Assembly: GCA_019671135.1 (NCBI GenBank)
Contig: JAHRHY010000002.1
Span: forward strand, 1,860,001-1,924,000
Reading direction: 5' to 3'
Source: Linnemannia hyalina
Lineage: Eukaryota > Mortierellomycota > Mortierellomycetes > Mortierellales > Mortierellaceae
Length of the DNA stretch: 64,000 nucleotides
Below, piece by piece: positions 1-64,000 of the stretch; the first letter of the stretch is position 1, and the number at the start of each line of letters is the position of its first letter. Both the position numbers and the translations under genes were made by a program. Under the pieces are notes generated by a model. The model searched no databases, was not told where the DNA came from, and saw only the letters and a program-made list of their open reading frames with translations.

Positions 1-2
1 AC

Positions 3-1217
3 GTGGCTTCTTGCTCAAGCTGCCAGCGAAACAAGGCTGTTCGTCGCCTTCCTGCCGGTCTGCTCCATCCCTTGGAAGTTCCTGAGCAGCGCTGGGATAC
101 CGTTACCATGGATTTTGTCGTCAAGTTACCTATGACCGCCCGAAAGCACGATGCCATTACCGTCTTTGTAGACAAGGTCTCAAAACAAGTGCACTTCGCC
201 CCAAGTCGCACCACAGACACCGCCACCGATGTTGCCAATTGTTTCTTCTCCAACATCTTTCGCCTCCATGGTCTCCCCCTCACCATCGTCTCCGACAGAG
301 ATACAAAATTCACCAGCACTTTTTGGCGTCGACTACAGGAACGCTTAGGCACCAAGCTTGCCATGTCCTCCTCCTTCCACCCACAGACGGACGGCCAGTC
401 GGAAAGGGCCATTCAAACCCTCAAGACCATGCTGCGCGCCCTGGTGAATCACAAACAAGACGACTGGGACCTGTACCTACCTGCCGCCGAGTTCGCATAC
501 AACAATGCGGTCCACTCGTCCACAGGCGTCTCGCCATTTTTTCTGAACCATGGTTTCCATCCTCGAGTACCGGCCTCTCTCCTCGGACCCACGGGTGTCT
601 CTGACCCTGCTTCCTTGTCGGACTTTGACTCGTTTGTCTATGCTCAGCAATCAGCCCTCGCTACTGCCCGCGATAGTCTCCTTACCGCACAAGCCGTACA
701 GACCAAGCATGCCGATGCTCACCGTCGTTCCCACTCTTACCAAGTCGGCGATCAAGTCCTTCTTAGCACCGAGAACATCACAACAGCCTACGACTCCAGC
801 CGACCAGCCTCCTCCCTTCAGGCCCGTTACTTTGGTCCCTTCACCCTGCTGGCACAACGTTCGCCGGTCTCCTTCCAGGTCGAGCTTCCTCCCACCATGC
901 GCATTCATGATGTGTTCCATGTCGACCGCCTCAAACCATACCTCCCCTCCCCGGAGTCGTTGGGCCGTCGGGTAGCACCTCCACCCGACCCCGAAATTGT
1001 TGATGGAGAAATTGAGTACGAGGTTGAAGCCATCTTGGACCACCGCACAAAGCGCCGCAAGATCGAGTTTCTTGTCAAATGGCTCGGATACGATGCAGCC
1101 AAGGACTCCACCTGGGTTCCCTTCAAGGACATGGCCAATAGTCCGGATATTCTTCGCACATACTGTCAAACACACGATCTGCTTTATTTATTAGGGGAAG
1201 GTGTCACAGTATCATAA
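3..1217 (+). CDS. Ty3/gypsy pol, 3' part: integrase core and chromodomain (partial)
   Basis: This is the C-terminal part of a Ty3/gypsy polyprotein; the frame is open from the window edge, so protease, reverse transcriptase and RNase H lie outside. The first residues (CSSC) look like the end of the integrase HHCC zinc finger. The integrase core follows with D37 (TMDFV), D98 (IVSDRD) and E134 (DGQSERA), with 35 residues between the last two, the D,D-35-E spacing. A GPY/F-type module with RIHDVFHVDRLKPY comes next. Residues about 339-392 (YEVEAILDHR ... FLVKWLGY ... STWVP) form a chromodomain, which in chromoviruses directs integration to heterochromatin. No stops or frameshifts are visible. 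The element sits in a family 1 gene and is more GC-rich than the transposon DNA beside it. Confidence 0.93.
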   Translation: MASCSSCQRNKAVRRLPAGLLHPLEVPEQRWDTVTMDFVVKLPMTARKHDAITVFVDKVSKQVHFAPSRTTDTATDVANCFFSNIFRLHGLPLTIVSDRDTKFTSTFWRRLQERLGTKLAMSSSFHPQTDGQSERAIQTLKTMLRALVNHKQDDWDLYLPAAEFAYNNAVHSSTGVSPFFLNHGFHPRVPASLLGPTGVSDPASLSDFDSFVYAQQSALATARDSLLTAQAVQTKHADAHRRSHSYQVGDQVLLSTENITTAYDSSRPASSLQARYFGPFTLLAQRSPVSFQVELPPTMRIHDVFHVDRLKPYLPSPESLGRRVAPPPDPEIVDGEIEYEVEAILDHRTKRRKIEFLVKWLGYDAAKDSTWVPFKDMANSPDILRTYCQTHDLLYLLGEGVTVS

Positions 1218-1441
1218 TCTGTTGTGACCCTAGATCATTAGCGTCATCTAACCACTGTCTCATCTAACCACATTAACACCTAATTACATCCCCATCTAAC
1301 CACATCACCACCTCACCACATCACCACCATCCTGGAGCCCATAGCCTAGCACACATAAATACCCTGGCTCCCCTGTACAATAAACACCATCCGTTTCTGC
1401 CTCCTGCTCTTGTCTATCACCCTTCTTCTGTTGCTATTACA
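1202..1441 (+). repeat. 3' LTR of the gypsy element (approximate limits)
   Basis: The stretch after the pol stop begins TGTCACAG and ends TATTACA, the TG...CA form of LTR ends, and runs straight into family 1 coding sequence at 1442. It holds a CATAAATA TATA-like site near 1355 and AATAAA at 1380, as expected for an LTR promoter and polyadenylation signal. The 5' LTR is outside the window, so the limits rest on the family 1 junction and the TG/CA ends only. Confidence 0.6.
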
Positions 1442-1746
1442 TTATCGTCCATTTTAACCTGCCTAGCATCGACCAACTTTACAGATTCCACATTTAAATC
1501 GGTGTGGTTAAATGCATCGCGCAGTTCAGCAATGTATTTTCCAATTGCTGTACCTTTAGTGGTATTGTCAGCAAAGTTATATATACCCCAAAAGATGATG
1601 GAATCGCAAAAGAGTTTAGAGAATTTGGTGAATCCTTTTCTCTCCACACTTCCAAATGGTGCTGACTGTAGATTACCCACATTTGACAGCAAATGGGAAA
1701 CTTCGTTGATGGCTTTGTTTATCAGAGATTCTTTTGTTGGCGACAT
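1442..1746 (-). pseudogene. Family 1 Rep-like gene, N-terminal fragment (cut by gypsy LTR)
   Basis: Codons 1 to about 102 of the 567-aa Rep-like protein (full copy at 6468-8171), starting MSPTKESL. The gypsy LTR replaces everything after the MKMDDN region, so all three Rep-type motifs are missing and the gene is dead. The start ATG follows a TTTTTAAAA-type box as in the intact copies. Confidence 0.9.
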
Positions 1747-1792
1747 AATAAAAGGTATACTTAGGGTTTTAAAAAGTCTATAATTTAGGTCG

Positions 1793-2065
1793 TCATTTTT
1801 TTCTAAGCATATATTCACCAGCGTCTTTCTCGGTAAGTAATCCATCTGCACGTATTTTGTCACGTAGGAGTTGATAAGACGCCTCTAATAACTTTTTTAT
1901 GCCGTTAGTGCCAAATATAGTGGCATCTTGTGGAAAGAGGTTACGATGATAATCTAAAAATTCATCCAAATAGACAAACATACACAATTCCAGATTCTTC
2001 TCATAAATAAAATCTGCAACAACTTCCTGCTGGCGTGCTTTGGTTAAACGTGTAGGCCTGGGCAT
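1793..2065 (-). CDS. Family 1 small basic protein, 90 aa
   Basis: Same 90-codon gene as the reference copy at 8217-8489, here with Tyr39 (FLDYHRN). It lies upstream of the interrupted Rep-like gene on the same strand, and diverges from the zinc-ribbon gene. The frame extends 12 codons further upstream, but the MPRPTRL start is the one shared by all copies. The frame is whole although its element is broken. Confidence 0.75.
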   Translation of the reverse strand: MPRPTRLTKARQQEVVADFIYEKNLELCMFVYLDEFLDYHRNLFPQDATIFGTNGIKKLLEASYQLLRDKIRADGLLTEKDAGEYMLRKK

Positions 2066-2262
2066 GATATATTTGCGGCGATAAGACGTCCAGATGCTCA
2101 TCCCGCTATATACTTATTTGTCAATTACTCCCTTATATAGATACAACTTGACATCTATATTAGATATTGTTGTGTATGGCCCTCAAACACAAACATTGAG
2201 AGAAATATTCCCGGGAAAAAACGTGGTCTATCAAGTATCAAGAGATCACCATTCCGCCTAAT

Positions 2263-2655
2263 ATGCCAAAAAGGATTTGCAACAGATGTGACCAAAAGAA
2301 GCCTTCATATGATTTCTACGATGATTCCAGAAATACATGTAAGGAATGCAAGATAAAGTCTTCCAAGGAGAGCTATCAGGCAAAAAAGAATGGTGGAAAG
2401 CATGTGAAATCTGGGAGATGTAAGAAAGATGAGGATGTGCAACAATCCGATGATGATTTACAGTATGAGAATAAGAAGTTGAAGAAACGTGTCAGAAAAT
2501 TGGAGAAAGGAATGGATAAGATGAACCAAATTATTTCCCAGCAGAAGAAGGAGATTTATATAATAAATGCCTTGATCAAAGGATTTGCCAGTGGTCTCAT
2601 GGTAAATCAAGAGGAAGAATTAGATACAGCCAATGTTGTTGAGCTATCGGAATAA
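2263..2655 (+). CDS. Family 1 zinc-ribbon/coiled-coil protein, 130 aa (b type)
   Basis: Same gene as 8686-9078: C6, C9, C26 and C29 form a CxxC...CKxC zinc ribbon, then a lysine-rich coiled coil. It differs from copies B, C, E and H at Gly83 and Lys96, a pair also seen in the copies at 30977 and 52686. The last two belong to elements with the b-type TIR, while this one is next to an a-type right end with a few b-like bases. Function is unknown. Confidence 0.78.
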   Translation: MPKRICNRCDQKKPSYDFYDDSRNTCKECKIKSSKESYQAKKNGGKHVKSGRCKKDEDVQQSDDDLQYENKKLKKRVRKLEKGMDKMNQIISQQKKEIYIINALIKGFASGLMVNQEEELDTANVVELSE

Positions 2656-2833
2656 ACTTTTAAAATGTGCAATATATATACCTTCCATGAGTAGTATTGT
2701 GGGAATTATCCCCAGGGAATTCATGTACTGTCAACCAAGCTGGTACCATTATCATCATGCTGTATATGCATGAGATTCACCGTGGACACACGTATAAATG
2801 CTATATATGTTATATGAACGTAGGTGTTTTAAA

Positions 2834-3150
2834 ATGGTGGGCATAGCTTAACAAAAGACGAGAAAATAGGTGTACTCCCTCGCCCAAAAAAAAGCGCTCC
2901 AACCTTTTTGTCCTCCCCGATTACCGATATGTAAAATATGTTTATGTTGATACTCTCTCCTTACGTTTTGCTCTTGTAATACTGCTAGATAACTATGTCC
3001 ATTTGGATTCTTTTGCTTTTGTATATGTATTCTTTATAGATATATCTGTTGTCTTTTTAAAAACTCCTTCCATAATTGTCTGTACAAATTCTTGCAACTT
3101 CCATTGGTATTCCATAACATATTTAACTATTTCGACCCAAGACGATTCCC
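2834..3150 (-). repeat. Family 1 right TIR (317 bp)
   Basis: Runs from ATGGTGGGCATAGC to the outer end CGATTCCC. It is the inverted match of the left TIR at 4758-5074, with some b-type bases near the outer end (CTTCCATTGG, ATTTAACTATTTC). It closes the family 1 copy whose Rep-like gene was hit by the gypsy LTR, and abuts a gypsy fragment. Confidence 0.9.
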
Positions 3151-3459
3151 CCACCCTCCTCCTCTTCCTCATTGGACTTCGACTCCTTTGTCTCGGCACA
3201 ACAGTCTGCCCTTGCTGATGCCCGCGAAAGCCTTCTTGAGGCTCAAGTCCAACAGATCAAGCACGCTGATGCCCATCGACGGCCTCACTCCTATAAAGTT
3301 GGCGATCAAGTCTTACTCAGCACCGAGCACATTACCACGGCCTACGACTCCACCCGCCCTGCTGCTTCCCTTCAAGCTCGCTTTTTTGGCGCCTTCACGC
3401 TTCTTCAGCAACGCTCACCAGTGTCCTTTCAGGTTGAGCTTCCACCCACCATGCGCATT
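3151..3459 (+). pseudogene. Gypsy pol fragment between two family 1 ends
   Basis: Translates (frame of 3172-3459) to DFDSFVSAQQSALADARESL ... VSFQVELPPTMRI. It is homologous, not identical, to the region after the integrase core of the gypsy copy at 3-1217 (about nt 625-905 there). It is flanked by the outer end of a right TIR on one side and of a left TIR on the other, so two family 1 elements landed about 310 bp apart in one gypsy element and only this scrap remains. Confidence 0.88.
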
Positions 3460-3776
3460 GGGAAATGTCTTGGGTCGAAATAGTTAAATATGTTATGGAA
3501 TACCAATGGAAGTTGCAAGAATTTGTACAGACGATTATGGAAGGAGTTTTTAAAAAGACAACAGATATATCTATAAAGAATACATATACAAAAGCAAAAG
3601 AATCCAAATGGACATAGTTATCTAGCAGTATTACAAGAGCAAAACGTAAGGAAAGAGTATCAACATAAACATATTTTACATATCGGTAATCGAGGAATAG
3701 AATTGGGGGAGTGCGCTTTTTTTTGGGCGAGGGAGTACACCTGTTTTCTCGTCTTTTGTTAAGCTATGCCCACCAT
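3460..3776 (+). repeat. Family 1 left TIR, b type (317 bp)
   Basis: Starts GGGAAATGTCTTGGG and ends GCCCACCAT. It differs from the a type (4758-5074) at the outer end and at scattered sites, and reads GAGGAATAGAATTGGGGG where the a type has GGGCAGGACAAAAAGG. It is the left end of copy A, whose transposase gene follows. Confidence 0.9.
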
Positions 3777-3863
3777 TTCTTAATATGACATATCTGGGGA
3801 ATTCTAGGGAATAATTGACATAATTACGTGTGTATAATCCCTATTTTTGCAGAAAACGACATT

Positions 3864-4757
3864 ATGGAGACTGATACCGTCGTAAACCCTACGCCAAAGA
3901 AACTTGCACGGCTGCTTGATAATCTGTTGGAGAACGAATGGGGATTTCTTGATGAACCGTGGCCAATGTGCCCAAAGGTCAAGACATTTCATCGTTCAGA
4001 GTTGAAACCAATCGCAAGAATACAGGATATGAAAAAGGTGTTGATGAAGCGACTTGGAGCCATACCGGTGTTTTTCTTTCTATCTACCATCTGGAGTAAA
4101 CACTATTTCCCTGGTCCATATAACGCACTTGAGAAAGGAATTGCATTTCTGTACTTTTTCGTCGCTGGAGAGACTATGGATTCCATGGCACAGTATATGC
4201 CAAAGTCCACATTCCATTTGATATACAGCACATTCGTCAAGGTGGAACGTGCATTATTTGAGAAGGAGATTACACGCTGTTTTGTATCTATGTTCTCCTC
4301 TTTGGAAATTCGTATTCGAACAGCCAATTGGAAAAATCCCCCAATGTTCAAGCATGTAACTCTCTACTTGGATGGTCATGACTCTCGAGCAACATATGGG
4401 GAAGATAAAGCAGCAATGTATTCTTATAAGTTAAAGAAATCGGGTTTGAGAACGCAAGTGGCCATCGATGCTAATGGAATGGTTCTCCTTGTATCCAAAT
4501 CAGCATCATGTCGTGATAACAACGATGGGAAAATGCTACAAGAGATGGGCATTGGCAAGAAGATCGACAGCATGGACTGTATTGCTCTCGATGGAGGATA
4601 TACACAATACATTGGCGATATTGTGGAAAAAGAAAAGTTGGACGAGCGTAACTTCTGTTTTCCCATTCGTAAGAAACGACTACAGCAACTCCACGAAGAG
4701 GAATCCAACTTTAATGCTATGTTTGGTGGATTTCGATCTACGTCAGAAGCAGTCTTT
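3864..4757 (+). pseudogene. Family 1 DDE transposase-like gene of copy A, 5' part
   Basis: Codons 1 to about 298 of the 426-aa protein described at 5162-6442, interrupted exactly at GCAGTCTTT by the outer end of element B. The remainder resumes at 9574 with TTTGGTGAT, so the two parts flank B with a 3-bp TTT target duplication. Val6, Val141 and Leu209 distinguish this older copy. D170, D173 and D243 are present; E295 is just before the break. Confidence 0.92.
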
Positions 4758-5074
4758 GGGAATCGTCTTGGGTCGAAATAGATGAATATGTTATGGAATA
4801 CCAATGGAGGTTGCAAGAATTTGTACAGACAATTATGGAAGGAGTTTTTAAAAAGATAACAAATACATCTATAAAGAGTACATATACAAAAGCAAAAGAA
4901 TCCAAATGGACATAGTTATCTAGCAGTATTACAAGAGCAAAACGTAAGGAGAGAGTATCAACATAAACATATTTTACATATCGGTAATCGGGCAGGACAA
5001 AAAGGTTGGAGCGCTTTTTTTTGGGCGAGGGAGTACACCTGTTTTCTCGTCTTTTGTTAAGCTATGCCCACCAT
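4758..5074 (+). repeat. Left TIR of element B (a type)
   Basis: 317 bp matching 9257-9573 in inverted form. It contains a TTTTTAAAA box near 4844, a T8 tract before GGGCGAGGGAGTAC, and a GTAAGG at 4944 that resembles a splice donor. An open frame of about 50 codons runs inward from the outer end, but it changes freely between TIR types. Confidence 0.93.
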
Positions 5075-5161
5075 GTCTTAATATGACATATCTGGGGAAT
5101 TCTAGGGAATAATTGACATAATTACGTGTGTATAATCCCTATTTTTGCAGAAAACGACATT
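5075..5161 (+). promoter_or_regulatory. Subterminal GGGAAT repeats and leader of the transposase-like gene
   Basis: Holds GGGGAATTCTAGGGAATAA (two GGGAAT words close together, echoing the TIR tip) and then TTTTTGCAG at 5142-5150, which resembles a 3' splice site 11 nt before the first ATG. A 5'-UTR intron from GTAAGG at 4944 to 5150 (207 nt) is possible; this is inference. Confidence 0.4.
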
Positions 5162-6442
5162 ATGGAGACTGATACCATCGTAAACCCTACGCCAAAGAAA
5201 CTTGCACGGCTGCTTGATAATCTGTTGGAGAACGAATGGGGATTTCTTGATGAACCGTGGCCAATGTGCCCAAAGGTCAAGACATTTCATCGTTCAGAGT
5301 TGAAACCAATTGCAAGAATACAGGATATGAAAAAGGTGTTGATGAAGAGACTTGGAGCCATACCAGTGTTTTTCTTTCTATCTACCATCTGGAGTAAACA
5401 CTATTTCCCTGGTCCATATAACGCACTTGAGAAAGGAATTGCATTCTTGTACTTTTTCGTCGCTGGAGAGACTATGGATTCCATGGCACAGTATATGCCA
5501 AAGTCCACATTCCATTTGATATACAGCACATTCGTCAAGGTGGAACGTGCATTATTTGAGAAGGAGATTACACGCTGTTTTGCATCTATGTTCTCTTCGT
5601 TGGAAATTCGTATTCGAACAGCCAATTGGAAAAATCCCCCAATGTTCAAGCATGTAACTCTCTACTTGGATGGTCATGACTCTCGAGCAACATATGGGGA
5701 AGATAAAGCAGCAATGTATTCTTATAAGTTAAAGAAATCGGGTTTGAGAACGCAAGTGGCCATCGATGCCAATGGAATGGTTCTCTTTGTATCCAAATCA
5801 GCGTCATGTCATGATAACAACGATGGGAAAATGTTACAAGAGATGGGCATTGGCAAGAAGATGGACAGCATGGACTGTATTGCTCTCGATGGAGGATATA
5901 CACAATACATTGGCGATATTGTGGAAAAAGAAAAGTTGGACGAGCGTAACTTCTGTTTTCCCATCCGTAAGAAACGACTACAGCAACTCCACGAAGAGGA
6001 ATCCAACTTTAATGCTATGTTTGGTGGATTTCGATCTACGTCAGAGGCTGTCTTTGGTGATCTCATGAAAACATTCGCCAAGTTTAATAACAAGGAGATT
6101 GTAAGAGTTGGATCCAAAAAGGAGTTTAATCTTACATTCCGCCTTTGTCTTCTGTTGCTAAATATTCGCAACTTTGTTAAAGCAGTGGACATCGAAGAGC
6201 AGCCACATCATCGTGGATGGATGGAAGAAGGAGTAGATTATCCACGAGAAAGGCAACTTGTCCCAGAGTTAACTCAAACCGTTACAGTACAAAACAAACT
6301 GGAAAATGGTCTTGAGTTACAAAGAATGCAAGAGAAATTTGTAGGAATAGATGTTGCTTCAGATGATGATGATGAACAAACGTCAAATAAGGATGATGAC
6401 GAGGAAATGTCAAACCACGAAGATGATAATACCAGTCTATAA
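5162..6442 (+). CDS. DDE transposase-like protein, family 1 (426 aa), element B
   Basis: Probable transposase acting in the nucleus on the element's own TIRs. The central part reads TLYLDGHDSRATY (D170, D173), MYSYKLKKSGLRTQV (185-199), CIALDGGYTQYI (D243) and FGGFRSTSEAVFGDL (E295). That order of D, D-G-GY and R..E followed by F is the layout of the DDE_Tnp_4 / IS5-Harbinger superfamily; assignment is by motif and should be tested by profile search. The N-terminus is helical and lacks a clear HTH; the C-terminus is acidic (DDDDE, DDDEE). The frame is open upstream, but METDTIVN is the first ATG and aligns with the starts of family 2 and 3 homologues. It converges on the Rep-like gene with 25 bp between stops. 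Confidence 0.85.
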   Translation: METDTIVNPTPKKLARLLDNLLENEWGFLDEPWPMCPKVKTFHRSELKPIARIQDMKKVLMKRLGAIPVFFFLSTIWSKHYFPGPYNALEKGIAFLYFFVAGETMDSMAQYMPKSTFHLIYSTFVKVERALFEKEITRCFASMFSSLEIRIRTANWKNPPMFKHVTLYLDGHDSRATYGEDKAAMYSYKLKKSGLRTQVAIDANGMVLFVSKSASCHDNNDGKMLQEMGIGKKMDSMDCIALDGGYTQYIGDIVEKEKLDERNFCFPIRKKRLQQLHEEESNFNAMFGGFRSTSEAVFGDLMKTFAKFNNKEIVRVGSKKEFNLTFRLCLLLLNIRNFVKAVDIEEQPHHRGWMEEGVDYPRERQLVPELTQTVTVQNKLENGLELQRMQEKFVGIDVASDDDDEQTSNKDDDEEMSNHEDDNTSL

Positions 6443-6467
6443 TTAACAAAAGTCTTTTAAAAACCTC
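6443..6467. terminator. Convergent 3' ends with TTTTAAAAA box
   Basis: Only 25 bp separate the stop codons of two converging genes, including CTTTTAAAAACC. Copy C has the same 25 bp; copies A, E, F and H have 35 bp (with an extra CCAAAGTTTT-like stretch). Transcripts must overlap, so antisense pairing of 3' ends is likely. Termination function is inferred from position only. Confidence 0.35.
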
Positions 6468-8171
6468 TCAAACGCGCTCGCACTTCATATCAAGTATATT
6501 ATGTGAATTAACCACTCTAATCGCTCGAAATGTCATGAACGGCACACCTTTCACACTACCAATTCTCTGTAGACCTTGAAGATGCTCCACACGCCATGGT
6601 GTCCAAATCTTTGCCAACGATTTTCCTGCGCGCACCTTTATGCCACATGCTGTAATAAAATGCCAACGATGTTCAGAACGAAATTCTTTGAGACCGGCCG
6701 CTACAATGGTATACTCCTCATCAGGCTTTAGAATTCGGTCGGCTGCAGTATACATCGAAACATGAATAGTTTTCAGATGTAATACATTTGTATCTACTGT
6801 ATCTTCATCATATTCGAAGATATCTGCAAGTGGGGCACTATACCTGTTATGAACACGCTTTGGCCAGGCAATAGAGATGTTGTCAACTTCCACAATTCCA
6901 ACTTTGCTAAATTTACGAATGACGTTAGAAGATGCATCCCTCGAAGGAAACATTCCTTTTTGCGAGCCAGCAACTAGCGTGATGGCAGTACATCCAGGCT
7001 CGCGCTTAAATGTCCTTATTTCGCCCAAAATAACTTCATCTTTCCCATTTACCTCTTCTACATGTCCTTCCACAAAATATATAGGTCTATCGTTAAAGGA
7101 ATAGTTAGCCAGCAAAAGTGTAATAAGCTCGGGGTTCTTAAAGTTTTGCCACATATATCCATACTTCTTAGAGGTTACCGAATTCCACCAGTGACAATAA
7201 GCAAACAGTTTCTCATGTGGAAAATGTACAGCCACCATCGAGGTAATGCATTTTGCACGTTCCTCCCACTGCATCTCAAAGGAACATTTAAATGTTTTAC
7301 ATTTCTTCAAGAGATTCTTTGTCTTGTCCATTTCGTCTTGATATGACTGAAGAGATCTCAAAGATGAACCTTCAAACGTCAGCTCGATACGACTATAACC
7401 ATGCTTTTTATATTTTTTAACTCGTCGTCCAAATGCTGTTTCTTTCTCCACCAAATCCTCCAAACGTGAACCAAGGCTCTTTCGCACCTCGGCACTTTCC
7501 AAAATCTGGACAAATTTGTTATACACCTTATATCGGATATTCTTTGTATCCCCTTTTCGACCTCTCCATGAAATACAATGATGTCCTACTCTTCCCACAT
7601 CATCGACAATTTTTGTAGTTTTCGTTTGTTTTAGCAATCTCTCCACGTGCAGTCGTGTGGTAATACGTGTACAATCATAGGCAAAGTCTATGTCATGTAA
7701 AGCAATGCCGCTCTCGTTCAAGCTAGACAACATGTTCGTCAAAATTGGCACAACAATCTTTGCGCGGGAAAAATCTAAAGAAACCTTGATGGCAATAAAT
7801 CCCTGTTGGTATTCTTTTCCAACAAACAACTTTCTATGGCGTTTGACCATGCGCGGAGAAAAATAGTTATCATCCATTTTAACCTGCCTAGCATCGACCA
7901 ACTTTACAGATTCCACATTTAAATCGGTGTGGTTAAATGCATCGCGCAGTTCAGCAATGTACTTTCCAATTGCTGTACCTTTAGTGGTATCGTCAGCAAA
8001 GTTATATATACCCCAAAAGATGATGGAATCGCAAAAGAGTTTGGAGAATTTGGTGAATCCTTTTCTCTCCACACTGCCAAATGGTGCTGACTGTAGATTA
8101 CCCACATTTGACAGCAAATGGGAAATTTCGTTGATGGCTTTGTTTATCAGAGATTCTTTTGTTGGCGACAT
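6468..8171 (-). CDS. Rep-like protein, family 1 (567 aa), element B
   Basis: Not a transposase of any family I recognise. Three motifs occur in the order seen in Rep_trans-type rolling-circle initiators (pT181/filamentous phage/Tn916 group): LHDIDFAYD (158-166), CISWRGRKG...IRYKVYNK (199-219) and YSRIELTF (259-266). They resemble the xxDxAxD, GSR...YdK and R.E blocks of that family. The same blocks are kept in the family 2 homologue (59293-60945). No nicking tyrosine can be assigned by eye. Residues 324-410 (FAYCHWWNS, YSFNDRPIYFVE, CTAITLVAG.KGM) are the best conserved between families; the C-terminal 150 residues are unassigned. The ATG lies about 30 nt after a TTTTAAAA box. A role in copying the element is inference. 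Confidence 0.82.
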   Translation of the reverse strand: MSPTKESLINKAINEISHLLSNVGNLQSAPFGSVERKGFTKFSKLFCDSIIFWGIYNFADDTTKGTAIGKYIAELRDAFNHTDLNVESVKLVDARQVKMDDNYFSPRMVKRHRKLFVGKEYQQGFIAIKVSLDFSRAKIVVPILTNMLSSLNESGIALHDIDFAYDCTRITTRLHVERLLKQTKTTKIVDDVGRVGHHCISWRGRKGDTKNIRYKVYNKFVQILESAEVRKSLGSRLEDLVEKETAFGRRVKKYKKHGYSRIELTFEGSSLRSLQSYQDEMDKTKNLLKKCKTFKCSFEMQWEERAKCITSMVAVHFPHEKLFAYCHWWNSVTSKKYGYMWQNFKNPELITLLLANYSFNDRPIYFVEGHVEEVNGKDEVILGEIRTFKREPGCTAITLVAGSQKGMFPSRDASSNVIRKFSKVGIVEVDNISIAWPKRVHNRYSAPLADIFEYDEDTVDTNVLHLKTIHVSMYTAADRILKPDEEYTIVAAGLKEFRSEHRWHFITACGIKVRAGKSLAKIWTPWRVEHLQGLQRIGSVKGVPFMTFRAIRVVNSHNILDMKCERV

Positions 8172-8216
8172 AATAAAAGGTATACTTAGGTTTTAAAAAG
8201 TTTATAATTTAGGTCG
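8172..8216 (-). promoter_or_regulatory. TTTTAAAA box upstream of Rep-like gene
   Basis: The 45-bp gap between the 90-aa stop and the Rep-like ATG contains a TTTTTAAAA-type palindrome (about 8192-8200) roughly 25-30 nt before the start. Equivalent boxes precede the homologous genes of family 2. It may be a core promoter element or a processing signal between two co-directional genes. Confidence 0.45.
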
Positions 8217-8489
8217 TCATTTTTTTCTAAGCATATATTCACCAGCGTCTTTCTCGGTAAGTAATCCATCTGCACGTATTTTGTCACGTAGGAGTTGATA
8301 AGATGCCTCTAATAACTTTTTTATGCCGTTAGTGCCAAATATAGTGGCATCTTGTGGAAAGAGGTTACGATGATGATCTAAAAATTCATCCAAATAGACA
8401 AACATACACAATTCCAGATTCTTCTCATAAATAAAATCTGCAACAACTTCCTGCTGGCGTGCTTTGGTTAAACGTGTAGGCCTGGGCAT
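8217..8489 (-). CDS. Small basic protein, family 1 (90 aa), element B
   Basis: Unrecognised. Starts MPRPTRLTKARQQEVV, a basic helix-forming N-terminus; the middle LCMFVYLDEFLDHHRNLFP is hydrophobic/aromatic; the C-terminus is lysine- and glutamate-rich, ending MLRKK. No zinc, signal or membrane motif is evident. It lies 45 bp upstream of the Rep-like gene on the same strand. Family 2 has an 81-aa gene in the same place with similar size and charge (58992-59237), so a partner of the Rep-like protein is a reasonable guess. It is kept open in every copy that retains it in full, which argues for function. Confidence 0.75.
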   Translation of the reverse strand: MPRPTRLTKARQQEVVADFIYEKNLELCMFVYLDEFLDHHRNLFPQDATIFGTNGIKKLLEASYQLLRDKIRADGLLTEKDAGEYMLRKK

Positions 8490-8685
8490 AATATATTTGC
8501 GGCGATAAGACGTCTAAATGGTCATCCCCCTATATACCTATTTGTCAATTACTCCCTTGAATAGATACAACTTGACATCTATATTAGATATTGTTGTGTA
8601 TGCCCTCAAACACAAACATTGAGAGAAATATTCCCGGGAAAAAACGTGGTATATCAACTATCAAGAGATCACCATTCCGCCTAAT
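8490..8685. promoter_or_regulatory. Bidirectional promoter region between the 90-aa and 130-aa genes
   Basis: 196 bp between divergent starts. CCTATATACC (near 8530) lies about 40-50 bp from the 90-aa ATG and GTGGTATATCAAC (near 8650) about 35-40 bp before the 130-aa ATG; both look like TATA elements. A TTCCCGGGAA palindrome sits near 8631. The arrangement is the same in all family 1 copies. Confidence 0.5.
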
Positions 8686-9078
8686 ATGCCAAAAAGGATT
8701 TGCAACAGGTGTGACCAAAAGAAGCCTTCATATGATTTCTACGATGATTCCAGAAATACATGTAAGGAATGCAAGATAAAGTCTTCCAAGGAGAGCTATC
8801 AGGCAAAAAAGAATGGTGGAAAGCATGTGAAATCTGGGAGATGTAAGAAAGATGAGGATGTGCAACAATCCGATGATGATTTACAGTATGAGAATAAGAA
8901 GTTAAAGAAACGTGTCAGAAAATTGGAGAAAGAAATGGATAAGATGAACCAAATTATTTCCCAGCAGAAGAGGGAGATTTATATAATAAATGCCTTGATC
9001 AAAGGATTTGCCAGTGGTCTCATGGTAAATCAAGAGGAAGAATTAGATACAGCCAATGTTGTTGAGCTATCGGAATAA
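8686..9078 (+). CDS. Zinc-ribbon/coiled-coil protein, family 1 (130 aa), element B
   Basis: C6-x2-C9 and C26-x2-C29 (ICNRCDQKKP, FYDD...CKECK) form a zinc ribbon of the CxxC...KP..FY...CKxC type also met in phage and large-virus DNA-binding proteins. A lysine/serine linker and an acidic patch (QQSDDD) follow. Residues 68-100 (ENKKLKKRVRKLEKEMDKMN) form a heptad-like coiled coil, so a dimer is likely. The acidic tail ends VVELSE. A DNA-binding accessory or regulator of the element is inferred. It diverges from the 90-aa gene and is followed by a TTTTAAAA box at the 3' end. Confidence 0.8.
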   Translation: MPKRICNRCDQKKPSYDFYDDSRNTCKECKIKSSKESYQAKKNGGKHVKSGRCKKDEDVQQSDDDLQYENKKLKKRVRKLEKEMDKMNQIISQQKREIYIINALIKGFASGLMVNQEEELDTANVVELSE

Positions 9079-9256
9079 ACTTTTAAAATGTGCAATATAT
9101 ATACCTTCCATAAGTAGTATTATGGGAATTATTCCCAGGGAATTCATGTACTGTCAACCAAGCTGGTACCATTATCATCATGATGTATATGCATGAGATT
9201 CACCGGGGACACACGTATAAATGCTATATATGTTATATGAACGTAGGTGTTTTAAA
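9079..9256. promoter_or_regulatory. Subterminal region with GGGAATTATTCCC palindrome
   Basis: Between the 130-aa stop and the right TIR. It holds ACTTTTAAAATG just after the stop, GGGAATTATTCCC at 9124-9136 followed by AGGGAATTC, and GTGTTTTAAAATG next to the TIR. The GGGAAT words repeat the TIR tip and mirror those near the left TIR, so they may be internal transposase binding sites. Confidence 0.4.
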
Positions 9257-9573
9257 ATGGTGGGCATAGCTTAACAAAAGACGAGAAAACAGGTGTACTC
9301 CCTCGCCCAAAAAAAAGCGCTCCAACCTTTTTGTCCTGCCCGATTACCGATATGTAAAATATGTTTATGTTGATACTCTCTCCTTACGTTTTGCTCTTGT
9401 AATACTGCTAGATAACTATGTCCATTTGGATTCTTTTGCTTTTGTATATGTACTCTTTATAGATGTATTTGTTATCTTTTTAAAAACTCCTTCCATAATT
9501 GTCTGTACAAATTCTTGCAACCTCCATTGGTATTCCATAACATATTCATCTATTTCGACCCAAGACGATTCCC
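9257..9573 (-). repeat. Right TIR of element B (a type)
   Basis: Inverted copy of 4758-5074 ending CGATTCCC, followed by TTTGGTGAT of the interrupted copy A transposase gene. Confidence 0.93.
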
Positions 9574-9963
9574 TTTGGTGATCTTATGAAAACATTCGCC
9601 AAGTTTAATAATAAGGAGATTGTAAGAGTTGGATCCAAAAAGGAGTTTAATCTTACATTCCGCCTTTGTCTTCTCTTGCTAAATGTTCGCAACTTTGTCA
9701 AAGCAGTCGACATCGAAGAGCTGCCACATCATCGTGGATGGATGGAAGAAGGAGTGGATTATCCACGAGAAAGGCAACTTATTCCAGAGTTAACACAAAC
9801 CATTACAGTACAAAACAAACTGGAGAATGGTCTTGAGTTACAAAGAATGCAAGAGAAATTTGTAGGAATAGATGTTGCTTCAGATGATGATGATGAACAA
9901 ACGTCAAATAAGGATGATGACGAGGAAATGTCAAACCACGAAGATGATAATACCAGTCTATAA
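9574..9963 (+). pseudogene. Family 1 DDE transposase-like gene of copy A, 3' part
   Basis: Resumes with TTTGGTGAT and then MKTFAKFNNKEIV through the acidic C-terminus, ending at the usual stop. It differs slightly from copy B (NVRNF, EELPHH, LIPELTQTIT), consistent with copy A being older. The first three bases duplicate the TTT at 4755-4757. Confidence 0.9.
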
Positions 9964-9998
9964 TTAACAAAAGTCTTTCCAAAGTTTTTAAAAACCTC

Positions 9999-10309
9999 TC
10001 AAACGCGCTCGCACTTCATATCGTCCTCGCCATGAATACGAACCTTTTTTACTGCACGAAATGTCATCAACGGTACACCTTCGACTCTGCCAATTCTCTG
10101 TAGACCTTGAAGATGCTCCACACGCCATGGTGTCCAAATCTTTGCCAACGATTTTCCTGCGCGCACCTTTATGCCACATGCTGTAATAAAATGCCAACGA
10201 TGTTCAGAACGAAATTCTTTGAGACCGGCCGCTACAATGGTATACTCTTCATCAGGCTTTAGAATTCGGTCGGCTGCAGTATACATCGAAACATGAATAG
10301 TTTTCAGAT
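9999..10309 (-). pseudogene. Family 1 Rep-like gene, C-terminal fragment of copy A
   Basis: Codons from about HLKTIHVSMY (residue 465) to the stop of the 567-aa protein. The last part diverges from copy B: it ends VKKVRIHGEDDMKCERV instead of IRVVNSHNILDMKCERV. It is cut at 10310 by the first 413-bp array unit. The spacing to the transposase stop is 35 bp. Confidence 0.88.
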
Positions 10310-12374
10310 GGGAATCGTCTTGGGTCGAAATAGATGAATATGTTATGGAATACCAATGGAGGTTGCAAGAATTTGTACAGACAATTATGGAAGGAGTTTT
10401 TAAAAAGATAACAAATACATCTATAAAGAGTACATATACAAAAGCAAAAGAATCCAAATGGACATAGTTATCTAGCAGTATTACAAGAGCAAAACGTAAG
10501 GAGAGAGTATCAACATAAACATATTTTACATATCGGTAATCGGGCAGGACAAAAAGGTTGGAGCGCTTTTTTTTGGGCGAGGGAGTACCCAACCCACGCA
10601 TTGGAATATTAAAGTAGATCAAGAGTAGATTATAAAATAAGAGATACATAATAGGTCAACGTGGGGAATATATTTGTCGCGGATATCAAAGCCAATCTGT
10701 AAAACAAAATACACATCTAAATGGGAATCGTCTTGGGTCGAAATAGATGAATATGTTATGGAATACCAATGGAGGTTGCAAGAATTTGTACAGACAATTA
10801 TGGAAGGAGTTTTTAAAAAGATAACAAATACATCTATAAAGAGTACATATACAAAAGCAAAAGAATCCAAATGGACATAGTTATCTAGCAGTATTACAAG
10901 AGCAAAACGTAAGGAGAGAGTATCAACATAAACATATTTTACATATCGGTAATCGGGCAGGACAAAAAGGTTGGAGCGCTTTTTTTTGGGCGAGGGAGTA
11001 CCCAACCCACGCATTGGAATATTAAAGTAGATCAAGAGTAGATTATAAAATAAGAGATACATAATAGGTCAACGTGGGGAATATATTTGTCGCGGATATC
11101 AAAGCCAATCTGTAAAACAAAATACACATCTAAATGGGAATCGTCTTGGGTCGAAATAGATGAATATGTTATGGAATACCAATGGAGGTTGCAAGAATTT
11201 GTACAGACAATTATGGAAGGAGTTTTTAAAAAGATAACAAATACATCTATAAAGAGTACATATACAAAAGCAAAAGAATCCAAATGGACATAGTTATCTA
11301 GCAGTATTACAAGAGCAAAACGTAAGGAGAGAGTATCAACATAAACATATTTTACATATCGGTAATCGGGCAGGACAAAAAGGTTGGAGCGCTTTTTTTT
11401 GGGCGAGGGAGTACCCAACCCACGCATTGGAATATTAAAGTAGATCAAGAGTAGATTATAAAATAAGAGATACATAATAGGTCAACGTGGGGAATATATT
11501 TGTCGCGGATATCAAAGCCAATCTGTAAAACAAAATACACATCTAAATGGGAATCGTCTTGGGTCGAAATAGATGAATATGTTATGGAATACCAATGGAG
11601 GTTGCAAGAATTTGTACAGACAATTATGGAAGGAGTTTTTAAAAAGATAACAAATACATCTATAAAGAGTACATATACAAAAGCAAAAGAATCCAAATGG
11701 ACATAGTTATCTAGCAGTATTACAAGAGCAAAACGTAAGGAGAGAGTATCAACATAAACATATTTTACATATCGGTAATCGGGCAGGACAAAAAGGTTGG
11801 AGCGCTTTTTTTTGGGCGAGGGAGTACCCAACCCACGCATTGGAATATTAAAGTAGATCAAGAGTAGATTATAAAATAAGAGATACATAATAGGTCAACG
11901 TGGGGAATATATTTGTCGCGGATATCAAAGCCAATCTGTAAAACAAAATACACATCTAAATGGGAATCGTCTTGGGTCGAAATAGATGAATATGTTATGG
12001 AATACCAATGGAGGTTGCAAGAATTTGTACAGACAATTATGGAAGGAGTTTTTAAAAAGATAACAAATACATCTATAAAGAGTACATATACAAAAGCAAA
12101 AGAATCCAAATGGACATAGTTATCTAGCAGTATTACAAGAGCAAAACGTAAGGAGAGAGTATCAACATAAACATATTTTACATATCGGTAATCGGGCAGG
12201 ACAAAAAGGTTGGAGCGCTTTTTTTTGGGCGAGGGAGTACCCAACCCACGCATTGGAATATTAAAGTAGATCAAGAGTAGATTATAAAATAAGAGATACA
12301 TAATAGGTCAACGTGGGGAATATATTTGTCGCGGATATCAAAGCCAATCTGTAAAACAAAATACACATCTAAAT
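10310..12374 (+). repeat. Five direct 413-bp units of the family 1 end
   Basis: Units start at 10310, 10723, 11136, 11549 and 11962, each beginning GGGAATCGTC; copy C starts in the same register at 12375. Each unit is the outer 279 bp of the a-type TIR (to GAGGGAGTAC) plus a 134-bp spacer (CCAACCCACGC ... ACATCTAAAT) that is absent from element B. The units appear identical by eye. The open frames of 68 and 147 codons that repeat here are by-products of the TIR and are not listed as genes. Confidence 0.95.
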
Positions 12375-12691
12375 GGGAATCGTCTTGGGTCGAAATAGAT
12401 GAATATGTTATGGAATACCAATGGAGGTTGCAAGAATTTGTACAGACAATTATGGAAGGAGTTTTTAAAAAGATAACAAATACATCTATAAAGAGTACAT
12501 ATACAAAAGCAAAAGAATCCAAATGGACATAGTTATCTAGCAGTATTACAAGAGCAAAACGTAAGGAGAGAGTATCAACATAAACATATTTTACATATCG
12601 GTAATCGGGCAGGACAAAAAGGTTGGAGCGCTTTTTTTTGGGCGAGGGAGTACACCTGTTTTCTCGTCTTTTGTTAAGCTATGCCCACCAT
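12375..12691 (+). repeat. Left TIR of element C
   Basis: a-type 317-bp TIR, continuous with the 413-bp array on its left. Confidence 0.92.
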
Positions 12692-12778
12692 GTCTTAATA
12701 TGACATATCTGGGGAATTCTAGGGAATAATTGACATAATTACGTGTGTATAATCCCTATTTTTGCAGAAAACGACATT

Positions 12779-14059
12779 ATGGAGACTGATACCATCGTAA
12801 ACCCTACGCCAAAGAAACTTGCACGGCTGCTTGATAATCTGTTGGAGAACGAATGGGGATTTCTTGATGAACCGTGGCCAATGTGCCCAAAGGTCAAGAC
12901 ATTTCATCGTTCAGAGTTGAAACCAATTGCAAGAATACAGGATATGAAAAAGGTGTTGATGAAGAGACTTGGAGCCATACCAGTGTTTTTCTTTCTATCT
13001 ACCATCTGGAGTAAACACTATTTCCCTGGTCCATATAACGCACTTGAGAAAGGAATTGCATTCTTGTACTTTTTCGTCGCTGGAGAGACTATGGATTCCA
13101 TGGCACAGTATATGCCAAAGTCCACATTCCATTTGATATACAGCACATTCGTCAAGGTGGAACGTGCATTATTTGAGAAGGAGATTACACGCTGTTTTGC
13201 ATCTATGTTCTCTTCGTTGGAAATTCGTATTCGAACAGCCAATTGGAAAAATCCCCCAATGTTCAAGCATGTAACTCTCTACTTGGATGGTCATGACTCT
13301 CGAGCAACATATGGGGAAGATAAAGCAGCAATGTATTCTTATAAGTTAAAGAAATCGGGTTTGAGAACGCAAGTGGCCATCGATGCCAATGGAATGGTTC
13401 TCTTTGTATCCAAATCAGCGTCATGTCATGATAACAACGATGGGAAAATGTTACAAGAGATGGGCATTGGCAAGAAGATGGACAGCATGGACTGTATTGC
13501 TCTCGATGGAGGATATACACAATACATTGGCGATATTGTGGAAAAAGAAAAGTTGGACGAGCGTAACTTCTGTTTTCCCATCCGTAAGAAACGACTACAG
13601 CAACTCCACGAAGAGGAATCCAACTTTAATGCTATGTTTGGTGGATTTCGATCTACGTCAGAGGCTGTCTTTGGTGATCTCATGAAAACATTCGCCAAGT
13701 TTAATAACAAGGAGATTGTAAGAGTTGGATCCAAAAAGGAGTTTAATCTTACATTCCGCCTTTGTCTTCTGTTGCTAAATATTCGCAACTTTGTTAAAGC
13801 AGTGGACATCGAAGAGCAGCCACATCATCGTGGATGGATGGAAGAAGGAGTAGATTATCCACGAGAAAGGCAACTTGTCCCAGAGTTAACTCAAACCGTT
13901 ACAGTACAAAACAAACTGGAAAATGGTCTTGAGTTACAAAGAATGCAAGAGAAATTTGTAGGAATAGATGTTGCTTCAGATGATGATGATGAACAAACGT
14001 CAAATAAGGATGATGACGAGGAAATGTCAAACCACGAAGATGATAATACCAGTCTATAA
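12779..14059 (+). CDS. DDE transposase-like protein, family 1 (426 aa), element C
   Basis: Same protein as 5162-6442, no amino-acid difference seen (including His217 and Met234). D170, D173, D243 and E295 are present. Converges on the Rep-like gene with 25 bp between stops. Copies B and C must be very recent relatives. Confidence 0.85.
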   Translation: METDTIVNPTPKKLARLLDNLLENEWGFLDEPWPMCPKVKTFHRSELKPIARIQDMKKVLMKRLGAIPVFFFLSTIWSKHYFPGPYNALEKGIAFLYFFVAGETMDSMAQYMPKSTFHLIYSTFVKVERALFEKEITRCFASMFSSLEIRIRTANWKNPPMFKHVTLYLDGHDSRATYGEDKAAMYSYKLKKSGLRTQVAIDANGMVLFVSKSASCHDNNDGKMLQEMGIGKKMDSMDCIALDGGYTQYIGDIVEKEKLDERNFCFPIRKKRLQQLHEEESNFNAMFGGFRSTSEAVFGDLMKTFAKFNNKEIVRVGSKKEFNLTFRLCLLLLNIRNFVKAVDIEEQPHHRGWMEEGVDYPRERQLVPELTQTVTVQNKLENGLELQRMQEKFVGIDVASDDDDEQTSNKDDDEEMSNHEDDNTSL

Positions 14060-14084
14060 TTAACAAAAGTCTTTTAAAAACCTC

Positions 14085-15788
14085 TCAAACGCGCTCGCAC
14101 TTCATATCAAGTATATTATGTGAATTAACCACTCTAATCGCTCGAAATGTCATGAACGGCACACCTTTCACACTACCAATTCTCTGTAGACCTTGAAGAT
14201 GCTCCACACGCCATGGTGTCCAAATCTTTGCCAACGATTTTCCTGCGCGCACCTTTATGCCACATGCTGTAATAAAATGCCAACGATGTTCAGAACGAAA
14301 TTCTTTGAGACCGGCCGCTACAATGGTATACTCCTCATCAGGCTTTAGAATTCGGTCGGCTGCAGTATACATCGAAACATGAATAGTTTTCAGATGTAAT
14401 ACATTTGTATCTACTGTATCTTCATCATATTCGAAGATATCTGCAAGTGGGGCACTATACCTGTTATGAACACGCTTTGGCCAGGCAATAGAGATGTTGT
14501 CAACTTCCACAATTCCAACTTTGCTAAATTTACGAATGACGTTAGAAGATGCATCCCTCGAAGGAAACATTCCTTTTTGCGAGCCAGCAACTAGCGTGAT
14601 GGCAGTACATCCAGGCTCGCGCTTAAATGTCCTTATTTCGCCCAAAATAACTTCATCTTTCCCATTTACCTCTTCTACATGTCCTTCCACAAAATATATA
14701 GGTCTATCGTTAAAGGAATAGTTAGCCAGCAAAAGTGTAATAAGCTCGGGGTTCTTAAAGTTTTGCCACATATATCCATACTTCTTAGAGGTTACCGAAT
14801 TCCACCAGTGACAATAAGCAAACAGTTTCTCATGTGGAAAATGTACAGCCACCATCGAGGTAATGCATTTTGCACGTTCCTCCCACTGCATCTCAAAGGA
14901 ACATTTAAATGTTTTACATTTCTTCAAGAGATTCTTTGTCTTGTCCATTTCGTCTTGATATGACTGAAGAGATCTCAAAGATGAACCTTCAAACGTCAGC
15001 TCGATACGACTATAACCATGCTTTTTATATTTTTTAACTCGTCGTCCAAATGCTGTTTCTTTCTCCACCAAATCCTCCAAACGTGAACCAAGGCTCTTTC
15101 GCACCTCGGCACTTTCCAAAATCTGGACAAATTTGTTATACACCTTATATCGGATATTCTTTGTATCCCCTTTTCGACCTCTCCATGAAATACAATGATG
15201 TCCTACTCTTCCCACATCATCGACAATTTTTGTAGTTTTCGTTTGTTTTAGCAATCTCTCCACGTGCAGTCGTGTGGTAATACGTGTACAATCATAGGCA
15301 AAGTCTATGTCATGTAAAGCAATGCCGCTCTCGTTCAAGCTAGACAACATGTTCGTCAAAATTGGCACAACAATCTTTGCGCGGGAAAAATCTAAAGAAA
15401 CCTTGATGGCAATAAATCCCTGTTGGTATTCTTTTCCAACAAACAACTTTCTATGGCGTTTGACCATGCGCGGAGAAAAATAGTTATCATCCATTTTAAC
15501 CTGCCTAGCATCGACCAACTTTACAGATTCCACATTTAAATCGGTGTGGTTAAATGCATCGCGCAGTTCAGCAATGTACTTTCCAATTGCTGTACCTTTA
15601 GTGGTATCGTCAGCAAAGTTATATATACCCCAAAAGATGATGGAATCGCAAAAGAGTTTGGAGAATTTGGTGAATCCTTTTCTCTCCACACTGCCAAATG
15701 GTGCTGACTGTAGATTACCCACATTTGACAGCAAATGGGAAATTTCGTTGATGGCTTTGTTTATCAGAGATTCTTTTGTTGGCGACAT
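14085..15788 (-). CDS. Rep-like protein, family 1 (567 aa), element C
   Basis: Same protein as 6468-8171 with no amino-acid difference seen. All three Rep_trans-like blocks are intact (LHDIDFAYD, YKVYNK, RIELTF). See the element B entry for the reasoning on function. Confidence 0.82.
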   Translation of the reverse strand: MSPTKESLINKAINEISHLLSNVGNLQSAPFGSVERKGFTKFSKLFCDSIIFWGIYNFADDTTKGTAIGKYIAELRDAFNHTDLNVESVKLVDARQVKMDDNYFSPRMVKRHRKLFVGKEYQQGFIAIKVSLDFSRAKIVVPILTNMLSSLNESGIALHDIDFAYDCTRITTRLHVERLLKQTKTTKIVDDVGRVGHHCISWRGRKGDTKNIRYKVYNKFVQILESAEVRKSLGSRLEDLVEKETAFGRRVKKYKKHGYSRIELTFEGSSLRSLQSYQDEMDKTKNLLKKCKTFKCSFEMQWEERAKCITSMVAVHFPHEKLFAYCHWWNSVTSKKYGYMWQNFKNPELITLLLANYSFNDRPIYFVEGHVEEVNGKDEVILGEIRTFKREPGCTAITLVAGSQKGMFPSRDASSNVIRKFSKVGIVEVDNISIAWPKRVHNRYSAPLADIFEYDEDTVDTNVLHLKTIHVSMYTAADRILKPDEEYTIVAAGLKEFRSEHRWHFITACGIKVRAGKSLAKIWTPWRVEHLQGLQRIGSVKGVPFMTFRAIRVVNSHNILDMKCERV

Positions 15789-15833
15789 AATAAAAGGTAT
15801 ACTTAGGTTTTAAAAAGTTTATAATTTAGGTCG

Positions 15834-16106
15834 TCATTTTTTTCTAAGCATATATTCACCAGCGTCTTTCTCGGTAAGTAATCCATCTGCACGTATTTTG
15901 TCACGTAGGAGTTGATAAGATGCCTCTAATAACTTTTTTATGCCGTTAGTGCCAAATATAGTGGCGTCTTGTGGAAAGAGATTACGATGATAGTCCAGAA
16001 ATTCATCCAAATAGATAAACATACACAATTCCAGATTCTTTGCATAGATAAAATCGGCAACAACTTCCCGCTGGCGCGATTTAGTTAAACGTGATGGCCT
16101 GGGCAT
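15834..16106 (-). CDS. Small basic protein, family 1 (90 aa), element C, chimeric
   Basis: The first 39 residues differ from B (Ser5, Ser10, Arg13, Ala22, Ile31, Tyr39) and match the diverged copy D at 19369-19581 where the two overlap; the rest matches B. The D-like tract runs from about 15965 to about 16157, into the upstream region. This is the pattern of gene conversion or recombination between elements. The frame remains open. Confidence 0.78.
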   Translation of the reverse strand: MPRPSRLTKSRQREVVADFIYAKNLELCMFIYLDEFLDYHRNLFPQDATIFGTNGIKKLLEASYQLLRDKIRADGLLTEKDAGEYMLRKK

Positions 16107-16301
16107 AATAATTACGGAGTTAAGACTTTAAGATCCGTGTTCCATAATGTACTGCTTTGTCAATTACTCCCTTGAATAGATACAACTTGACATCTATATT
16201 AGATATTGTTGTATATGGCCCTCAAACACAAACATTGAGAGAAATATTCCCGGGAAAAAACGTGGTATATCAAGTATCAAGAGATCACCATTCCGCCTAA
16301 T
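16107..16301. promoter_or_regulatory. Divergent promoter region of element C, part replaced
   Basis: The half next to the 90-aa gene (TAATTACGGAGTTAAGAC ... TGTACTGC) differs from B and lacks its CCTATATACC box; from about 16158 (TGTCAATTACTCCC) it matches B again, including GTGGTATATCAAG before the 130-aa gene. Confidence 0.45.
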
Positions 16302-16694
16302 ATGCCAAAAAGGATTTGCAACAGATGTGACCAAAAGAAGCCTTCATATGATTTCTACGATGATTCCAGAAATACATGTAAGGAATGCAAGATAAAGTCT
16401 TCCAAGGAGAGCTATCAGGCAAAAAAGAATGGTGGAAAGCATGTGAAATCTGGGAGATGTAAGAAAGATGAGGATGTGCAACAATCCGATGATGATTTAC
16501 AGTATGAGAATAAGAAGTTAAAGAAACGTGTCAGAAAATTAGAGAAAGAAATGGATAAGATGAACCAAATTATTTCCCAGCAGAAGAGGGAGATTTATAT
16601 AATAAATGCCTTGATCAAAGGATTTGCCAGTGGTCTCATGGTAAATCAAGAGGAAGAATTAGATACAGCCAATGTTGTTGAGCTATCGGAATAA
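16302..16694 (+). CDS. Zinc-ribbon/coiled-coil protein, family 1 (130 aa), element C
   Basis: As 8686-9078, with C6, C9, C26, C29, Ser15, Glu83 and Arg96. No amino-acid difference from B seen. Confidence 0.8.
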   Translation: MPKRICNRCDQKKPSYDFYDDSRNTCKECKIKSSKESYQAKKNGGKHVKSGRCKKDEDVQQSDDDLQYENKKLKKRVRKLEKEMDKMNQIISQQKREIYIINALIKGFASGLMVNQEEELDTANVVELSE

Positions 16695-16872
16695 ACTTTT
16701 AAAATGTGCAATATATATACCTTCCATAAGTAGTATTATGGGAATTATTCCCAGGGAATTCATGTACTGTCAACCAAGCTGGTACCATTATCATCATGAT
16801 GTATATGCATGAGATTCACCGTGGACACACGTATAAATGCTATATATGTTATATGAACGTAGGTGTTTTAAA

Positions 16873-17189
16873 ATGGTGGGCATAGCTTAACAAAAGACGA
16901 GAAAACAGGTGTACTCCCTCGCCCAAAAAAAAGCGCTCCAACCTTTTTGTCCTGCCCGATTACCGAGATGTAAAATATGTTTATGTTGATACTCTTTACC
17001 TACGTTTTGCTCTTATAATACTGCTAGATAACTATGTCCATTTGGATCCTTTTGCTTTTGTATATGTACTCTTTATAGATATATTTGTTATCTTTTTAAA
17101 AACTCCTTCCATAATTGTCTGTACAAATTCTTGCAACTTCCATTGGTATTCCATAACATATTTACCTATTTCGACCCAAGACGATTCCC
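16873..17189 (-). repeat. Right TIR of element C, diverged type
   Basis: Same length as other TIRs and ends CGATTCCC, but carries private changes (CCGAGATG, CTTTACCTACG, CTTATAATACTG, ATTTACCTATTTC). The two TIRs of C therefore do not match each other as B's do, which fits its recombinant right part. Confidence 0.9.
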
Positions 17190-17648
17190 AATGTCATTCG
17201 TAAATTTAGCAAAGTTGGAATTGTGGAAGTTGACAACATCTCTATTGCCTGGCCAAAGCGTGTTCATAACAGGTATAGTGCCCCACTTGCAGATATCTTC
17301 GAATATGATGAAGATACAGTAGATACAAATGTATTACATCTGAAAACTATTCATGTTTCGATGTATACTGCAGCCGACCGAATTCTAAAGCCTGATGAGG
17401 AGTATACCATTGTAGCGGCCGGTCTCAAAGAATTTCGTTCTGAACATCGTTGGCATTTTATTACAGCATGTGGCATAAAGGTGCGCGCAGGAAAATCGTT
17501 GGCAAAGATTTGGACACCATGGCGTGTGGAGCATCTTCAAGGTCTACAGAGAATTGGTAGTGTGAAAGGTGTGCCGTTCATGACATTTCGAGCGATTAGA
17601 GTGGTTAATTCACATAATATACTTGATATGAAGTGCGAGCGCGTTTGA
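17190..17648 (+). pseudogene. Family 1 Rep-like gene, C-terminal fragment
   Basis: Codons 416-567 in frame from the base after the TIR (NVIRKFSKV ... DMKCERV). The N-terminal 415 codons with all Rep-type motifs are missing. It forms the right half of an inverted family 1 copy with the transposase gene at 17684-18964 and TIR at 19052-19368. Confidence 0.9.
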
Positions 17649-17683
17649 GAGGTTTTTAAAAACTTTGGAAAGACTTTTGTTAA

Positions 17684-18964
17684 TTATAGACTGGTATTAT
17701 CATCTTCGTGGTTTGACATTTCCTCGTCATCATCCTTATTTGACGTTTGTTCATCATCATCATCTGAAGCAACATCTATTCCTACAAATTTCTCTTGCAT
17801 TCTTTGTAACTCAAGACCATTTTCCAGTTTGTTTTGTACTGTAACGGTTTGAGTTAACTCTGGGACAAGTTGCCTTTCTCGTGGATAATCTACTCCTTCT
17901 TCCATCCATCCACGATGATGTGGCTGCTCTTCGATGTCCACTGCTTTAACAAAGTTGCGAATATTTAGCAACAGAAGACAAAGGCGGAATGTAAGATTAA
18001 ACTCCTTTTTGGATCCAACTCTTACAATCTCCTTGTTATTAAACTTGGCGAATGTTTTCATGAGATCACCAAAGACAGCCTCTGACGTAGATCGAAATCC
18101 ACCAAACATAGCATTAAAGTTGGATTCCTCTTCGTGGAGTTGCTGTAGTCGTTTCTTACGGATGGGAAAACAGAAGTTACGCTCGTCCAACTTTTCTTTT
18201 TCCACAATATCGCCAATGTATTGTGTATATCCTCCATCGAGAGCAATACAGTCCATGCTGTCCATCTTCTTGCCAATGCCCATCTCTTGTAACATTTTCC
18301 CATCGTTGTTATCACGACATGACGCTGATTTGGATACAAAGAGAACCATTCCATTGGCATCGATGGACACTTGCGTTCTCAAACCCGATTTCTTTAACTT
18401 ATAAGAATACATTGCTGCTTTATCTTCCCCATATGTTGCTCGAGAGTCATGACCATCCAAGTAGAGAGTTACATGCTTGAACATTGGGGGATTTTTCCAA
18501 TTGGCTGTTCGAATACGAATTTCCAACGAAGAGAACATAGATGCAAAACAGCGTGTAATCTCCTTCTCAAATAATGCACGTTCCACCTTGACGAATGTGC
18601 TGTATATCAAATGGAATGTGGACTTTGGCATATACTGTGCCATGGAATCCATAGTCTCTCCAGCGACGAAAAAGTACAAGAATGCAATTCCTTTCTCAAG
18701 TGCGTTATATGGACCAGGGAAATAGTGTTTACTCCAGATGGTAGATAGAAAGAAAAACACTGGTATGGCTCCAAGTCTCTTCATCAACACCTTTTTCATA
18801 TCCTGTATTCTTGCAATTGGTTTCAACTCTGAACGATGAAATGTCTTGACCTTTGGGCACATTGGCCACGGTTCATCAAGAAATCCCCATTCGTTCTCCA
18901 ACAGATTATCAAGCAGCCGTGCAAGTTTCTTTGGCGTAGGGTTTACGATGGTATCAGTCTCCAT
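17684..18964 (-). CDS. DDE transposase-like protein, family 1 (426 aa), half element
   Basis: Full open copy of the protein at 5162-6442, with Ser200 and Arg217, as in copy E. All acidic catalytic candidates are present. Its element lacks a complete Rep-like gene, the 90-aa gene and the 130-aa gene. Confidence 0.85.
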   Translation of the reverse strand: METDTIVNPTPKKLARLLDNLLENEWGFLDEPWPMCPKVKTFHRSELKPIARIQDMKKVLMKRLGAIPVFFFLSTIWSKHYFPGPYNALEKGIAFLYFFVAGETMDSMAQYMPKSTFHLIYSTFVKVERALFEKEITRCFASMFSSLEIRIRTANWKNPPMFKHVTLYLDGHDSRATYGEDKAAMYSYKLKKSGLRTQVSIDANGMVLFVSKSASCRDNNDGKMLQEMGIGKKMDSMDCIALDGGYTQYIGDIVEKEKLDERNFCFPIRKKRLQQLHEEESNFNAMFGGFRSTSEAVFGDLMKTFAKFNNKEIVRVGSKKEFNLTFRLCLLLLNIRNFVKAVDIEEQPHHRGWMEEGVDYPRERQLVPELTQTVTVQNKLENGLELQRMQEKFVGIDVASDDDDEQTSNKDDDEEMSNHEDDNTSL

Positions 18965-19051
18965 AATGTCGTTTTCTGCAAAAATAGGGATTATACACAC
19001 GTAATTATGTCAATTATTCCCTAGAATTCCCCAGATATGTCATATTAAGAC

Positions 19052-19368
19052 ATGGTGGGCATAGCTTAACAAAAGACGAGAAAACAGGTGTACTCCCTCG
19101 CCCAAAAAAAAGCGCTCCAACCTTTTTGTCCTGCCCGATTACCGATATGTAAAATATGTTTATGTTGATACTCTCTCCTTACGTTTTGCTCTTGTAATAC
19201 TGCTAGATAACTATGTCCATTTGGATTCTTTTGCTTTTGTATATGTACTCTTTATAGATGTATTTGTTATCTTTTTAAAAACTCCTTCCATAATTGTCTG
19301 TACAAATTCTTGCAACCTCCATTGGTATTCCATAACATATTCATCTATTTCGACCCAAGACGATTCCC
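19052..19368 (-). repeat. Family 1 TIR closing the half element (a type)
   Basis: 317-bp TIR reading outward to CGATTCCC at 19368, then directly the reading frame of the copy D 90-aa gene at codon 21. Confidence 0.92.
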
Positions 19369-19581
19369 TATGCAAAGAATCTGGAATTGTGTATGTTTAT
19401 CTATTTGGATGAATTTCTGGACTATCATCGTAATCTCTTTCCACAAGACGCCACTACATTTGGGACAAACGGCATAAAGAAACTATTGGAGGCATCCTAT
19501 CAACTCATCCGTGAGAAAATACGTAATGCGGGATTGCTTACAAATAAGGATGCTGGTGAATACATGCTTAGAAGAAACTGA
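19369..19581 (+). pseudogene. Copy D: 90-aa gene, 3' part (codons 21-90)
   Basis: In frame from the TIR end: YAKNLELCMFIYLDEFLDYH ... ending MLRRN. It is more diverged than other copies (TTFGTNG, LIREKIRNAG, TNKDAG), so D is an older or separate lineage. The first 20 codons are missing. Confidence 0.85.
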
Positions 19582-19627
19582 CAACCTAAATCTTACACTT
19601 TTTAAAACCTTAAGTATACCTTTTATT

Positions 19628-20116
19628 ATGTCGCTAACAAAAGAATCTATTGTAAATACAGCTTTCAACGAAGTTTCCCACTTGCTGTCAAATGTGGGTA
19701 GCCTAAAGTCTGCTCCACCTGGAAGTATAGAGAGAAAAGGGTTTACTAAGTTTTCGAAGCTCTTCTGCGATTCCATCATCTTTTGGGGTATATATAATTT
19801 TGCTGACAATTCCACTAAAGGTACGGCAATTGGAAAGTACATTGCGGAACTGCGCGATGCATTTAACCACATGGATTTAGATGTGGAATCCGTAAAGTTT
19901 TTGGATGCTAGGGCTGTTAAAATGGATGACAACTATTTTTCTGCACGCATGGTCAAACGCCATAGAAGGCTGTTTGTTGGAAAGGAATACCAGCATGGCT
20001 TTATTACCATTAAGGTTTCTCTAGATTTTTCACGAGCTAAGATTGTTGTGCCAATTTTGGACGGCATGTTGCCTATCTTGAACGAGAGTGGCATTGCTTT
20101 ACATGACATAGACTTC
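19628..20116 (+). pseudogene. Copy D: Rep-like gene, N-terminal fragment
   Basis: Starts MSLTKESIVNTAFNEV and reaches the first Rep-type block (LHDIDF) at about residue 163, where the 413-bp array starts. Many substitutions against B (SLKSAPPGSIERK, MDLDVESVKFLDARAVK) with the frame kept, which suggests that the lineage was under selection before breakage. Confidence 0.88.
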
Positions 20117-20942
20117 GGGAATCGTCTTGGGTCGAAATAGATGAATATGTTATGGAATACCAATGGAGGTTGCAAGAATTTGTACAGACAATTATGGAAG
20201 GAGTTTTTAAAAAGATAACAAATACATCTATAAAGAGTACATATACAAAAGCAAAAGAATCCAAATGGACATAGTTATCTAGCAGTATTACAAGAGCAAA
20301 ACGTAAGGAGAGAGTATCAACATAAACATATTTTACATATCGGTAATCGGGCAGGACAAAAAGGTTGGAGCGCTTTTTTTTGGGCGAGGGAGTACCCAAC
20401 CCACGCATTGGAATATTAAAGTAGATCAAGAGTAGATTATAAAATAAGAGATACATAATAGGTCAACGTGGGGAATATATTTGTCGCGGATATCAAAGCC
20501 AATCTGTAAAACAAAATACACATCTAAATGGGAATCGTCTTGGGTCGAAATAGATGAATATGTTATGGAATACCAATGGAGGTTGCAAGAATTTGTACAG
20601 ACAATTATGGAAGGAGTTTTTAAAAAGATAACAAATACATCTATAAAGAGTACATATACAAAAGCAAAAGAATCCAAATGGACATAGTTATCTAGCAGTA
20701 TTACAAGAGCAAAACGTAAGGAGAGAGTATCAACATAAACATATTTTACATATCGGTAATCGGGCAGGACAAAAAGGTTGGAGCGCTTTTTTTTGGGCGA
20801 GGGAGTACCCAACCCACGCATTGGAATATTAAAGTAGATCAAGAGTAGATTATAAAATAAGAGATACATAATAGGTCAACGTGGGGAATATATTTGTCGC
20901 GGATATCAAAGCCAATCTGTAAAACAAAATACACATCTAAAT
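20117..20942 (+). repeat. Two direct 413-bp units, left of element E
   Basis: Units start at 20117 and 20530, with element E continuing in register at 20943. Composition is as in the array at 10310: 279 bp of TIR plus the same 134-bp spacer. Confidence 0.94.
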
Positions 20943-21259
20943 GGGAATCGTCTTGGGTCGAAATAGATGAATATGTTATGGAATACCAATGGAGGTTGCA
21001 AGAATTTGTACAGACAATTATGGAAGGAGTTTTTAAAAAGATAACAAATACATCTATAAAGAGTACATATACAAAAGCAAAAGAATCCAAATGGACATAG
21101 TTATCTAGCAGTATTACAAGAGCAAAACGTAAGGAGAGAGTATCAACATAAACATATTTTACATATCGGTAATCGGGCAGGACAAAAAGGTTGGAGCGCT
21201 TTTTTTTGGGCGAGGGAGTACACCTGTTTTCTCGTCTTTTGTTAAGCTATGCCCACCAT
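20943..21259 (+). repeat. TIR of element E next to the 130-aa gene
   Basis: a-type 317-bp TIR reading inward to GCCCACCAT, then TTTTAAAACACC. Confidence 0.92.
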
Positions 21260-21437
21260 TTTAAAACACCTACGTTCATATAACATATATAGCATTTATA
21301 CGTGTGTCCCCGGTGAATCTCATGCATATACATCATGATGATAATGGTACCAGCTTGGTTGACAGTACATGAATTCCCTGGGAATAATTCCCATAATACT
21401 ACTTATGGAAGGTATATATATTGCACATTTTAAAAGT

Positions 21438-21830
21438 TTATTCCGATAGCTCAACAACATTGGCTGTATCTAATTCTTCCTCTTGATTTACCATGAGACC
21501 ACTGGCAAATCCTTTGATCAAGGCATTTATTATATAAATCTCCCTCTTCTGCTGGGAAATAATTTGGTTCATCTTATCCATTTCTTTCTCCAATTTTCTG
21601 ACACGTTTCTTTAACTTCTTATTCTCATACTGTAAATCATCATCGGATTGTTGCACATCCTCATCTTTCTTACATCTCCCAGATTTCACATGCTTTCCAC
21701 CATTCTTTTTTGCCTGATAGCTCTCCTTGGAAGACTTTATCTTGCATTCCTTACATGTATTTCTGGAATCATCGTAGAAATCATATAAAGGCTTCTTTTG
21801 GTCACACCTGTTGCAAATCCTTTTTGGCAT
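21438..21830 (-). CDS. Zinc-ribbon/coiled-coil protein, family 1 (130 aa), element E
   Basis: As 8686-9078 but Leu15 (KKPLYDFY), shared with copy H. Zinc ligands C6, C9, C26 and C29 and the coiled coil are intact. Confidence 0.8.
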   Translation of the reverse strand: MPKRICNRCDQKKPLYDFYDDSRNTCKECKIKSSKESYQAKKNGGKHVKSGRCKKDEDVQQSDDDLQYENKKLKKRVRKLEKEMDKMNQIISQQKREIYIINALIKGFASGLMVNQEEELDTANVVELSE

Positions 21831-22026
21831 ATTAGGCGGAATGGTGATCTCTTGATAGTTGATATACCACGTTTTTTCCCGGGAATATTTCTCTCAATGT
21901 TTGTGTTTGAGGGCATACACAACAATATCTAATATAGATGTCAAGTTGTATCTATTCAAGGGAGTAATTGACAAATAGGTATATAGGGGGATGAGCATTT
22001 AGACGTCTTATCGCCGCAAATATATT

Positions 22027-22299
22027 ATGCCCAGGCCTACACGTTTAACCAAAGCACGCCAGCAGGAAGTTGTTGCAGATTTTATTTATGAGAAGAATCT
22101 GGAATTGTGTATGTTTGTCTATTTGGATGAATTTTTAGATTATCATCGTAACCTCTTTCCACAAGATGCCACTATATTTGGCACTAACGGCATAAAAAAG
22201 TTATTAGAGGCATCTTATCAACTCCTACGTGACAAAATACGTGCAGATGGATTACTTACCGAGAAAGACGCTGGTGAATATATGCTTAGAAAAAAATGA
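22027..22299 (+). CDS. Small basic protein, family 1 (90 aa), element E
   Basis: As 8217-8489 with Tyr39. Preceded by TATATAGGGGG in the divergent promoter region and followed, after 45 bp with a TTTTTAAAA box, by the Rep-like gene. Confidence 0.75.
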   Translation: MPRPTRLTKARQQEVVADFIYEKNLELCMFVYLDEFLDYHRNLFPQDATIFGTNGIKKLLEASYQLLRDKIRADGLLTEKDAGEYMLRKK

Positions 22300-22344
22300 C
22301 GACCTAAATTATAGACTTTTTAAAACCTAAGTATACCTTTTATT

Positions 22345-24048
22345 ATGTCGCCAACAAAAGAATCTCTGATAAACAAAGCCATCAACGAAATTTCCCATTT
22401 GCTGTCAAATGTGGGTAATCTACAGTCAGCACCATTTGGCAGTGTGGAGAGAAAAGGATTCACCAAATTCTCCAAACTCTTTTGCGATTCCATCATCTTT
22501 TGGGGTATATATAACTTTGCTGACGATACCACTAAAGGTACAGCAATTGGAAAGTACATTGCTGAACTGCGCGATGCATTTAACCACACCGATTTAATTG
22601 TGGAATCTGTAAAGTTGGTCGATGCTAGGCAGGTTAAAATGGATGATAACTATTTTTCTCCGCGCATGGTCAAACGCCATAGAAAGTTGTTTGTTGGAAA
22701 AGAATACCAACAGGGATTTATTGCCATCAAGGTTTCTTTAGATTTTTCCCGCGCAAAGATTGTTGTGCCAATTTTGACGAACATGTTGTCTAGCTTGAAC
22801 GAGAGCGGCATTGCTTTACATGACATAGACTTTGCCTATGATTGTACACGTATTACCACACGACTGCACGTGGAGAGATTGCTAAAACAAACGAAAACTA
22901 CAAAAATTGTCGATGATGTGGGAAGAGTAGGACATCATTGTATTTCATGGAGAGGTCGAAAAGGGGATACAAAGAATATCCGATATAAGGTGTATAACAA
23001 ATTTGTCCAGATTTTGGAAAGTGCCGAGGTGCGAAAGAGCCTTGGTTCACGTTTGGAGGATTTGGTGGAGAAAGAAACAGCATTTGGACGACGAGTTAAA
23101 AAATATAAAAAGCATGGTTATAGTCGTATCGAGCTGACGTTTGAAGGTTCATCTTTGAGATCTCTTCAGTCATATCAAGACGAAATGGACAAGACAAAGA
23201 ATCTCTTGAAGAAATGTAAAACATTTAAATGTTCCTTTGAGATGCAGTGGGAGGAACGTGCAAAATGCATTACCTCGATGGTGGCTGTACATTTTCCACA
23301 TGAGAAACTGTTTGCTTATTGTCACTGGTGGAATTCGGTAACCTCTAAGAAGTATGGATATATGTGGCAAAACTTTAAGAACCCCGAGCTTATTACACTT
23401 TTGCTGGCTAACTATTCCTTTAACGATAGACCTATATATTTTGTGGAAGGACATGTAGAAGAGGTAAATGGGAAAGATGAAGTTATTTTGGGCGAAATAA
23501 GGACATTTAAGCGCGAGCCTGGATGTACTGCCATCACGCTAGTTGCTGGCTCGCAAAAAGGAATGTTTCCTTCGAGGGATGCATCTTCTAACGTCATTCG
23601 TAAATTTAGCAAAGTTGGAATTGTGGAAGTTGACAACATCTCTATTGCCTGGCCAAAGCGTGTTCATAACAGGTATAGTGCCCCACTTGCAGATATCTTC
23701 GAATATGATGAAGATACAGTAGATACAAATGTATTACATCTGAAAACTATTCATCTTTCGATGTATACTGCAGCCGACCGAATTCTAAAGCCTGATGAGG
23801 AGTATACCATTGTAGCGGCCGGTCTCAAAGAATTTCGTTCTGAACATCGTTGGCATTTTATTACAGCATGTGGCATAAAGGTGCGCGCAGGAAAATCGTT
23901 GGCAAAGATTTGGACACCATGGCGTGTGGAGCATCTTCAAGGTCTACAGAGAATTGGTAGTGTGAAAGGTGTGCCGTTCATGACATTTCGAGCGATTAGA
24001 GTGGTTAATTCACATAATATACTTGATATGAAGTGCGAGCGCGTTTGA
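22345..24048 (+). CDS. Rep-like protein, family 1 (567 aa), element E
   Basis: As 6468-8171 with two changes seen: Asn85Ile and Val471Leu. The Asn85Ile change also occurs in the fragment at 51849-52171. All three Rep_trans-like blocks are intact. The stop faces the transposase stop across 35 bp containing GTTTTTAAAAAC. Confidence 0.82.
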   Translation: MSPTKESLINKAINEISHLLSNVGNLQSAPFGSVERKGFTKFSKLFCDSIIFWGIYNFADDTTKGTAIGKYIAELRDAFNHTDLIVESVKLVDARQVKMDDNYFSPRMVKRHRKLFVGKEYQQGFIAIKVSLDFSRAKIVVPILTNMLSSLNESGIALHDIDFAYDCTRITTRLHVERLLKQTKTTKIVDDVGRVGHHCISWRGRKGDTKNIRYKVYNKFVQILESAEVRKSLGSRLEDLVEKETAFGRRVKKYKKHGYSRIELTFEGSSLRSLQSYQDEMDKTKNLLKKCKTFKCSFEMQWEERAKCITSMVAVHFPHEKLFAYCHWWNSVTSKKYGYMWQNFKNPELITLLLANYSFNDRPIYFVEGHVEEVNGKDEVILGEIRTFKREPGCTAITLVAGSQKGMFPSRDASSNVIRKFSKVGIVEVDNISIAWPKRVHNRYSAPLADIFEYDEDTVDTNVLHLKTIHLSMYTAADRILKPDEEYTIVAAGLKEFRSEHRWHFITACGIKVRAGKSLAKIWTPWRVEHLQGLQRIGSVKGVPFMTFRAIRVVNSHNILDMKCERV

Positions 24049-24083
24049 GAGGTTTTTAAAAACTTTGGAAAGACTTTTGTTAA

Positions 24084-25364
24084 TTATAGACTGGTATTAT
24101 CATCTTCGTGGTTTGACATTTCCTCGTCATCATCCTTATTTGACGTTTGTTCATCATCATCATCTGAAGCAACATCTATTCCTACAAATTTCTCTTGCAT
24201 TCTTTGTAACTCAAGACCATTTTCCAGTTTGTTTTGTACTGTAACGGTTTGAGTTAACTCTGGGACAAGTTGCCTTTCTCGTGGATAATCTACTCCTTCT
24301 TCCATCCATCCACGATGATGTGGCTGCTCTTCGATGTCCACTGCTTTAACAAAGTTGCGAATATTTAGCAACAGAAGACAAAGGCGGAATGTAAGATTAA
24401 ACTCCTTTTTGGATCCAACTCTTACAATCTCCTTGTTATTAAACTTGGCGAATGTTTTCATGAGATCACCAAAGACAGCCTCTGACGTAGATCGAAATCC
24501 ACCAAACATAGCATTAAAGTTGGATTCCTCTTCGTGGAGTTGCTGTAGTCGTTTCTTACGGATGGGAAAACAGAAGTTACGCTCGTCCAACTTTTCTTTT
24601 TCCACAATATCGCCAATGTATTGTGTATATCCTCCATCGAGAGCAATACAGTCCATGCTGTCCATCTTCTTGCCAATGCCCATCTCTTGTAACATTTTCC
24701 CATCGTTGTTATCACGACATGACGCTGATTTGGATACAAAGAGAACCATTCCATTGGCATCGATGGACACTTGCGTTCTCAAACCCGATTTCTTTAACTT
24801 ATAAGAATACATTGCTGCTTTATCTTCCCCATATGTTGCTCGAGAGTCATGACCATCCAAGTAGAGAGTTACATGCTTGAACATTGGGGGATTTTTCCAA
24901 TTGGCTGTTCGAATACGAATTTCCAACGAAGAGAACATAGATGCAAAACAGCGTGTAATCTCCTTCTCAAATAATGCACGTTCCACCTTGACGAATGTGC
25001 TGTATATCAAATGGAATGTGGACTTTGGCATATACTGTGCCATGGAATCCATAGTCTCTCCAGCGACGAAAAAGTACAAGAATGCAATTCCTTTCTCAAG
25101 TGCGTTATATGGACCAGGGAAATAGTGTTTACTCCAGATGGTAGATAGAAAGAAAAACACTGGTATGGCTCCAAGTCTCTTCATCAACACCTTTTTCATA
25201 TCCTGTATTCTTGCAATTGGTTTCAACTCTGAACGATGAAATGTCTTGACCTTTGGGCACATTGGCCACGGTTCATCAAGAAATCCCCATTCGTTCTCCA
25301 ACAGATTATCAAGCAGCCGTGCAAGTTTCTTTGGCGTAGGGTTTACGATGGTATCAGTCTCCAT
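24084..25364 (-). CDS. DDE transposase-like protein, family 1 (426 aa), element E
   Basis: As 5162-6442 with Ser200 and Arg217. D170, D173, D243 and E295 are present. Confidence 0.85.
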   Translation of the reverse strand: METDTIVNPTPKKLARLLDNLLENEWGFLDEPWPMCPKVKTFHRSELKPIARIQDMKKVLMKRLGAIPVFFFLSTIWSKHYFPGPYNALEKGIAFLYFFVAGETMDSMAQYMPKSTFHLIYSTFVKVERALFEKEITRCFASMFSSLEIRIRTANWKNPPMFKHVTLYLDGHDSRATYGEDKAAMYSYKLKKSGLRTQVSIDANGMVLFVSKSASCRDNNDGKMLQEMGIGKKMDSMDCIALDGGYTQYIGDIVEKEKLDERNFCFPIRKKRLQQLHEEESNFNAMFGGFRSTSEAVFGDLMKTFAKFNNKEIVRVGSKKEFNLTFRLCLLLLNIRNFVKAVDIEEQPHHRGWMEEGVDYPRERQLVPELTQTVTVQNKLENGLELQRMQEKFVGIDVASDDDDEQTSNKDDDEEMSNHEDDNTSL

Positions 25365-25451
25365 AATGTCGTTTTCTGCAAAAATAGGGATTATACACAC
25401 GTAATTATGTCAATTATTCCCTAGAATTCCCCAGATATGTCATATTAAGAC

Positions 25452-25768
25452 ATGGTGGGCATAGCTTAACAAAAGACGAGAAAACAGGTGTACTCCCTCG
25501 CCCAAAAAAAAGCGCTCCAACCTTTTTGTCCTGCCCGATTACCGATATGTAAAATATGTTTATGTTGATACTCTCTCCTTACGTTTTGCTCTTGTAATAC
25601 TGCTAGATAACTATGTCCATTTGGATTCTTTTGCTTTTGTATATGTACTCTTTATAGATGTATTTGTTATCTTTTTAAAAACTCCTTCCATAATTGTCTG
25701 TACAAATTCTTGCAACCTCCATTGGTATTCCATAACATATTCATCTATTTCGACCCAAGACGATTCCC
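25452..25768 (-). repeat. TIR of element E next to the transposase-like gene
   Basis: a-type 317-bp TIR reading outward to CGATTCCC, continuous with the array on its right. Confidence 0.92.
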
Positions 25769-26594
25769 ATTTAGATGTGTATTTTGTTTTACAGATTGGC
25801 TTTGATATCCGCGACAAATATATTCCCCACGTTGACCTATTATGTATCTCTTATTTTATAATCTACTCTTGATCTACTTTAATATTCCAATGCGTGGGTT
25901 GGGTACTCCCTCGCCCAAAAAAAAGCGCTCCAACCTTTTTGTCCTGCCCGATTACCGATATGTAAAATATGTTTATGTTGATACTCTCTCCTTACGTTTT
26001 GCTCTTGTAATACTGCTAGATAACTATGTCCATTTGGATTCTTTTGCTTTTGTATATGTACTCTTTATAGATGTATTTGTTATCTTTTTAAAAACTCCTT
26101 CCATAATTGTCTGTACAAATTCTTGCAACCTCCATTGGTATTCCATAACATATTCATCTATTTCGACCCAAGACGATTCCCATTTAGATGTGTATTTTGT
26201 TTTACAGATTGGCTTTGATATCCGCGACAAATATATTCCCCACGTTGACCTATTATGTATCTCTTATTTTATAATCTACTCTTGATCTACTTTAATATTC
26301 CAATGCGTGGGTTGGGTACTCCCTCGCCCAAAAAAAAGCGCTCCAACCTTTTTGTCCTGCCCGATTACCGATATGTAAAATATGTTTATGTTGATACTCT
26401 CTCCTTACGTTTTGCTCTTGTAATACTGCTAGATAACTATGTCCATTTGGATTCTTTTGCTTTTGTATATGTACTCTTTATAGATGTATTTGTTATCTTT
26501 TTAAAAACTCCTTCCATAATTGTCTGTACAAATTCTTGCAACCTCCATTGGTATTCCACAACATATTCATCTATTTCGACCCAAGACGATTCCC
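25769..26594 (-). repeat. Two direct 413-bp units, right of element E
   Basis: Units end at 26181 and 26594, each closing CGATTCCC, in the orientation opposite to the units on the left. The last unit has one visible difference (CCACAACAT for CCATAACAT). The array ends inside the TIR of copy F. Confidence 0.94.
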
Positions 26595-26786
26595 TATACA
26601 AAAGCAAAAGAATCCAAATGGACATAGTTATCTAGCAGTATTACAAGAGCAAAACATAAGGAAAGAGTATCAACATAAACATATTTTACATATCGGTAAT
26701 CACCGAGACAAAAGTGGTAGAAGCGCTTTATTTTGGCCGAGGGGGTACACCTATTTTCTCGACTTTTGTTAAGCTATGCCCACCAT
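26595..26786 (+). repeat. Copy F left TIR, inner part only
   Basis: Starts at TATACAAAAGC, the middle of a TIR, and ends GCCCACCAT. It is a third TIR type: CACCGAGACAAAAGTGG in the variable part and GCTTTATTTTGGCCGAGGGGG where others have T8 GGGCGAGGGAG. The outer ~125 bp are replaced by the element E array. Confidence 0.88.
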
Positions 26787-26872
26787 TTCTTAATATGAGA
26801 TATCTGGGAATTCAAGGGAATAATTGGCATATATAAGTGTGTATACTCCCAGTTTTTGCAGAAAACGACATT

Positions 26873-28153
26873 ATGGAGACTGATACTGCTGAAAACCCTA
26901 CGCCAAAGAAACTTGCACGGCTGCTTGATACTCTATTGGAGAACGAATGGGGATTCCTTGATGAACCGTGGCCATTGTGCCCAAAGGTCAAGACATTTCA
27001 TCGTTCAGAGTTGAAACCAATCGCAAGAATACAGGATATGAAAAAGGTGTTGATGAAGCGACTTGGACCCATCCCAGTGTTTTTCTTTCTATCTACCATT
27101 TGGAGTAAACACTATTTCCCTGGTCCATATAACGCACTTGAGAAAGGAATTGCATTCTTGTACTTTTTCGTCGCTGGAGAGACTATGGATTCCATGGCAC
27201 AGTATATGCCAAAGTCCACATTCCATTTGATATACAGCACATTTGTCAAGGTGGAACGTGCATTATTTGAGAAGGAGATTACACGCTGTTTTGCATCTAT
27301 GTTCTCTTCGTTGGAAATTCGTATTCGAACAGCCAATTGGAAAAATCCCCCAATGTTCAAGCATGTAACTCTCTACTTGGATGGTCATGACTCTCGAGCA
27401 ACATATGGGGAAGATAAAGCAGCAATGTATTCTTATAAGCTAAAGAAATCGGGTTTGAGAACGCAAGTGGCCATCGATGCCAATGGAATGGTTCTCTTTG
27501 TATCCAAATCGGCATCATGTCGTGATAACAACGACGGGAAAATGCTACAAGAGATGGGCATTGGTAAGAAGATCGATAGCATGGACTGTATTGCCCTTGA
27601 TGGAGGATATACACAATACATTGGCGATATTGTGGAAAAAGAAAAGTTGGACGAGCGTAACTTCTGTTTTCCCATCCGTAAGAAACGACTACAGCAACTC
27701 CACGAAGAGGAATCCAACTTTAATGCTATGTTTGGTGGATTTCGATCTACGTCAGAGGCAGTCTTTGGTGATCTCATGAAAACATTCGTCAAGTTTAACA
27801 ACAAGGAGATTGTAAGAGTTGGATCCAAAAAGGAGTTTAATCTTACATTCCGCCTTTGTCTTCTCTTGCTAAATATTCGCAACTTTGTTAAAGCAGTGGA
27901 CATTGAAGAGCAGCCACATCATCGTGGATGGATGGAAGAAGGAGTAGATTATCCACGAGAAAGGCAACTTGTCCCAGAGTTAACACAAACCGTTACAGTA
28001 CAAAACAAACTGGAAAATGGTCTTGAGTTACAAAGAATGCAAGAGAAATTTGTAGGAATAGATGTTGCTTCAGATGATGATGATGAACAAACGTCAAATA
28101 AGGATGATGACGAGGAAATGTCAAACCACGAAGATGATAATACCAGTCTATAA
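26873..28153 (+). CDS. DDE transposase-like protein, family 1 (426 aa), copy F
   Basis: Full open copy with more changes than others: Ala6, Glu7, Thr20, Leu35, Pro66, Arg217, Ile234 and Val306 among those seen. All DDE candidates are kept. The frame runs upstream through CTCCCAGTTTTTGCAG, the possible splice acceptor; the first ATG is METDTAEN. Confidence 0.85.
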   Translation: METDTAENPTPKKLARLLDTLLENEWGFLDEPWPLCPKVKTFHRSELKPIARIQDMKKVLMKRLGPIPVFFFLSTIWSKHYFPGPYNALEKGIAFLYFFVAGETMDSMAQYMPKSTFHLIYSTFVKVERALFEKEITRCFASMFSSLEIRIRTANWKNPPMFKHVTLYLDGHDSRATYGEDKAAMYSYKLKKSGLRTQVAIDANGMVLFVSKSASCRDNNDGKMLQEMGIGKKIDSMDCIALDGGYTQYIGDIVEKEKLDERNFCFPIRKKRLQQLHEEESNFNAMFGGFRSTSEAVFGDLMKTFVKFNNKEIVRVGSKKEFNLTFRLCLLLLNIRNFVKAVDIEEQPHHRGWMEEGVDYPRERQLVPELTQTVTVQNKLENGLELQRMQEKFVGIDVASDDDDEQTSNKDDDEEMSNHEDDNTSL

Positions 28154-28188
28154 TTAACAAAAGTCTTTCCAAAGTTTTTAAAAACCTC

Positions 28189-28876
28189 TCAAACGCGCTC
28201 GCACTTCATATCGTCCTCGCCATGAATACGAACCTTTTTTACTGCACGAAATGTCATCAACGGTACACCTTGCACACTACCAATTCTCTGTAGACCTTGA
28301 AGATGCTCCACACGCCATGGTCTCCAAATCTTTGCCAACGATTTACCTGCGCGCACCTTTATGCCACATGCTGTAATAAAATGCCAACGACGTTCAGAAC
28401 GAAATTCTTTGAGACCGGCGGCCACAATGGTATACTCTTCATCGGGCGTTAGAATTCGGTCGGCTGCAGTATACATCGAAAGATGAATAGTTTTCAGATG
28501 TAACACATTTGTGTCTACTGTATCTTCATCATATTCGAAGATATCTGCAAGTGGGGCACTATACCTGTTATGAACACGCTTTGGCCAGGCAATAGAGATG
28601 TTGTCAACTTCCACAATTCCAACTTTGCTAAATTTACGAATGACGTTAGAAGATGCATCCCTCGAAGGAAACATTCCTTTTTGCGAGCCAGCAACTAGTG
28701 TGATGGCAGTACATCCAGGCTCGCGCTTAAATGTCCTTATTTCGCCCAAAATAACTTTCTCTTTCCCATTTACCTCTTCTACATGTCCTTCCACAAAGTA
28801 TATAGGTCTATTATTAAAGGAATTGTTAGCCAGCAAAAGTGTAATAAGCTCGGGGTTCTTAAAGTTTTGCCACATA
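28189..28876 (-). pseudogene. Copy F Rep-like gene, C-terminal fragment
   Basis: Codons about 340-567, starting at MWQNFKNPEL where a b-type TIR cuts in. The ending is VKKVRIHGEDDMKCERV as in copy A, so A and F share a lineage. Rep-type motifs are lost. Confidence 0.9.
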
Positions 28877-29153
28877 GGGAAATGTCTTGGGTCGAAATAG
28901 TTAAATATGTTATGGAATACCAATGGAAGTTGCAAGAATTTGTACAGACGATTATGGAAGGAGTTTTTAAAAAGACAACAGATATATCTATAAAGAATAC
29001 ATATACAAAAGCAAAAGAATCCAAATGGACATAGTTATCTAGCAGTATTACAAGAGCAAAACGTAAGGAAAGAGTATCAACATAAACATATTTTACATAT
29101 CGGTAATCGAGGAATAGAATTGGGGGAGTGCGCTTTTTTTTGGGCGAGGGAGT
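28877..29153 (+). repeat. b-type TIR, outer 277 bp, cut by gypsy LTR
   Basis: Starts GGGAAATGTCTTGGG and stops at GAGGGAGT, where the gypsy LTR starts. The break is within 2 bp of the point where the 413-bp units leave the TIR (GAGGGAGTAC). Confidence 0.9.
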
Positions 29154-29360
29154 TGCAACAGGCGAAGACTGGGACAGAGAAGTATAGAACGGGGACGAGA
29201 GTTGAAGCAGTGATGATTGATGTTATTACTATGGTACAACTAAATATATATACAAAGTCGCCAACTAGGTTTCTAGGTGTAGTGTCATAGTGAGTCAGAG
29301 ATGATAGAGAGTGACAAGGAATGACTAACTAGAGAGCAATGATAAACCTAATATGTTGCA
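29154..29360 (-). repeat. 3' LTR of the second gypsy element
   Basis: 207 bp with ends TGCAACA...TGTTGCA (a 7-bp terminal inverted repeat). The outer end abuts a TIR, as expected for retroviral-type integration. Confidence 0.82.
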
Positions 29361-29383
29361 CCTTCCCCTCTTAAAAAAATCCG

Positions 29384-30481
29384 CTAGGTCCTAAGGCCAT
29401 GGTCGCGCTTGTACTTGTTGAGGATGTCCTTACAGTGTGCCAGTTCACTCTCTGGTTCCCATGTCCAGTCCTCGCGCGGGTATCCTTGCCATTGTAGAAG
29501 GTACTCCATGTTGTTGTTAACCTTCCTATGATCTGCAATGGCCTCGACCTCATACTCTTCCTCGTCTTCAACGATAACCGGTGGTGGCCGTGCTGGTGTT
29601 CTTGGTCCTAGCGTCGCAGGTGATGGTTGGTAGCGTCGGAATCGGTCGACGTGGAAGACGGGGTGAATCTTCATGGACGGTGGAAGATCAAGGCGGAAGG
29701 AGACCGGGGACAGCTGTTCAACAATGGTGTGGGGGCCGGCAAAGCGAGCCAAGAGTTTCTGCGACGTGCGGGTGCGGTCCGAGGGTAAGGTGATATTCTC
29801 AAGGTTAAGGAGAACGTGGTCACCAACCTTGAAATCATGCTCTCGCCGATGGATGTCGGCGTTGGCTGCTTGACGTTCTTGGGCGGCAGCAAGGGACTCC
29901 TTAGCGAGGGTGAGGGCTTCGCTTCGAGATTGCACGAACTCGTTAACCGATGGGTTGGGGCCGGGAGTAGGGGTCAACAATGACATGGGCATGTTGGGAT
30001 GGGCTCCGGAGTTCAAGAAGAACGGGGAGACTCCAGTGGAGGCATTGGTGGCGTTGTTCGTGGCAAATTCGGCGGCGGAAAGTAAGAGGTCCCAGTTAGA
30101 CTGCCGTTGGTCGACAAAGTTACGGAGCATGGTAATAAGGGTGCGGTTGGCACGCTCGGTCTGGCCATCGGTCTGAGGGTGGAAGGCAGTCGACATGGCA
30201 AGGTGGACGTCCATCAGACGGCTCAATTCTTTCCAAAAGCGGCTCGTGAACTTGGTATCGCGGTCGGAGACAATGGTGGTCGGCATGCCGTGCAAGCGGA
30301 AAACATGGTCGAAAAAAATGCGTGCAACTTGCGAGGCGGAGTCGGTGGTGTGGCAGGGGGCAAAGTGCACTTGCTTTGTGAGTTTGTCAACAAAGACCGT
30401 AATGGAGTCAAAGCCGCGTGGGGTCTTGGGTAGGGGGCCGACAAAGTCCATTGTCACCGTTTGCCAGGGTCGATCGGGAAT
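29384..30481 (-). CDS. Gypsy pol, integrase core and C-terminal part (partial)
   Basis: Reads TMDFVGPLPKTPRGFDSITV, then IVSDRDTKFTSRFW and HPQTDGQTERANRTL: the D, D, E of the integrase core with the D,D-35-E spacing. A GPY/F-like module (FAGPHTIVEQLSPVSF, KIHPVFHVDRFRRY) and a C-terminal YEVEAIADHR...YLLQWQGYPREDWTWEP segment follow, which is a chromodomain. Open throughout; the N-terminal part of pol is missing at the junction with the TIR (CGATCGGGAAT|GGGAAATG). Confidence 0.93.
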   Translation of the reverse strand: MPDRPWQTVTMDFVGPLPKTPRGFDSITVFVDKLTKQVHFAPCHTTDSASQVARIFFDHVFRLHGMPTTIVSDRDTKFTSRFWKELSRLMDVHLAMSTAFHPQTDGQTERANRTLITMLRNFVDQRQSNWDLLLSAAEFATNNATNASTGVSPFFLNSGAHPNMPMSLLTPTPGPNPSVNEFVQSRSEALTLAKESLAAAQERQAANADIHRREHDFKVGDHVLLNLENITLPSDRTRTSQKLLARFAGPHTIVEQLSPVSFRLDLPPSMKIHPVFHVDRFRRYQPSPATLGPRTPARPPPVIVEDEEEYEVEAIADHRKVNNNMEYLLQWQGYPREDWTWEPESELAHCKDILNKYKRDHGLRT

Positions 30482-30798
30482 GGGAAATGTCTTCGGTCGA
30501 AATAGTTAAATATGTTATGGAATACCAATGGAAGTTGCAAGAATTTGTACAGACAATTATGGAAGGAGTTTTTAAAAAGACAACAGATATATCTATAAAG
30601 AATACATATACAAAAGCAAAAGAATCCAAATGGACATAGTTATCTAGCAGTATTACAAGAGCAAAACGTAAGGAAAGAGTATCAACATAAACATATTTTA
30701 CATATCGGTAATCGAGGAATAGAATTGGGGGAGATCGCTTTTTTTTGGGCGAGGGAGTACACCTATTTTCTCGTCTTTTGTTAAGCTATGCCCACCAT
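30482..30798 (+). repeat. Family 1 TIR, b type, inserted in gypsy pol
   Basis: 317 bp from GGGAAATGTCTTCGG to GCCCACCAT, the end nearest the 130-aa gene of the following partial element. It carries GGGGGAGATCGC where the TIR at 3460 has GGGGGAGTGCGC. Confidence 0.9.
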
Positions 30799-30976
30799 TT
30801 TAAAACACCTACGTTCACATAACATATATAGCATTTATACGTGTCTCCACGGTGAATCTCATGCATATACATCATGATGATAATGGTACCTGCTTGGTTG
30901 ACAGTACATGAATTCCCTGGGAATAATTCCCATAATACTACTCATGGAAGGTATATATATTGCACATTTTAAAAGT

Positions 30977-31369
30977 TTATTCCGATAGCTCAACAACATT
31001 GGCTGTATCTAATTCTTCCTCTTGATTTACCATGAGACCACTGGCAAATCCTTTGATCAAGGCATTTATTATATAAATCTCCTTCTTCTGCTGGAAAATA
31101 ATTTGGTTCATCTTATCCATTCCTTTCTCTAATTTTCTGACACGTTTCTTTAACTTCTTATTCTCATACTGTAAATCATCATCGGATTGTTGCACATCCT
31201 CATCTTTCTTACATCTCCCAGATTTCACATGCTTTCCACCATTCTTTTTTGCCTGATAGCTCTCCTTGGAAGACTTTATCTTGCATTCCTTACATGTATT
31301 TCTGGAATCATCGTAGAAATCATATGAAGGCTTCTTTTGGTCACATCTATTGCAAATCCTTTTTGGCAT
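30977..31369 (-). CDS. Zinc-ribbon/coiled-coil protein, family 1 (130 aa, b type)
   Basis: As 8686-9078 with Gly83, Lys96 and Phe92 (NQIIFQQKK). Zinc ligands are intact. Belongs to the partial element 30482-32963. Confidence 0.78.
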   Translation of the reverse strand: MPKRICNRCDQKKPSYDFYDDSRNTCKECKIKSSKESYQAKKNGGKHVKSGRCKKDEDVQQSDDDLQYENKKLKKRVRKLEKGMDKMNQIIFQQKKEIYIINALIKGFASGLMVNQEEELDTANVVELSE

Positions 31370-31566
31370 ATTAGGCGGAATGGTGATCTCTTGATACTTG
31401 ATATACCACGTTTTTTCCCGGGAATATTTCTCTCAATGTTTGTGTTTGAGGGCCATACACAACAATATCTAATATAGATGTCAAGTTGTATCTATATAAG
31501 GGAGTAATTGACAAATAAGTATATAGCGGGATGAGCATCTGGACGTCTTATCGCCGCAAATATATC

Positions 31567-31839
31567 ATGCCCAGGCCTACACGTTTAACCAAAGCACGCC
31601 AGCAGGAAGTTGTTGCAGATTTTATTTATGAGAAGAATCTGGAATTGTGTATGTTTGTCTATTTGGATGAATTTTTAGATTATCATCGTAACCTCTTTCC
31701 ACAAGATGCCACTATATTATGCACTAACGGCATAAAAACGTTATTAGAGGCGTCTTATCAACTCCTACGTGACAAAATACGTGCAGATGGATTACTTACC
31801 GAGAAAGACGCTGGTGAATATATGCTTAGAAAAAAATGA
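31567..31839 (+). CDS. Small basic protein, family 1 (90 aa)
   Basis: As 8217-8489 with Tyr39 and changes at ATILCTNGIKTLLE (Cys and Thr where others have Gly and Lys). The MPRPTRL start is used; the frame is open 12 codons further up, as at 1793-2065. Confidence 0.74.
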   Translation: MPRPTRLTKARQQEVVADFIYEKNLELCMFVYLDEFLDYHRNLFPQDATILCTNGIKTLLEASYQLLRDKIRADGLLTEKDAGEYMLRKK

Positions 31840-31884
31840 CGACCTAAATTATAGACTTTTTAAAACCTAAGTATAACTTTTATT

Positions 31885-32963
31885 ATGTCGCCAACAAAAG
31901 AATCTCTGATAAACAAAGCCATCAACGAAGTTTCCCATTTGCTGTCAAATGTGGGTAATCTACAGTCAGCACCATTTGGCAGTGTGGAGAGAAAAGGATT
32001 CACCAAATTCTCTAAACTCTTTTGCGATTCCATCATCTTTTGGGGTATATATAACTTTGCTGACGATACCACTAAAGGTACAGCAATTGGAAAGTACATT
32101 GCGGAACTGCGCGATGCATTTAACCACACGGATTTAAATGTGGAATCTGTAAAGTTGGTCGATGCTAGGCAGGTTAAAATGGATGATAACTATTTTTCTC
32201 CGCGCATGGTCAAACGCCATAGAAAGTTGTTTGTTGGAAAAGAATACCAACAGGGCTTTATTGCCATCAAGGTTTCTTTAGATTTTTCCCGTGCAAAGAT
32301 TGTTGTGCCAATTTTGGCGAACATGTTGTCTAGCTTGAACGAGAGCGGCATTGCTTTACATGACATAGACTTTGCCTATGATTGTACGCGTATTACCACA
32401 CGACTGCACGTGGAGAGATTGCTAAAACAAACGAAAACTACAAAAATTGTCGATGATGTGGGAAGAGTAGGACATCATTGTATTTCATGGAGAGGTCGAA
32501 AAGGGGATACAAAGAATATCCGATATAAGGTGTATAACAAATTTGTTCAGATTTTGGAAAGTGCCGAGGTGCGAAAGAGTCTTGGTTCACGTTTGGAGGA
32601 TTTGGTGGAGAAAAAAACAGCATTTGGACGACGAGTTAAAAAATATAAAAAGCATGGTTATAGTCGTATCGAGCTGACGTTTGAAGGTTCATCTTTGAGA
32701 TCTCTTCAGTCATATCAAGACGAAATGGACAAGACAAAGAATCTCTTGAAGAAATGTAAAACATTTAAATGTTCCTTTGAGATGCAGTGGGAGGAACGTG
32801 CAAAATGCATTACCTCGATGGTGGCTGTACATTTTCCACATGAGAAACTGTTTGCTTATTGTCACTGGTGGAATTCGGTAACCTCTAAGAAGTATGGATA
32901 TATGTGGCAAAACTTTAAGAACCCCGAGCTTATTACACTTTTGCTGGCTAACTATTCCTTTAA
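31885..32963 (+). pseudogene. Family 1 Rep-like gene, N-terminal two thirds
   Basis: Codons 1-359 of the 567-aa protein, retaining all three Rep_trans-like blocks, cut at ANYSF by a 451-bp palindrome that starts GGAGGCC. The frame runs into the palindrome for a few codons (KEAIHVRLHQP) and stops. Confidence 0.9.
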
Positions 32964-33414
32964 GGAGGCCATCCATGTTCGGCTCCACCAACCATAGACT
33001 ACAGTATAAAAATATCTGTCAACACCTATTAAAACAGTGTGTTCCTTGAGAGTACAACAAATCTCATCAGCTTTTTCCTTCCACCAGTCTCCATTTTCTA
33101 CATTCACCACCACTACTTTGTAACATCATCTACTTTAGCTGAGAAAGCCTTGGACATGATCATCTCATATTGGAAAGGAAATTACTATCTGTAATATCCA
33201 GGATCCAATATGAGATGATCATGTCCAAGGCTTTCTCAGCTAAAGTAGATGATGTTACAAAGTAGTGGTGGTGAATGTAGAAAATGGAGACTGGTGGAAG
33301 GAAAAAGCTGATGAGATTTGTTGTACTCTCAAGGAACACACTGTTTTAATAGGTGTTGACAGATATTTTTATACTGTAGTCTATGGTTGGTGGAGCCGAA
33401 CATGGATGGCCTCC
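32964..33414. repeat. 451-bp near-perfect palindrome, left cap of family 2
   Basis: Arms of 210 bp (32964-33173 and 33205-33414), starting GGAGGCCATCCATGTTCGG and ending with its complement, around a 31-nt loop. No mismatch was seen by eye. An identical copy closes the other end of the family 2 block at 51398-51848. Single strands would fold into a very long hairpin. Confidence 0.93.
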
Positions 33415-35154
33415 TAGTAGAGCATTTGTTTTCGTGTTTATATAATTAGCGATGGTTACTAATATCTCCTTTTCATGATATATCCTATGTGTATATCCAA
33501 TATAGCACTCGTGATACTGGTGATGATGTAGTGGTAGTTTTTAAAAAAAAGTTGGATCCCGATTTTTTTAAAAAGTAGCATAGTGGCTTTAACAAACATT
33601 GGTTGTTGGAAAGAAAGGGTAGCTGATACGTTTTTAATGGCGTTATTGCTACACTTTCTCAACAATATTCGACATTCGACATTTGACATTCGGCATTCGA
33701 TTCGACAGCTGACAAACTGTAGTTATTACCATAGTTATGATATTTGATATGAACGCATTTTGGATGACCTCGTGATTATCGTGATGTTTAATTTTAATAC
33801 ATTCTTGATAAACTCGTAAGTATTACAATGTTTAATGTTGACATACTTTAGGTAAGCCCACGATTTGCACGACGTTTAATATTATTACACTTTGGTTAAC
33901 TTACAATTGTTATAGCATTTATTGTTATACAGATTGTAGGTAATTACGACAATGGTAAAAACAGAGATATCGCAATTAGACCATGCATTGTGGGTAGTTG
34001 TAGATATAACAATTATATCGTTTAAAATAGACGTTTCTTAAAACACATCACATATTTTATAATGCAAATGGCTATTATATTACAACGTTTCTATTGCATT
34101 TTGTGTGATAACAAGATAGAAAAAATGTATTGTTAATAGAGTAATTATGTCGTTAAAAATAGACGTTTCTTAAAACACATCACATATTTCGTGATGCAAA
34201 TGGATATAAACATCGTGGCGTTTCTATCGCATTTTGTGTGATAATAAGGTAGAGAAAATGTGTTGTTAACAGAGTAATTATGTCGTTTAAAATGGACGTT
34301 TCTTAAAACGTATCACATATTTCGTGATGCCAATGGGTATAAACATTGTGACATTTCTATCGCATTTTGTGTGATAATAAGATAGAAAAAATGTGTTGTT
34401 AACAGAGTAATTATGTCGTTTAAAATAGACGTTTCTTAAAACTTATCACATATTTCGTGATGCAAATGGGTATGAACATTGTGACATTTCTATCGCATTT
34501 TGTGTGATAATAAGGTAGAGAAAATGTGTTGTTAACAGAGTAATTATGTCGTTTAAAATGGACGTTTCTTAAAACGTATCACATATTTCGTGATGCAAAT
34601 GGGTATGAACATTGTGACATTTCTATCGCATTTTGTGTGATAACAAGACAGAAAAAAGAAGTTGTTAACAGAATAGTTATGTCGTTTAAAATAGACGTTT
34701 CTTAAAACACATTACATATTTCGTGATGCAAATGGGTATGAACATTGTGACATTTCTATTGCATTTTGTGTAATAATAAGGTAGAGAAAATGTGTTGTTT
34801 AAAGAGCAACTATGTCTTTAAAAATAGACGTTTCTTAAAACGTACCCCATATTTCGTGATGCAAATGGGTATGAACATTGTGACATTTCTATCGCATTTT
34901 GTATGATAACAAGACAGAAAAAAGAAGTTGTATAAATAAAAGTTATGTAGACTTAGGAAATGTCTATAAAATATCGTTTGTATACTTTGGTGGTTGGGAG
35001 AAAATTGGTGGTTACAAAAAAGTTGTCGCAAAACCGCCATGATGAAATACTTTGACATCTGGTTGAGGGGCTTGTTCCCCTATCGTGTTTATCGTTAATA
35101 GTTTTAAAAAATCCAAAAGTGTGTTATATAAAGGAATTTTTGCTAATAGTTTAC
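33415..35154 (+). repeat. Family 2 left long TIR (about 1.74 kb)
   Basis: Inverted match of 49692-51397, from TAGTAGAGCATTTG to TTGCTAATAGTTTA. AT-rich and with no convincing gene. It contains TTTTTAAAA-type boxes near 33540, 33565 and 35103, GACATTCGACATTTGACATTC micro-repeats near 33670, and the 133-bp tandem array. The right arm is about 34 bp shorter, owing to a deletion in one array unit. Confidence 0.92.
34020..34935 (+). repeat. 133-bp tandem repeats, about seven units
   Basis: Units begin at about 34020, 34153, 34286, 34419, 34552, 34685 and 34817 with TTTAAAATAGACGTTTCTTAAAAC, and continue CACATATTTCGTGATGC and ATTTCTATCGCATTTTGTG. Units differ by a few bases each. A minisatellite inside a transposon end; possibly repeated binding sites. 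Confidence 0.93.
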
Positions 35155-35172
35155 CAGGTTGTAATTACAGTC
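35155..35172 (+). promoter_or_regulatory. Leader of the family 2 transposase-like gene
   Basis: CAGGTTGTAATTACAG ends 2 nt before the ATG, and GCTAATAG lies just upstream inside the TIR. This looks like a branch point plus 3' splice site, parallel to TTTTTGCAG before the family 1 gene. Inference only. Confidence 0.3.
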
Positions 35173-35987
35173 ATGGCAAACTTAAAGCGCCTATTTCAAC
35201 GGTTGTTAGAGGATGAATGGACTTTTTTGGATGTAGAATGGCCTACGCAAGAACCATCTAATAATCATAGGACTGCGTTGAAGCTAGTAGCACATATGAA
35301 AACTGTTAAAGACTTACTTATAAGAAGATTAGGTGCAATTCCTGTATTCTACTTTCTTGTAGTTATTTGGTCTCTCAAGCAGTATCCAGGTCCATACAGA
35401 GAAGTCGACAAAGGATTGTTGATATTGTACCACTTAGTTGCAGGCTTGGCAATGGATGGAATGTCAACCCACATACCAAAAAGTAGTTTCCACTCCATTC
35501 ATACAGAGTTCTACAAGACTAACTATAATGTGCATTCGAAGCATATTAACCATGCACTTGCGAATATGTTCTCCACATTTCCTATACGCTTGATGTCTGC
35601 TAAACTCAGGAATCCACCACTATTCCCACATGTAACATTGCATTTGGATGGTCATGATACACGTCTTTCATGTGAAGAAAAGTCTAGCTCAGACATGTAC
35701 TCTTACAAGCTGAAGAAATCTGGTGTAAGAACGCAAGTGTGTGTCGATTGCAATGGCATGGCAATACTAGTCTCTAAATCGCTACCTTGCAAGGATAACA
35801 ACGATGGTACTATGTTGGTTGGTATGAAGATACATAAGCACATCCACGAGCTAGATTGTATTGCATTGGATGGAGGGTACACACAATACATTAAGAAAAT
35901 AGTAGAAGAAACAAGCATGAGCAAGAAAAACTTTTGTTATCCAATTCGCAAAAGCCGTGGGAAAGATCTTGCACAAGATGAAACTAA
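35173..35987 (+). pseudogene. Family 2 DDE transposase-like gene, 5' part
   Basis: Codons 1 to about 271 of the 419-aa protein seen whole at 60983-62242 (MANLKRLFQRLLEDEWTFLD). D159, D162 (LHLDGHD) and D233 (ALDGGY) are present. The family 3 array interrupts it after GATGAAACTAA; the 3' part with the catalytic Glu resumes at 47108. Confidence 0.92.
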
Positions 35988-36481
35988 GGAGGCCTTTCAG
36001 GTCCAAGTTATCATATGGTGTTTGTTACATCTCTGTAGATCTCGACAATATCCATAGCGACTATGGGATGAGAATGTATATATGATACCAAGCATATAAG
36101 ACAACCATTGTAACATTTTTTGTTCAACTATCCTACTAAACACCAACCTATTCTCCAAACAACAAAGTCTTCTTATTTTTCGCACACCACACTCTTGAAT
36201 ATGTCCATCTACTATTAACCTGTAACCCTCACTGCAAGATTCGCCAGAGTAGTTCTTGTATGTCATCATCTAAAGCACTTGTACTCTCAACTGTATCTTT
36301 GGGGCGAAATACAGGGGAGAGATTACATTTTAAAAAAACATGTGCTGTCTATTGCTATTTTATTCTGTGTTCTGTTGCCCACTATGAAGAGATATGTCAG
36401 TTATGGAAGTAAACACTCCGTTCCTTGGGCTTTGGATATTTTTTATATGCCTTTTTATATCCTCTGCACATGAAGGGGCCG
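35988..36481 (+). repeat. Family 3 end repeat R, first copy (494 bp)
   Basis: Starts GGAGGCCTTTCAGGTCC, ends GAAGGGGCCG. Repeated at 41300, 46612 and 62261, always in direct orientation to the genes that follow. A 90-codon frame on the minus strand (35997-36269) has no recognisable domain and is not called as a gene. TTTTAAAAAAAC lies near 36330. Confidence 0.92.
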
Positions 36482-36643
36482 CTACCGAAAAAAATATAAA
36501 AATATATTTGTATTCTCAACTATGTGCTTGCTATATGATAGATACCATCCTACATGCTGTTGTGTATGCAGTTAAGTATAAGCCTTTTTAAAAAATTGTT
36601 ATTGTTGGTTAACGTCATGACAATCCAATACATAAATATTATT
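36482..36643 (+). promoter_or_regulatory. Upstream region of the family 3 transposase-like gene
   Basis: Contains AAAATATAAAAATATATTTG just after R (a possible TATA region) and GCCTTTTTAAAAAATTG near 36587, about 55 nt before the conserved ATG. Confidence 0.4.
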
Positions 36644-37933
36644 ATGGATCTAACAAAACACTTCCAACAACTGCTTGATGACCATTGGACTTTCCTCAAC
36701 GCTGGATGGCCAACAATTACACCACGTAATAATCATCGTACTGTAAGCAAGGAAATTGGGTATATGCCAGAAATAAAAGAAACCCTAAATCGACGCCTTG
36801 GTCCTATTCCAGTGTACTTCTTTCTTGTTGACATCTGGCCAAAGGTTAAGTATCCTGGTCCATACAAAGAAGTGGAGAAAGGTCTTTTAATGCTCTATCA
36901 TCTTGTCAAAGGACTGTCTATGGAAGCAATGGAACCACACATGCCAAAAAGTAGTTTTCATGCAATGCACTCTGTGTTTTATAAGAAAGAATATACTTTG
37001 CACAACAAGTACATCACCAACTGTATTGCAACAATGTTCTCCACAATTAAAATACGCCTATTGTCTGCAAAGGAAAAGAATCCTCCATTATTTAAGCATG
37101 TTACATTGCATCTTGATGGTCATGATACAAGAGCAACATACAAAGGTGAGAGTAGTGCTGATATGTACTCTTACAAGCTGAAAAAGTCTGGATTACGCAC
37201 ACAGGTAGCAATGGATTGTAATGGCATGGCTTTATTTGTCTCCAAATCTGCATCTTGCAAGAACAATGCTGATGGAACAATGCTGCTAACGATGAAGTTG
37301 GACAAGAGAGTGCATGAGATGGATTGCATTGCTCTCGATGGAGGGTATCCACAGTTCTTAAGGAGGCTTATAGATGAGTCTGATATTCTTAGAGTCCAAA
37401 ATTTCGCTCATCCATACCGTAAACAGAAGAACAAGGAACTTACACAGGAAGAAGCGTTATACAATACCACCTTTGGTAGTTTCCGCTCGCAGATGGAATC
37501 TCTGTTTGCAGACCTTGGTTCCACATTTGAGAAACACAACAATCGTACTCCTGTGTTGGTGGATAAGAAACAAACATATAATTTGCAGTTGAAGTTATCT
37601 TTATTACTCTTAAACATGAAAAAGATGGTTGCTTTGTTGAAGATTTCTGCAGAACCAATTCATACAGCTTGGCTTCGCGAAGGCTTCGAGTATCCGACGA
37701 CAGAGAACGACGTTGAGCAACCAATGGGATATGTTGATGTTGGTGCGCTAGTGGAGGATGGAAATACAATGGCACAACTCCAGAACAAATTTCTTGGTAT
37801 TAATCTTCATGGTGATGTTGATGTTAATGTTGATGAGGACACACCAATGGATCAAGCAGTAATAATGCAACCCGGTCTTTCCATTGAGCTTAGAGGTACG
37901 AAGCGACAAATGGATGTTAATGGTAATCTGTAG
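36644..37933 (+). CDS. DDE transposase-like protein, family 3 (429 aa), unit 1
   Basis: Homologue of the family 1 and 2 proteins: MDLTKHFQQLLDDHWTFLNA aligns with their N-termini. LHLDGHDTRATY (D158, D161), YSYKLKKSGLRTQV (176-189), CIALDGGYPQF (D232) and FGSFRSQMESLFADL (E285) give the same DDE layout. The tail is acidic (DVDVNVDEDTPMD) and ends in a basic stretch. An in-frame ATG at 36617 (MTIQYINII) is an alternative start, but the chosen one matches the homologues. This family has no Rep-like gene next to it; the 753-aa gene follows on the same strand. Probable transposase of the element. Confidence 0.85.
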   Translation: MDLTKHFQQLLDDHWTFLNAGWPTITPRNNHRTVSKEIGYMPEIKETLNRRLGPIPVYFFLVDIWPKVKYPGPYKEVEKGLLMLYHLVKGLSMEAMEPHMPKSSFHAMHSVFYKKEYTLHNKYITNCIATMFSTIKIRLLSAKEKNPPLFKHVTLHLDGHDTRATYKGESSADMYSYKLKKSGLRTQVAMDCNGMALFVSKSASCKNNADGTMLLTMKLDKRVHEMDCIALDGGYPQFLRRLIDESDILRVQNFAHPYRKQKNKELTQEEALYNTTFGSFRSQMESLFADLGSTFEKHNNRTPVLVDKKQTYNLQLKLSLLLLNMKKMVALLKISAEPIHTAWLREGFEYPTTENDVEQPMGYVDVGALVEDGNTMAQLQNKFLGINLHGDVDVNVDEDTPMDQAVIMQPGLSIELRGTKRQMDVNGNL

Positions 37934-38564
37934 ACTTATTGCAGGTTTTTAAAAGAATAGACATACATGGCCTATTTAGTCAGCTTTAAGATACGGTATT
38001 AACTGCCAAGACGCTAATATGCACCGGTATCTATTATTAAAAGCCATGGTATTATTGTAGTAGATCGGATGCTATTCTATGCTATTCTACAGCATTCCTT
38101 TTTATTTAACTAAGAGGATAAACACATGTACAAACCTACGTCATAAAATAATACTACATTCTTAACCATTTTTAAACCCCGTCTTTAATGCCAAGCAGTC
38201 TTAATAAGCAAGATCTACGTCATACGAGGAACACTACATTATTAACCACTTAGATGCCTTTTTAAAACTCTTTTGTTACTAAGCGCCAAGCAGTGCTAAT
38301 AAGCAAGCGCTATTAATGTCCATTGTGGCAGTGTTCCTGAATTAGTATAAATAAAGGAGTCCACTTCCCTCTTGCTTAATCTTTATCTAGTAACCAACCA
38401 ACAATTATCCATATCTATACAACCATCCATACCTATACAACCATCTTTTATTGCAATTCTTTATATCAGTGTACTAAGCAGCTGCAATCTACCACACATA
38501 AACTGAAAACTCATTCACACCCACCATACCACAAGTACAATCCATATTATTCATATCCAAAAAC
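37934..38564 (+). promoter_or_regulatory. 631-bp promoter region of the 753-aa gene, with TATA box
   Basis: TATAAATA at 38346-38353, followed by a long leader with repeated CCATACCTATACAACCATC words and no ATG immediately before the start. Upstream are GTTTTTAAAAG near 37948, TTTTTAAACC near 38171 and CCTTTTTAAAACTC near 38254. Two short blocks repeat loosely: ...AAGCAGT.TTAATAAGCAAG... near 38195 and 38290. No other gene is seen here. Confidence 0.6.
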
Positions 38565-40826
38565 ATGAAGTACGTTCAGCTTACAATCGAGCTCATCACC
38601 AAGGCCTTTGAGACATTCTCCTCTAAGAAGGGAGTGGAGTTTAACAAGAAGGATGCAAATAAGATCTTTAAGGCGCTTGATGAGGATGAGGAAGTAGAGA
38701 GATACTACTTTTGTGGAGAAAAGTGCACCAAGTCCAAGCGCAAATGCATGAAGGAAGTTGATGATGAAGGCATGCATTGTTATGTCCACGATCCTGCGCG
38801 CAAGTGTCAAGGCACAACTATTAAGGGTGCTAATTGTGGTAGTGTAGCCAAACTTGGTCAAACATACTGTGGACGTCATCAAGATCAAGATAGAGGTTAT
38901 ATAAAACGTAGTAACAACAACGCACCTGTCGACAAGCGTACTAAGTCTTCCAAGGCTTTAAAGAAGACACATACTTCTAAGTTTGTGTCTTCCGATGACG
39001 ATATGACTTCCGAGGATGAAGAACCAAAGAAGCGAAAGAGAAACAAGCAGGAGTCATCGGATGAAGAGCCGTCCGATGATGATGATGAAGAAGATATAAT
39101 TGCCGTCTCCTTTCCGTTGAGTCCAAAGGTAGTTGACATAACGTCCAAGAAAAATGTACCACTCGCTAATACATGTATATGGACGCGTTATGCAACTAAT
39201 CCAGCTTTCCTGTATGCAAAAAGCTTTACTGTAAATGGCAAGTACATTATTAGGCTAAAGGAAAAGAATCTCTACATTGCATTGTGTCCACCTAAGCTCA
39301 TGGGCAAGAATCTCCCTGCGCCAGAAATATCTGAGAAAGAGGCACGCATATTGGCCAAGATGGGTCTTCAAGAGGCAACTTCAGCAGATGTAGAAAAAAT
39401 AGAAGAGTCTTCTGCTGATGAGAATTCTGACGATGATACAGATGATGGTGATACGTCTGATAATGCTGACTCTGACGATGATTCCTCTAAAGATAAAGAC
39501 TCTGGTGATGGCAAGTCCAATAACAGACCTGATGTAGAATCTGGAGATGATACCTCTAAGGATAACCCTGATGAAAAACTATCTCATAAAAAGCCATCTA
39601 AGGATGATGAGAAGAAGACTTCTCGAAAGAAAAGGCATTCAGAGATGCCCAAAAATGCAGAGCCATCTTCTAATGTAGATGTTTCTAAGGATGAAAAAGA
39701 TGAACACACATTTGCACTGGCCACAACGGTGCGTAACATTAGATCAGAGAAAGACATACCACTTGCAAAGGATGGAGGATGGATGGTTCATCCTAATAAC
39801 GACATGCTTGAGTATGCAACTAACTTTACGATGAAGGCTAAGTACATTGTCAAGCTATGTGGAAAGAATACATACGTTGGCCTGTTTACGCTTGATCATC
39901 TGCGTGGCGGTGGTGATGTTCCAGAGATGGATATCTTGGAACGCTCCATGCTTAGCAAGATGAAACTTCAAGAAATGTCTGATGAAGAGAGAAAGATGCT
40001 TTTCAACGAGGAGGTCGAAGTAGAAGAGGAACTACCAGTGGAAGGACCGACAGATATATCCAAGATGAAATGGAAAAGGTTTCACAAGCAGCAATTGGAG
40101 TATTCCAAGAATGTACTTGTAAATGGAAAGCACATTCTCAAGATCCGCAAGCAAAACATTGTAGTTGGCTTGGTGACTGATGACCACATTGGTGCAGAGA
40201 ATGTCGACTATGATAATCTTAACCAAAAGGAAAAAGAAAAGATCTTTGCTATGGGCTTTAAGCCACAATGGTCTAAGGATAGGTCGACAGAGAAAGGTGA
40301 ACCGGTAGAAAAAATAGATGATGAGGTGCAAGAGTCGAATATTAAGGAAACTTTAGATGAACTTGTAGAAAAAGTAGATGATGAGGTGCAAGAGTCGGAT
40401 GTTAAGAAAACTCTAGAAGATGGTGGACCTATGGAAAGCGAAAATGTGAATGCCTCAAGTGTTTACACTACAAAAGACCATCATGATTTTCTGAAGGCAA
40501 TGGGAGAAGTATATAGCAAAATAACAGCTATCGAAGAAGAACTCCGCGAGGAATACGTTTCGGCAGATGGTAATGCAGAAGAAAAAGAACTAATTTTTCA
40601 CCTAGGTTTGTTGGAGAAAGATTATTCCAACTACGAAACATGGCACATGGATAAGTTTGGTTCCCGCGAACCACATTCCGATATATTATGTAAGTTCGCA
40701 AAAGAAGGATCTCACAACAGAAAAACCATAGTGCAAAGTGTATTAGATAGTATTCAAGCCAAAGAGAAAAGTACGATGGAAGAAAAGAAGCCTCTTGAAG
40801 TAACATTTGAGACCGCAGAAGAGTAG
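38565..40826 (+). CDS. 753-aa acidic zinc protein with three repeated modules, family 3 unit 1
   Basis: Unrecognised as a whole. Residues 50-105 hold two C/H motifs: C54-x6-C61-x10-C72-x2-H75 and C81-x9-C91-x10-C102-x2-H105 (KCQGTTIKGANC ... GQTYCGRHQ). The second has the form of the DUF5763-like KCxG.T..G.xC...YCxxH motif known from viruses and microbes. Serine/acid/lysine-rich low-complexity stretches lie near 120-180 and 285-390. A module recurs three times near residues 200-275, 400-475 and 500-570: YAKSFTVNGKYIIRL.EKN, YATNFTMKAKYIVKL.GKN, YSKNVLVNGKHILKI.KQN, each followed by xVGL/IAL and a K(M/F)G(L/F) end. A 21-aa KxDDEVQES repeat lies near 580-620. Nuclear DNA- or chromatin-binding accessory protein is a guess. 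Confidence 0.8.
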   Translation: MKYVQLTIELITKAFETFSSKKGVEFNKKDANKIFKALDEDEEVERYYFCGEKCTKSKRKCMKEVDDEGMHCYVHDPARKCQGTTIKGANCGSVAKLGQTYCGRHQDQDRGYIKRSNNNAPVDKRTKSSKALKKTHTSKFVSSDDDMTSEDEEPKKRKRNKQESSDEEPSDDDDEEDIIAVSFPLSPKVVDITSKKNVPLANTCIWTRYATNPAFLYAKSFTVNGKYIIRLKEKNLYIALCPPKLMGKNLPAPEISEKEARILAKMGLQEATSADVEKIEESSADENSDDDTDDGDTSDNADSDDDSSKDKDSGDGKSNNRPDVESGDDTSKDNPDEKLSHKKPSKDDEKKTSRKKRHSEMPKNAEPSSNVDVSKDEKDEHTFALATTVRNIRSEKDIPLAKDGGWMVHPNNDMLEYATNFTMKAKYIVKLCGKNTYVGLFTLDHLRGGGDVPEMDILERSMLSKMKLQEMSDEERKMLFNEEVEVEEELPVEGPTDISKMKWKRFHKQQLEYSKNVLVNGKHILKIRKQNIVVGLVTDDHIGAENVDYDNLNQKEKEKIFAMGFKPQWSKDRSTEKGEPVEKIDDEVQESNIKETLDELVEKVDDEVQESDVKKTLEDGGPMESENVNASSVYTTKDHHDFLKAMGEVYSKITAIEEELREEYVSADGNAEEKELIFHLGLLEKDYSNYETWHMDKFGSREPHSDILCKFAKEGSHNRKTIVQSVLDSIQAKEKSTMEEKKPLEVTFETAEE

Positions 40827-41299
40827 ATCAAGAATTTTAAAAACTGTAGATATACCACTTGCACAAATAAAGCTTTTATATATGGAATACACATGTAATA
40901 TTATCCTCGTCCCTTCCAATGAGATTCACCAGATATATTACCCATCTTTTTAAAAACTTCCACCATCCTTTGCACAATTTACAATATTTCTTTCTTGATC
41001 ACAGTGGTGTTTATCCACAATCTACTTATATTTAACATTACGAAAATTACAATAACTATATCTAATATGTTCTACAATGCATGCACTCTTTATGACATTT
41101 ATTTTTTCACCATTGGCATGTTTACCAACGATCTGTATAGGAGGCCGCATATCAACAAATATTATAACAATCGTAACTTCCTACAAAGTATGTTACATCA
41201 AACATTATAAAAACCACGATAACTTCATCTGAGACGTTCCACAATGCATGCACCCTCACCATTATTGCATTACCCATATTTTTTTAAAACATTCACCTA
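40827..41299 (+). terminator. 3' region of the 753-aa gene with AATAAA
   Basis: AATAAA at 40866-40871, 40 nt after the stop, is a standard polyadenylation signal. Boxes ATTTTAAAAACTG, CTTTTTAAAAACTTCC and TTTTTTTAAAAC follow at about 40835, 40948 and 41280. The last lies just before the next R. Short palindromic fragments ACAATGCATGCAC occur twice. No gene seen. Confidence 0.55.
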
Positions 41300-41793
41300 G
41301 GAGGCCTTTCAGGTCCAAGTTATCATATGGTGTTTGTTACATCTCTGTAGATCTCGACAATATCCATAGCGACTATGGGATGAGAATGTATATATGATAC
41401 CAAGCATATAAGACAACCATTGTAACATTTTTTGTTCAACTATCCTACTAAACACCAACCTATTCTCCAAACAACAAAGTCTTCTTATTTTTCGCACACC
41501 ACACTCTTGAATATGTCCATCTACTATTAACCTGTAACCCTCACTGCAAGATTCGCCAGAGTAGTTCTTGTATGTCATCATCTAAAGCACTTGTACTCTC
41601 AACTGTATCTTTGGGGCGAAATACAGGGGAGAGATTACATTTTAAAAAAACATGTGCTGTCTATTGCTATTTTATTCTGTGTTCTGTTGCCCACTATGAA
41701 GAGATATGTCAGTTATGGAAGTAAACACTCCGTTCCTTGGGCTTTGGATATTTTTTATATGCCTTTTTATATCCTCTGCACATGAAGGGGCCG
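41300..41793 (+). repeat. Family 3 end repeat R, second copy
   Basis: Identical by eye to 35988-36481, at exactly +5,312 bp. Preceded by CACCTA rather than a duplicated target, so it is an internal junction of the array. Confidence 0.93.
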
Positions 41794-41955
41794 CTACCGA
41801 AAAAAATATAAAAATATATTTGTATTCTCAACTATGTGCTTGCTATATGATAGATACCATCCTACATGCTGTTGTGTATGCAGTTAAGTATAAGCCTTTT
41901 TAAAAAATTGTTATTGTTGGTTAACGTCATGACAATCCAATACATAAATATTATT

Positions 41956-43245
41956 ATGGATCTAACAAAACACTTCCAACAACTGCTTGATGACCATTGG
42001 ACTTTCCTCAACGCTGGATGGCCAACAATTACACCACGTAATAATCATCGTACTGTAAGCAAGGAAATTGGGTATATGCCAGAAATAAAAGAAACCCTAA
42101 ATCGACGCCTTGGTCCTATTCCAGTGTACTTCTTTCTTGTTGACATCTGGCCAAAGGTTAAGTATCCTGGTCCATACAAAGAAGTGGAGAAAGGTCTTTT
42201 AATGCTCTATCATCTTGTCAAAGGACTGTCTATGGAAGCAATGGAACCACACATGCCAAAAAGTAGTTTTCATGCAATGCACTCTGTGTTTTATAAGAAA
42301 GAATATACTTTGCACAACAAGTACATCACCAACTGTATTGCAACAATGTTCTCCACAATTAAAATACGCCTATTGTCTGCAAAGGAAAAGAATCCTCCAT
42401 TATTTAAGCATGTTACATTGCATCTTGATGGTCATGATACAAGAGCAACATACAAAGGTGAGAGTAGTGCTGATATGTACTCTTACAAGCTGAAAAAGTC
42501 TGGATTACGCACACAGGTAGCAATGGATTGTAATGGCATGGCTTTATTTGTCTCCAAATCTGCATCTTGCAAGAACAATGCTGATGGAACAATGCTGCTA
42601 ACGATGAAGTTGGACAAGAGAGTGCATGAGATGGATTGCATTGCTCTCGATGGAGGGTATCCACAGTTCTTAAGGAGGCTTATAGATGAGTCTGATATTC
42701 TTAGAGTCCAAAATTTCGCTCATCCATACCGTAAACAGAAGAACAAGGAACTTACACAGGAAGAAGCGTTATACAATACCACCTTTGGTAGTTTCCGCTC
42801 GCAGATGGAATCTCTGTTTGCAGACCTTGGTTCCACATTTGAGAAACACAACAATCGTACTCCTGTGTTGGTGGATAAGAAACAAACATATAATTTGCAG
42901 TTGAAGTTATCTTTATTACTCTTAAACATGAAAAAGATGGTTGCTTTGTTGAAGATTTCTGCAGAACCAATTCATACAGCTTGGCTTCGCGAAGGCTTCG
43001 AGTATCCGACGACAGAGAACGACGTTGAGCAACCAATGGGATATGTTGATGTTGGTGCGCTAGTGGAGGATGGAAATACAATGGCACAACTCCAGAACAA
43101 ATTTCTTGGTATTAATCTTCATGGTGATGTTGATGTTAATGTTGATGAGGACACACCAATGGATCAAGCAGTAATAATGCAACCCGGTCTTTCCATTGAG
43201 CTTAGAGGTACGAAGCGACAAATGGATGTTAATGGTAATCTGTAG
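41956..43245 (+). CDS. DDE transposase-like protein, family 3 (429 aa), unit 2
   Basis: Identical by eye to 36644-37933; all DDE candidates present. It has its own R and upstream region, so both units could be expressed. Confidence 0.85.
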   Translation: MDLTKHFQQLLDDHWTFLNAGWPTITPRNNHRTVSKEIGYMPEIKETLNRRLGPIPVYFFLVDIWPKVKYPGPYKEVEKGLLMLYHLVKGLSMEAMEPHMPKSSFHAMHSVFYKKEYTLHNKYITNCIATMFSTIKIRLLSAKEKNPPLFKHVTLHLDGHDTRATYKGESSADMYSYKLKKSGLRTQVAMDCNGMALFVSKSASCKNNADGTMLLTMKLDKRVHEMDCIALDGGYPQFLRRLIDESDILRVQNFAHPYRKQKNKELTQEEALYNTTFGSFRSQMESLFADLGSTFEKHNNRTPVLVDKKQTYNLQLKLSLLLLNMKKMVALLKISAEPIHTAWLREGFEYPTTENDVEQPMGYVDVGALVEDGNTMAQLQNKFLGINLHGDVDVNVDEDTPMDQAVIMQPGLSIELRGTKRQMDVNGNL

Positions 43246-43876
43246 ACTTATTGCAGGTTTTTAAAAGAATAGACATACATGGCCTATTTAGTCAGCTTTA
43301 AGATACGGTATTAACTGCCAAGACGCTAATATGCACCGGTATCTATTATTAAAAGCCATGGTATTATTGTAGTAGATCGGATGCTATTCTATGCTATTCT
43401 ACAGCATTCCTTTTTATTTAACTAAGAGGATAAACACATGTACAAACCTACGTCATAAAATAATACTACATTCTTAACCATTTTTAAACCCCGTCTTTAA
43501 TGCCAAGCAGTCTTAATAAGCAAGATCTACGTCATACGAGGAACACTACATTATTAACCACTTAGATGCCTTTTTAAAACTCTTTTGTTACTAAGCGCCA
43601 AGCAGTGCTAATAAGCAAGCGCTATTAATGTCCATTGTGGCAGTGTTCCTGAATTAGTATAAATAAAGGAGTCCACTTCCCTCTTGCTTAATCTTTATCT
43701 AGTAACCAACCAACAATTATCCATATCTATACAACCATCCATACCTATACAACCATCTTTTATTGCAATTCTTTATATCAGTGTACTAAGCAGCTGCAAT
43801 CTACCACACATAAACTGAAAACTCATTCACACCCACCATACCACAAGTACAATCCATATTATTCATATCCAAAAAC
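43246..43876 (+). promoter_or_regulatory. Promoter region of the second 753-aa gene
   Basis: Copy of 37934-38564, with TATAAATA at 43658-43665. Confidence 0.58.
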
Positions 43877-46138
43877 ATGAAGTACGTTCAGCTTACAATC
43901 GAGCTCATCACCAAGGCCTTTGAGACATTCTCCTCTAAGAAGGGAGTGGAGTTTAACAAGAAGGATGCAAATAAGATCTTTAAGGCGCTTGATGAGGATG
44001 AGGAAGTAGAGAGATACTACTTTTGTGGAGAAAAGTGCACCAAGTCCAAGCGCAAATGCATGAAGGAAGTTGATGATGAAGGCATGCATTGTTATGTCCA
44101 CGATCCTGCGCGCAAGTGTCAAGGCACAACTATTAAGGGTGCTAATTGTGGTAGTGTAGCCAAACTTGGTCAAACATACTGTGGACGTCATCAAGATCAA
44201 GATAGAGGTTATATAAAACGTAGTAACAACAACGCACCTGTCGACAAGCGTACTAAGTCTTCCAAGGCTTTAAAGAAGACACATACTTCTAAGTTTGTGT
44301 CTTCCGATGACGATATGACTTCCGAGGATGAAGAACCAAAGAAGCGAAAGAGAAACAAGCAGGAGTCATCGGATGAAGAGCCGTCCGATGATGATGATGA
44401 AGAAGATATAATTGCCGTCTCCTTTCCGTTGAGTCCAAAGGTAGTTGACATAACGTCCAAGAAAAATGTACCACTCGCTAATACATGTATATGGACGCGT
44501 TATGCAACTAATCCAGCTTTCCTGTATGCAAAAAGCTTTACTGTAAATGGCAAGTACATTATTAGGCTAAAGGAAAAGAATCTCTACATTGCATTGTGTC
44601 CACCTAAGCTCATGGGCAAGAATCTCCCTGCGCCAGAAATATCTGAGAAAGAGGCACGCATATTGGCCAAGATGGGTCTTCAAGAGGCAACTTCAGCAGA
44701 TGTAGAAAAAATAGAAGAGTCTTCTGCTGATGAGAATTCTGACGATGATACAGATGATGGTGATACGTCTGATAATGCTGACTCTGACGATGATTCCTCT
44801 AAAGATAAAGACTCTGGTGATGGCAAGTCCAATAACAGACCTGATGTAGAATCTGGAGATGATACCTCTAAGGATAACCCTGATGAAAAACTATCTCATA
44901 AAAAGCCATCTAAGGATGATGAGAAGAAGACTTCTCGAAAGAAAAGGCATTCAGAGATGCCCAAAAATGCAGAGCCATCTTCTAATGTAGATGTTTCTAA
45001 GGATGAAAAAGATGAACACACATTTGCACTGGCCACAACGGTGCGTAACATTAGATCAGAGAAAGACATACCACTTGCAAAGGATGGAGGATGGATGGTT
45101 CATCCTAATAACGACATGCTTGAGTATGCAACTAACTTTACGATGAAGGCTAAGTACATTGTCAAGCTATGTGGAAAGAATACATACGTTGGCCTGTTTA
45201 CGCTTGATCATCTGCGTGGCGGTGGTGATGTTCCAGAGATGGATATCTTGGAACGCTCCATGCTTAGCAAGATGAAACTTCAAGAAATGTCTGATGAAGA
45301 GAGAAAGATGCTTTTCAACGAGGAGGTCGAAGTAGAAGAGGAACTACCAGTGGAAGGACCGACAGATATATCCAAGATGAAATGGAAAAGGTTTCACAAG
45401 CAGCAATTGGAGTATTCCAAGAATGTACTTGTAAATGGAAAGCACATTCTCAAGATCCGCAAGCAAAACATTGTAGTTGGCTTGGTGACTGATGACCACA
45501 TTGGTGCAGAGAATGTCGACTATGATAATCTTAACCAAAAGGAAAAAGAAAAGATCTTTGCTATGGGCTTTAAGCCACAATGGTCTAAGGATAGGTCGAC
45601 AGAGAAAGGTGAACCGGTAGAAAAAATAGATGATGAGGTGCAAGAGTCGAATATTAAGGAAACTTTAGATGAACTTGTAGAAAAAGTAGATGATGAGGTG
45701 CAAGAGTCGGATGTTAAGAAAACTCTAGAAGATGGTGGACCTATGGAAAGCGAAAATGTGAATGCCTCAAGTGTTTACACTACAAAAGACCATCATGATT
45801 TTCTGAAGGCAATGGGAGAAGTATATAGCAAAATAACAGCTATCGAAGAAGAACTCCGCGAGGAATACGTTTCGGCAGATGGTAATGCAGAAGAAAAAGA
45901 ACTAATTTTTCACCTAGGTTTGTTGGAGAAAGATTATTCCAACTACGAAACATGGCACATGGATAAGTTTGGTTCCCGCGAACCACATTCCGATATATTA
46001 TGTAAGTTCGCAAAAGAAGGATCTCACAACAGAAAAACCATAGTGCAAAGTGTATTAGATAGTATTCAAGCCAAAGAGAAAAGTACGATGGAAGAAAAGA
46101 AGCCTCTTGAAGTAACATTTGAGACCGCAGAAGAGTAG
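43877..46138 (+). CDS. 753-aa acidic zinc protein, family 3 unit 2
   Basis: Identical by eye to 38565-40826 over all 753 codons. See that entry for domains. Confidence 0.8.
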   Translation: MKYVQLTIELITKAFETFSSKKGVEFNKKDANKIFKALDEDEEVERYYFCGEKCTKSKRKCMKEVDDEGMHCYVHDPARKCQGTTIKGANCGSVAKLGQTYCGRHQDQDRGYIKRSNNNAPVDKRTKSSKALKKTHTSKFVSSDDDMTSEDEEPKKRKRNKQESSDEEPSDDDDEEDIIAVSFPLSPKVVDITSKKNVPLANTCIWTRYATNPAFLYAKSFTVNGKYIIRLKEKNLYIALCPPKLMGKNLPAPEISEKEARILAKMGLQEATSADVEKIEESSADENSDDDTDDGDTSDNADSDDDSSKDKDSGDGKSNNRPDVESGDDTSKDNPDEKLSHKKPSKDDEKKTSRKKRHSEMPKNAEPSSNVDVSKDEKDEHTFALATTVRNIRSEKDIPLAKDGGWMVHPNNDMLEYATNFTMKAKYIVKLCGKNTYVGLFTLDHLRGGGDVPEMDILERSMLSKMKLQEMSDEERKMLFNEEVEVEEELPVEGPTDISKMKWKRFHKQQLEYSKNVLVNGKHILKIRKQNIVVGLVTDDHIGAENVDYDNLNQKEKEKIFAMGFKPQWSKDRSTEKGEPVEKIDDEVQESNIKETLDELVEKVDDEVQESDVKKTLEDGGPMESENVNASSVYTTKDHHDFLKAMGEVYSKITAIEEELREEYVSADGNAEEKELIFHLGLLEKDYSNYETWHMDKFGSREPHSDILCKFAKEGSHNRKTIVQSVLDSIQAKEKSTMEEKKPLEVTFETAEE

Positions 46139-46611
46139 ATCAAGAATTTTAAAAACTGTAGATATACCACTTGCACAAATAAAGCTTTTATATATGGAAT
46201 ACACATGTAATATTATCCTCGTCCCTTCCAATGAGATTCACCAGATATATTACCCATCTTTTTAAAAACTTCCACCATCCTTTGCACAATTTACAATATT
46301 TCTTTCTTGATCACAGTGGTGTTTATCCACAATCTACTTATATTTAACATTACGAAAATTACAATAACTATATCTAATATGTTCTACAATGCATGCACTC
46401 TTTATGACATTTATTTTTTCACCATTGGCATGTTTACCAACGATCTGTATAGGAGGCCGCATATCAACAAATATTATAACAATCGTAACTTCCTACAAAG
46501 TATGTTACATCAAACATTATAAAAACCACGATAACTTCATCTGAGACGTTCCACAATGCATGCACCCTCACCATTATTGCATTACCCATATTTTTTTAAA
46601 ACATTCACCTA
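46139..46611 (+). terminator. 3' region of the second 753-aa gene
   Basis: Copy of 40827-41299 with AATAAA at 46178-46183 and the same TTTTTAAAA boxes. Confidence 0.52.
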
Positions 46612-47105
46612 GGAGGCCTTTCAGGTCCAAGTTATCATATGGTGTTTGTTACATCTCTGTAGATCTCGACAATATCCATAGCGACTATGGGATGAGAATG
46701 TATATATGATACCAAGCATATAAGACAACCATTGTAACATTTTTTGTTCAACTATCCTACTAAACACCAACCTATTCTCCAAACAACAAAGTCTTCTTAT
46801 TTTTCGCACACCACACTCTTGAATATGTCCATCTACTATTAACCTGTAACCCTCACTGCAAGATTCGCCAGAGTAGTTCTTGTATGTCATCATCTAAAGC
46901 ACTTGTACTCTCAACTGTATCTTTGGGGCGAAATACAGGGGAGAGATTACATTTTAAAAAAACATGTGCTGTCTATTGCTATTTTATTCTGTGTTCTGTT
47001 GCCCACTATGAAGAGATATGTCAGTTATGGAAGTAAACACTCCGTTCCTTGGGCTTTGGATATTTTTTATATGCCTTTTTATATCCTCTGCACATGAAGG
47101 GGCCG
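46612..47105 (+). repeat. Family 3 solo end repeat R, third copy
   Basis: 494 bp ending GAAGGGGCCG and then CTAACTAC of the family 2 gene, where the internal copies continue CTACCGAAAAAA. This defines the right edge of R and of the array. Confidence 0.93.
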
Positions 47106-47107
47106 CT

Positions 47108-47554
47108 AACTACAATAAGATTTTCGGCAGTTTCCGCTCTCAGATAGAAGCCGAATTTGGAGATCTTGGAGCAACCTTTGAGAAGCACAACAATAGGAAA
47201 CCAGTGTTGGTAACCAAGATAGAAACATATAATTTGCAATTGCGATTGTGTCTCTTACTTATGAACATCAAGAAGATGGTGGCACTACTGCAGTTAAATC
47301 TGGAACCCATTCATAGTGCCTGGATTAGAGATGGCTTCGACTTTCCATATGCCAATGGTGCAATGGAACAAATCTTGGATTATATTCCAGTGGATGAGAT
47401 GTTGCATGATGCACGAGATATAACAAAGTTACAAGAGCAGTTCTTGGAGATGACTACTATGGATGTCGAGGATAAACAACGGGAAGAGCCGACTAATAAG
47501 CGACGTGAAATTTTTGCAGGAGTGGAGATTCCATCATATAAGCGTACAAAGTAA
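47108..47554 (+). pseudogene. Family 2 DDE transposase-like gene, 3' part
   Basis: NYNKIFGSFRSQIEAEFGDL (E285) through ...PSYKRTK to the stop, the part missing from 35173-35987. Frame and sequence match the whole gene at 60983-62242, so the gene was intact before family 3 landed. Confidence 0.92.
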
Positions 47555-47591
47555 GCCCATTGTAATTTTTAAAAACTATCTATTAGCATTC

Positions 47592-49244
47592 TTAACGTAT
47601 ATAAATATCCTTGAACCCGCGAACAGTTCTGCATTGCAATGTGGTGAAATTCATATACGGAACTTGGCCATCGGGATATTCTTCCAGCCATGCAACGATC
47701 TTTATTTCTAAACTAAGTCCACATCGTACTTTAATACCATTGGACAATGTTGCAAAAATATATTCTTTGTTGTGATACATATCCATTGCAATTGCTATGA
47801 CTGTATAGCTGGTATTTATTTCAAGTACATTATATCCAGCTTTATATGTTGCTTTGTGGATAGCTCTATCATGGACTTGTATAAAATTCTCACCATTCAT
47901 GTTTTCTAGATGAATATCAACAATTGGTGGTGCACCTTTGCGGATTCTTCTCTCAGGCCATTGGATCTTTACATTATCTACCTCCACTATACCCATATCC
48001 TCGAATTGTAAAACATCATCATCGTAAATGTATGGGTACATGCCTTTATGTGCTCCTGCAACAAGTGTTATTGCTGTACATTCGTCAGGCCGTTTGTACT
48101 TGGTAACTGTAATATCCTTGATGCTATTCTCATCCATCTCAACCTCCAAAAAGTATATTGGTCTATCGTTGAAGCTATAGTTGGCTAACAACGTCATTGC
48201 TTCCTCTTTCTCGACATTGTTACGATATGAACCATACTTCTTACCTGTAACAGAGTTCCACCAATGGCAATATGCGAATGCCGATTTTTCACCCATTGTT
48301 ACATGAATACCTACCATGGATGATATATTGCCAACTATGTACTTCCAATATGCCTTGTGCTTTACGCAGAAGGTGGGACATTCTTGGATCTCTTCCTTTA
48401 TGGCATCCAAAACTCCTTTATAATAGGAGAATGTATATATCTCCTGTCCATAAAAGGTAAGTTCAAGTCTTGTTAGACCTGTTTTCTTTGCCTTTCGAAG
48501 TCTCTTATGTAGGTCCTTATCCACATCCATGACAAAATTCTCCATTCTTGAACCCAACGACATTTTTACTTCAGCACTCTCCAACATCTGTACAAGTTTG
48601 TTGTAGACCTTACAACGGACCTTTTGGTCTTTTTCGGTGACTCCAAACCAAGAAAGACAGTGGTTACCAACCTTATGGAGATCGTTGGCAATATCTAAAT
48701 TTTCTCCAAATCTCTCTTGAAGGTACTGTTGAAGAATTGGACGGCTTGTGACATATCTACAATCCGTAGCAATATCTATATCATGAAGGATAACGTAGTC
48801 AACCTCCAGTTCATCAAGTATTGGTATTATCTCGGATATTAGAGATATGGCCTCTAGTTCATGGAGCGTTACCTTAATGCTAAAGTAACCAGCATGGTAT
48901 AAGGCCGAACTTCTAAACTTTTTTCTATGTTTTCGTAGCATTTCAGAGCTAAAAAAACTATTGGGTTTGATATAACCCTCGTTAACAACTTTAACCATGG
49001 AGTGGCTAACATCGAGGCCTTTAAAAGCTTCGCGAATATTGGAAGTGGTGTTTTTGCGCTGCTCGTCAACAAGTGCAGCCCGGTTGTGCAATCCCCAGAG
49101 TATTAAACTATCGCAGAATATCTCTGAGTACTTTTTCCAGCCCGTCTTCGGTTTGCCAGGCAATGCAATCTCTTTGCCCACATCAGAGATAAGATGGGCA
49201 TATGAGTTCAGCGCCTTGTTAATGGATTTAGGTATAGCGGACAT
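47592..49244 (-). CDS. Rep-like protein, family 2 (550 aa), copy 1
   Basis: Homologue of the family 1 567-aa protein. The same blocks occur in order: LHDIDIATDCRYVTSR, CLSWFGVTEKDQKVRCKVYN and TRLELTFYGQ. The conserved middle (FAYCHWWNSVTGKKYG, YSFNDRPIYFLE, CTAITLVAGAHKGMYP) is shared as well. The frame is open 45 codons upstream of the chosen start, but MSAIPKSINKALNSYAHLIS is the first ATG giving the family 1-like N-terminus. A TTTTTAAAAA box lies about 45 nt before the ATG. It converges on the transposase gene, with ATTTTTAAAAAC in the 37 bp between stops. Confidence 0.82.
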   Translation of the reverse strand: MSAIPKSINKALNSYAHLISDVGKEIALPGKPKTGWKKYSEIFCDSLILWGLHNRAALVDEQRKNTTSNIREAFKGLDVSHSMVKVVNEGYIKPNSFFSSEMLRKHRKKFRSSALYHAGYFSIKVTLHELEAISLISEIIPILDELEVDYVILHDIDIATDCRYVTSRPILQQYLQERFGENLDIANDLHKVGNHCLSWFGVTEKDQKVRCKVYNKLVQMLESAEVKMSLGSRMENFVMDVDKDLHKRLRKAKKTGLTRLELTFYGQEIYTFSYYKGVLDAIKEEIQECPTFCVKHKAYWKYIVGNISSMVGIHVTMGEKSAFAYCHWWNSVTGKKYGSYRNNVEKEEAMTLLANYSFNDRPIYFLEVEMDENSIKDITVTKYKRPDECTAITLVAGAHKGMYPYIYDDDVLQFEDMGIVEVDNVKIQWPERRIRKGAPPIVDIHLENMNGENFIQVHDRAIHKATYKAGYNVLEINTSYTVIAIAMDMYHNKEYIFATLSNGIKVRCGLSLEIKIVAWLEEYPDGQVPYMNFTTLQCRTVRGFKDIYIR

Positions 49245-49299
49245 GTTGAATAGCTTACTGTTTGCAGAGATATGTACTACAAACTTTTTAAAAACCACT

Positions 49300-49545
49300 T
49301 TACTCTGAAGCAAATTTTCTGTGTGCTGACCATGATAATGCTCCAATTGCATGCATATGTTTTTGTAAATCTGGTGCAAAAAAGTCTACCAATCCCCACA
49401 GTTCTTCCTTTGACATACCATTTAGTTCTTGCTGAGACTTACCACGTAACAAAACAGCTCTCAAGTACATTGCCATTGTAGGATCCATATGATGCTCATG
49501 TATATAAATGGCTATTATTTGCTTAATTTCTTTAAGTGTTGGCAT
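49300..49545 (-). CDS. Small protein, family 2 (81 aa), copy 1
   Basis: Unrecognised. Starts MPTLKEIKQIIAIYIHEHHM, has YLRAVLLRGKSQQELNGMSK in the middle and ends WSAHRKFASE. It sits immediately upstream of the Rep-like gene on the same strand, as the 90-aa gene does in family 1, and has a similar length and helical character. Positional counterpart; homology cannot be shown by eye. Differs from copy 2 at Asp21 (DPTMAM against HPTMAM). Confidence 0.72.
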   Translation of the reverse strand: MPTLKEIKQIIAIYIHEHHMDPTMAMYLRAVLLRGKSQQELNGMSKEELWGLVDFFAPDLQKHMHAIGALSWSAHRKFASE

Positions 49546-49691
49546 TGCATAACTAGTAAACCATTAGGAAAAATGCCTATACTACAATACACTTTTAGAT
49601 TTGTTGCACTATAAAAGAAGTTATCTCATATTCCATGATAGATTGGATAGAAATATAATGCATATATCATCTATTTCAAGAGAATTTAAAC
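49546..49691 (-). promoter_or_regulatory. Upstream region of the family 2 81-aa gene
   Basis: About 146 bp between the 81-aa start and the long TIR. Contains GCACTATAAAAGAAG near 49608, a TATA-like site about 60 nt from the ATG when read on the minus strand. Family 2 has no zinc-ribbon gene here. Confidence 0.4.
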
Positions 49692-51397
49692 GTAAACTAT
49701 TAGCAAAAATTCCTTTATATAACACACTTTTGGATTTTTTAAAACTATTAACGATAAACACGATAGGGGAACAAGCCCCTCAACCAGATGTCAAAGTATT
49801 TCATCATGGCGGTTTTGCGACAACTTTTTTGTAACCACCAATTTTCTCCCAACCACCAAAGTATACAAACGATATTTTATAGACATTTCCTAAGTCTACA
49901 TAACTTTTATTTATACAACTTCTTTTTTCTGTCTTGTTATCATACAAAATGCGATAGAAATGTCACAATGTTCATACCCATTTGCATCACGAAATATGGG
50001 GTACGTTTTAAGAAACGTCTATTTTTAAAGACATAGTTGCTCTTTAAACAACACATTTTCTCTACCTTATTATTACCCATTTGCATCACGAAATATGTAA
50101 TGTGTTTTAAGAAACGTCTATTTTAAACGACATAACTATTCTGTTAACAACTTCTTTTTTCTGTCTTGTTATCACACACAATGCGATAGAAATGTCACAA
50201 TGTTCATACCCATTTGCATCACGAAATATGTGATACGTTTTAAGAAACGTCCATTTTAAACGACATAATTACTCTGTTAACAACACATTTTCTCTACCTT
50301 ATTATCACACAAAATGCGATAGAAATGTCACAATGTTCATACCCATTTGCATCACGAAATATGTGATAAGTTTTAAGAAACGTCTATTTTAAACGACATA
50401 ATTACTCTGTTAACAACACATTTTTTCTATCTTATTATCACACAAAATGCGATAGAAATGTCACAATGTTTATACCCATTGGCATCACGAAATATGTGAT
50501 ACGTTTTAAGAAACGTCCATTTTAAACGACATAATTACTCTGTTAACAACACATTTTCTCTACCTTATTATCACACAAAATGCGATAGAAACGCCACGAT
50601 GTTTATATCCATTTGCATCACGAAATATGTGATGTGTTTTAAGAAACGTCTATTTTTAACGACATAATTACTCTATTAACAATACATTTTTTCTATCTTG
50701 TTATCACACAAAATGCAATAGAAACGTTGTAATATAATAGCCATTTGCATTATAAAATATGTGATGTGTTTTAAGAAACGTCTATTTTAAACGATATAAT
50801 TGTTATATCTACAACTACCCACAATGCATGGTCTAATTGCGATATCTCTGTTTTTACCATTGTCGTAATTACCTACAATCTGTATAACAATAAATGCTAT
50901 AACAATTGTAAGTTAACCAAAGTGTAATAATATTAAACGTCGTGCAAATCGTGGGCTTACCTAAAGTATGTCAACATTAAACATTGTAATACTTACGAGT
51001 TTATCAAGAATGTATTAAAATTAAACATCACGATAATCACGAGGTCATCCAAAATGCGTTCATATCAAATATCATAACTATGGTAATAACTACAGTTTGT
51101 CAGCTGTCGAATCGAATGCCGAATGTCAAATGTCGAATGTCGAATATTGTTGAGAAAGTGTAGCAATAACGCCATTAAAAACGTATCAGCTACCCTTTCT
51201 TTCCAACAACCAATGTTTGTTAAAGCCACTATGCTACTTTTTAAAAAAATCGGGATCCAACTTTTTTTTTAAAACTACCACTACATCATCACCAGTATCA
51301 CGAGTGCTATATTGGATATACACATAGGATATATCATGAAAAGGAGATATTAGTAACCATCGCTAATTATATAAACACGAAAACAAATGCTCTACTA
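49692..51397 (-). repeat. Family 2 right long TIR (about 1.71 kb) with 133-bp repeats
   Basis: Inverted match of 33415-35154. The 133-bp repeats occupy about 49920-50800 in reverse, with one shortened unit near 50070 (TTATTATTACCC). No gene is seen in this stretch. Confidence 0.92.
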
Positions 51398-51848
51398 GGA
51401 GGCCATCCATGTTCGGCTCCACCAACCATAGACTACAGTATAAAAATATCTGTCAACACCTATTAAAACAGTGTGTTCCTTGAGAGTACAACAAATCTCA
51501 TCAGCTTTTTCCTTCCACCAGTCTCCATTTTCTACATTCACCACCACTACTTTGTAACATCATCTACTTTAGCTGAGAAAGCCTTGGACATGATCATCTC
51601 ATATTGGAAAGGAAATTACTATCTGTAATATCCAGGATCCAATATGAGATGATCATGTCCAAGGCTTTCTCAGCTAAAGTAGATGATGTTACAAAGTAGT
51701 GGTGGTGAATGTAGAAAATGGAGACTGGTGGAAGGAAAAAGCTGATGAGATTTGTTGTACTCTCAAGGAACACACTGTTTTAATAGGTGTTGACAGATAT
51801 TTTTATACTGTAGTCTATGGTTGGTGGAGCCGAACATGGATGGCCTCC
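51398..51848. repeat. 451-bp near-perfect palindrome, right cap of family 2
   Basis: Same sequence as 32964-33414. Its outer side abuts codon 108 of a family 1 Rep-like gene on the minus strand, whereas the left palindrome abuts codon 359 of one on the plus strand. The flanks are therefore not one target site. Confidence 0.93.
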
Positions 51849-52171
51849 ATGCGCGGAGAAAAATAGTTATCATCCATTTTAACCTGCCTAGCATCGACCA
51901 ACTTTACAGATTCCACAATTAAATCGGTGTGGTTAAATGCATCGCGCAGTTCAGCAATGTACTTTCCAATTGCTGTACCTTTAGTGGTATCGTCAGCAAA
52001 GTTATATATACCCCAAAAGATGATGGAATCGCAAAAGAGTTTGGAGAATTTGGTGAATCCTTTTCTCTCCACACTGCCAAATGGTGCTGACTGTAGATTA
52101 CCCACATTTGACAGCAAATGGGAAATTTCGTTGATGGCTTTGTTTATCAGAGATTCTTTTGTTGGCGACAT
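51849..52171 (-). pseudogene. Family 1 Rep-like gene, N-terminal fragment (codons 1-107)
   Basis: MSPTKESL ... NYFSPR, then the palindrome. It shares Ile85 with copy E. No Rep-type motif remains. Confidence 0.9.
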
Positions 52172-52216
52172 AATAAAAGGTATACTTAGGTTTTAAAAAG
52201 TCTATAATTTAGGTCG

Positions 52217-52489
52217 TCATTTTTTTCTAAGCATATATTCACCAGCGTCTTTCTCGGTAAGTAATCCATCTGCACGTATTTTGTCACGTAGGAGTTGATA
52301 AGATGCCTCTAATAACTTTTTTATGCCGTTAGTGCCAAATATAGTGGCATCTTGTGGAAAGAGGTTACGATGATGATCTAAAAATTCATCCAAATAGACA
52401 AACATACACAATTCCAGATTCTTCTCATAAATAAAATCTGCAACAACTTCCTGCTGGCGTGCTTTGGTTAAACGTGTAGGCCTGGGCAT
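52217..52489 (-). CDS. Small basic protein, family 1 (90 aa)
   Basis: As 8217-8489 with His39; no amino-acid difference from B seen. Belongs to the partial element 51849-53371 plus 58611-58815. Confidence 0.74.
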   Translation of the reverse strand: MPRPTRLTKARQQEVVADFIYEKNLELCMFVYLDEFLDHHRNLFPQDATIFGTNGIKKLLEASYQLLRDKIRADGLLTEKDAGEYMLRKK

Positions 52490-52685
52490 AATATATTTGC
52501 GGCGATAAGACGTCTAAATGCTCATCCCCCTATATACCTATTTGTCAATTACTCCCTTGAATAGATACAACTTGACATCTATATTAGATATTGTTGTGTA
52601 TGCCCTCAAACACAAACATTGAGAGAAATATTCCCGGGAAAAAACGTGGTATATCAACTATCAAGAGATCACCATTCCGCCTAAT

Positions 52686-53078
52686 ATGCCAAAAAGGATT
52701 TGCAACAGGTGTGACAAAAAGAAGCCTTTATATGATTTCTACGATGATTCCAGAAATACATGTAAGGAATGCAAGATAAAGTCTTCCAAGGAGAGCTATC
52801 AGGCAAAAAAGAATGGTGGAAATCATGTGAAATCTGGGAGATCTAAGAAAGACGAGGATGTACAACAATCCGATGATGATTTACGGTATGAGAATAAGAA
52901 GTTGAAGAAACGTGTCAGAAAATTGGAGAAAGGAATGGATAAGATGAACCAAATTATTTCCCAGCAGAAGAAGGAGATTTATATAATAAATGCCTTGATC
53001 AAAGGATTTGCCAGTGGTATCATGGTAAATCAAGAGGAAGAATTAGATACAGCCAATGTTGTTGAGCTATCGGAATAA
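52686..53078 (+). CDS. Zinc-ribbon/coiled-coil protein, family 1 (130 aa, b type)
   Basis: As 8686-9078 with Lys11, Leu15, Asn46, Ser53, Arg67, Gly83, Lys96 and Ile112. All four zinc cysteines are retained; Cys53 of other copies is Ser, so that cysteine is not a ligand. The most diverged open copy of this gene. Confidence 0.77.
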   Translation: MPKRICNRCDKKKPLYDFYDDSRNTCKECKIKSSKESYQAKKNGGNHVKSGRSKKDEDVQQSDDDLRYENKKLKKRVRKLEKGMDKMNQIISQQKKEIYIINALIKGFASGIMVNQEEELDTANVVELSE

Positions 53079-53256
53079 TCTTTTAAAATGTGCAATATAT
53101 ATACCTTCCATAAGTAGTATTATGGGAATTATTCCCAGGGAATTCATGTACTGTCAACCAAGCTGGTACCATTATCATCATGATGTATATGCATGAGATT
53201 CACCGTTGACACATGTATAAATGCTATATATGTTATATGAACGTAGGTGATTTAAA

Positions 53257-53371
53257 ATGGTGGGCATAGCTTAACAAAAGACGAGAAAACAGGTGTACTC
53301 CCTCGCCCAAAAAAAAGCGCACTCCCCCAATTCTATTCCTCGATTACCGATATGTAAAATATGTTTATGAT
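53257..53371 (-). repeat. b-type right TIR, inner part, interrupted by element H
   Basis: ATGGTGGGCATAGC ... GCGCACTCCCCCAATTC ... TTTATGAT, stopping where the H block begins. The remaining outer part resumes at 58611. Confidence 0.9.
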
Positions 53372-53784
53372 GGGAATCGTCTTGGGTCGAAATAGATGAA
53401 TATGTTATGGAATACCAATGGAGGTTGCAAGAATTTGTACAGACAATTATGGAAGGAGTTTTTAAAAAGATAACAAATACATCTATAAAGAGTACATATA
53501 CAAAAGCAAAAGAATCCAAATGGACATAGTTATCTAGCAGTATTACAAGAGCAAAACGTAAGGAGAGAGTATCAACATAAACATATTTTACATATCGGTA
53601 ATCGGGCAGGACAAAAAGGTTGGAGCGCTTTTTTTTGGGCGAGGGAGTACCCAACCCACGCATTGGAATATTAAAGTAGATCAAGAGTAGAATATAAAAT
53701 AAGAGATACATAATAGGTCAACGTGGGGAATATATTTGTCGCGGATATCAAAGCCAATCTGTAAAACAAAATACACATCTAAAT
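53372..53784 (+). repeat. One 413-bp unit, left of element H
   Basis: 279 bp of a-type TIR plus the 134-bp spacer, then element H in register. One base differs from other units (GTAGAATATAAAAT for GTAGATTATAAAAT). Confidence 0.94.
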
Positions 53785-54101
53785 GGGAATCGTCTTGGGT
53801 CGAAATAGATGAATATGTTATGGAATACCAATGGAGGTTGCAAGAATTTGTACAGACAATTATGGAAGGAGTTTTTAAAAAGATAACAAATACATCTATA
53901 AAGAGTACATATACAAAAGCAAAAGAATCCAAATGGACATAGTTATCTAGCAGTATTACAAGAGCAAAACGTAAGGAGAGAGTATCAACATAAACATATT
54001 TTACATATCGGTAATCGGGCAGGACAAAAAGGTTGGAGCGCTTTTTTTTGGGCGAGGGAGTACACCTGTTTTCTCGTCTTTTGTTAAGCTATGCCCACCA
54101 T
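53785..54101 (+). repeat. Left TIR of element H
   Basis: a-type 317-bp TIR, in register with the preceding 413-bp unit. Confidence 0.92.
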
Positions 54102-54188
54102 GTCTTAATATGACATATCTGGGGAATTCTAGGGAATAATTGACATAATTACGTGTGTATAATCCCTATTTTTGCAGAAAACGACATT

Positions 54189-55469
54189 ATGGAGACTGAT
54201 ACCATCGTAAACCCTACGCCAAAGAAACTTGCACGGCTGCTTGATAATCTGTTGGAGAACGAATGGGGATTTCTTGATGAACCGTGGCCAATGTGCCCAA
54301 AGGTCAAGACATTTCATCGTTCAGAGTTGAAACCAATTGCAAGAATACAGGATATGAAAAAGGTGTTGATGAAGAGACTTGGAGCCATACCAGTGTTTTT
54401 CTTTCTATCTACCATCTGGAGTAAACACTATTTCCCTGGTCCATATAACGCACTTGAGAAAGGAATTGCATTCTTGTACTTTTTCGTCGCTGGAGAGACT
54501 ATGGATTCCATGGCACAGTATATGCCAAAGTCCACATTCCATTTGATATACAGCACATTCGTCAAGGTGGAACGTGCATTATTTGAGAAGGAGATTACAC
54601 GCTGTTTTGCATCTATGTTCTCTTCGTTGGAAATTCGTATTCGAACAGCCAATTGGAAAAATCCCCCAATGTTCAAGCATGTAACTCTCTACTTGGATGG
54701 TCATGACTCTCGAGCAACATATGGGGAAGATAAAGCAGCAATGTATTCTTATAAGTTAAAGAAATCGGGTTTGAGAACGCAAGTGGCCATCGATGCCAAT
54801 GGAATGGTTCTCTTTGTATCCAAATCAGCGTCATGTCGTGATAACAACGATGGGAAAATGTTACAAGAGATGGGCATTGGCAAGAAGATGGACAGCATGG
54901 ACTGTATTGCTCTCGATGGAGGATATACACAATACATTGGCGATATTGTGGAAAAAGAAAAGTTGGACGAGCGTAACTTCTGTTTTCCCATCCGTAAGAA
55001 ACGACTACAGCAACTCCACGAAGAGGAATCCAACTTTAATGCTATGTTTGGTGGATTTCGATCTACGTCAGAGGCTGTCTTTGGTGATCTCATGAAAACA
55101 TTCGCCAAGTTTAATAACAAGGAGATTGTAAGAGTTGGATCCAAAAAGGAGTTTAATCTTACATTCCGCCTTTGTCTTCTGTTGCTAAATATTCGCAACT
55201 TTGTTAAAGCAGTGGACATCGAAGAGCAGCCACATCATCGTGGATGGATGGAAGAAGGAGTAGATTATCCACGAGAAAGGCAACTTGTCCCAGAGTTAAC
55301 TCAAACCGTTACAGTACAAAACAAACTGGAAAATGGTCTTGAGTTACAAAGAATGCAAGAGAAATTTGTAGGAATAGATGTTGCTTCAGATGATGATGAT
55401 GAACAAACGTCAAATAAGGATGATGACGAGGAAATGTCAAACCACGAAGATGATAATACCAGTCTATAA
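54189..55469 (+). CDS. DDE transposase-like protein, family 1 (426 aa), element H
   Basis: As 5162-6442 with Arg217 instead of His217 the only change seen. D170, D173, D243 and E295 are present. Confidence 0.85.
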   Translation: METDTIVNPTPKKLARLLDNLLENEWGFLDEPWPMCPKVKTFHRSELKPIARIQDMKKVLMKRLGAIPVFFFLSTIWSKHYFPGPYNALEKGIAFLYFFVAGETMDSMAQYMPKSTFHLIYSTFVKVERALFEKEITRCFASMFSSLEIRIRTANWKNPPMFKHVTLYLDGHDSRATYGEDKAAMYSYKLKKSGLRTQVAIDANGMVLFVSKSASCRDNNDGKMLQEMGIGKKMDSMDCIALDGGYTQYIGDIVEKEKLDERNFCFPIRKKRLQQLHEEESNFNAMFGGFRSTSEAVFGDLMKTFAKFNNKEIVRVGSKKEFNLTFRLCLLLLNIRNFVKAVDIEEQPHHRGWMEEGVDYPRERQLVPELTQTVTVQNKLENGLELQRMQEKFVGIDVASDDDDEQTSNKDDDEEMSNHEDDNTSL

Positions 55470-55504
55470 TTAACAAAAGTCTTTCCAAAGTTTTTAAAAA
55501 CCTC

Positions 55505-57208
55505 TCAAACGCGCTCGCACTTCATATCAAGTATATTATGTGAATTAACCACTCTAATCGCTCGAAATGTCATGAACGGCACACCTTTCACACTACCAAT
55601 TCTCTGTAGACCTTGAAGATGCTCCACACGCCATGGTGTCCAAATCTTTGCCAACGATTTTCCTGCGCGCACCTTTATGCCACATGCTGTAATAAAATGC
55701 CAACGATGTTCAGAACGAAATTCTTTGAGACCGGCCGCTACAATGGTATACTCCTCATCAGGCTTTAGAATTCGGTCGGCTGCAGTATACATCGAAACAT
55801 GAATAGTTTTCAGATGTAATACATTTGTATCTACTGTATCTTCATCATATTCGAAGATATCTGCAAGTGGGGCACTATACCTGTTATGAACACGCTTTGG
55901 CCAGGCAATAGAGATGTTGTCAACTTCCACAATTCCAACTTTGCTAAATTTACGAATGACGTTAGAAGATGCATCCCTCGAAGGAAACATTCCTTTTTGC
56001 GAGCCAGCAACTAGCGTGATGGCAGTACATCCAGGCTCGCGCTTAAATGTCCTTATTTCGCCCAAAATAACTTCATCTTTCCCATTTACCTCTTCTACAT
56101 GTCCTTCCACAAAATATATAGGTCTATCGTTAAAGGAATAGTTAGCCAGCAAAAGTGTAATAAGCTCGGGGTTCTTAAAGTTTTGCCACATATATCCATA
56201 CTTCTTAGAGGTTACCGAATTCCACCAGTGACAATAAGCAAACAGTTTCTCATGTGGAAAATGTACAGCCACCATCGAGGTAATGCATTTTGCACGTTCC
56301 TCCCACTGCATCTCAAAGGAACATTTAAATGTTTTACATTTCTTCAAGAGATTCTTTGTCTTGTCCATTTCGTCTTGATATGACTGAAGAGATCTCAAAG
56401 ATGAACCTTCAAACGTCAGCTCGATACGACTATAACCATGCTTTTTATATTTTTTAACTCGTCGTCCAAATGCTGTTTCTTTCTCCACCAAATCCTCCAA
56501 ACGTGAACCAAGGCTCTTTCGCACCTCGGCACTTTCCAAAATCTGGACAAATTTGTTATACACCTTATATCGGATATTCTTTGTATCCCCTTTTCGACCT
56601 CTCCATGAAATACAATGATGTCCTACTCTTCCCACATCATCGACAATTTTTGTAGTTTTCGTTTGTTTTAGCAATCTCTCCACGTGCAGTCGTGTGGTAA
56701 TACGTGTACAATCATAGGCAAAGTCTATGTCATGTAAAGCAATGCCGCTCTCGTTCAAGCTAGACAACATGTTCGTCAAAATTGGCACAACAATCTTTGC
56801 GCGGGAAAAATCTAAAGAAACCTTGATGGCAATAAATCCCTGTTGGTATTCTTTTCCAACAAACAACTTTCTATGGCGTTTGACCATGCGCGGAGAAAAA
56901 TAGTTATCATCCATTTTAACCTGCCTAGCATCGACCAACTTTACAGATTCCACATTTAAATCGGTGTGGTTAAATGCATCGCGCAGTTCAGCAATGTACT
57001 TTCCAATTGCTGTACCTTTAGTGGTATCGTCAGCAAAGTTATATATACCCCAAAAGATGATGGAATCGCAAAAGAGTTTGGAGAATTTGGTGAATCCTTT
57101 TCTCTCCACACTGCCAAATGGTGCTGACTGTAGATTACCCACATTTGACAGCAAATGGGAAATTTCGTTGATGGCTTTGTTTATCAGAGATTCTTTTGTT
57201 GGCGACAT
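55505..57208 (-). CDS. Rep-like protein, family 1 (567 aa), element H
   Basis: As 6468-8171 with no amino-acid difference seen. All three Rep_trans-like blocks are intact. Confidence 0.82.
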   Translation of the reverse strand: MSPTKESLINKAINEISHLLSNVGNLQSAPFGSVERKGFTKFSKLFCDSIIFWGIYNFADDTTKGTAIGKYIAELRDAFNHTDLNVESVKLVDARQVKMDDNYFSPRMVKRHRKLFVGKEYQQGFIAIKVSLDFSRAKIVVPILTNMLSSLNESGIALHDIDFAYDCTRITTRLHVERLLKQTKTTKIVDDVGRVGHHCISWRGRKGDTKNIRYKVYNKFVQILESAEVRKSLGSRLEDLVEKETAFGRRVKKYKKHGYSRIELTFEGSSLRSLQSYQDEMDKTKNLLKKCKTFKCSFEMQWEERAKCITSMVAVHFPHEKLFAYCHWWNSVTSKKYGYMWQNFKNPELITLLLANYSFNDRPIYFVEGHVEEVNGKDEVILGEIRTFKREPGCTAITLVAGSQKGMFPSRDASSNVIRKFSKVGIVEVDNISIAWPKRVHNRYSAPLADIFEYDEDTVDTNVLHLKTIHVSMYTAADRILKPDEEYTIVAAGLKEFRSEHRWHFITACGIKVRAGKSLAKIWTPWRVEHLQGLQRIGSVKGVPFMTFRAIRVVNSHNILDMKCERV

Positions 57209-57253
57209 AATAAAAGGTATACTTAGGTTTTAAAAAGTCTATAATTTAGGTCG

Positions 57254-57526
57254 TCATTTTTTTCTAAGCATATATTCACCAGCGTCTTTCTCGGTAAGTA
57301 ATCCATCTGCACGTATTTTGTCACGTAGGAGTTGATAAGATGCCTCTAATAACTTTTTTATGCCGTTAGTGCCAAATATAGTGGCATCTTGTGGAAAGAG
57401 GTTACGATGATGATCTAAAAATTCATCCAAATAGACAAACATACACAATTCCAGATTCTTCTCATAAATAAAATCTGCAACAACTTCCTGCTGGCGTGCT
57501 TTGGTTAAACGTGTAGGCCTGGGCAT
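57254..57526 (-). CDS. Small basic protein, family 1 (90 aa), element H
   Basis: As 8217-8489 with no difference seen. Confidence 0.75.
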   Translation of the reverse strand: MPRPTRLTKARQQEVVADFIYEKNLELCMFVYLDEFLDHHRNLFPQDATIFGTNGIKKLLEASYQLLRDKIRADGLLTEKDAGEYMLRKK

Positions 57527-57722
57527 AATATATTTGCGGCGATAAGACGTCTAAATGGTCATCCCCCTATATACCTATTTGTCAATTACTCCCTTGAATA
57601 GATACAACTTGACATCTATATTAGATATTGTTGTGTATGCCCTCAAACACAAACATTGAGAGAAATATTCCCGGGAAAAAACGTGGTATATCAACTATCA
57701 AGAGATCACCATTCCGCCTAAT

Positions 57723-58115
57723 ATGCCAAAAAGGATTTGCAACAGGTGTGACCAAAAGAAGCCTTTATATGATTTCTACGATGATTCCAGAAATACATGT
57801 AAGGAATGCAAGATAAAGTCTTCCAAGGAGAGCTATCAGGCAAAAAAGAATGGTGGAAAGCATGTGAAATCTGGGAGATGTAAGAAAGATGAGGATGTGC
57901 AACAATCCGATGATGATTTACAGTATGAGAATAAGAAGTTAAAGAAACGTGTCAGAAAATTGGAGAAAGAAATGGATAAGATGAACCAAATTATTTCCCA
58001 GCAGAAGAGGGAGATTTATATAATAAATGCCTTGATCAAAGGATTTGCCAGTGGTCTCATGGTAAATCAAGAGGAAGAATTAGATACAGCCAATGTTGTT
58101 GAGCTATCGGAATAA
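57723..58115 (+). CDS. Zinc-ribbon/coiled-coil protein, family 1 (130 aa), element H
   Basis: As 8686-9078 with Leu15, as in copy E. Zinc ligands intact. Confidence 0.8.
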   Translation: MPKRICNRCDQKKPLYDFYDDSRNTCKECKIKSSKESYQAKKNGGKHVKSGRCKKDEDVQQSDDDLQYENKKLKKRVRKLEKEMDKMNQIISQQKREIYIINALIKGFASGLMVNQEEELDTANVVELSE

Positions 58116-58293
58116 ACTTTTAAAATGTGCAATATATATACCTTCCATGAGTAGTATTATGGGAATTATTCCCAGGAAATTCATGTACTGTCAACCAAGC
58201 TGGTACCATTATCATCATGATGTATATGCATGAGATTCACCGTGGACACACGTATAAATGCTATATATGTTATATGAACGTAGGTGATTTAAA

Positions 58294-58610
58294 ATGGTGG
58301 GCATAGCTTAACAAAAGACGAGAAAACAGGTGTACTCCCTCGCCCAAAAAAAAGCGCTCCAACCTTTTTGTCCTGCCCGATTACCGATATGTAAAATATG
58401 TTTATGTTGATACTCTCTCCTTACGTTTTGCTCTTGTAATACTGCTAGATAACTATGTCCATTTGGATTCTTTTGCTTTTGTATATGTACTCTTTATAGA
58501 TGTATTTGTTATCTTTTTAAAAACTCCTTCCATAATTGTCTGTACAAATTCTTGCAACCTCCATTGGTATTCCATAACATATTCATCTATTTCGACCCAA
58601 GACGATTCCC
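58294..58610 (-). repeat. Right TIR of element H
   Basis: a-type 317-bp TIR ending CGATTCCC. Confidence 0.92.
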
Positions 58611-58815
58611 ATTGATACTCTTTCCTTACGTTTTGCTCTTGTAATACTGCTAGATAACTATGTCCATTTGGATTCTTTTGCTTTTGTATATGTATTCTTT
58701 ATAGATATATCTGTTGTCTTTTTAAAAACTCCTTCCATAATCGTCTGTACAAATTCTTGCAACTTCCATTGGTATTCCATAACATATTTAACTATTTCGA
58801 CCCAAGACATTTCCC
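58611..58815 (-). repeat. b-type right TIR, outer part
   Basis: Continues from 53371: ATTGATACTCTTTCC ... AAGACATTTCCC. Its outer end abuts the family 2 leader at TATATAAAGG, so this b-type element had inserted in a family 2 copy before H arrived. Confidence 0.9.
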
Positions 58816-58991
58816 TATATAAAGGAATTTTTGCTAATAGTTTACGTTTAAATTCTCTTGAAATAGATGATATATGCATTATATTTCTATCCAATCTATC
58901 ATGGAATATGAGATAACTTCTTTTATAGTGCAACAAATCTAAAAGTGTATTGTAGTATAGGCATTCTTCCTAATGGTTTACTAGTTATGCA

Positions 58992-59237
58992 ATGCCAACA
59001 CTTAAAGAAATTAAGCAAATAATAGCCATTTATATACATGAGCATCATATGCATCCTACAATGGCAATGTACTTGAGAGCTGTTTTGTTACGTGGTAAGT
59101 CTCAGCAAGAACTTAATGGTATGTCAAAGGAAGAACTGTGGGGATTGGTAGACTTTTTTGCACCAGATTTACAAAAACATATGCATACAATTGGTGCATT
59201 ATCATGGTCAGCACACCGAAAATTTGCTTCAGAGTAA
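58992..59237 (+). CDS. Small protein, family 2 (81 aa), copy 2
   Basis: As 49300-49545 with His21 and Thr66 changes. The start ATG is the second of two close ATGs (ATGCAATGCC); only the second opens the frame. Confidence 0.72.
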   Translation: MPTLKEIKQIIAIYIHEHHMHPTMAMYLRAVLLRGKSQQELNGMSKEELWGLVDFFAPDLQKHMHTIGALSWSAHRKFASE

Positions 59238-59292
59238 AGTGGTTTTTAAAAAGTTTGTAGTACATATCTCTGCAAACAGTAAGTTATTCAAC

Positions 59293-60945
59293 ATGTCCGC
59301 TATACCTAAATCCATTAACAAGGCGCTGAACTCATATGCCCATCTTATCTCTGATGTGGGCAAAGAGATTGCATTGCCTGGCAAACCAAAGACTGGCTGG
59401 AAAAAGTACTCAGAGATATTCTGCGATAGTTTAATACTCTGGGGATTGCACAACCGGGCTGACCTTGTTGACGAGCAACGCAAGAACACCACTGCCAATA
59501 TTTGCGAAGCTTTTAAAGACCTTGATATTAGCCACTCCATGGTTAAAGTTGTTAACGAGGGTTATATCAAACCCAATAGTTTTTTTAGCTCTGAAATGCT
59601 ACGAAAACATAGAAAAAAGTTTAGAAGTTCGGCCTTATACCATGCAGGATATTTCAGCATTAAGGTAACGCTCAATGAACTGGAGGCCATCTCTTTAATT
59701 TCCGAGTTACCACCAATATTTCATGAGCTTGAGGTTGACTATATTATCCTCCATGATATAGACATTGCTACGGATTGTAGATATGTTACAAGCCGTCCAA
59801 TTCTTCAGCAATACCTTCAAGAGAGATTTGGAGAAGATTTGGATATTGCCGACGATCTCCATAAGGTTGGTAACCACTGTCTCTCTTGGTTTGGAGTCAC
59901 CGAAAAAGACCAAAAGGTCCGTTGTAAGGTTTATAACAAACTTGTACAGATGTTGGAGAGTGCTGAAGTAAAAATGTCGTTGGGTTCAAGAATGGAGAAT
60001 TTTGTTATGGATGTGGATAAGGACCTACATAAGAGACTTCGAAAGGCGAAGAAAACAGGTCTAACAAGACTTGAAATTACCTTTTATGGACAGGAGATAT
60101 ATACATTCTCCTATTATAAAGGAGTTTTGGATGCCATAAAGGAAGAGATCCAAGAATGTCCCACGTTCTGCGTAAAATACAAGGCATATTGGAAGTACAT
60201 AGTTGGCAATATATCATCCATGGTAGGTATTCATGTAACAATGGGTGAAAAATCGGCATTCGCATATTGCCATTGGTGGAACTCTGTTACAGGTAAGAAG
60301 TATGGTTCATATCGTAACAATGTCGAGAAAGAGGAAGCAATGACGTTGTTAGCCAACTATAGCTTCAACGATAGACCAATATACTTTTTGGAGGTTGAGA
60401 TGGATGAGAATAGCATCAAGGATATTACAGTTACCAAGTACAAACGGCCTGACGAATGTACAGCAATAACACTTGTTGCAGGAGCACATAAAGGCATGTA
60501 CCCATACATTTACGATGATGATGTTTTACAATTCGAGGATATGGGTATAGTGGAGGTAGATAATGTAAAGATCCAATGGCCTGAGAGAAGAATCCGCAAA
60601 GGTGCACCACCAATTGTTGATATTCATCTAGAAAACATGAATGGTGAGAATTTTATACAAGTCCATGATAGAGCTATCCACAAAGCAACATATAAAGCTG
60701 GATATAATGTACTTGAAATAAATACCAGCTATACAGTCATAGCAATTGCAATGGATATGTATCACAACAAAGAGTATATTTTTGCAACATTGTCCAATGG
60801 TATTAAAGTACGATGTGGACTTAGTTTAGAAACAAAGATCGTTGCATGGCTGGAAGAATATCCCGATGGCCAAGTTCCGTATATGAATTTCACCACATTG
60901 CAATGCAGAACTGTTCGCGGGTTCAAGGATATTTATATACGTTAA
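59293..60945 (+). CDS. Rep-like protein, family 2 (550 aa), copy 2
   Basis: LHDIDIATD (153-161), KVYNK (212-216) and TRLEITFYG (258-266) are the Rep_trans-like blocks; the conserved middle of the family follows. It differs from copy 1 in a cluster near residues 128-150 (LNELEAISLISELPPIFHEL against LHELEAISLISEIIPILDEL) and little elsewhere. The TTTTTAAAAA box lies about 45 nt before the ATG. Confidence 0.82.
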   Translation: MSAIPKSINKALNSYAHLISDVGKEIALPGKPKTGWKKYSEIFCDSLILWGLHNRADLVDEQRKNTTANICEAFKDLDISHSMVKVVNEGYIKPNSFFSSEMLRKHRKKFRSSALYHAGYFSIKVTLNELEAISLISELPPIFHELEVDYIILHDIDIATDCRYVTSRPILQQYLQERFGEDLDIADDLHKVGNHCLSWFGVTEKDQKVRCKVYNKLVQMLESAEVKMSLGSRMENFVMDVDKDLHKRLRKAKKTGLTRLEITFYGQEIYTFSYYKGVLDAIKEEIQECPTFCVKYKAYWKYIVGNISSMVGIHVTMGEKSAFAYCHWWNSVTGKKYGSYRNNVEKEEAMTLLANYSFNDRPIYFLEVEMDENSIKDITVTKYKRPDECTAITLVAGAHKGMYPYIYDDDVLQFEDMGIVEVDNVKIQWPERRIRKGAPPIVDIHLENMNGENFIQVHDRAIHKATYKAGYNVLEINTSYTVIAIAMDMYHNKEYIFATLSNGIKVRCGLSLETKIVAWLEEYPDGQVPYMNFTTLQCRTVRGFKDIYIR

Positions 60946-60982
60946 GAATGCTAATAGATAGTTTTTAAAAATTACAATGGGC
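60946..60982. terminator. Convergent 3' ends, family 2
   Basis: 37 bp between stops containing AGTTTTTAAAAATTAC, the counterpart of the 25/35-bp spacer of family 1. Confidence 0.35.
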
Positions 60983-62242
60983 TTACTTTGTACGCTTATA
61001 TGATGGAATCTCCACTCCTGCAAAAATTTCACGTCGCTTATTAGTCGGCTCTTCCCGTTGTTTATCCTCGACATCCATAGTAGTCATCTCCAAGAACTGC
61101 TCTTGTAACTTTGTTATATCTCGTGCATCATGCAACATCTCATCCACTGGAATATAATCCAAGATTTGTTCCATTGCACCATTGGCATATGGAAAGTCGA
61201 AGCCATCTCTAATCCAGGCACTATGAATGGGTTCCAGATTTAACTGCAGTAGTGCCACCATCTTCTTGATGTTCATAAGCAAGAGACACAATCGCAATTG
61301 CAAATTATATGTTTCTATCTTGGTTACCAACACTGGTTTCCTATTGTTGTGCTTCTCAAAGGTTGCTCCAAGATCTCCAAATTCGGCTTCTATCTGAGAG
61401 CGGAAACTGCCGAAAATCTTATTGTAGTTAGTTTCATCTTGTGCAAGATCTTTCCCACGGCTTTTGCGAATTGGATAACAAAAGTTTTTCTTGCTCATGC
61501 TTGTTTCTTCTACTATTTTCTTAATGTATTGTGTGTACCCTCCATCCAATGCAATACAATCTAGCTCGTGGATGTGCTTATGTATCTTCATACCAACCAA
61601 CATAGTACCATCGTTGTTATCCTTGCAAGGTAGCGATTTAAAGACTAGTATTGCCATGCCATTGCAATCGACACACACTTGCGTTCTTACACCAGATTTC
61701 TTCAGCTTGTAAGAGTACATATCTGAGCTAGACTTTTCTTCACATGAAAGACGTGTATCATGACCATCCAAATGCAATGTTACATGTGGGAATAGTGGTG
61801 GATTCCTGAGTTTAGCAGAAATCAAGCGTATAGGAAATGTGGAGAACATATTCGCAAGTGCATGGTTAATATGCTTCGAATGCACATTATAGTTAGTCTT
61901 GTAGAACTCTGTATGAATGGAGTGGAAACTACTTTTTGGTATGTGGGTTGACATTCCATCCATTGCCAAGCCTGCAACTAAGTGGTACAATATCAACAAT
62001 CCTTTGTCGACTTCTCTGTATGGACCTGGATACTGCTTGAGAGACCAAATAACTACAAGAAAGTAGAATACAGGAATTGCACCTAATCTTCTTATAAGTA
62101 AGTCTTTAACAGTTTTCATGTGTGCTACTAGCTTCAACGCAGTCCTATGATTATTGGATGGTTCTTGCGTAGGCCATTCTGCATCCAAAAAAGTCCATTC
62201 ATCCTCTAACAACCGTTGAAATAGGCGCTTTAAGTTTGCCAT
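60983..62242 (-). CDS. DDE transposase-like protein, family 2 (419 aa), complete
   Basis: MANLKRLFQRLLEDEWTFLD; HVTLHLDGHDTRLSC (D159, D162); YSYKLKKSGVRTQV; CIALDGGYTQYI (D233); FGSFRSQIEAEFGDL (E285). Same layout and length as the family 1 and 3 proteins, so the three families share one transposase ancestor. Phe201 replaces the Ser seen in copy 1 (VFKSLP). The C-terminus ends EIPSYKRTK, basic rather than acidic. Confidence 0.86.
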   Translation of the reverse strand: MANLKRLFQRLLEDEWTFLDAEWPTQEPSNNHRTALKLVAHMKTVKDLLIRRLGAIPVFYFLVVIWSLKQYPGPYREVDKGLLILYHLVAGLAMDGMSTHIPKSSFHSIHTEFYKTNYNVHSKHINHALANMFSTFPIRLISAKLRNPPLFPHVTLHLDGHDTRLSCEEKSSSDMYSYKLKKSGVRTQVCVDCNGMAILVFKSLPCKDNNDGTMLVGMKIHKHIHELDCIALDGGYTQYIKKIVEETSMSKKNFCYPIRKSRGKDLAQDETNYNKIFGSFRSQIEAEFGDLGATFEKHNNRKPVLVTKIETYNLQLRLCLLLMNIKKMVALLQLNLEPIHSAWIRDGFDFPYANGAMEQILDYIPVDEMLHDARDITKLQEQFLEMTTMDVEDKQREEPTNKRREIFAGVEIPSYKRTK

Positions 62243-62260
62243 GACTGTAATTACAACCTG

Positions 62261-62754
62261 GGAGGCCTTTCACGTCCAAGTTATCATATGGTGTTTGTTA
62301 CATCTCTGTAGATCTCGACAATATCCATAGCGACTATGGGATGAGAATGTATATATGATACCAAGCATATAAGACAACCATTGTAACATTTTTTGTTTAA
62401 CTATCCTACTAAACACCAACCTATTCTCCAAACAACAAAGTCTTCTTATTTTTCGCACACCACACTCTTGAATATGTCCATCTACTATTAACCTGTAACC
62501 CTCACTGCAAGATTCGCCAGAGTAGTTCTTGTATGTCATCATCTAAAGCACTTGTACTCTCAACTGTATCTTTGGGGCGAAATACAGGGGAGAGATTACA
62601 TTTTAAAAAAACATGTGCTGTCTATTGCTATTTTATTCTGTGTTCTGTTGCCCACTATGAAGAGATATGTCAGTTATGGAAGTAAACACTCCGTTCCTTG
62701 GGCTTTGGATATTTTTTATATGCCTTTTTATATCCTCTGCACATGAAGGGGCCG
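62261..62754 (+). repeat. Family 3 end repeat R, fourth copy
   Basis: Starts GGAGGCCTTTCACGTCC after the family 2 leader (TTACAACCTG), with a few differences from the copies at 35988, 41300 and 46612. It opens a second, separate family 3 element. Confidence 0.92.
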
Positions 62755-62916
62755 CTACCGAAAAAAATATAAAAATATATTTGTATTCTCAACTATGTGC
62801 TTGCTATATGATAGATACCATCCTACATGCTGTTGTGTATGCAGTTAAGTATAAGCCTTTTTAAAAAATTGTTATTGTTGGTTAACGTCATGACAATCCA
62901 ATACATAAATATTATT

Positions 62917-64000
62917 ATGGATCTAACAAAACACTTCCAACAACTGCTTGATGACCATTGGACTTTCCTCAACGCTGGATGGCCAACAATTACACCACGT
63001 AATAATCATCGTACTGTAAGCAAGGAAATTGGGTATATGCCAGAAATAAAAGAAACCCTAAATCGACGCCTTGGTCCTATTCCAGTGTACTTCTTTCTTG
63101 TTGACATCTGGCCAAAGGTTAAGTATCCTGGTCCATACAAAGAAGTGGAGAAAGGTCTTTTAATGCTCTATCATCTTGTCAAAGGACTGTCTATGGAAGC
63201 AATGGAACCACACATGCCAAAAAGTAGTTTTCATGCAATGCACTCTGTGTTTTATAAGAAAGAATATACTTTGCACAACAAGTACATCACCAACTGTATT
63301 GCAACAATGTTCTCCACAATTAAAATACGCCTATTGTCTGCAAAGGAAAAGAATCCTCCATTATTTAAGCATGTTACATTGCATCTTGATGGTCATGATA
63401 CAAGAGCAACATACAAAGGTGAGAGTAGTGCTGATATGTACTCTTACAAGCTGAAAAAGTCAGGGTTACGCACACAGGTAGCAATGGATTGTAATGGCAT
63501 GGCCTTATTTGTCTCCAAATCTGCATCTTGCAAGAACAATGCTGATGGAACAATGCTGCTAACGATGAAGTTGGACAAGAGAGTGCATGAGATGGATTGC
63601 ATTGCTCTCGATGGAGGGTATCCACAGTTCTTAAGGAGGCTTATAGATGAGTCTGATACTCTTAAAGTCCAAAATTTCGCTCATCCATACCGTAAACAGA
63701 AGAACAAGGAACTTACACAGGAAGAAGCGTTATACAATACCACCTTTGGTAGTTTCCGCTCGCAGATGGAATCTCTGTTTGCAGACCTTGGTTCCACATT
63801 TGAGAAACACAACAACCGTACTCCTGTGTTGGTGGATAAGAAACAAACATATAATTTGCAGTTGAAGTTATCTTTGTTACTCTTAAACATGAAAAAGATG
63901 GTTGCTTTGTTGAAGATTTCTGCAGAACCAATTCATACAGCTTGGCTTCGCGAAGGATTCGAGTATCCGACGACAGAGAACGACGTTGAGCAACCAATGG
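62917..64000 (+). CDS. DDE transposase-like protein, family 3 (partial, runs off the window)
   Basis: Same as 36644-37933 up to about EQPMG, open to the window edge. Differences include DTLKVQN for DILRVQN. D158, D161, D232 and E285 are present. Whether a 753-aa gene and a second R follow cannot be seen. Confidence 0.83.
   Translation, partial: MDLTKHFQQLLDDHWTFLNAGWPTITPRNNHRTVSKEIGYMPEIKETLNRRLGPIPVYFFLVDIWPKVKYPGPYKEVEKGLLMLYHLVKGLSMEAMEPHMPKSSFHAMHSVFYKKEYTLHNKYITNCIATMFSTIKIRLLSAKEKNPPLFKHVTLHLDGHDTRATYKGESSADMYSYKLKKSGLRTQVAMDCNGMALFVSKSASCKNNADGTMLLTMKLDKRVHEMDCIALDGGYPQFLRRLIDESDTLKVQNFAHPYRKQKNKELTQEEALYNTTFGSFRSQMESLFADLGSTFEKHNNRTPVLVDKKQTYNLQLKLSLLLLNMKKMVALLKISAEPIHTAWLREGFEYPTTENDVEQPM

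Follow-up and report, generated by a model that had tools for sequence, protein, structure and literature searches.

The closest described relatives of the element considered here are the transposons of the PHIS superfamily (PIF/Harbinger, Pangu, Nuwa, ISL2EU, Spy and PHISTA), which share with it a DDE_Tnp_4 transposase with its triad, terminal inverted repeats (TIRs) starting with G, a 3-bp target duplication and a partner open reading frame. According to the account drawn on here, the partner proteins of PHIS elements are usually DNA-binding (PMC4482050). The same account gives ISL2EU a YqaJ exonuclease (PMC4482050), and Harbinger lineages with SET and with TET/JBP genes have been described (PMC12730594), so an earlier note on this DNA was too narrow in allowing DDE_Tnp_4 elements, as a rule, a Myb-like partner at most. 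According to a 2026 paper, Rep_trans enzymes seem to occur in bacteria only, their archaeal relatives being distant (PMC13107129). No pairing of a DDE transposase with a Rep_trans/gpII-like protein appeared in the literature searched.

The window, a stretch of 64,000 nucleotides analysed as a whole, comes from Linnemannia hyalina, a soil fungus isolated from cornfield soil (PMC8444964). It contains four complete copies of a four-gene transposon, listed here with the tandem units that precede one of them and with the parts of the copy taken as reference, copy B:

4758-9573: copy B, complete
4758-5074, + strand: left TIR of copy B, 317 nt, tip GGGAATCG, 100% complementary to 9257-9573
5162-6442, + strand: DDE transposase of copy B, 426 aa, Pfam PF13359, triad D170/D243/E295
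6468-8171, - strand: REP of copy B, 567 aa, its 3' end facing that of the transposase gene, Rep_trans/gpII-like as judged from its model and active-site residues
8217-8489, - strand: p90 of copy B, 90 aa, just upstream of REP and on its strand
8686-9078, + strand: ZN130 open reading frame of copy B, 130 aa, two CxxC pairs and a coiled coil
9257-9573, - strand: right TIR of copy B, 317 bp, perfect complement of the left TIR
10310-12374, + strand: five 413-bp terminal units in tandem, each of 279 bp of TIR and 134 bp of spacer, before copy C
12375-17189, + strand: copy C, complete, preceded by the five extra units
20943-25768, - strand (inverted): copy E, complete, with three successive tips on each side
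53785-58610, + strand: copy H, complete

The earlier note had placed copy B correctly, and its description of four complete copies with open frames in a shared order is borne out: the order and relative orientation of the four genes (426, 567, 90 and 130 aa) are identical in all four. Compared to copy B, the transposase and REP of the complete copies are each at least 99% identical (100% after rounding), p90, whose frame is found in each of them, is 93-100% identical, and ZN130 is 99-100% identical. The near identity of the copies and the purifying selection detected on the element's genes support the recent activity that the note proposed, and in the genome as a whole the REP gene is intact in dozens of copies.

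The transposase was equally well named DDE-like. Its frame is 438 aa long when read from the GTG at 5126 and 426 aa when read from the first ATG, at 5162. In the longer form it matches PF13359 with an E-value of 6.4e-12 and 45.8 bits, where the cut-off is 24.8, and D170, D243 and E295 are kept in 98-100% of 110 aligned transposase sequences; a sequence search of solved structures gave no match. Both the ends of the element and its 3-bp duplications can be read directly. Copy B interrupts the transposase gene of a further copy, the left part of which lies at 3864-4763 and the right part at 9574-9960, and is flanked by the duplication TTT. A 3-bp duplication accompanies each of the five insertions that were resolved against an empty site (TTT, TGT, ATT, ATA and ATA). 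A DDE_Tnp_4 transposase with an intact triad, together with 3-bp duplications in five cases of five, places the element in the PIF/Harbinger-ISL2EU-Spy (PHIS) group.

Many copies carry tandem 413-bp terminal repeats. Before copy C the unit tips lie at 10310, 10723, 11136, 11549 and 11962, followed by the tip of the copy itself at 12375, and such units could spread by gene conversion between repeats. I considered tandem arrays as proof of rolling-circle copying and rejected them as such: in one array (C16) the identical junction, a tip followed by catgatgataatgg, occurs at positions 1903 and 6339 of L011, 4436 bp apart, and nested insertion with later unequal exchange accounts for these junctions. 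No tip-to-tip circle junction is present in the assembly, which may miss transient forms. Copy B contains no hairpin with a stem of nine or more, and no replication origin was found.

Apart from one match, sequence searches with REP came out negative or weak. The protein of the window matches no Pfam family, and its 72 aligned relatives gave nothing but noise against Pfam, NCBIfam and PHROGs (25 families listed out of 50, out of 27 and out of 56, respectively), save for one member, P0087, that matches phrog_702, the M13 gene-II family, with an E-value of 1.6e-6. The other 71 do not match phrog_702 at E <=1, and Rep_trans (PF02486) is absent among the 25 of 50 Pfam families listed. PF02486 found nothing in the host genome at E <=10, although the control, B. 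subtilis, did match. A gene-II hmmsearch put fungal REP proteins in its five best places, above every decoy, but with a best E-value of only 0.029; the reverse search gave nothing, hhalign of REP with phrog_702 was non-significant (probability 0.7), and profile-profile comparisons of REP against alignments of Rep_trans and of gene-II proteins lent no support. The REP profile found nothing among the sequences of solved structures, and the one match of the single protein there (E 0.64) was taken as chance. Relatives were absent from viral contigs and prokaryote genomes and, in a tblastn search with two distant members, from phages; two plasmid matches (E 3 and 6) were irrelevant. XacF1 Rep was dropped, as it matches REP_ORF2-G2P and weakly Rep_1, not Rep_trans.

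The structure check that the earlier note had proposed for the 567-aa protein gave an AF2 model with a pLDDT of 93.4, for which the best PDB match by Foldseek is RepDE (4cwe_A, E 5.3e-4), with TBP also among the best matches. In a viral structure library, the seven matches at or below 1e-3 are all nameless; named ones further down include two replication proteins of inoviruses (E 2.7e-3 and 1.1e-2) and a number of giant-virus TBPs. The model appears to share its TBP-like fold with rolling-circle initiators of the Rep_trans kind. Residues were matched to RepD by motif and strand order only, taking the RepD reference residues from PMC4797284. Of the 14 active-site residues published for RepD, nine are matched in 70 or more of the 72 relatives, one of these nine by a substituted residue; for T176, Y178, G180 and R140 there is no identical match. 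The Rep_trans catalytic set can be recognized in 70-72 of the 72: Y217, the carboxylates D48, D162 and E263 in the places of the three metal ligands, K219 (Y+2), Q222 (Y+5) and R261-x-E263. The name Rep-like given in the earlier note is accordingly upheld by the fold, by the active-site pattern and by one relative's gene-II match, and finds no backing in ordinary family searches or direct profile-profile comparison.

No Pfam family matches p90 at E <=1. The zinc ribbon of ZN130 was assigned by eye from the CxxC pairs, its Pfam matches all falling under the curated cut-offs (best E 0.0027). Neither these two nor REP match Myb/SANT in Pfam at E <=1, nor does any protein of the element match YqaJ at that threshold.

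The pairing of transposase and REP recurs in a second family of the window, family 3:

59158-60945, + strand: family 3 REP, 595 aa, 37% identical to the 567-aa REP
60983-62242, - strand: family 3 DDE transposase, 419 aa, PF13359 with E 1.4e-6, 46% identical to that of copy B
47592-49379, - strand: second family 3 REP, its DDE gene in pieces at 35173-35985 and 47105-47551

Here too the two genes lie tail to tail, and two family 2 elements in tandem interrupt the DDE gene of the second element. An 81-aa protein of family 3 is a possible counterpart of p90 (28% identity across 25 aa and E 0.001 when just the two sequences are compared); ZN130 has no match inside family 3 elements. A related family with a 459-aa DDE transposase occupies the same regions; its partner is another protein, of 753 aa, and it was not seen to carry a REP. 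REP relatives occur in other Mortierellaceae and in Apophysomyces, and the linkage is seen in the former: in Haplosporangium bisporale, REP and DDE relatives carry the consecutive locus tags BGZ52_005333/005334, and nine contigs, matched on length (118 distinct REP lengths against 119 of the 120 DDE relatives listed, from 172 found), are common to both, their source labels agreeing in all nine. Shared lengths alone are only suggestive, since 300 shifted lists gave a mean of 2.4 (sd 1.5, maximum 10); the weight lies in the labels and the consecutive tags.

The reading I prefer, with a probability of roughly 55%, is that of a recently active autonomous PHIS-group transposon amplified by a eukaryotic Rep_trans/gpII-like nickase. 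Fold and active site support REP as a TBP-fold tyrosine nickase of the Rep_trans or phage gene-II kind. The transposase would act on TIRs beginning GGGAATCG and integrate with a 3-bp duplication. REP would nick one strand, either within the terminal repeats or at an origin inside the element, and remain covalently attached through Y217 to the 5' end, leaving a 3' OH to prime strand-displacement synthesis by host polymerases. The element might so be copied, in its chromosomal place or after excision, much as excised ICEs use Rep_trans relaxases, and the transposase would then insert the additional copy; p90 and ZN130 may be DNA-binding helpers, at a guess.

REP might instead be a true nickase that aids cut-and-paste and copies nothing, nicking or resecting transposon ends or target and so guiding DDE insertion, for example into DNA near telomeres or in other copies. 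I think this rather unlikely, though the distribution agrees with it. Copies are concentrated near contig ends, several of them telomeric: 69 of 77 places of REP1 and 36 of 45 of REP3 lie within 100 kb of an end, as compared to 11-19% of the genome, a REP place lies within 50 kb at nine of the 12 ends with telomere arrays, and all five resolved insertions fall inside other element copies (flanks compared with copy B by eye). However, assembly breakage gathers repeats at contig ends, selection or recombination near telomeres can yield the same pattern, and the 459-aa DDE family lies in these regions too, with its different partner.

It is less probable still that REP keeps the fold only, as a non-nicking DNA-binding regulator or structural partner comparable to the Myb/SANT protein of PIF/Harbinger. 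TBP's place among the structural matches and the usual nature of PHIS partners (PMC4482050) suit such a role, but Y217, K219, K215, D166, R261 and E263 are present in 72 of 72 relatives and D48 and D162 in 70, and a mere binder would have no need of active-site residues so kept. That REP is cargo, or a host gene trapped between the ends, I consider very improbable: cargo capture is common in fungi, which is all that speaks for it, and against it stand the convergent pair in two families only 37-46% identical, the nine shared contigs with the consecutive Haplosporangium genes, and purifying selection.

If REP is indeed a eukaryotic branch of these nickases within a transposon, it would extend the Rep_trans-type nickase fold to all three domains, and would offer a concrete, testable answer to how cut-and-paste elements gain copies and to why PHIS elements retain unexplained partner genes. 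I tentatively go further, at somewhat less than even odds: a eukaryotic DDE transposon may replicate itself by a rolling-circle or strand-displacement route through its own TBP-fold tyrosine nickase and then insert the copy, a copy-and-paste class unlike Helitrons, which have an HUH nickase and no DDE transposase. REP would then be the first eukaryotic branch of Rep_trans/gene-II, which an ancestor of Mucoromycota fungi probably acquired from a phage or plasmid.

Set against PHIS elements, the transposon agrees in having TIRs (317 bp) and a duplication within the 0-3 bp of the superfamily, and differs in its long repeats with tandem 413-bp units and in a Rep_trans/gpII-like protein where the others have Myb/SANT or YqaJ. 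None of the duplications fits TWA, CWG or TNA, and a single one agrees with ANT; the TWA of PIF/Harbinger proper is found in none of the five, a small sample. ISL2EU likewise joins a DDE transposase to a nuclease-like partner, but YqaJ is another nuclease and the ISL2EU duplication is a 2-bp AT.

Amongst initiators, the Rep-Arvir proteins of archaeal viruses and plasmids (2026) belong to the TBP-like fold group in which the model would place REP and were found by structure, not sequence, but they serve archaeal replicons, have another Tyr motif and, in the account drawn on here, come with no transposase. Rep_trans proteins (RepD of pT181-type plasmids, RepSTK1, the inovirus RstA type) have the TBP-like curved sheet that the model of REP suggests, and share with REP the pattern D...D-x-A-x-D...Y-x-K-x-x-E/Q...R-x-E. 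They have no recognisable sequence similarity to REP, which is eukaryotic and inside a transposon; Arg189 and Arg140 of RepD become Lys and Asp, and the conserved C-terminal motif FAYCHWWN of REP was not seen by eye in nine aligned Rep_trans proteins. From the tyrosine to the R of R-x-E there are 44 positions in REP, as compared to 21 in RepD and 15 in RepSTK1. The gene-II protein of filamentous phages, which nicks in M13 with Tyr-197 and whose phrog_702 I take to be the Phage_CRI family of PMC4797284, is close in its spacing, with 54 positions from D to Y (55 in REP) and 46 from Y to R (44 in REP).

The host genome comprises 51.5 Mb in 50 contigs, and the window covers bases 1860001-1924000 of contig 12. 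The complete copies of the element in the window are B, C, E and H; their DDE transposase (426 aa) and REP, the 567-aa Rep_trans/gpII-like protein, are at least 99% identical in amino-acid sequence to those of copy B. In copy B, taken as the reference, DDE (+) lies tail to tail with REP (-), the 90-aa protein p90 (-) is immediately upstream of REP, and ZN130 (+) encodes a 130-aa CxxC/coiled-coil protein. The tips of copy B (the outer ends of its TIRs) read GGGAATCG...CGATTCCC.

Features in the window
4758-9573: copy B, with 317-bp perfect inverted repeats at its ends
10310-12374: tandem array of 413-bp units (TIR plus 134-bp spacer)
32963-33415 and 51398-51848: the two outer ends of a family 3 element, each with a perfect palindrome (29-bp spacer between arms of 211-212 bp)
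36554-40826 and 41866-46138: third DDE family (DDE_Tnp_4), two elements arranged head to tail, 5312-bp period, proteins 100% identical

An insertion was considered resolved if it could be compared with an uninterrupted site in another copy, the joined flanks showing 0-3 mismatches; tip pairs for which the fetched sequences offered no empty site were excluded from the count of duplications, as were single-ended flanks. All five resolved insertions are bounded by a 3-bp target duplication (TTT, TGT, ATT, ATA and ATA). The lengths between their outer tips (4816, 5652, 6891, 5227 and 5239 bp) vary because many copies bear extra tandem terminal units of 413 bp, each consisting of 279 bp of TIR and a 134-bp spacer that, across the window and 20 loci of the genome, is confined to tandem arrays. 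A clean ATT duplication surrounds even an insertion with three left tips and four right tips (locus L013, 1803-8693). The number of units differs among copies and is sometimes equal at both ends of one copy.

The transposase scores above the cut-off for DDE_Tnp_4, and its residues D170, D243 and E295 are 98-100% conserved among 110 aligned sequences. Of the 172 relatives found, 120 were listed, and those named among the listed matches come from Mortierellomycotina and Mucorales (Apophysomyces, Cunninghamella). Many relatives from other fungi (P0190-P0242) carry an added chromodomain (PF00385), for which the window's own DDE gave no match. By eye, the ORFs at 3-1217 and 29384-30457 look like pieces of a Ty3/gypsy-like integrase whose tail resembles a chromodomain. 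Given the type of transposase, the TIRs and the length of the duplication, the element belongs, as defined in PMC4482050 and PMC12730594, to the PIF/Harbinger-ISL2EU-Spy (PHIS) superfamily. By the same definitions it falls outside PIF/Harbinger in the strict sense, since none of the five resolved insertions has a TWA duplication and no Myb/SANT match was found among the element's proteins. Among the titles and abstract openings listed by the literature searches, none reports a DDE transposon partnered by a Rep_trans or gene-II-like protein, and I therefore call the element a PHIS element with a partner of a new kind. Rep_trans is apparently restricted to bacteria, according to PMC13107129.

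The pairing of DDE with REP recurs. The host genome also has a second family (family 3, with a 595-aa REP, REP3) of the same convergent order, its DDE 46% and its REP 37% identical to those of the first; it has an 81-aa protein where p90 would be and lacks ZN130. REP faces DDE in all 12 loci cut out for this family (the best 12 of 78 rows), DDE being full length in nine and matching in its 3' part only in three. The family 3 element flanked by the two palindromes has inverted repeats that measure about 2.2 kb and are broken into pieces, and both copies of the third DDE family (459 aa) sit inside its transposase gene. The partner in that third family is, instead of REP, an acidic 753-aa protein that matched no Pfam family (E cut-off 0.1). 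Outside the host genome, nine contigs are common to REP and DDE relatives (matched on length and source label); one of them is from Mortierella alpina, and they include a case in Haplosporangium bisporale in which the relatives bear consecutive locus tags (BGZ52_005333 and BGZ52_005334).

Within the host, 36 of 79 rows of REP1 (the REP of copy B's family) span residues 1-567, 34 of them without a stop, and 31 of 78 REP3 rows span 1-595, 29 without a stop. Ratios of dN/dS are 0.12-0.33 between REP1 copies (pairs with more than one change) and 0.08-0.25 for REP3 in all but one of ten pairs, the exception being near-identical, with a ratio of 3.3 based on seven changes.

After removal of two second pieces from the 79 rows, REP1 occupies 77 places, 69 of which are within 100 kb of a contig end; for REP3 the figure is 36 of 45, once 27 cross-matches to REP1 and six second pieces are taken out of the 78 rows. 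The expected share is 11-19%. Repeats break assemblies, and part of this enrichment is therefore bias. Telomere arrays, with a 10-base unit (AACCCTAAAA), were found at 11 of 46 contig ends inspected by sequence and, among the places listed by a pattern search, at the contig 4 end. A REP place lies within 50 kb of nine of these 12 ends; none of those listed does so at the start of C21, the start of C26 or the end of C11. At the start of contig 49 (L009) an element tip stands at 582, the telomere array ending near 485. By eye, the arrays of L013 and L021 pass within about 100 bp into sequence resembling the element, and contig 4 starts with the same sequence as the family 3 palindromes. The remaining eight REP1 places all belong to a single cluster on contig 12 (1.866-1.939 Mb), which covers most of the window. 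This cluster (1.86-1.94 Mb) is the sole REP1 cluster distant from a contig end, and the window contains no telomere repeat; a misjoin, an old chromosome fusion or an internal refuge could each account for it.

The element has transposon ends, target duplications, an intact DDE gene and a conserved REP under selection, and the evidence points to REP as a probable TBP-fold tyrosine nickase. I give a probability of roughly 0.55 to the reading that this nickase amplifies the element, in which case REP would copy it. The host assembly contains no tip-to-tip circle junction, and copy B no perfect hairpin with a stem of at least 9 (0-3 in 20 shuffles). A nickase that serves targeting or end processing is a less probable alternative; that REP binds DNA without catalysis seems unlikely, and that it is cargo, very improbable.

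The nickase reading draws on a comparison with phage gene II and RepD. P0087, an Apophysomyces protein 32% identical to REP, alone among 72 REP relatives matches phrog_702 (E 1.6e-6, residues 133-288), the family to which M13 gene II belongs (E 3.5e-84 over M13 residues 135-410); M13 alone among four phage records gave a match. With a gene-II profile, the five highest scores overall all went to REP proteins of fungi; P0087 led with 8.1 bits (E 0.029), the top decoy reaching 3.0 bits. Averaged over its 20 top scores, the set of 122 REP sequences had 2.25 bits and the decoy sets -0.31 to -0.66 (reversed and shuffled sequences, 122 of each, and 120 transposases). The Tyr-x-Lys of gene II aligned on the fungal Y-N-K in all five, in one only within a -2.4-bit segment. 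The reverse search with a fungal REP profile gave no separation, nor did the same test with nine Rep_trans proteins, and hhalign profile-profile comparison of REP was insignificant with both the Rep_trans and the gene-II sets. On balance I take REP to be distantly related to the Rep_trans/gene-II group, which is likely but short of proof by sequence.

Only 55 of 567 REP positions are conserved at 90% or more in the 72 relatives, and the active-site motifs are D48, D160-x-D162-x-A164-x-D166, K215-x-Y217-x-K219-x-x-Q222 and R261-x-E263. D166, K215, Y217, K219, R261 and E263 are invariant in all 72, and D48, D162 and Q222 are each kept in 70. These residues lie on predicted strands (46-57, 156-168, 212-218 and 259-267) and would converge in space. 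PMC4797284 names 14 residues of RepD: the metal ligands D46, D142 and E214, the nucleophile Y191, and R189, K193, E196, T176, Y178, G180, R140, A144, D146 and R212. By a matching made after the alignment had been seen, nine of the 14 have a counterpart in REP, one of them substituted (R189 to K215). R140 is Asp in REP, 43 of 72 relatives have Ala at the position of A144, and T176, Y178 and G180 matched no counterpart. E196 corresponds to Q184 in RepSTK1 (same source), with which Q222 of REP agrees, rather than with RepD. In eight aligned gene-II proteins D143, Y197, K199, R243 and E245 are invariant, Tyr-197 being the covalent residue of M13 according to PMC5405960; gene II and REP have spacings of 54 and 55, respectively, from Asp to Tyr, and of 46 and 44 from Tyr to Arg.
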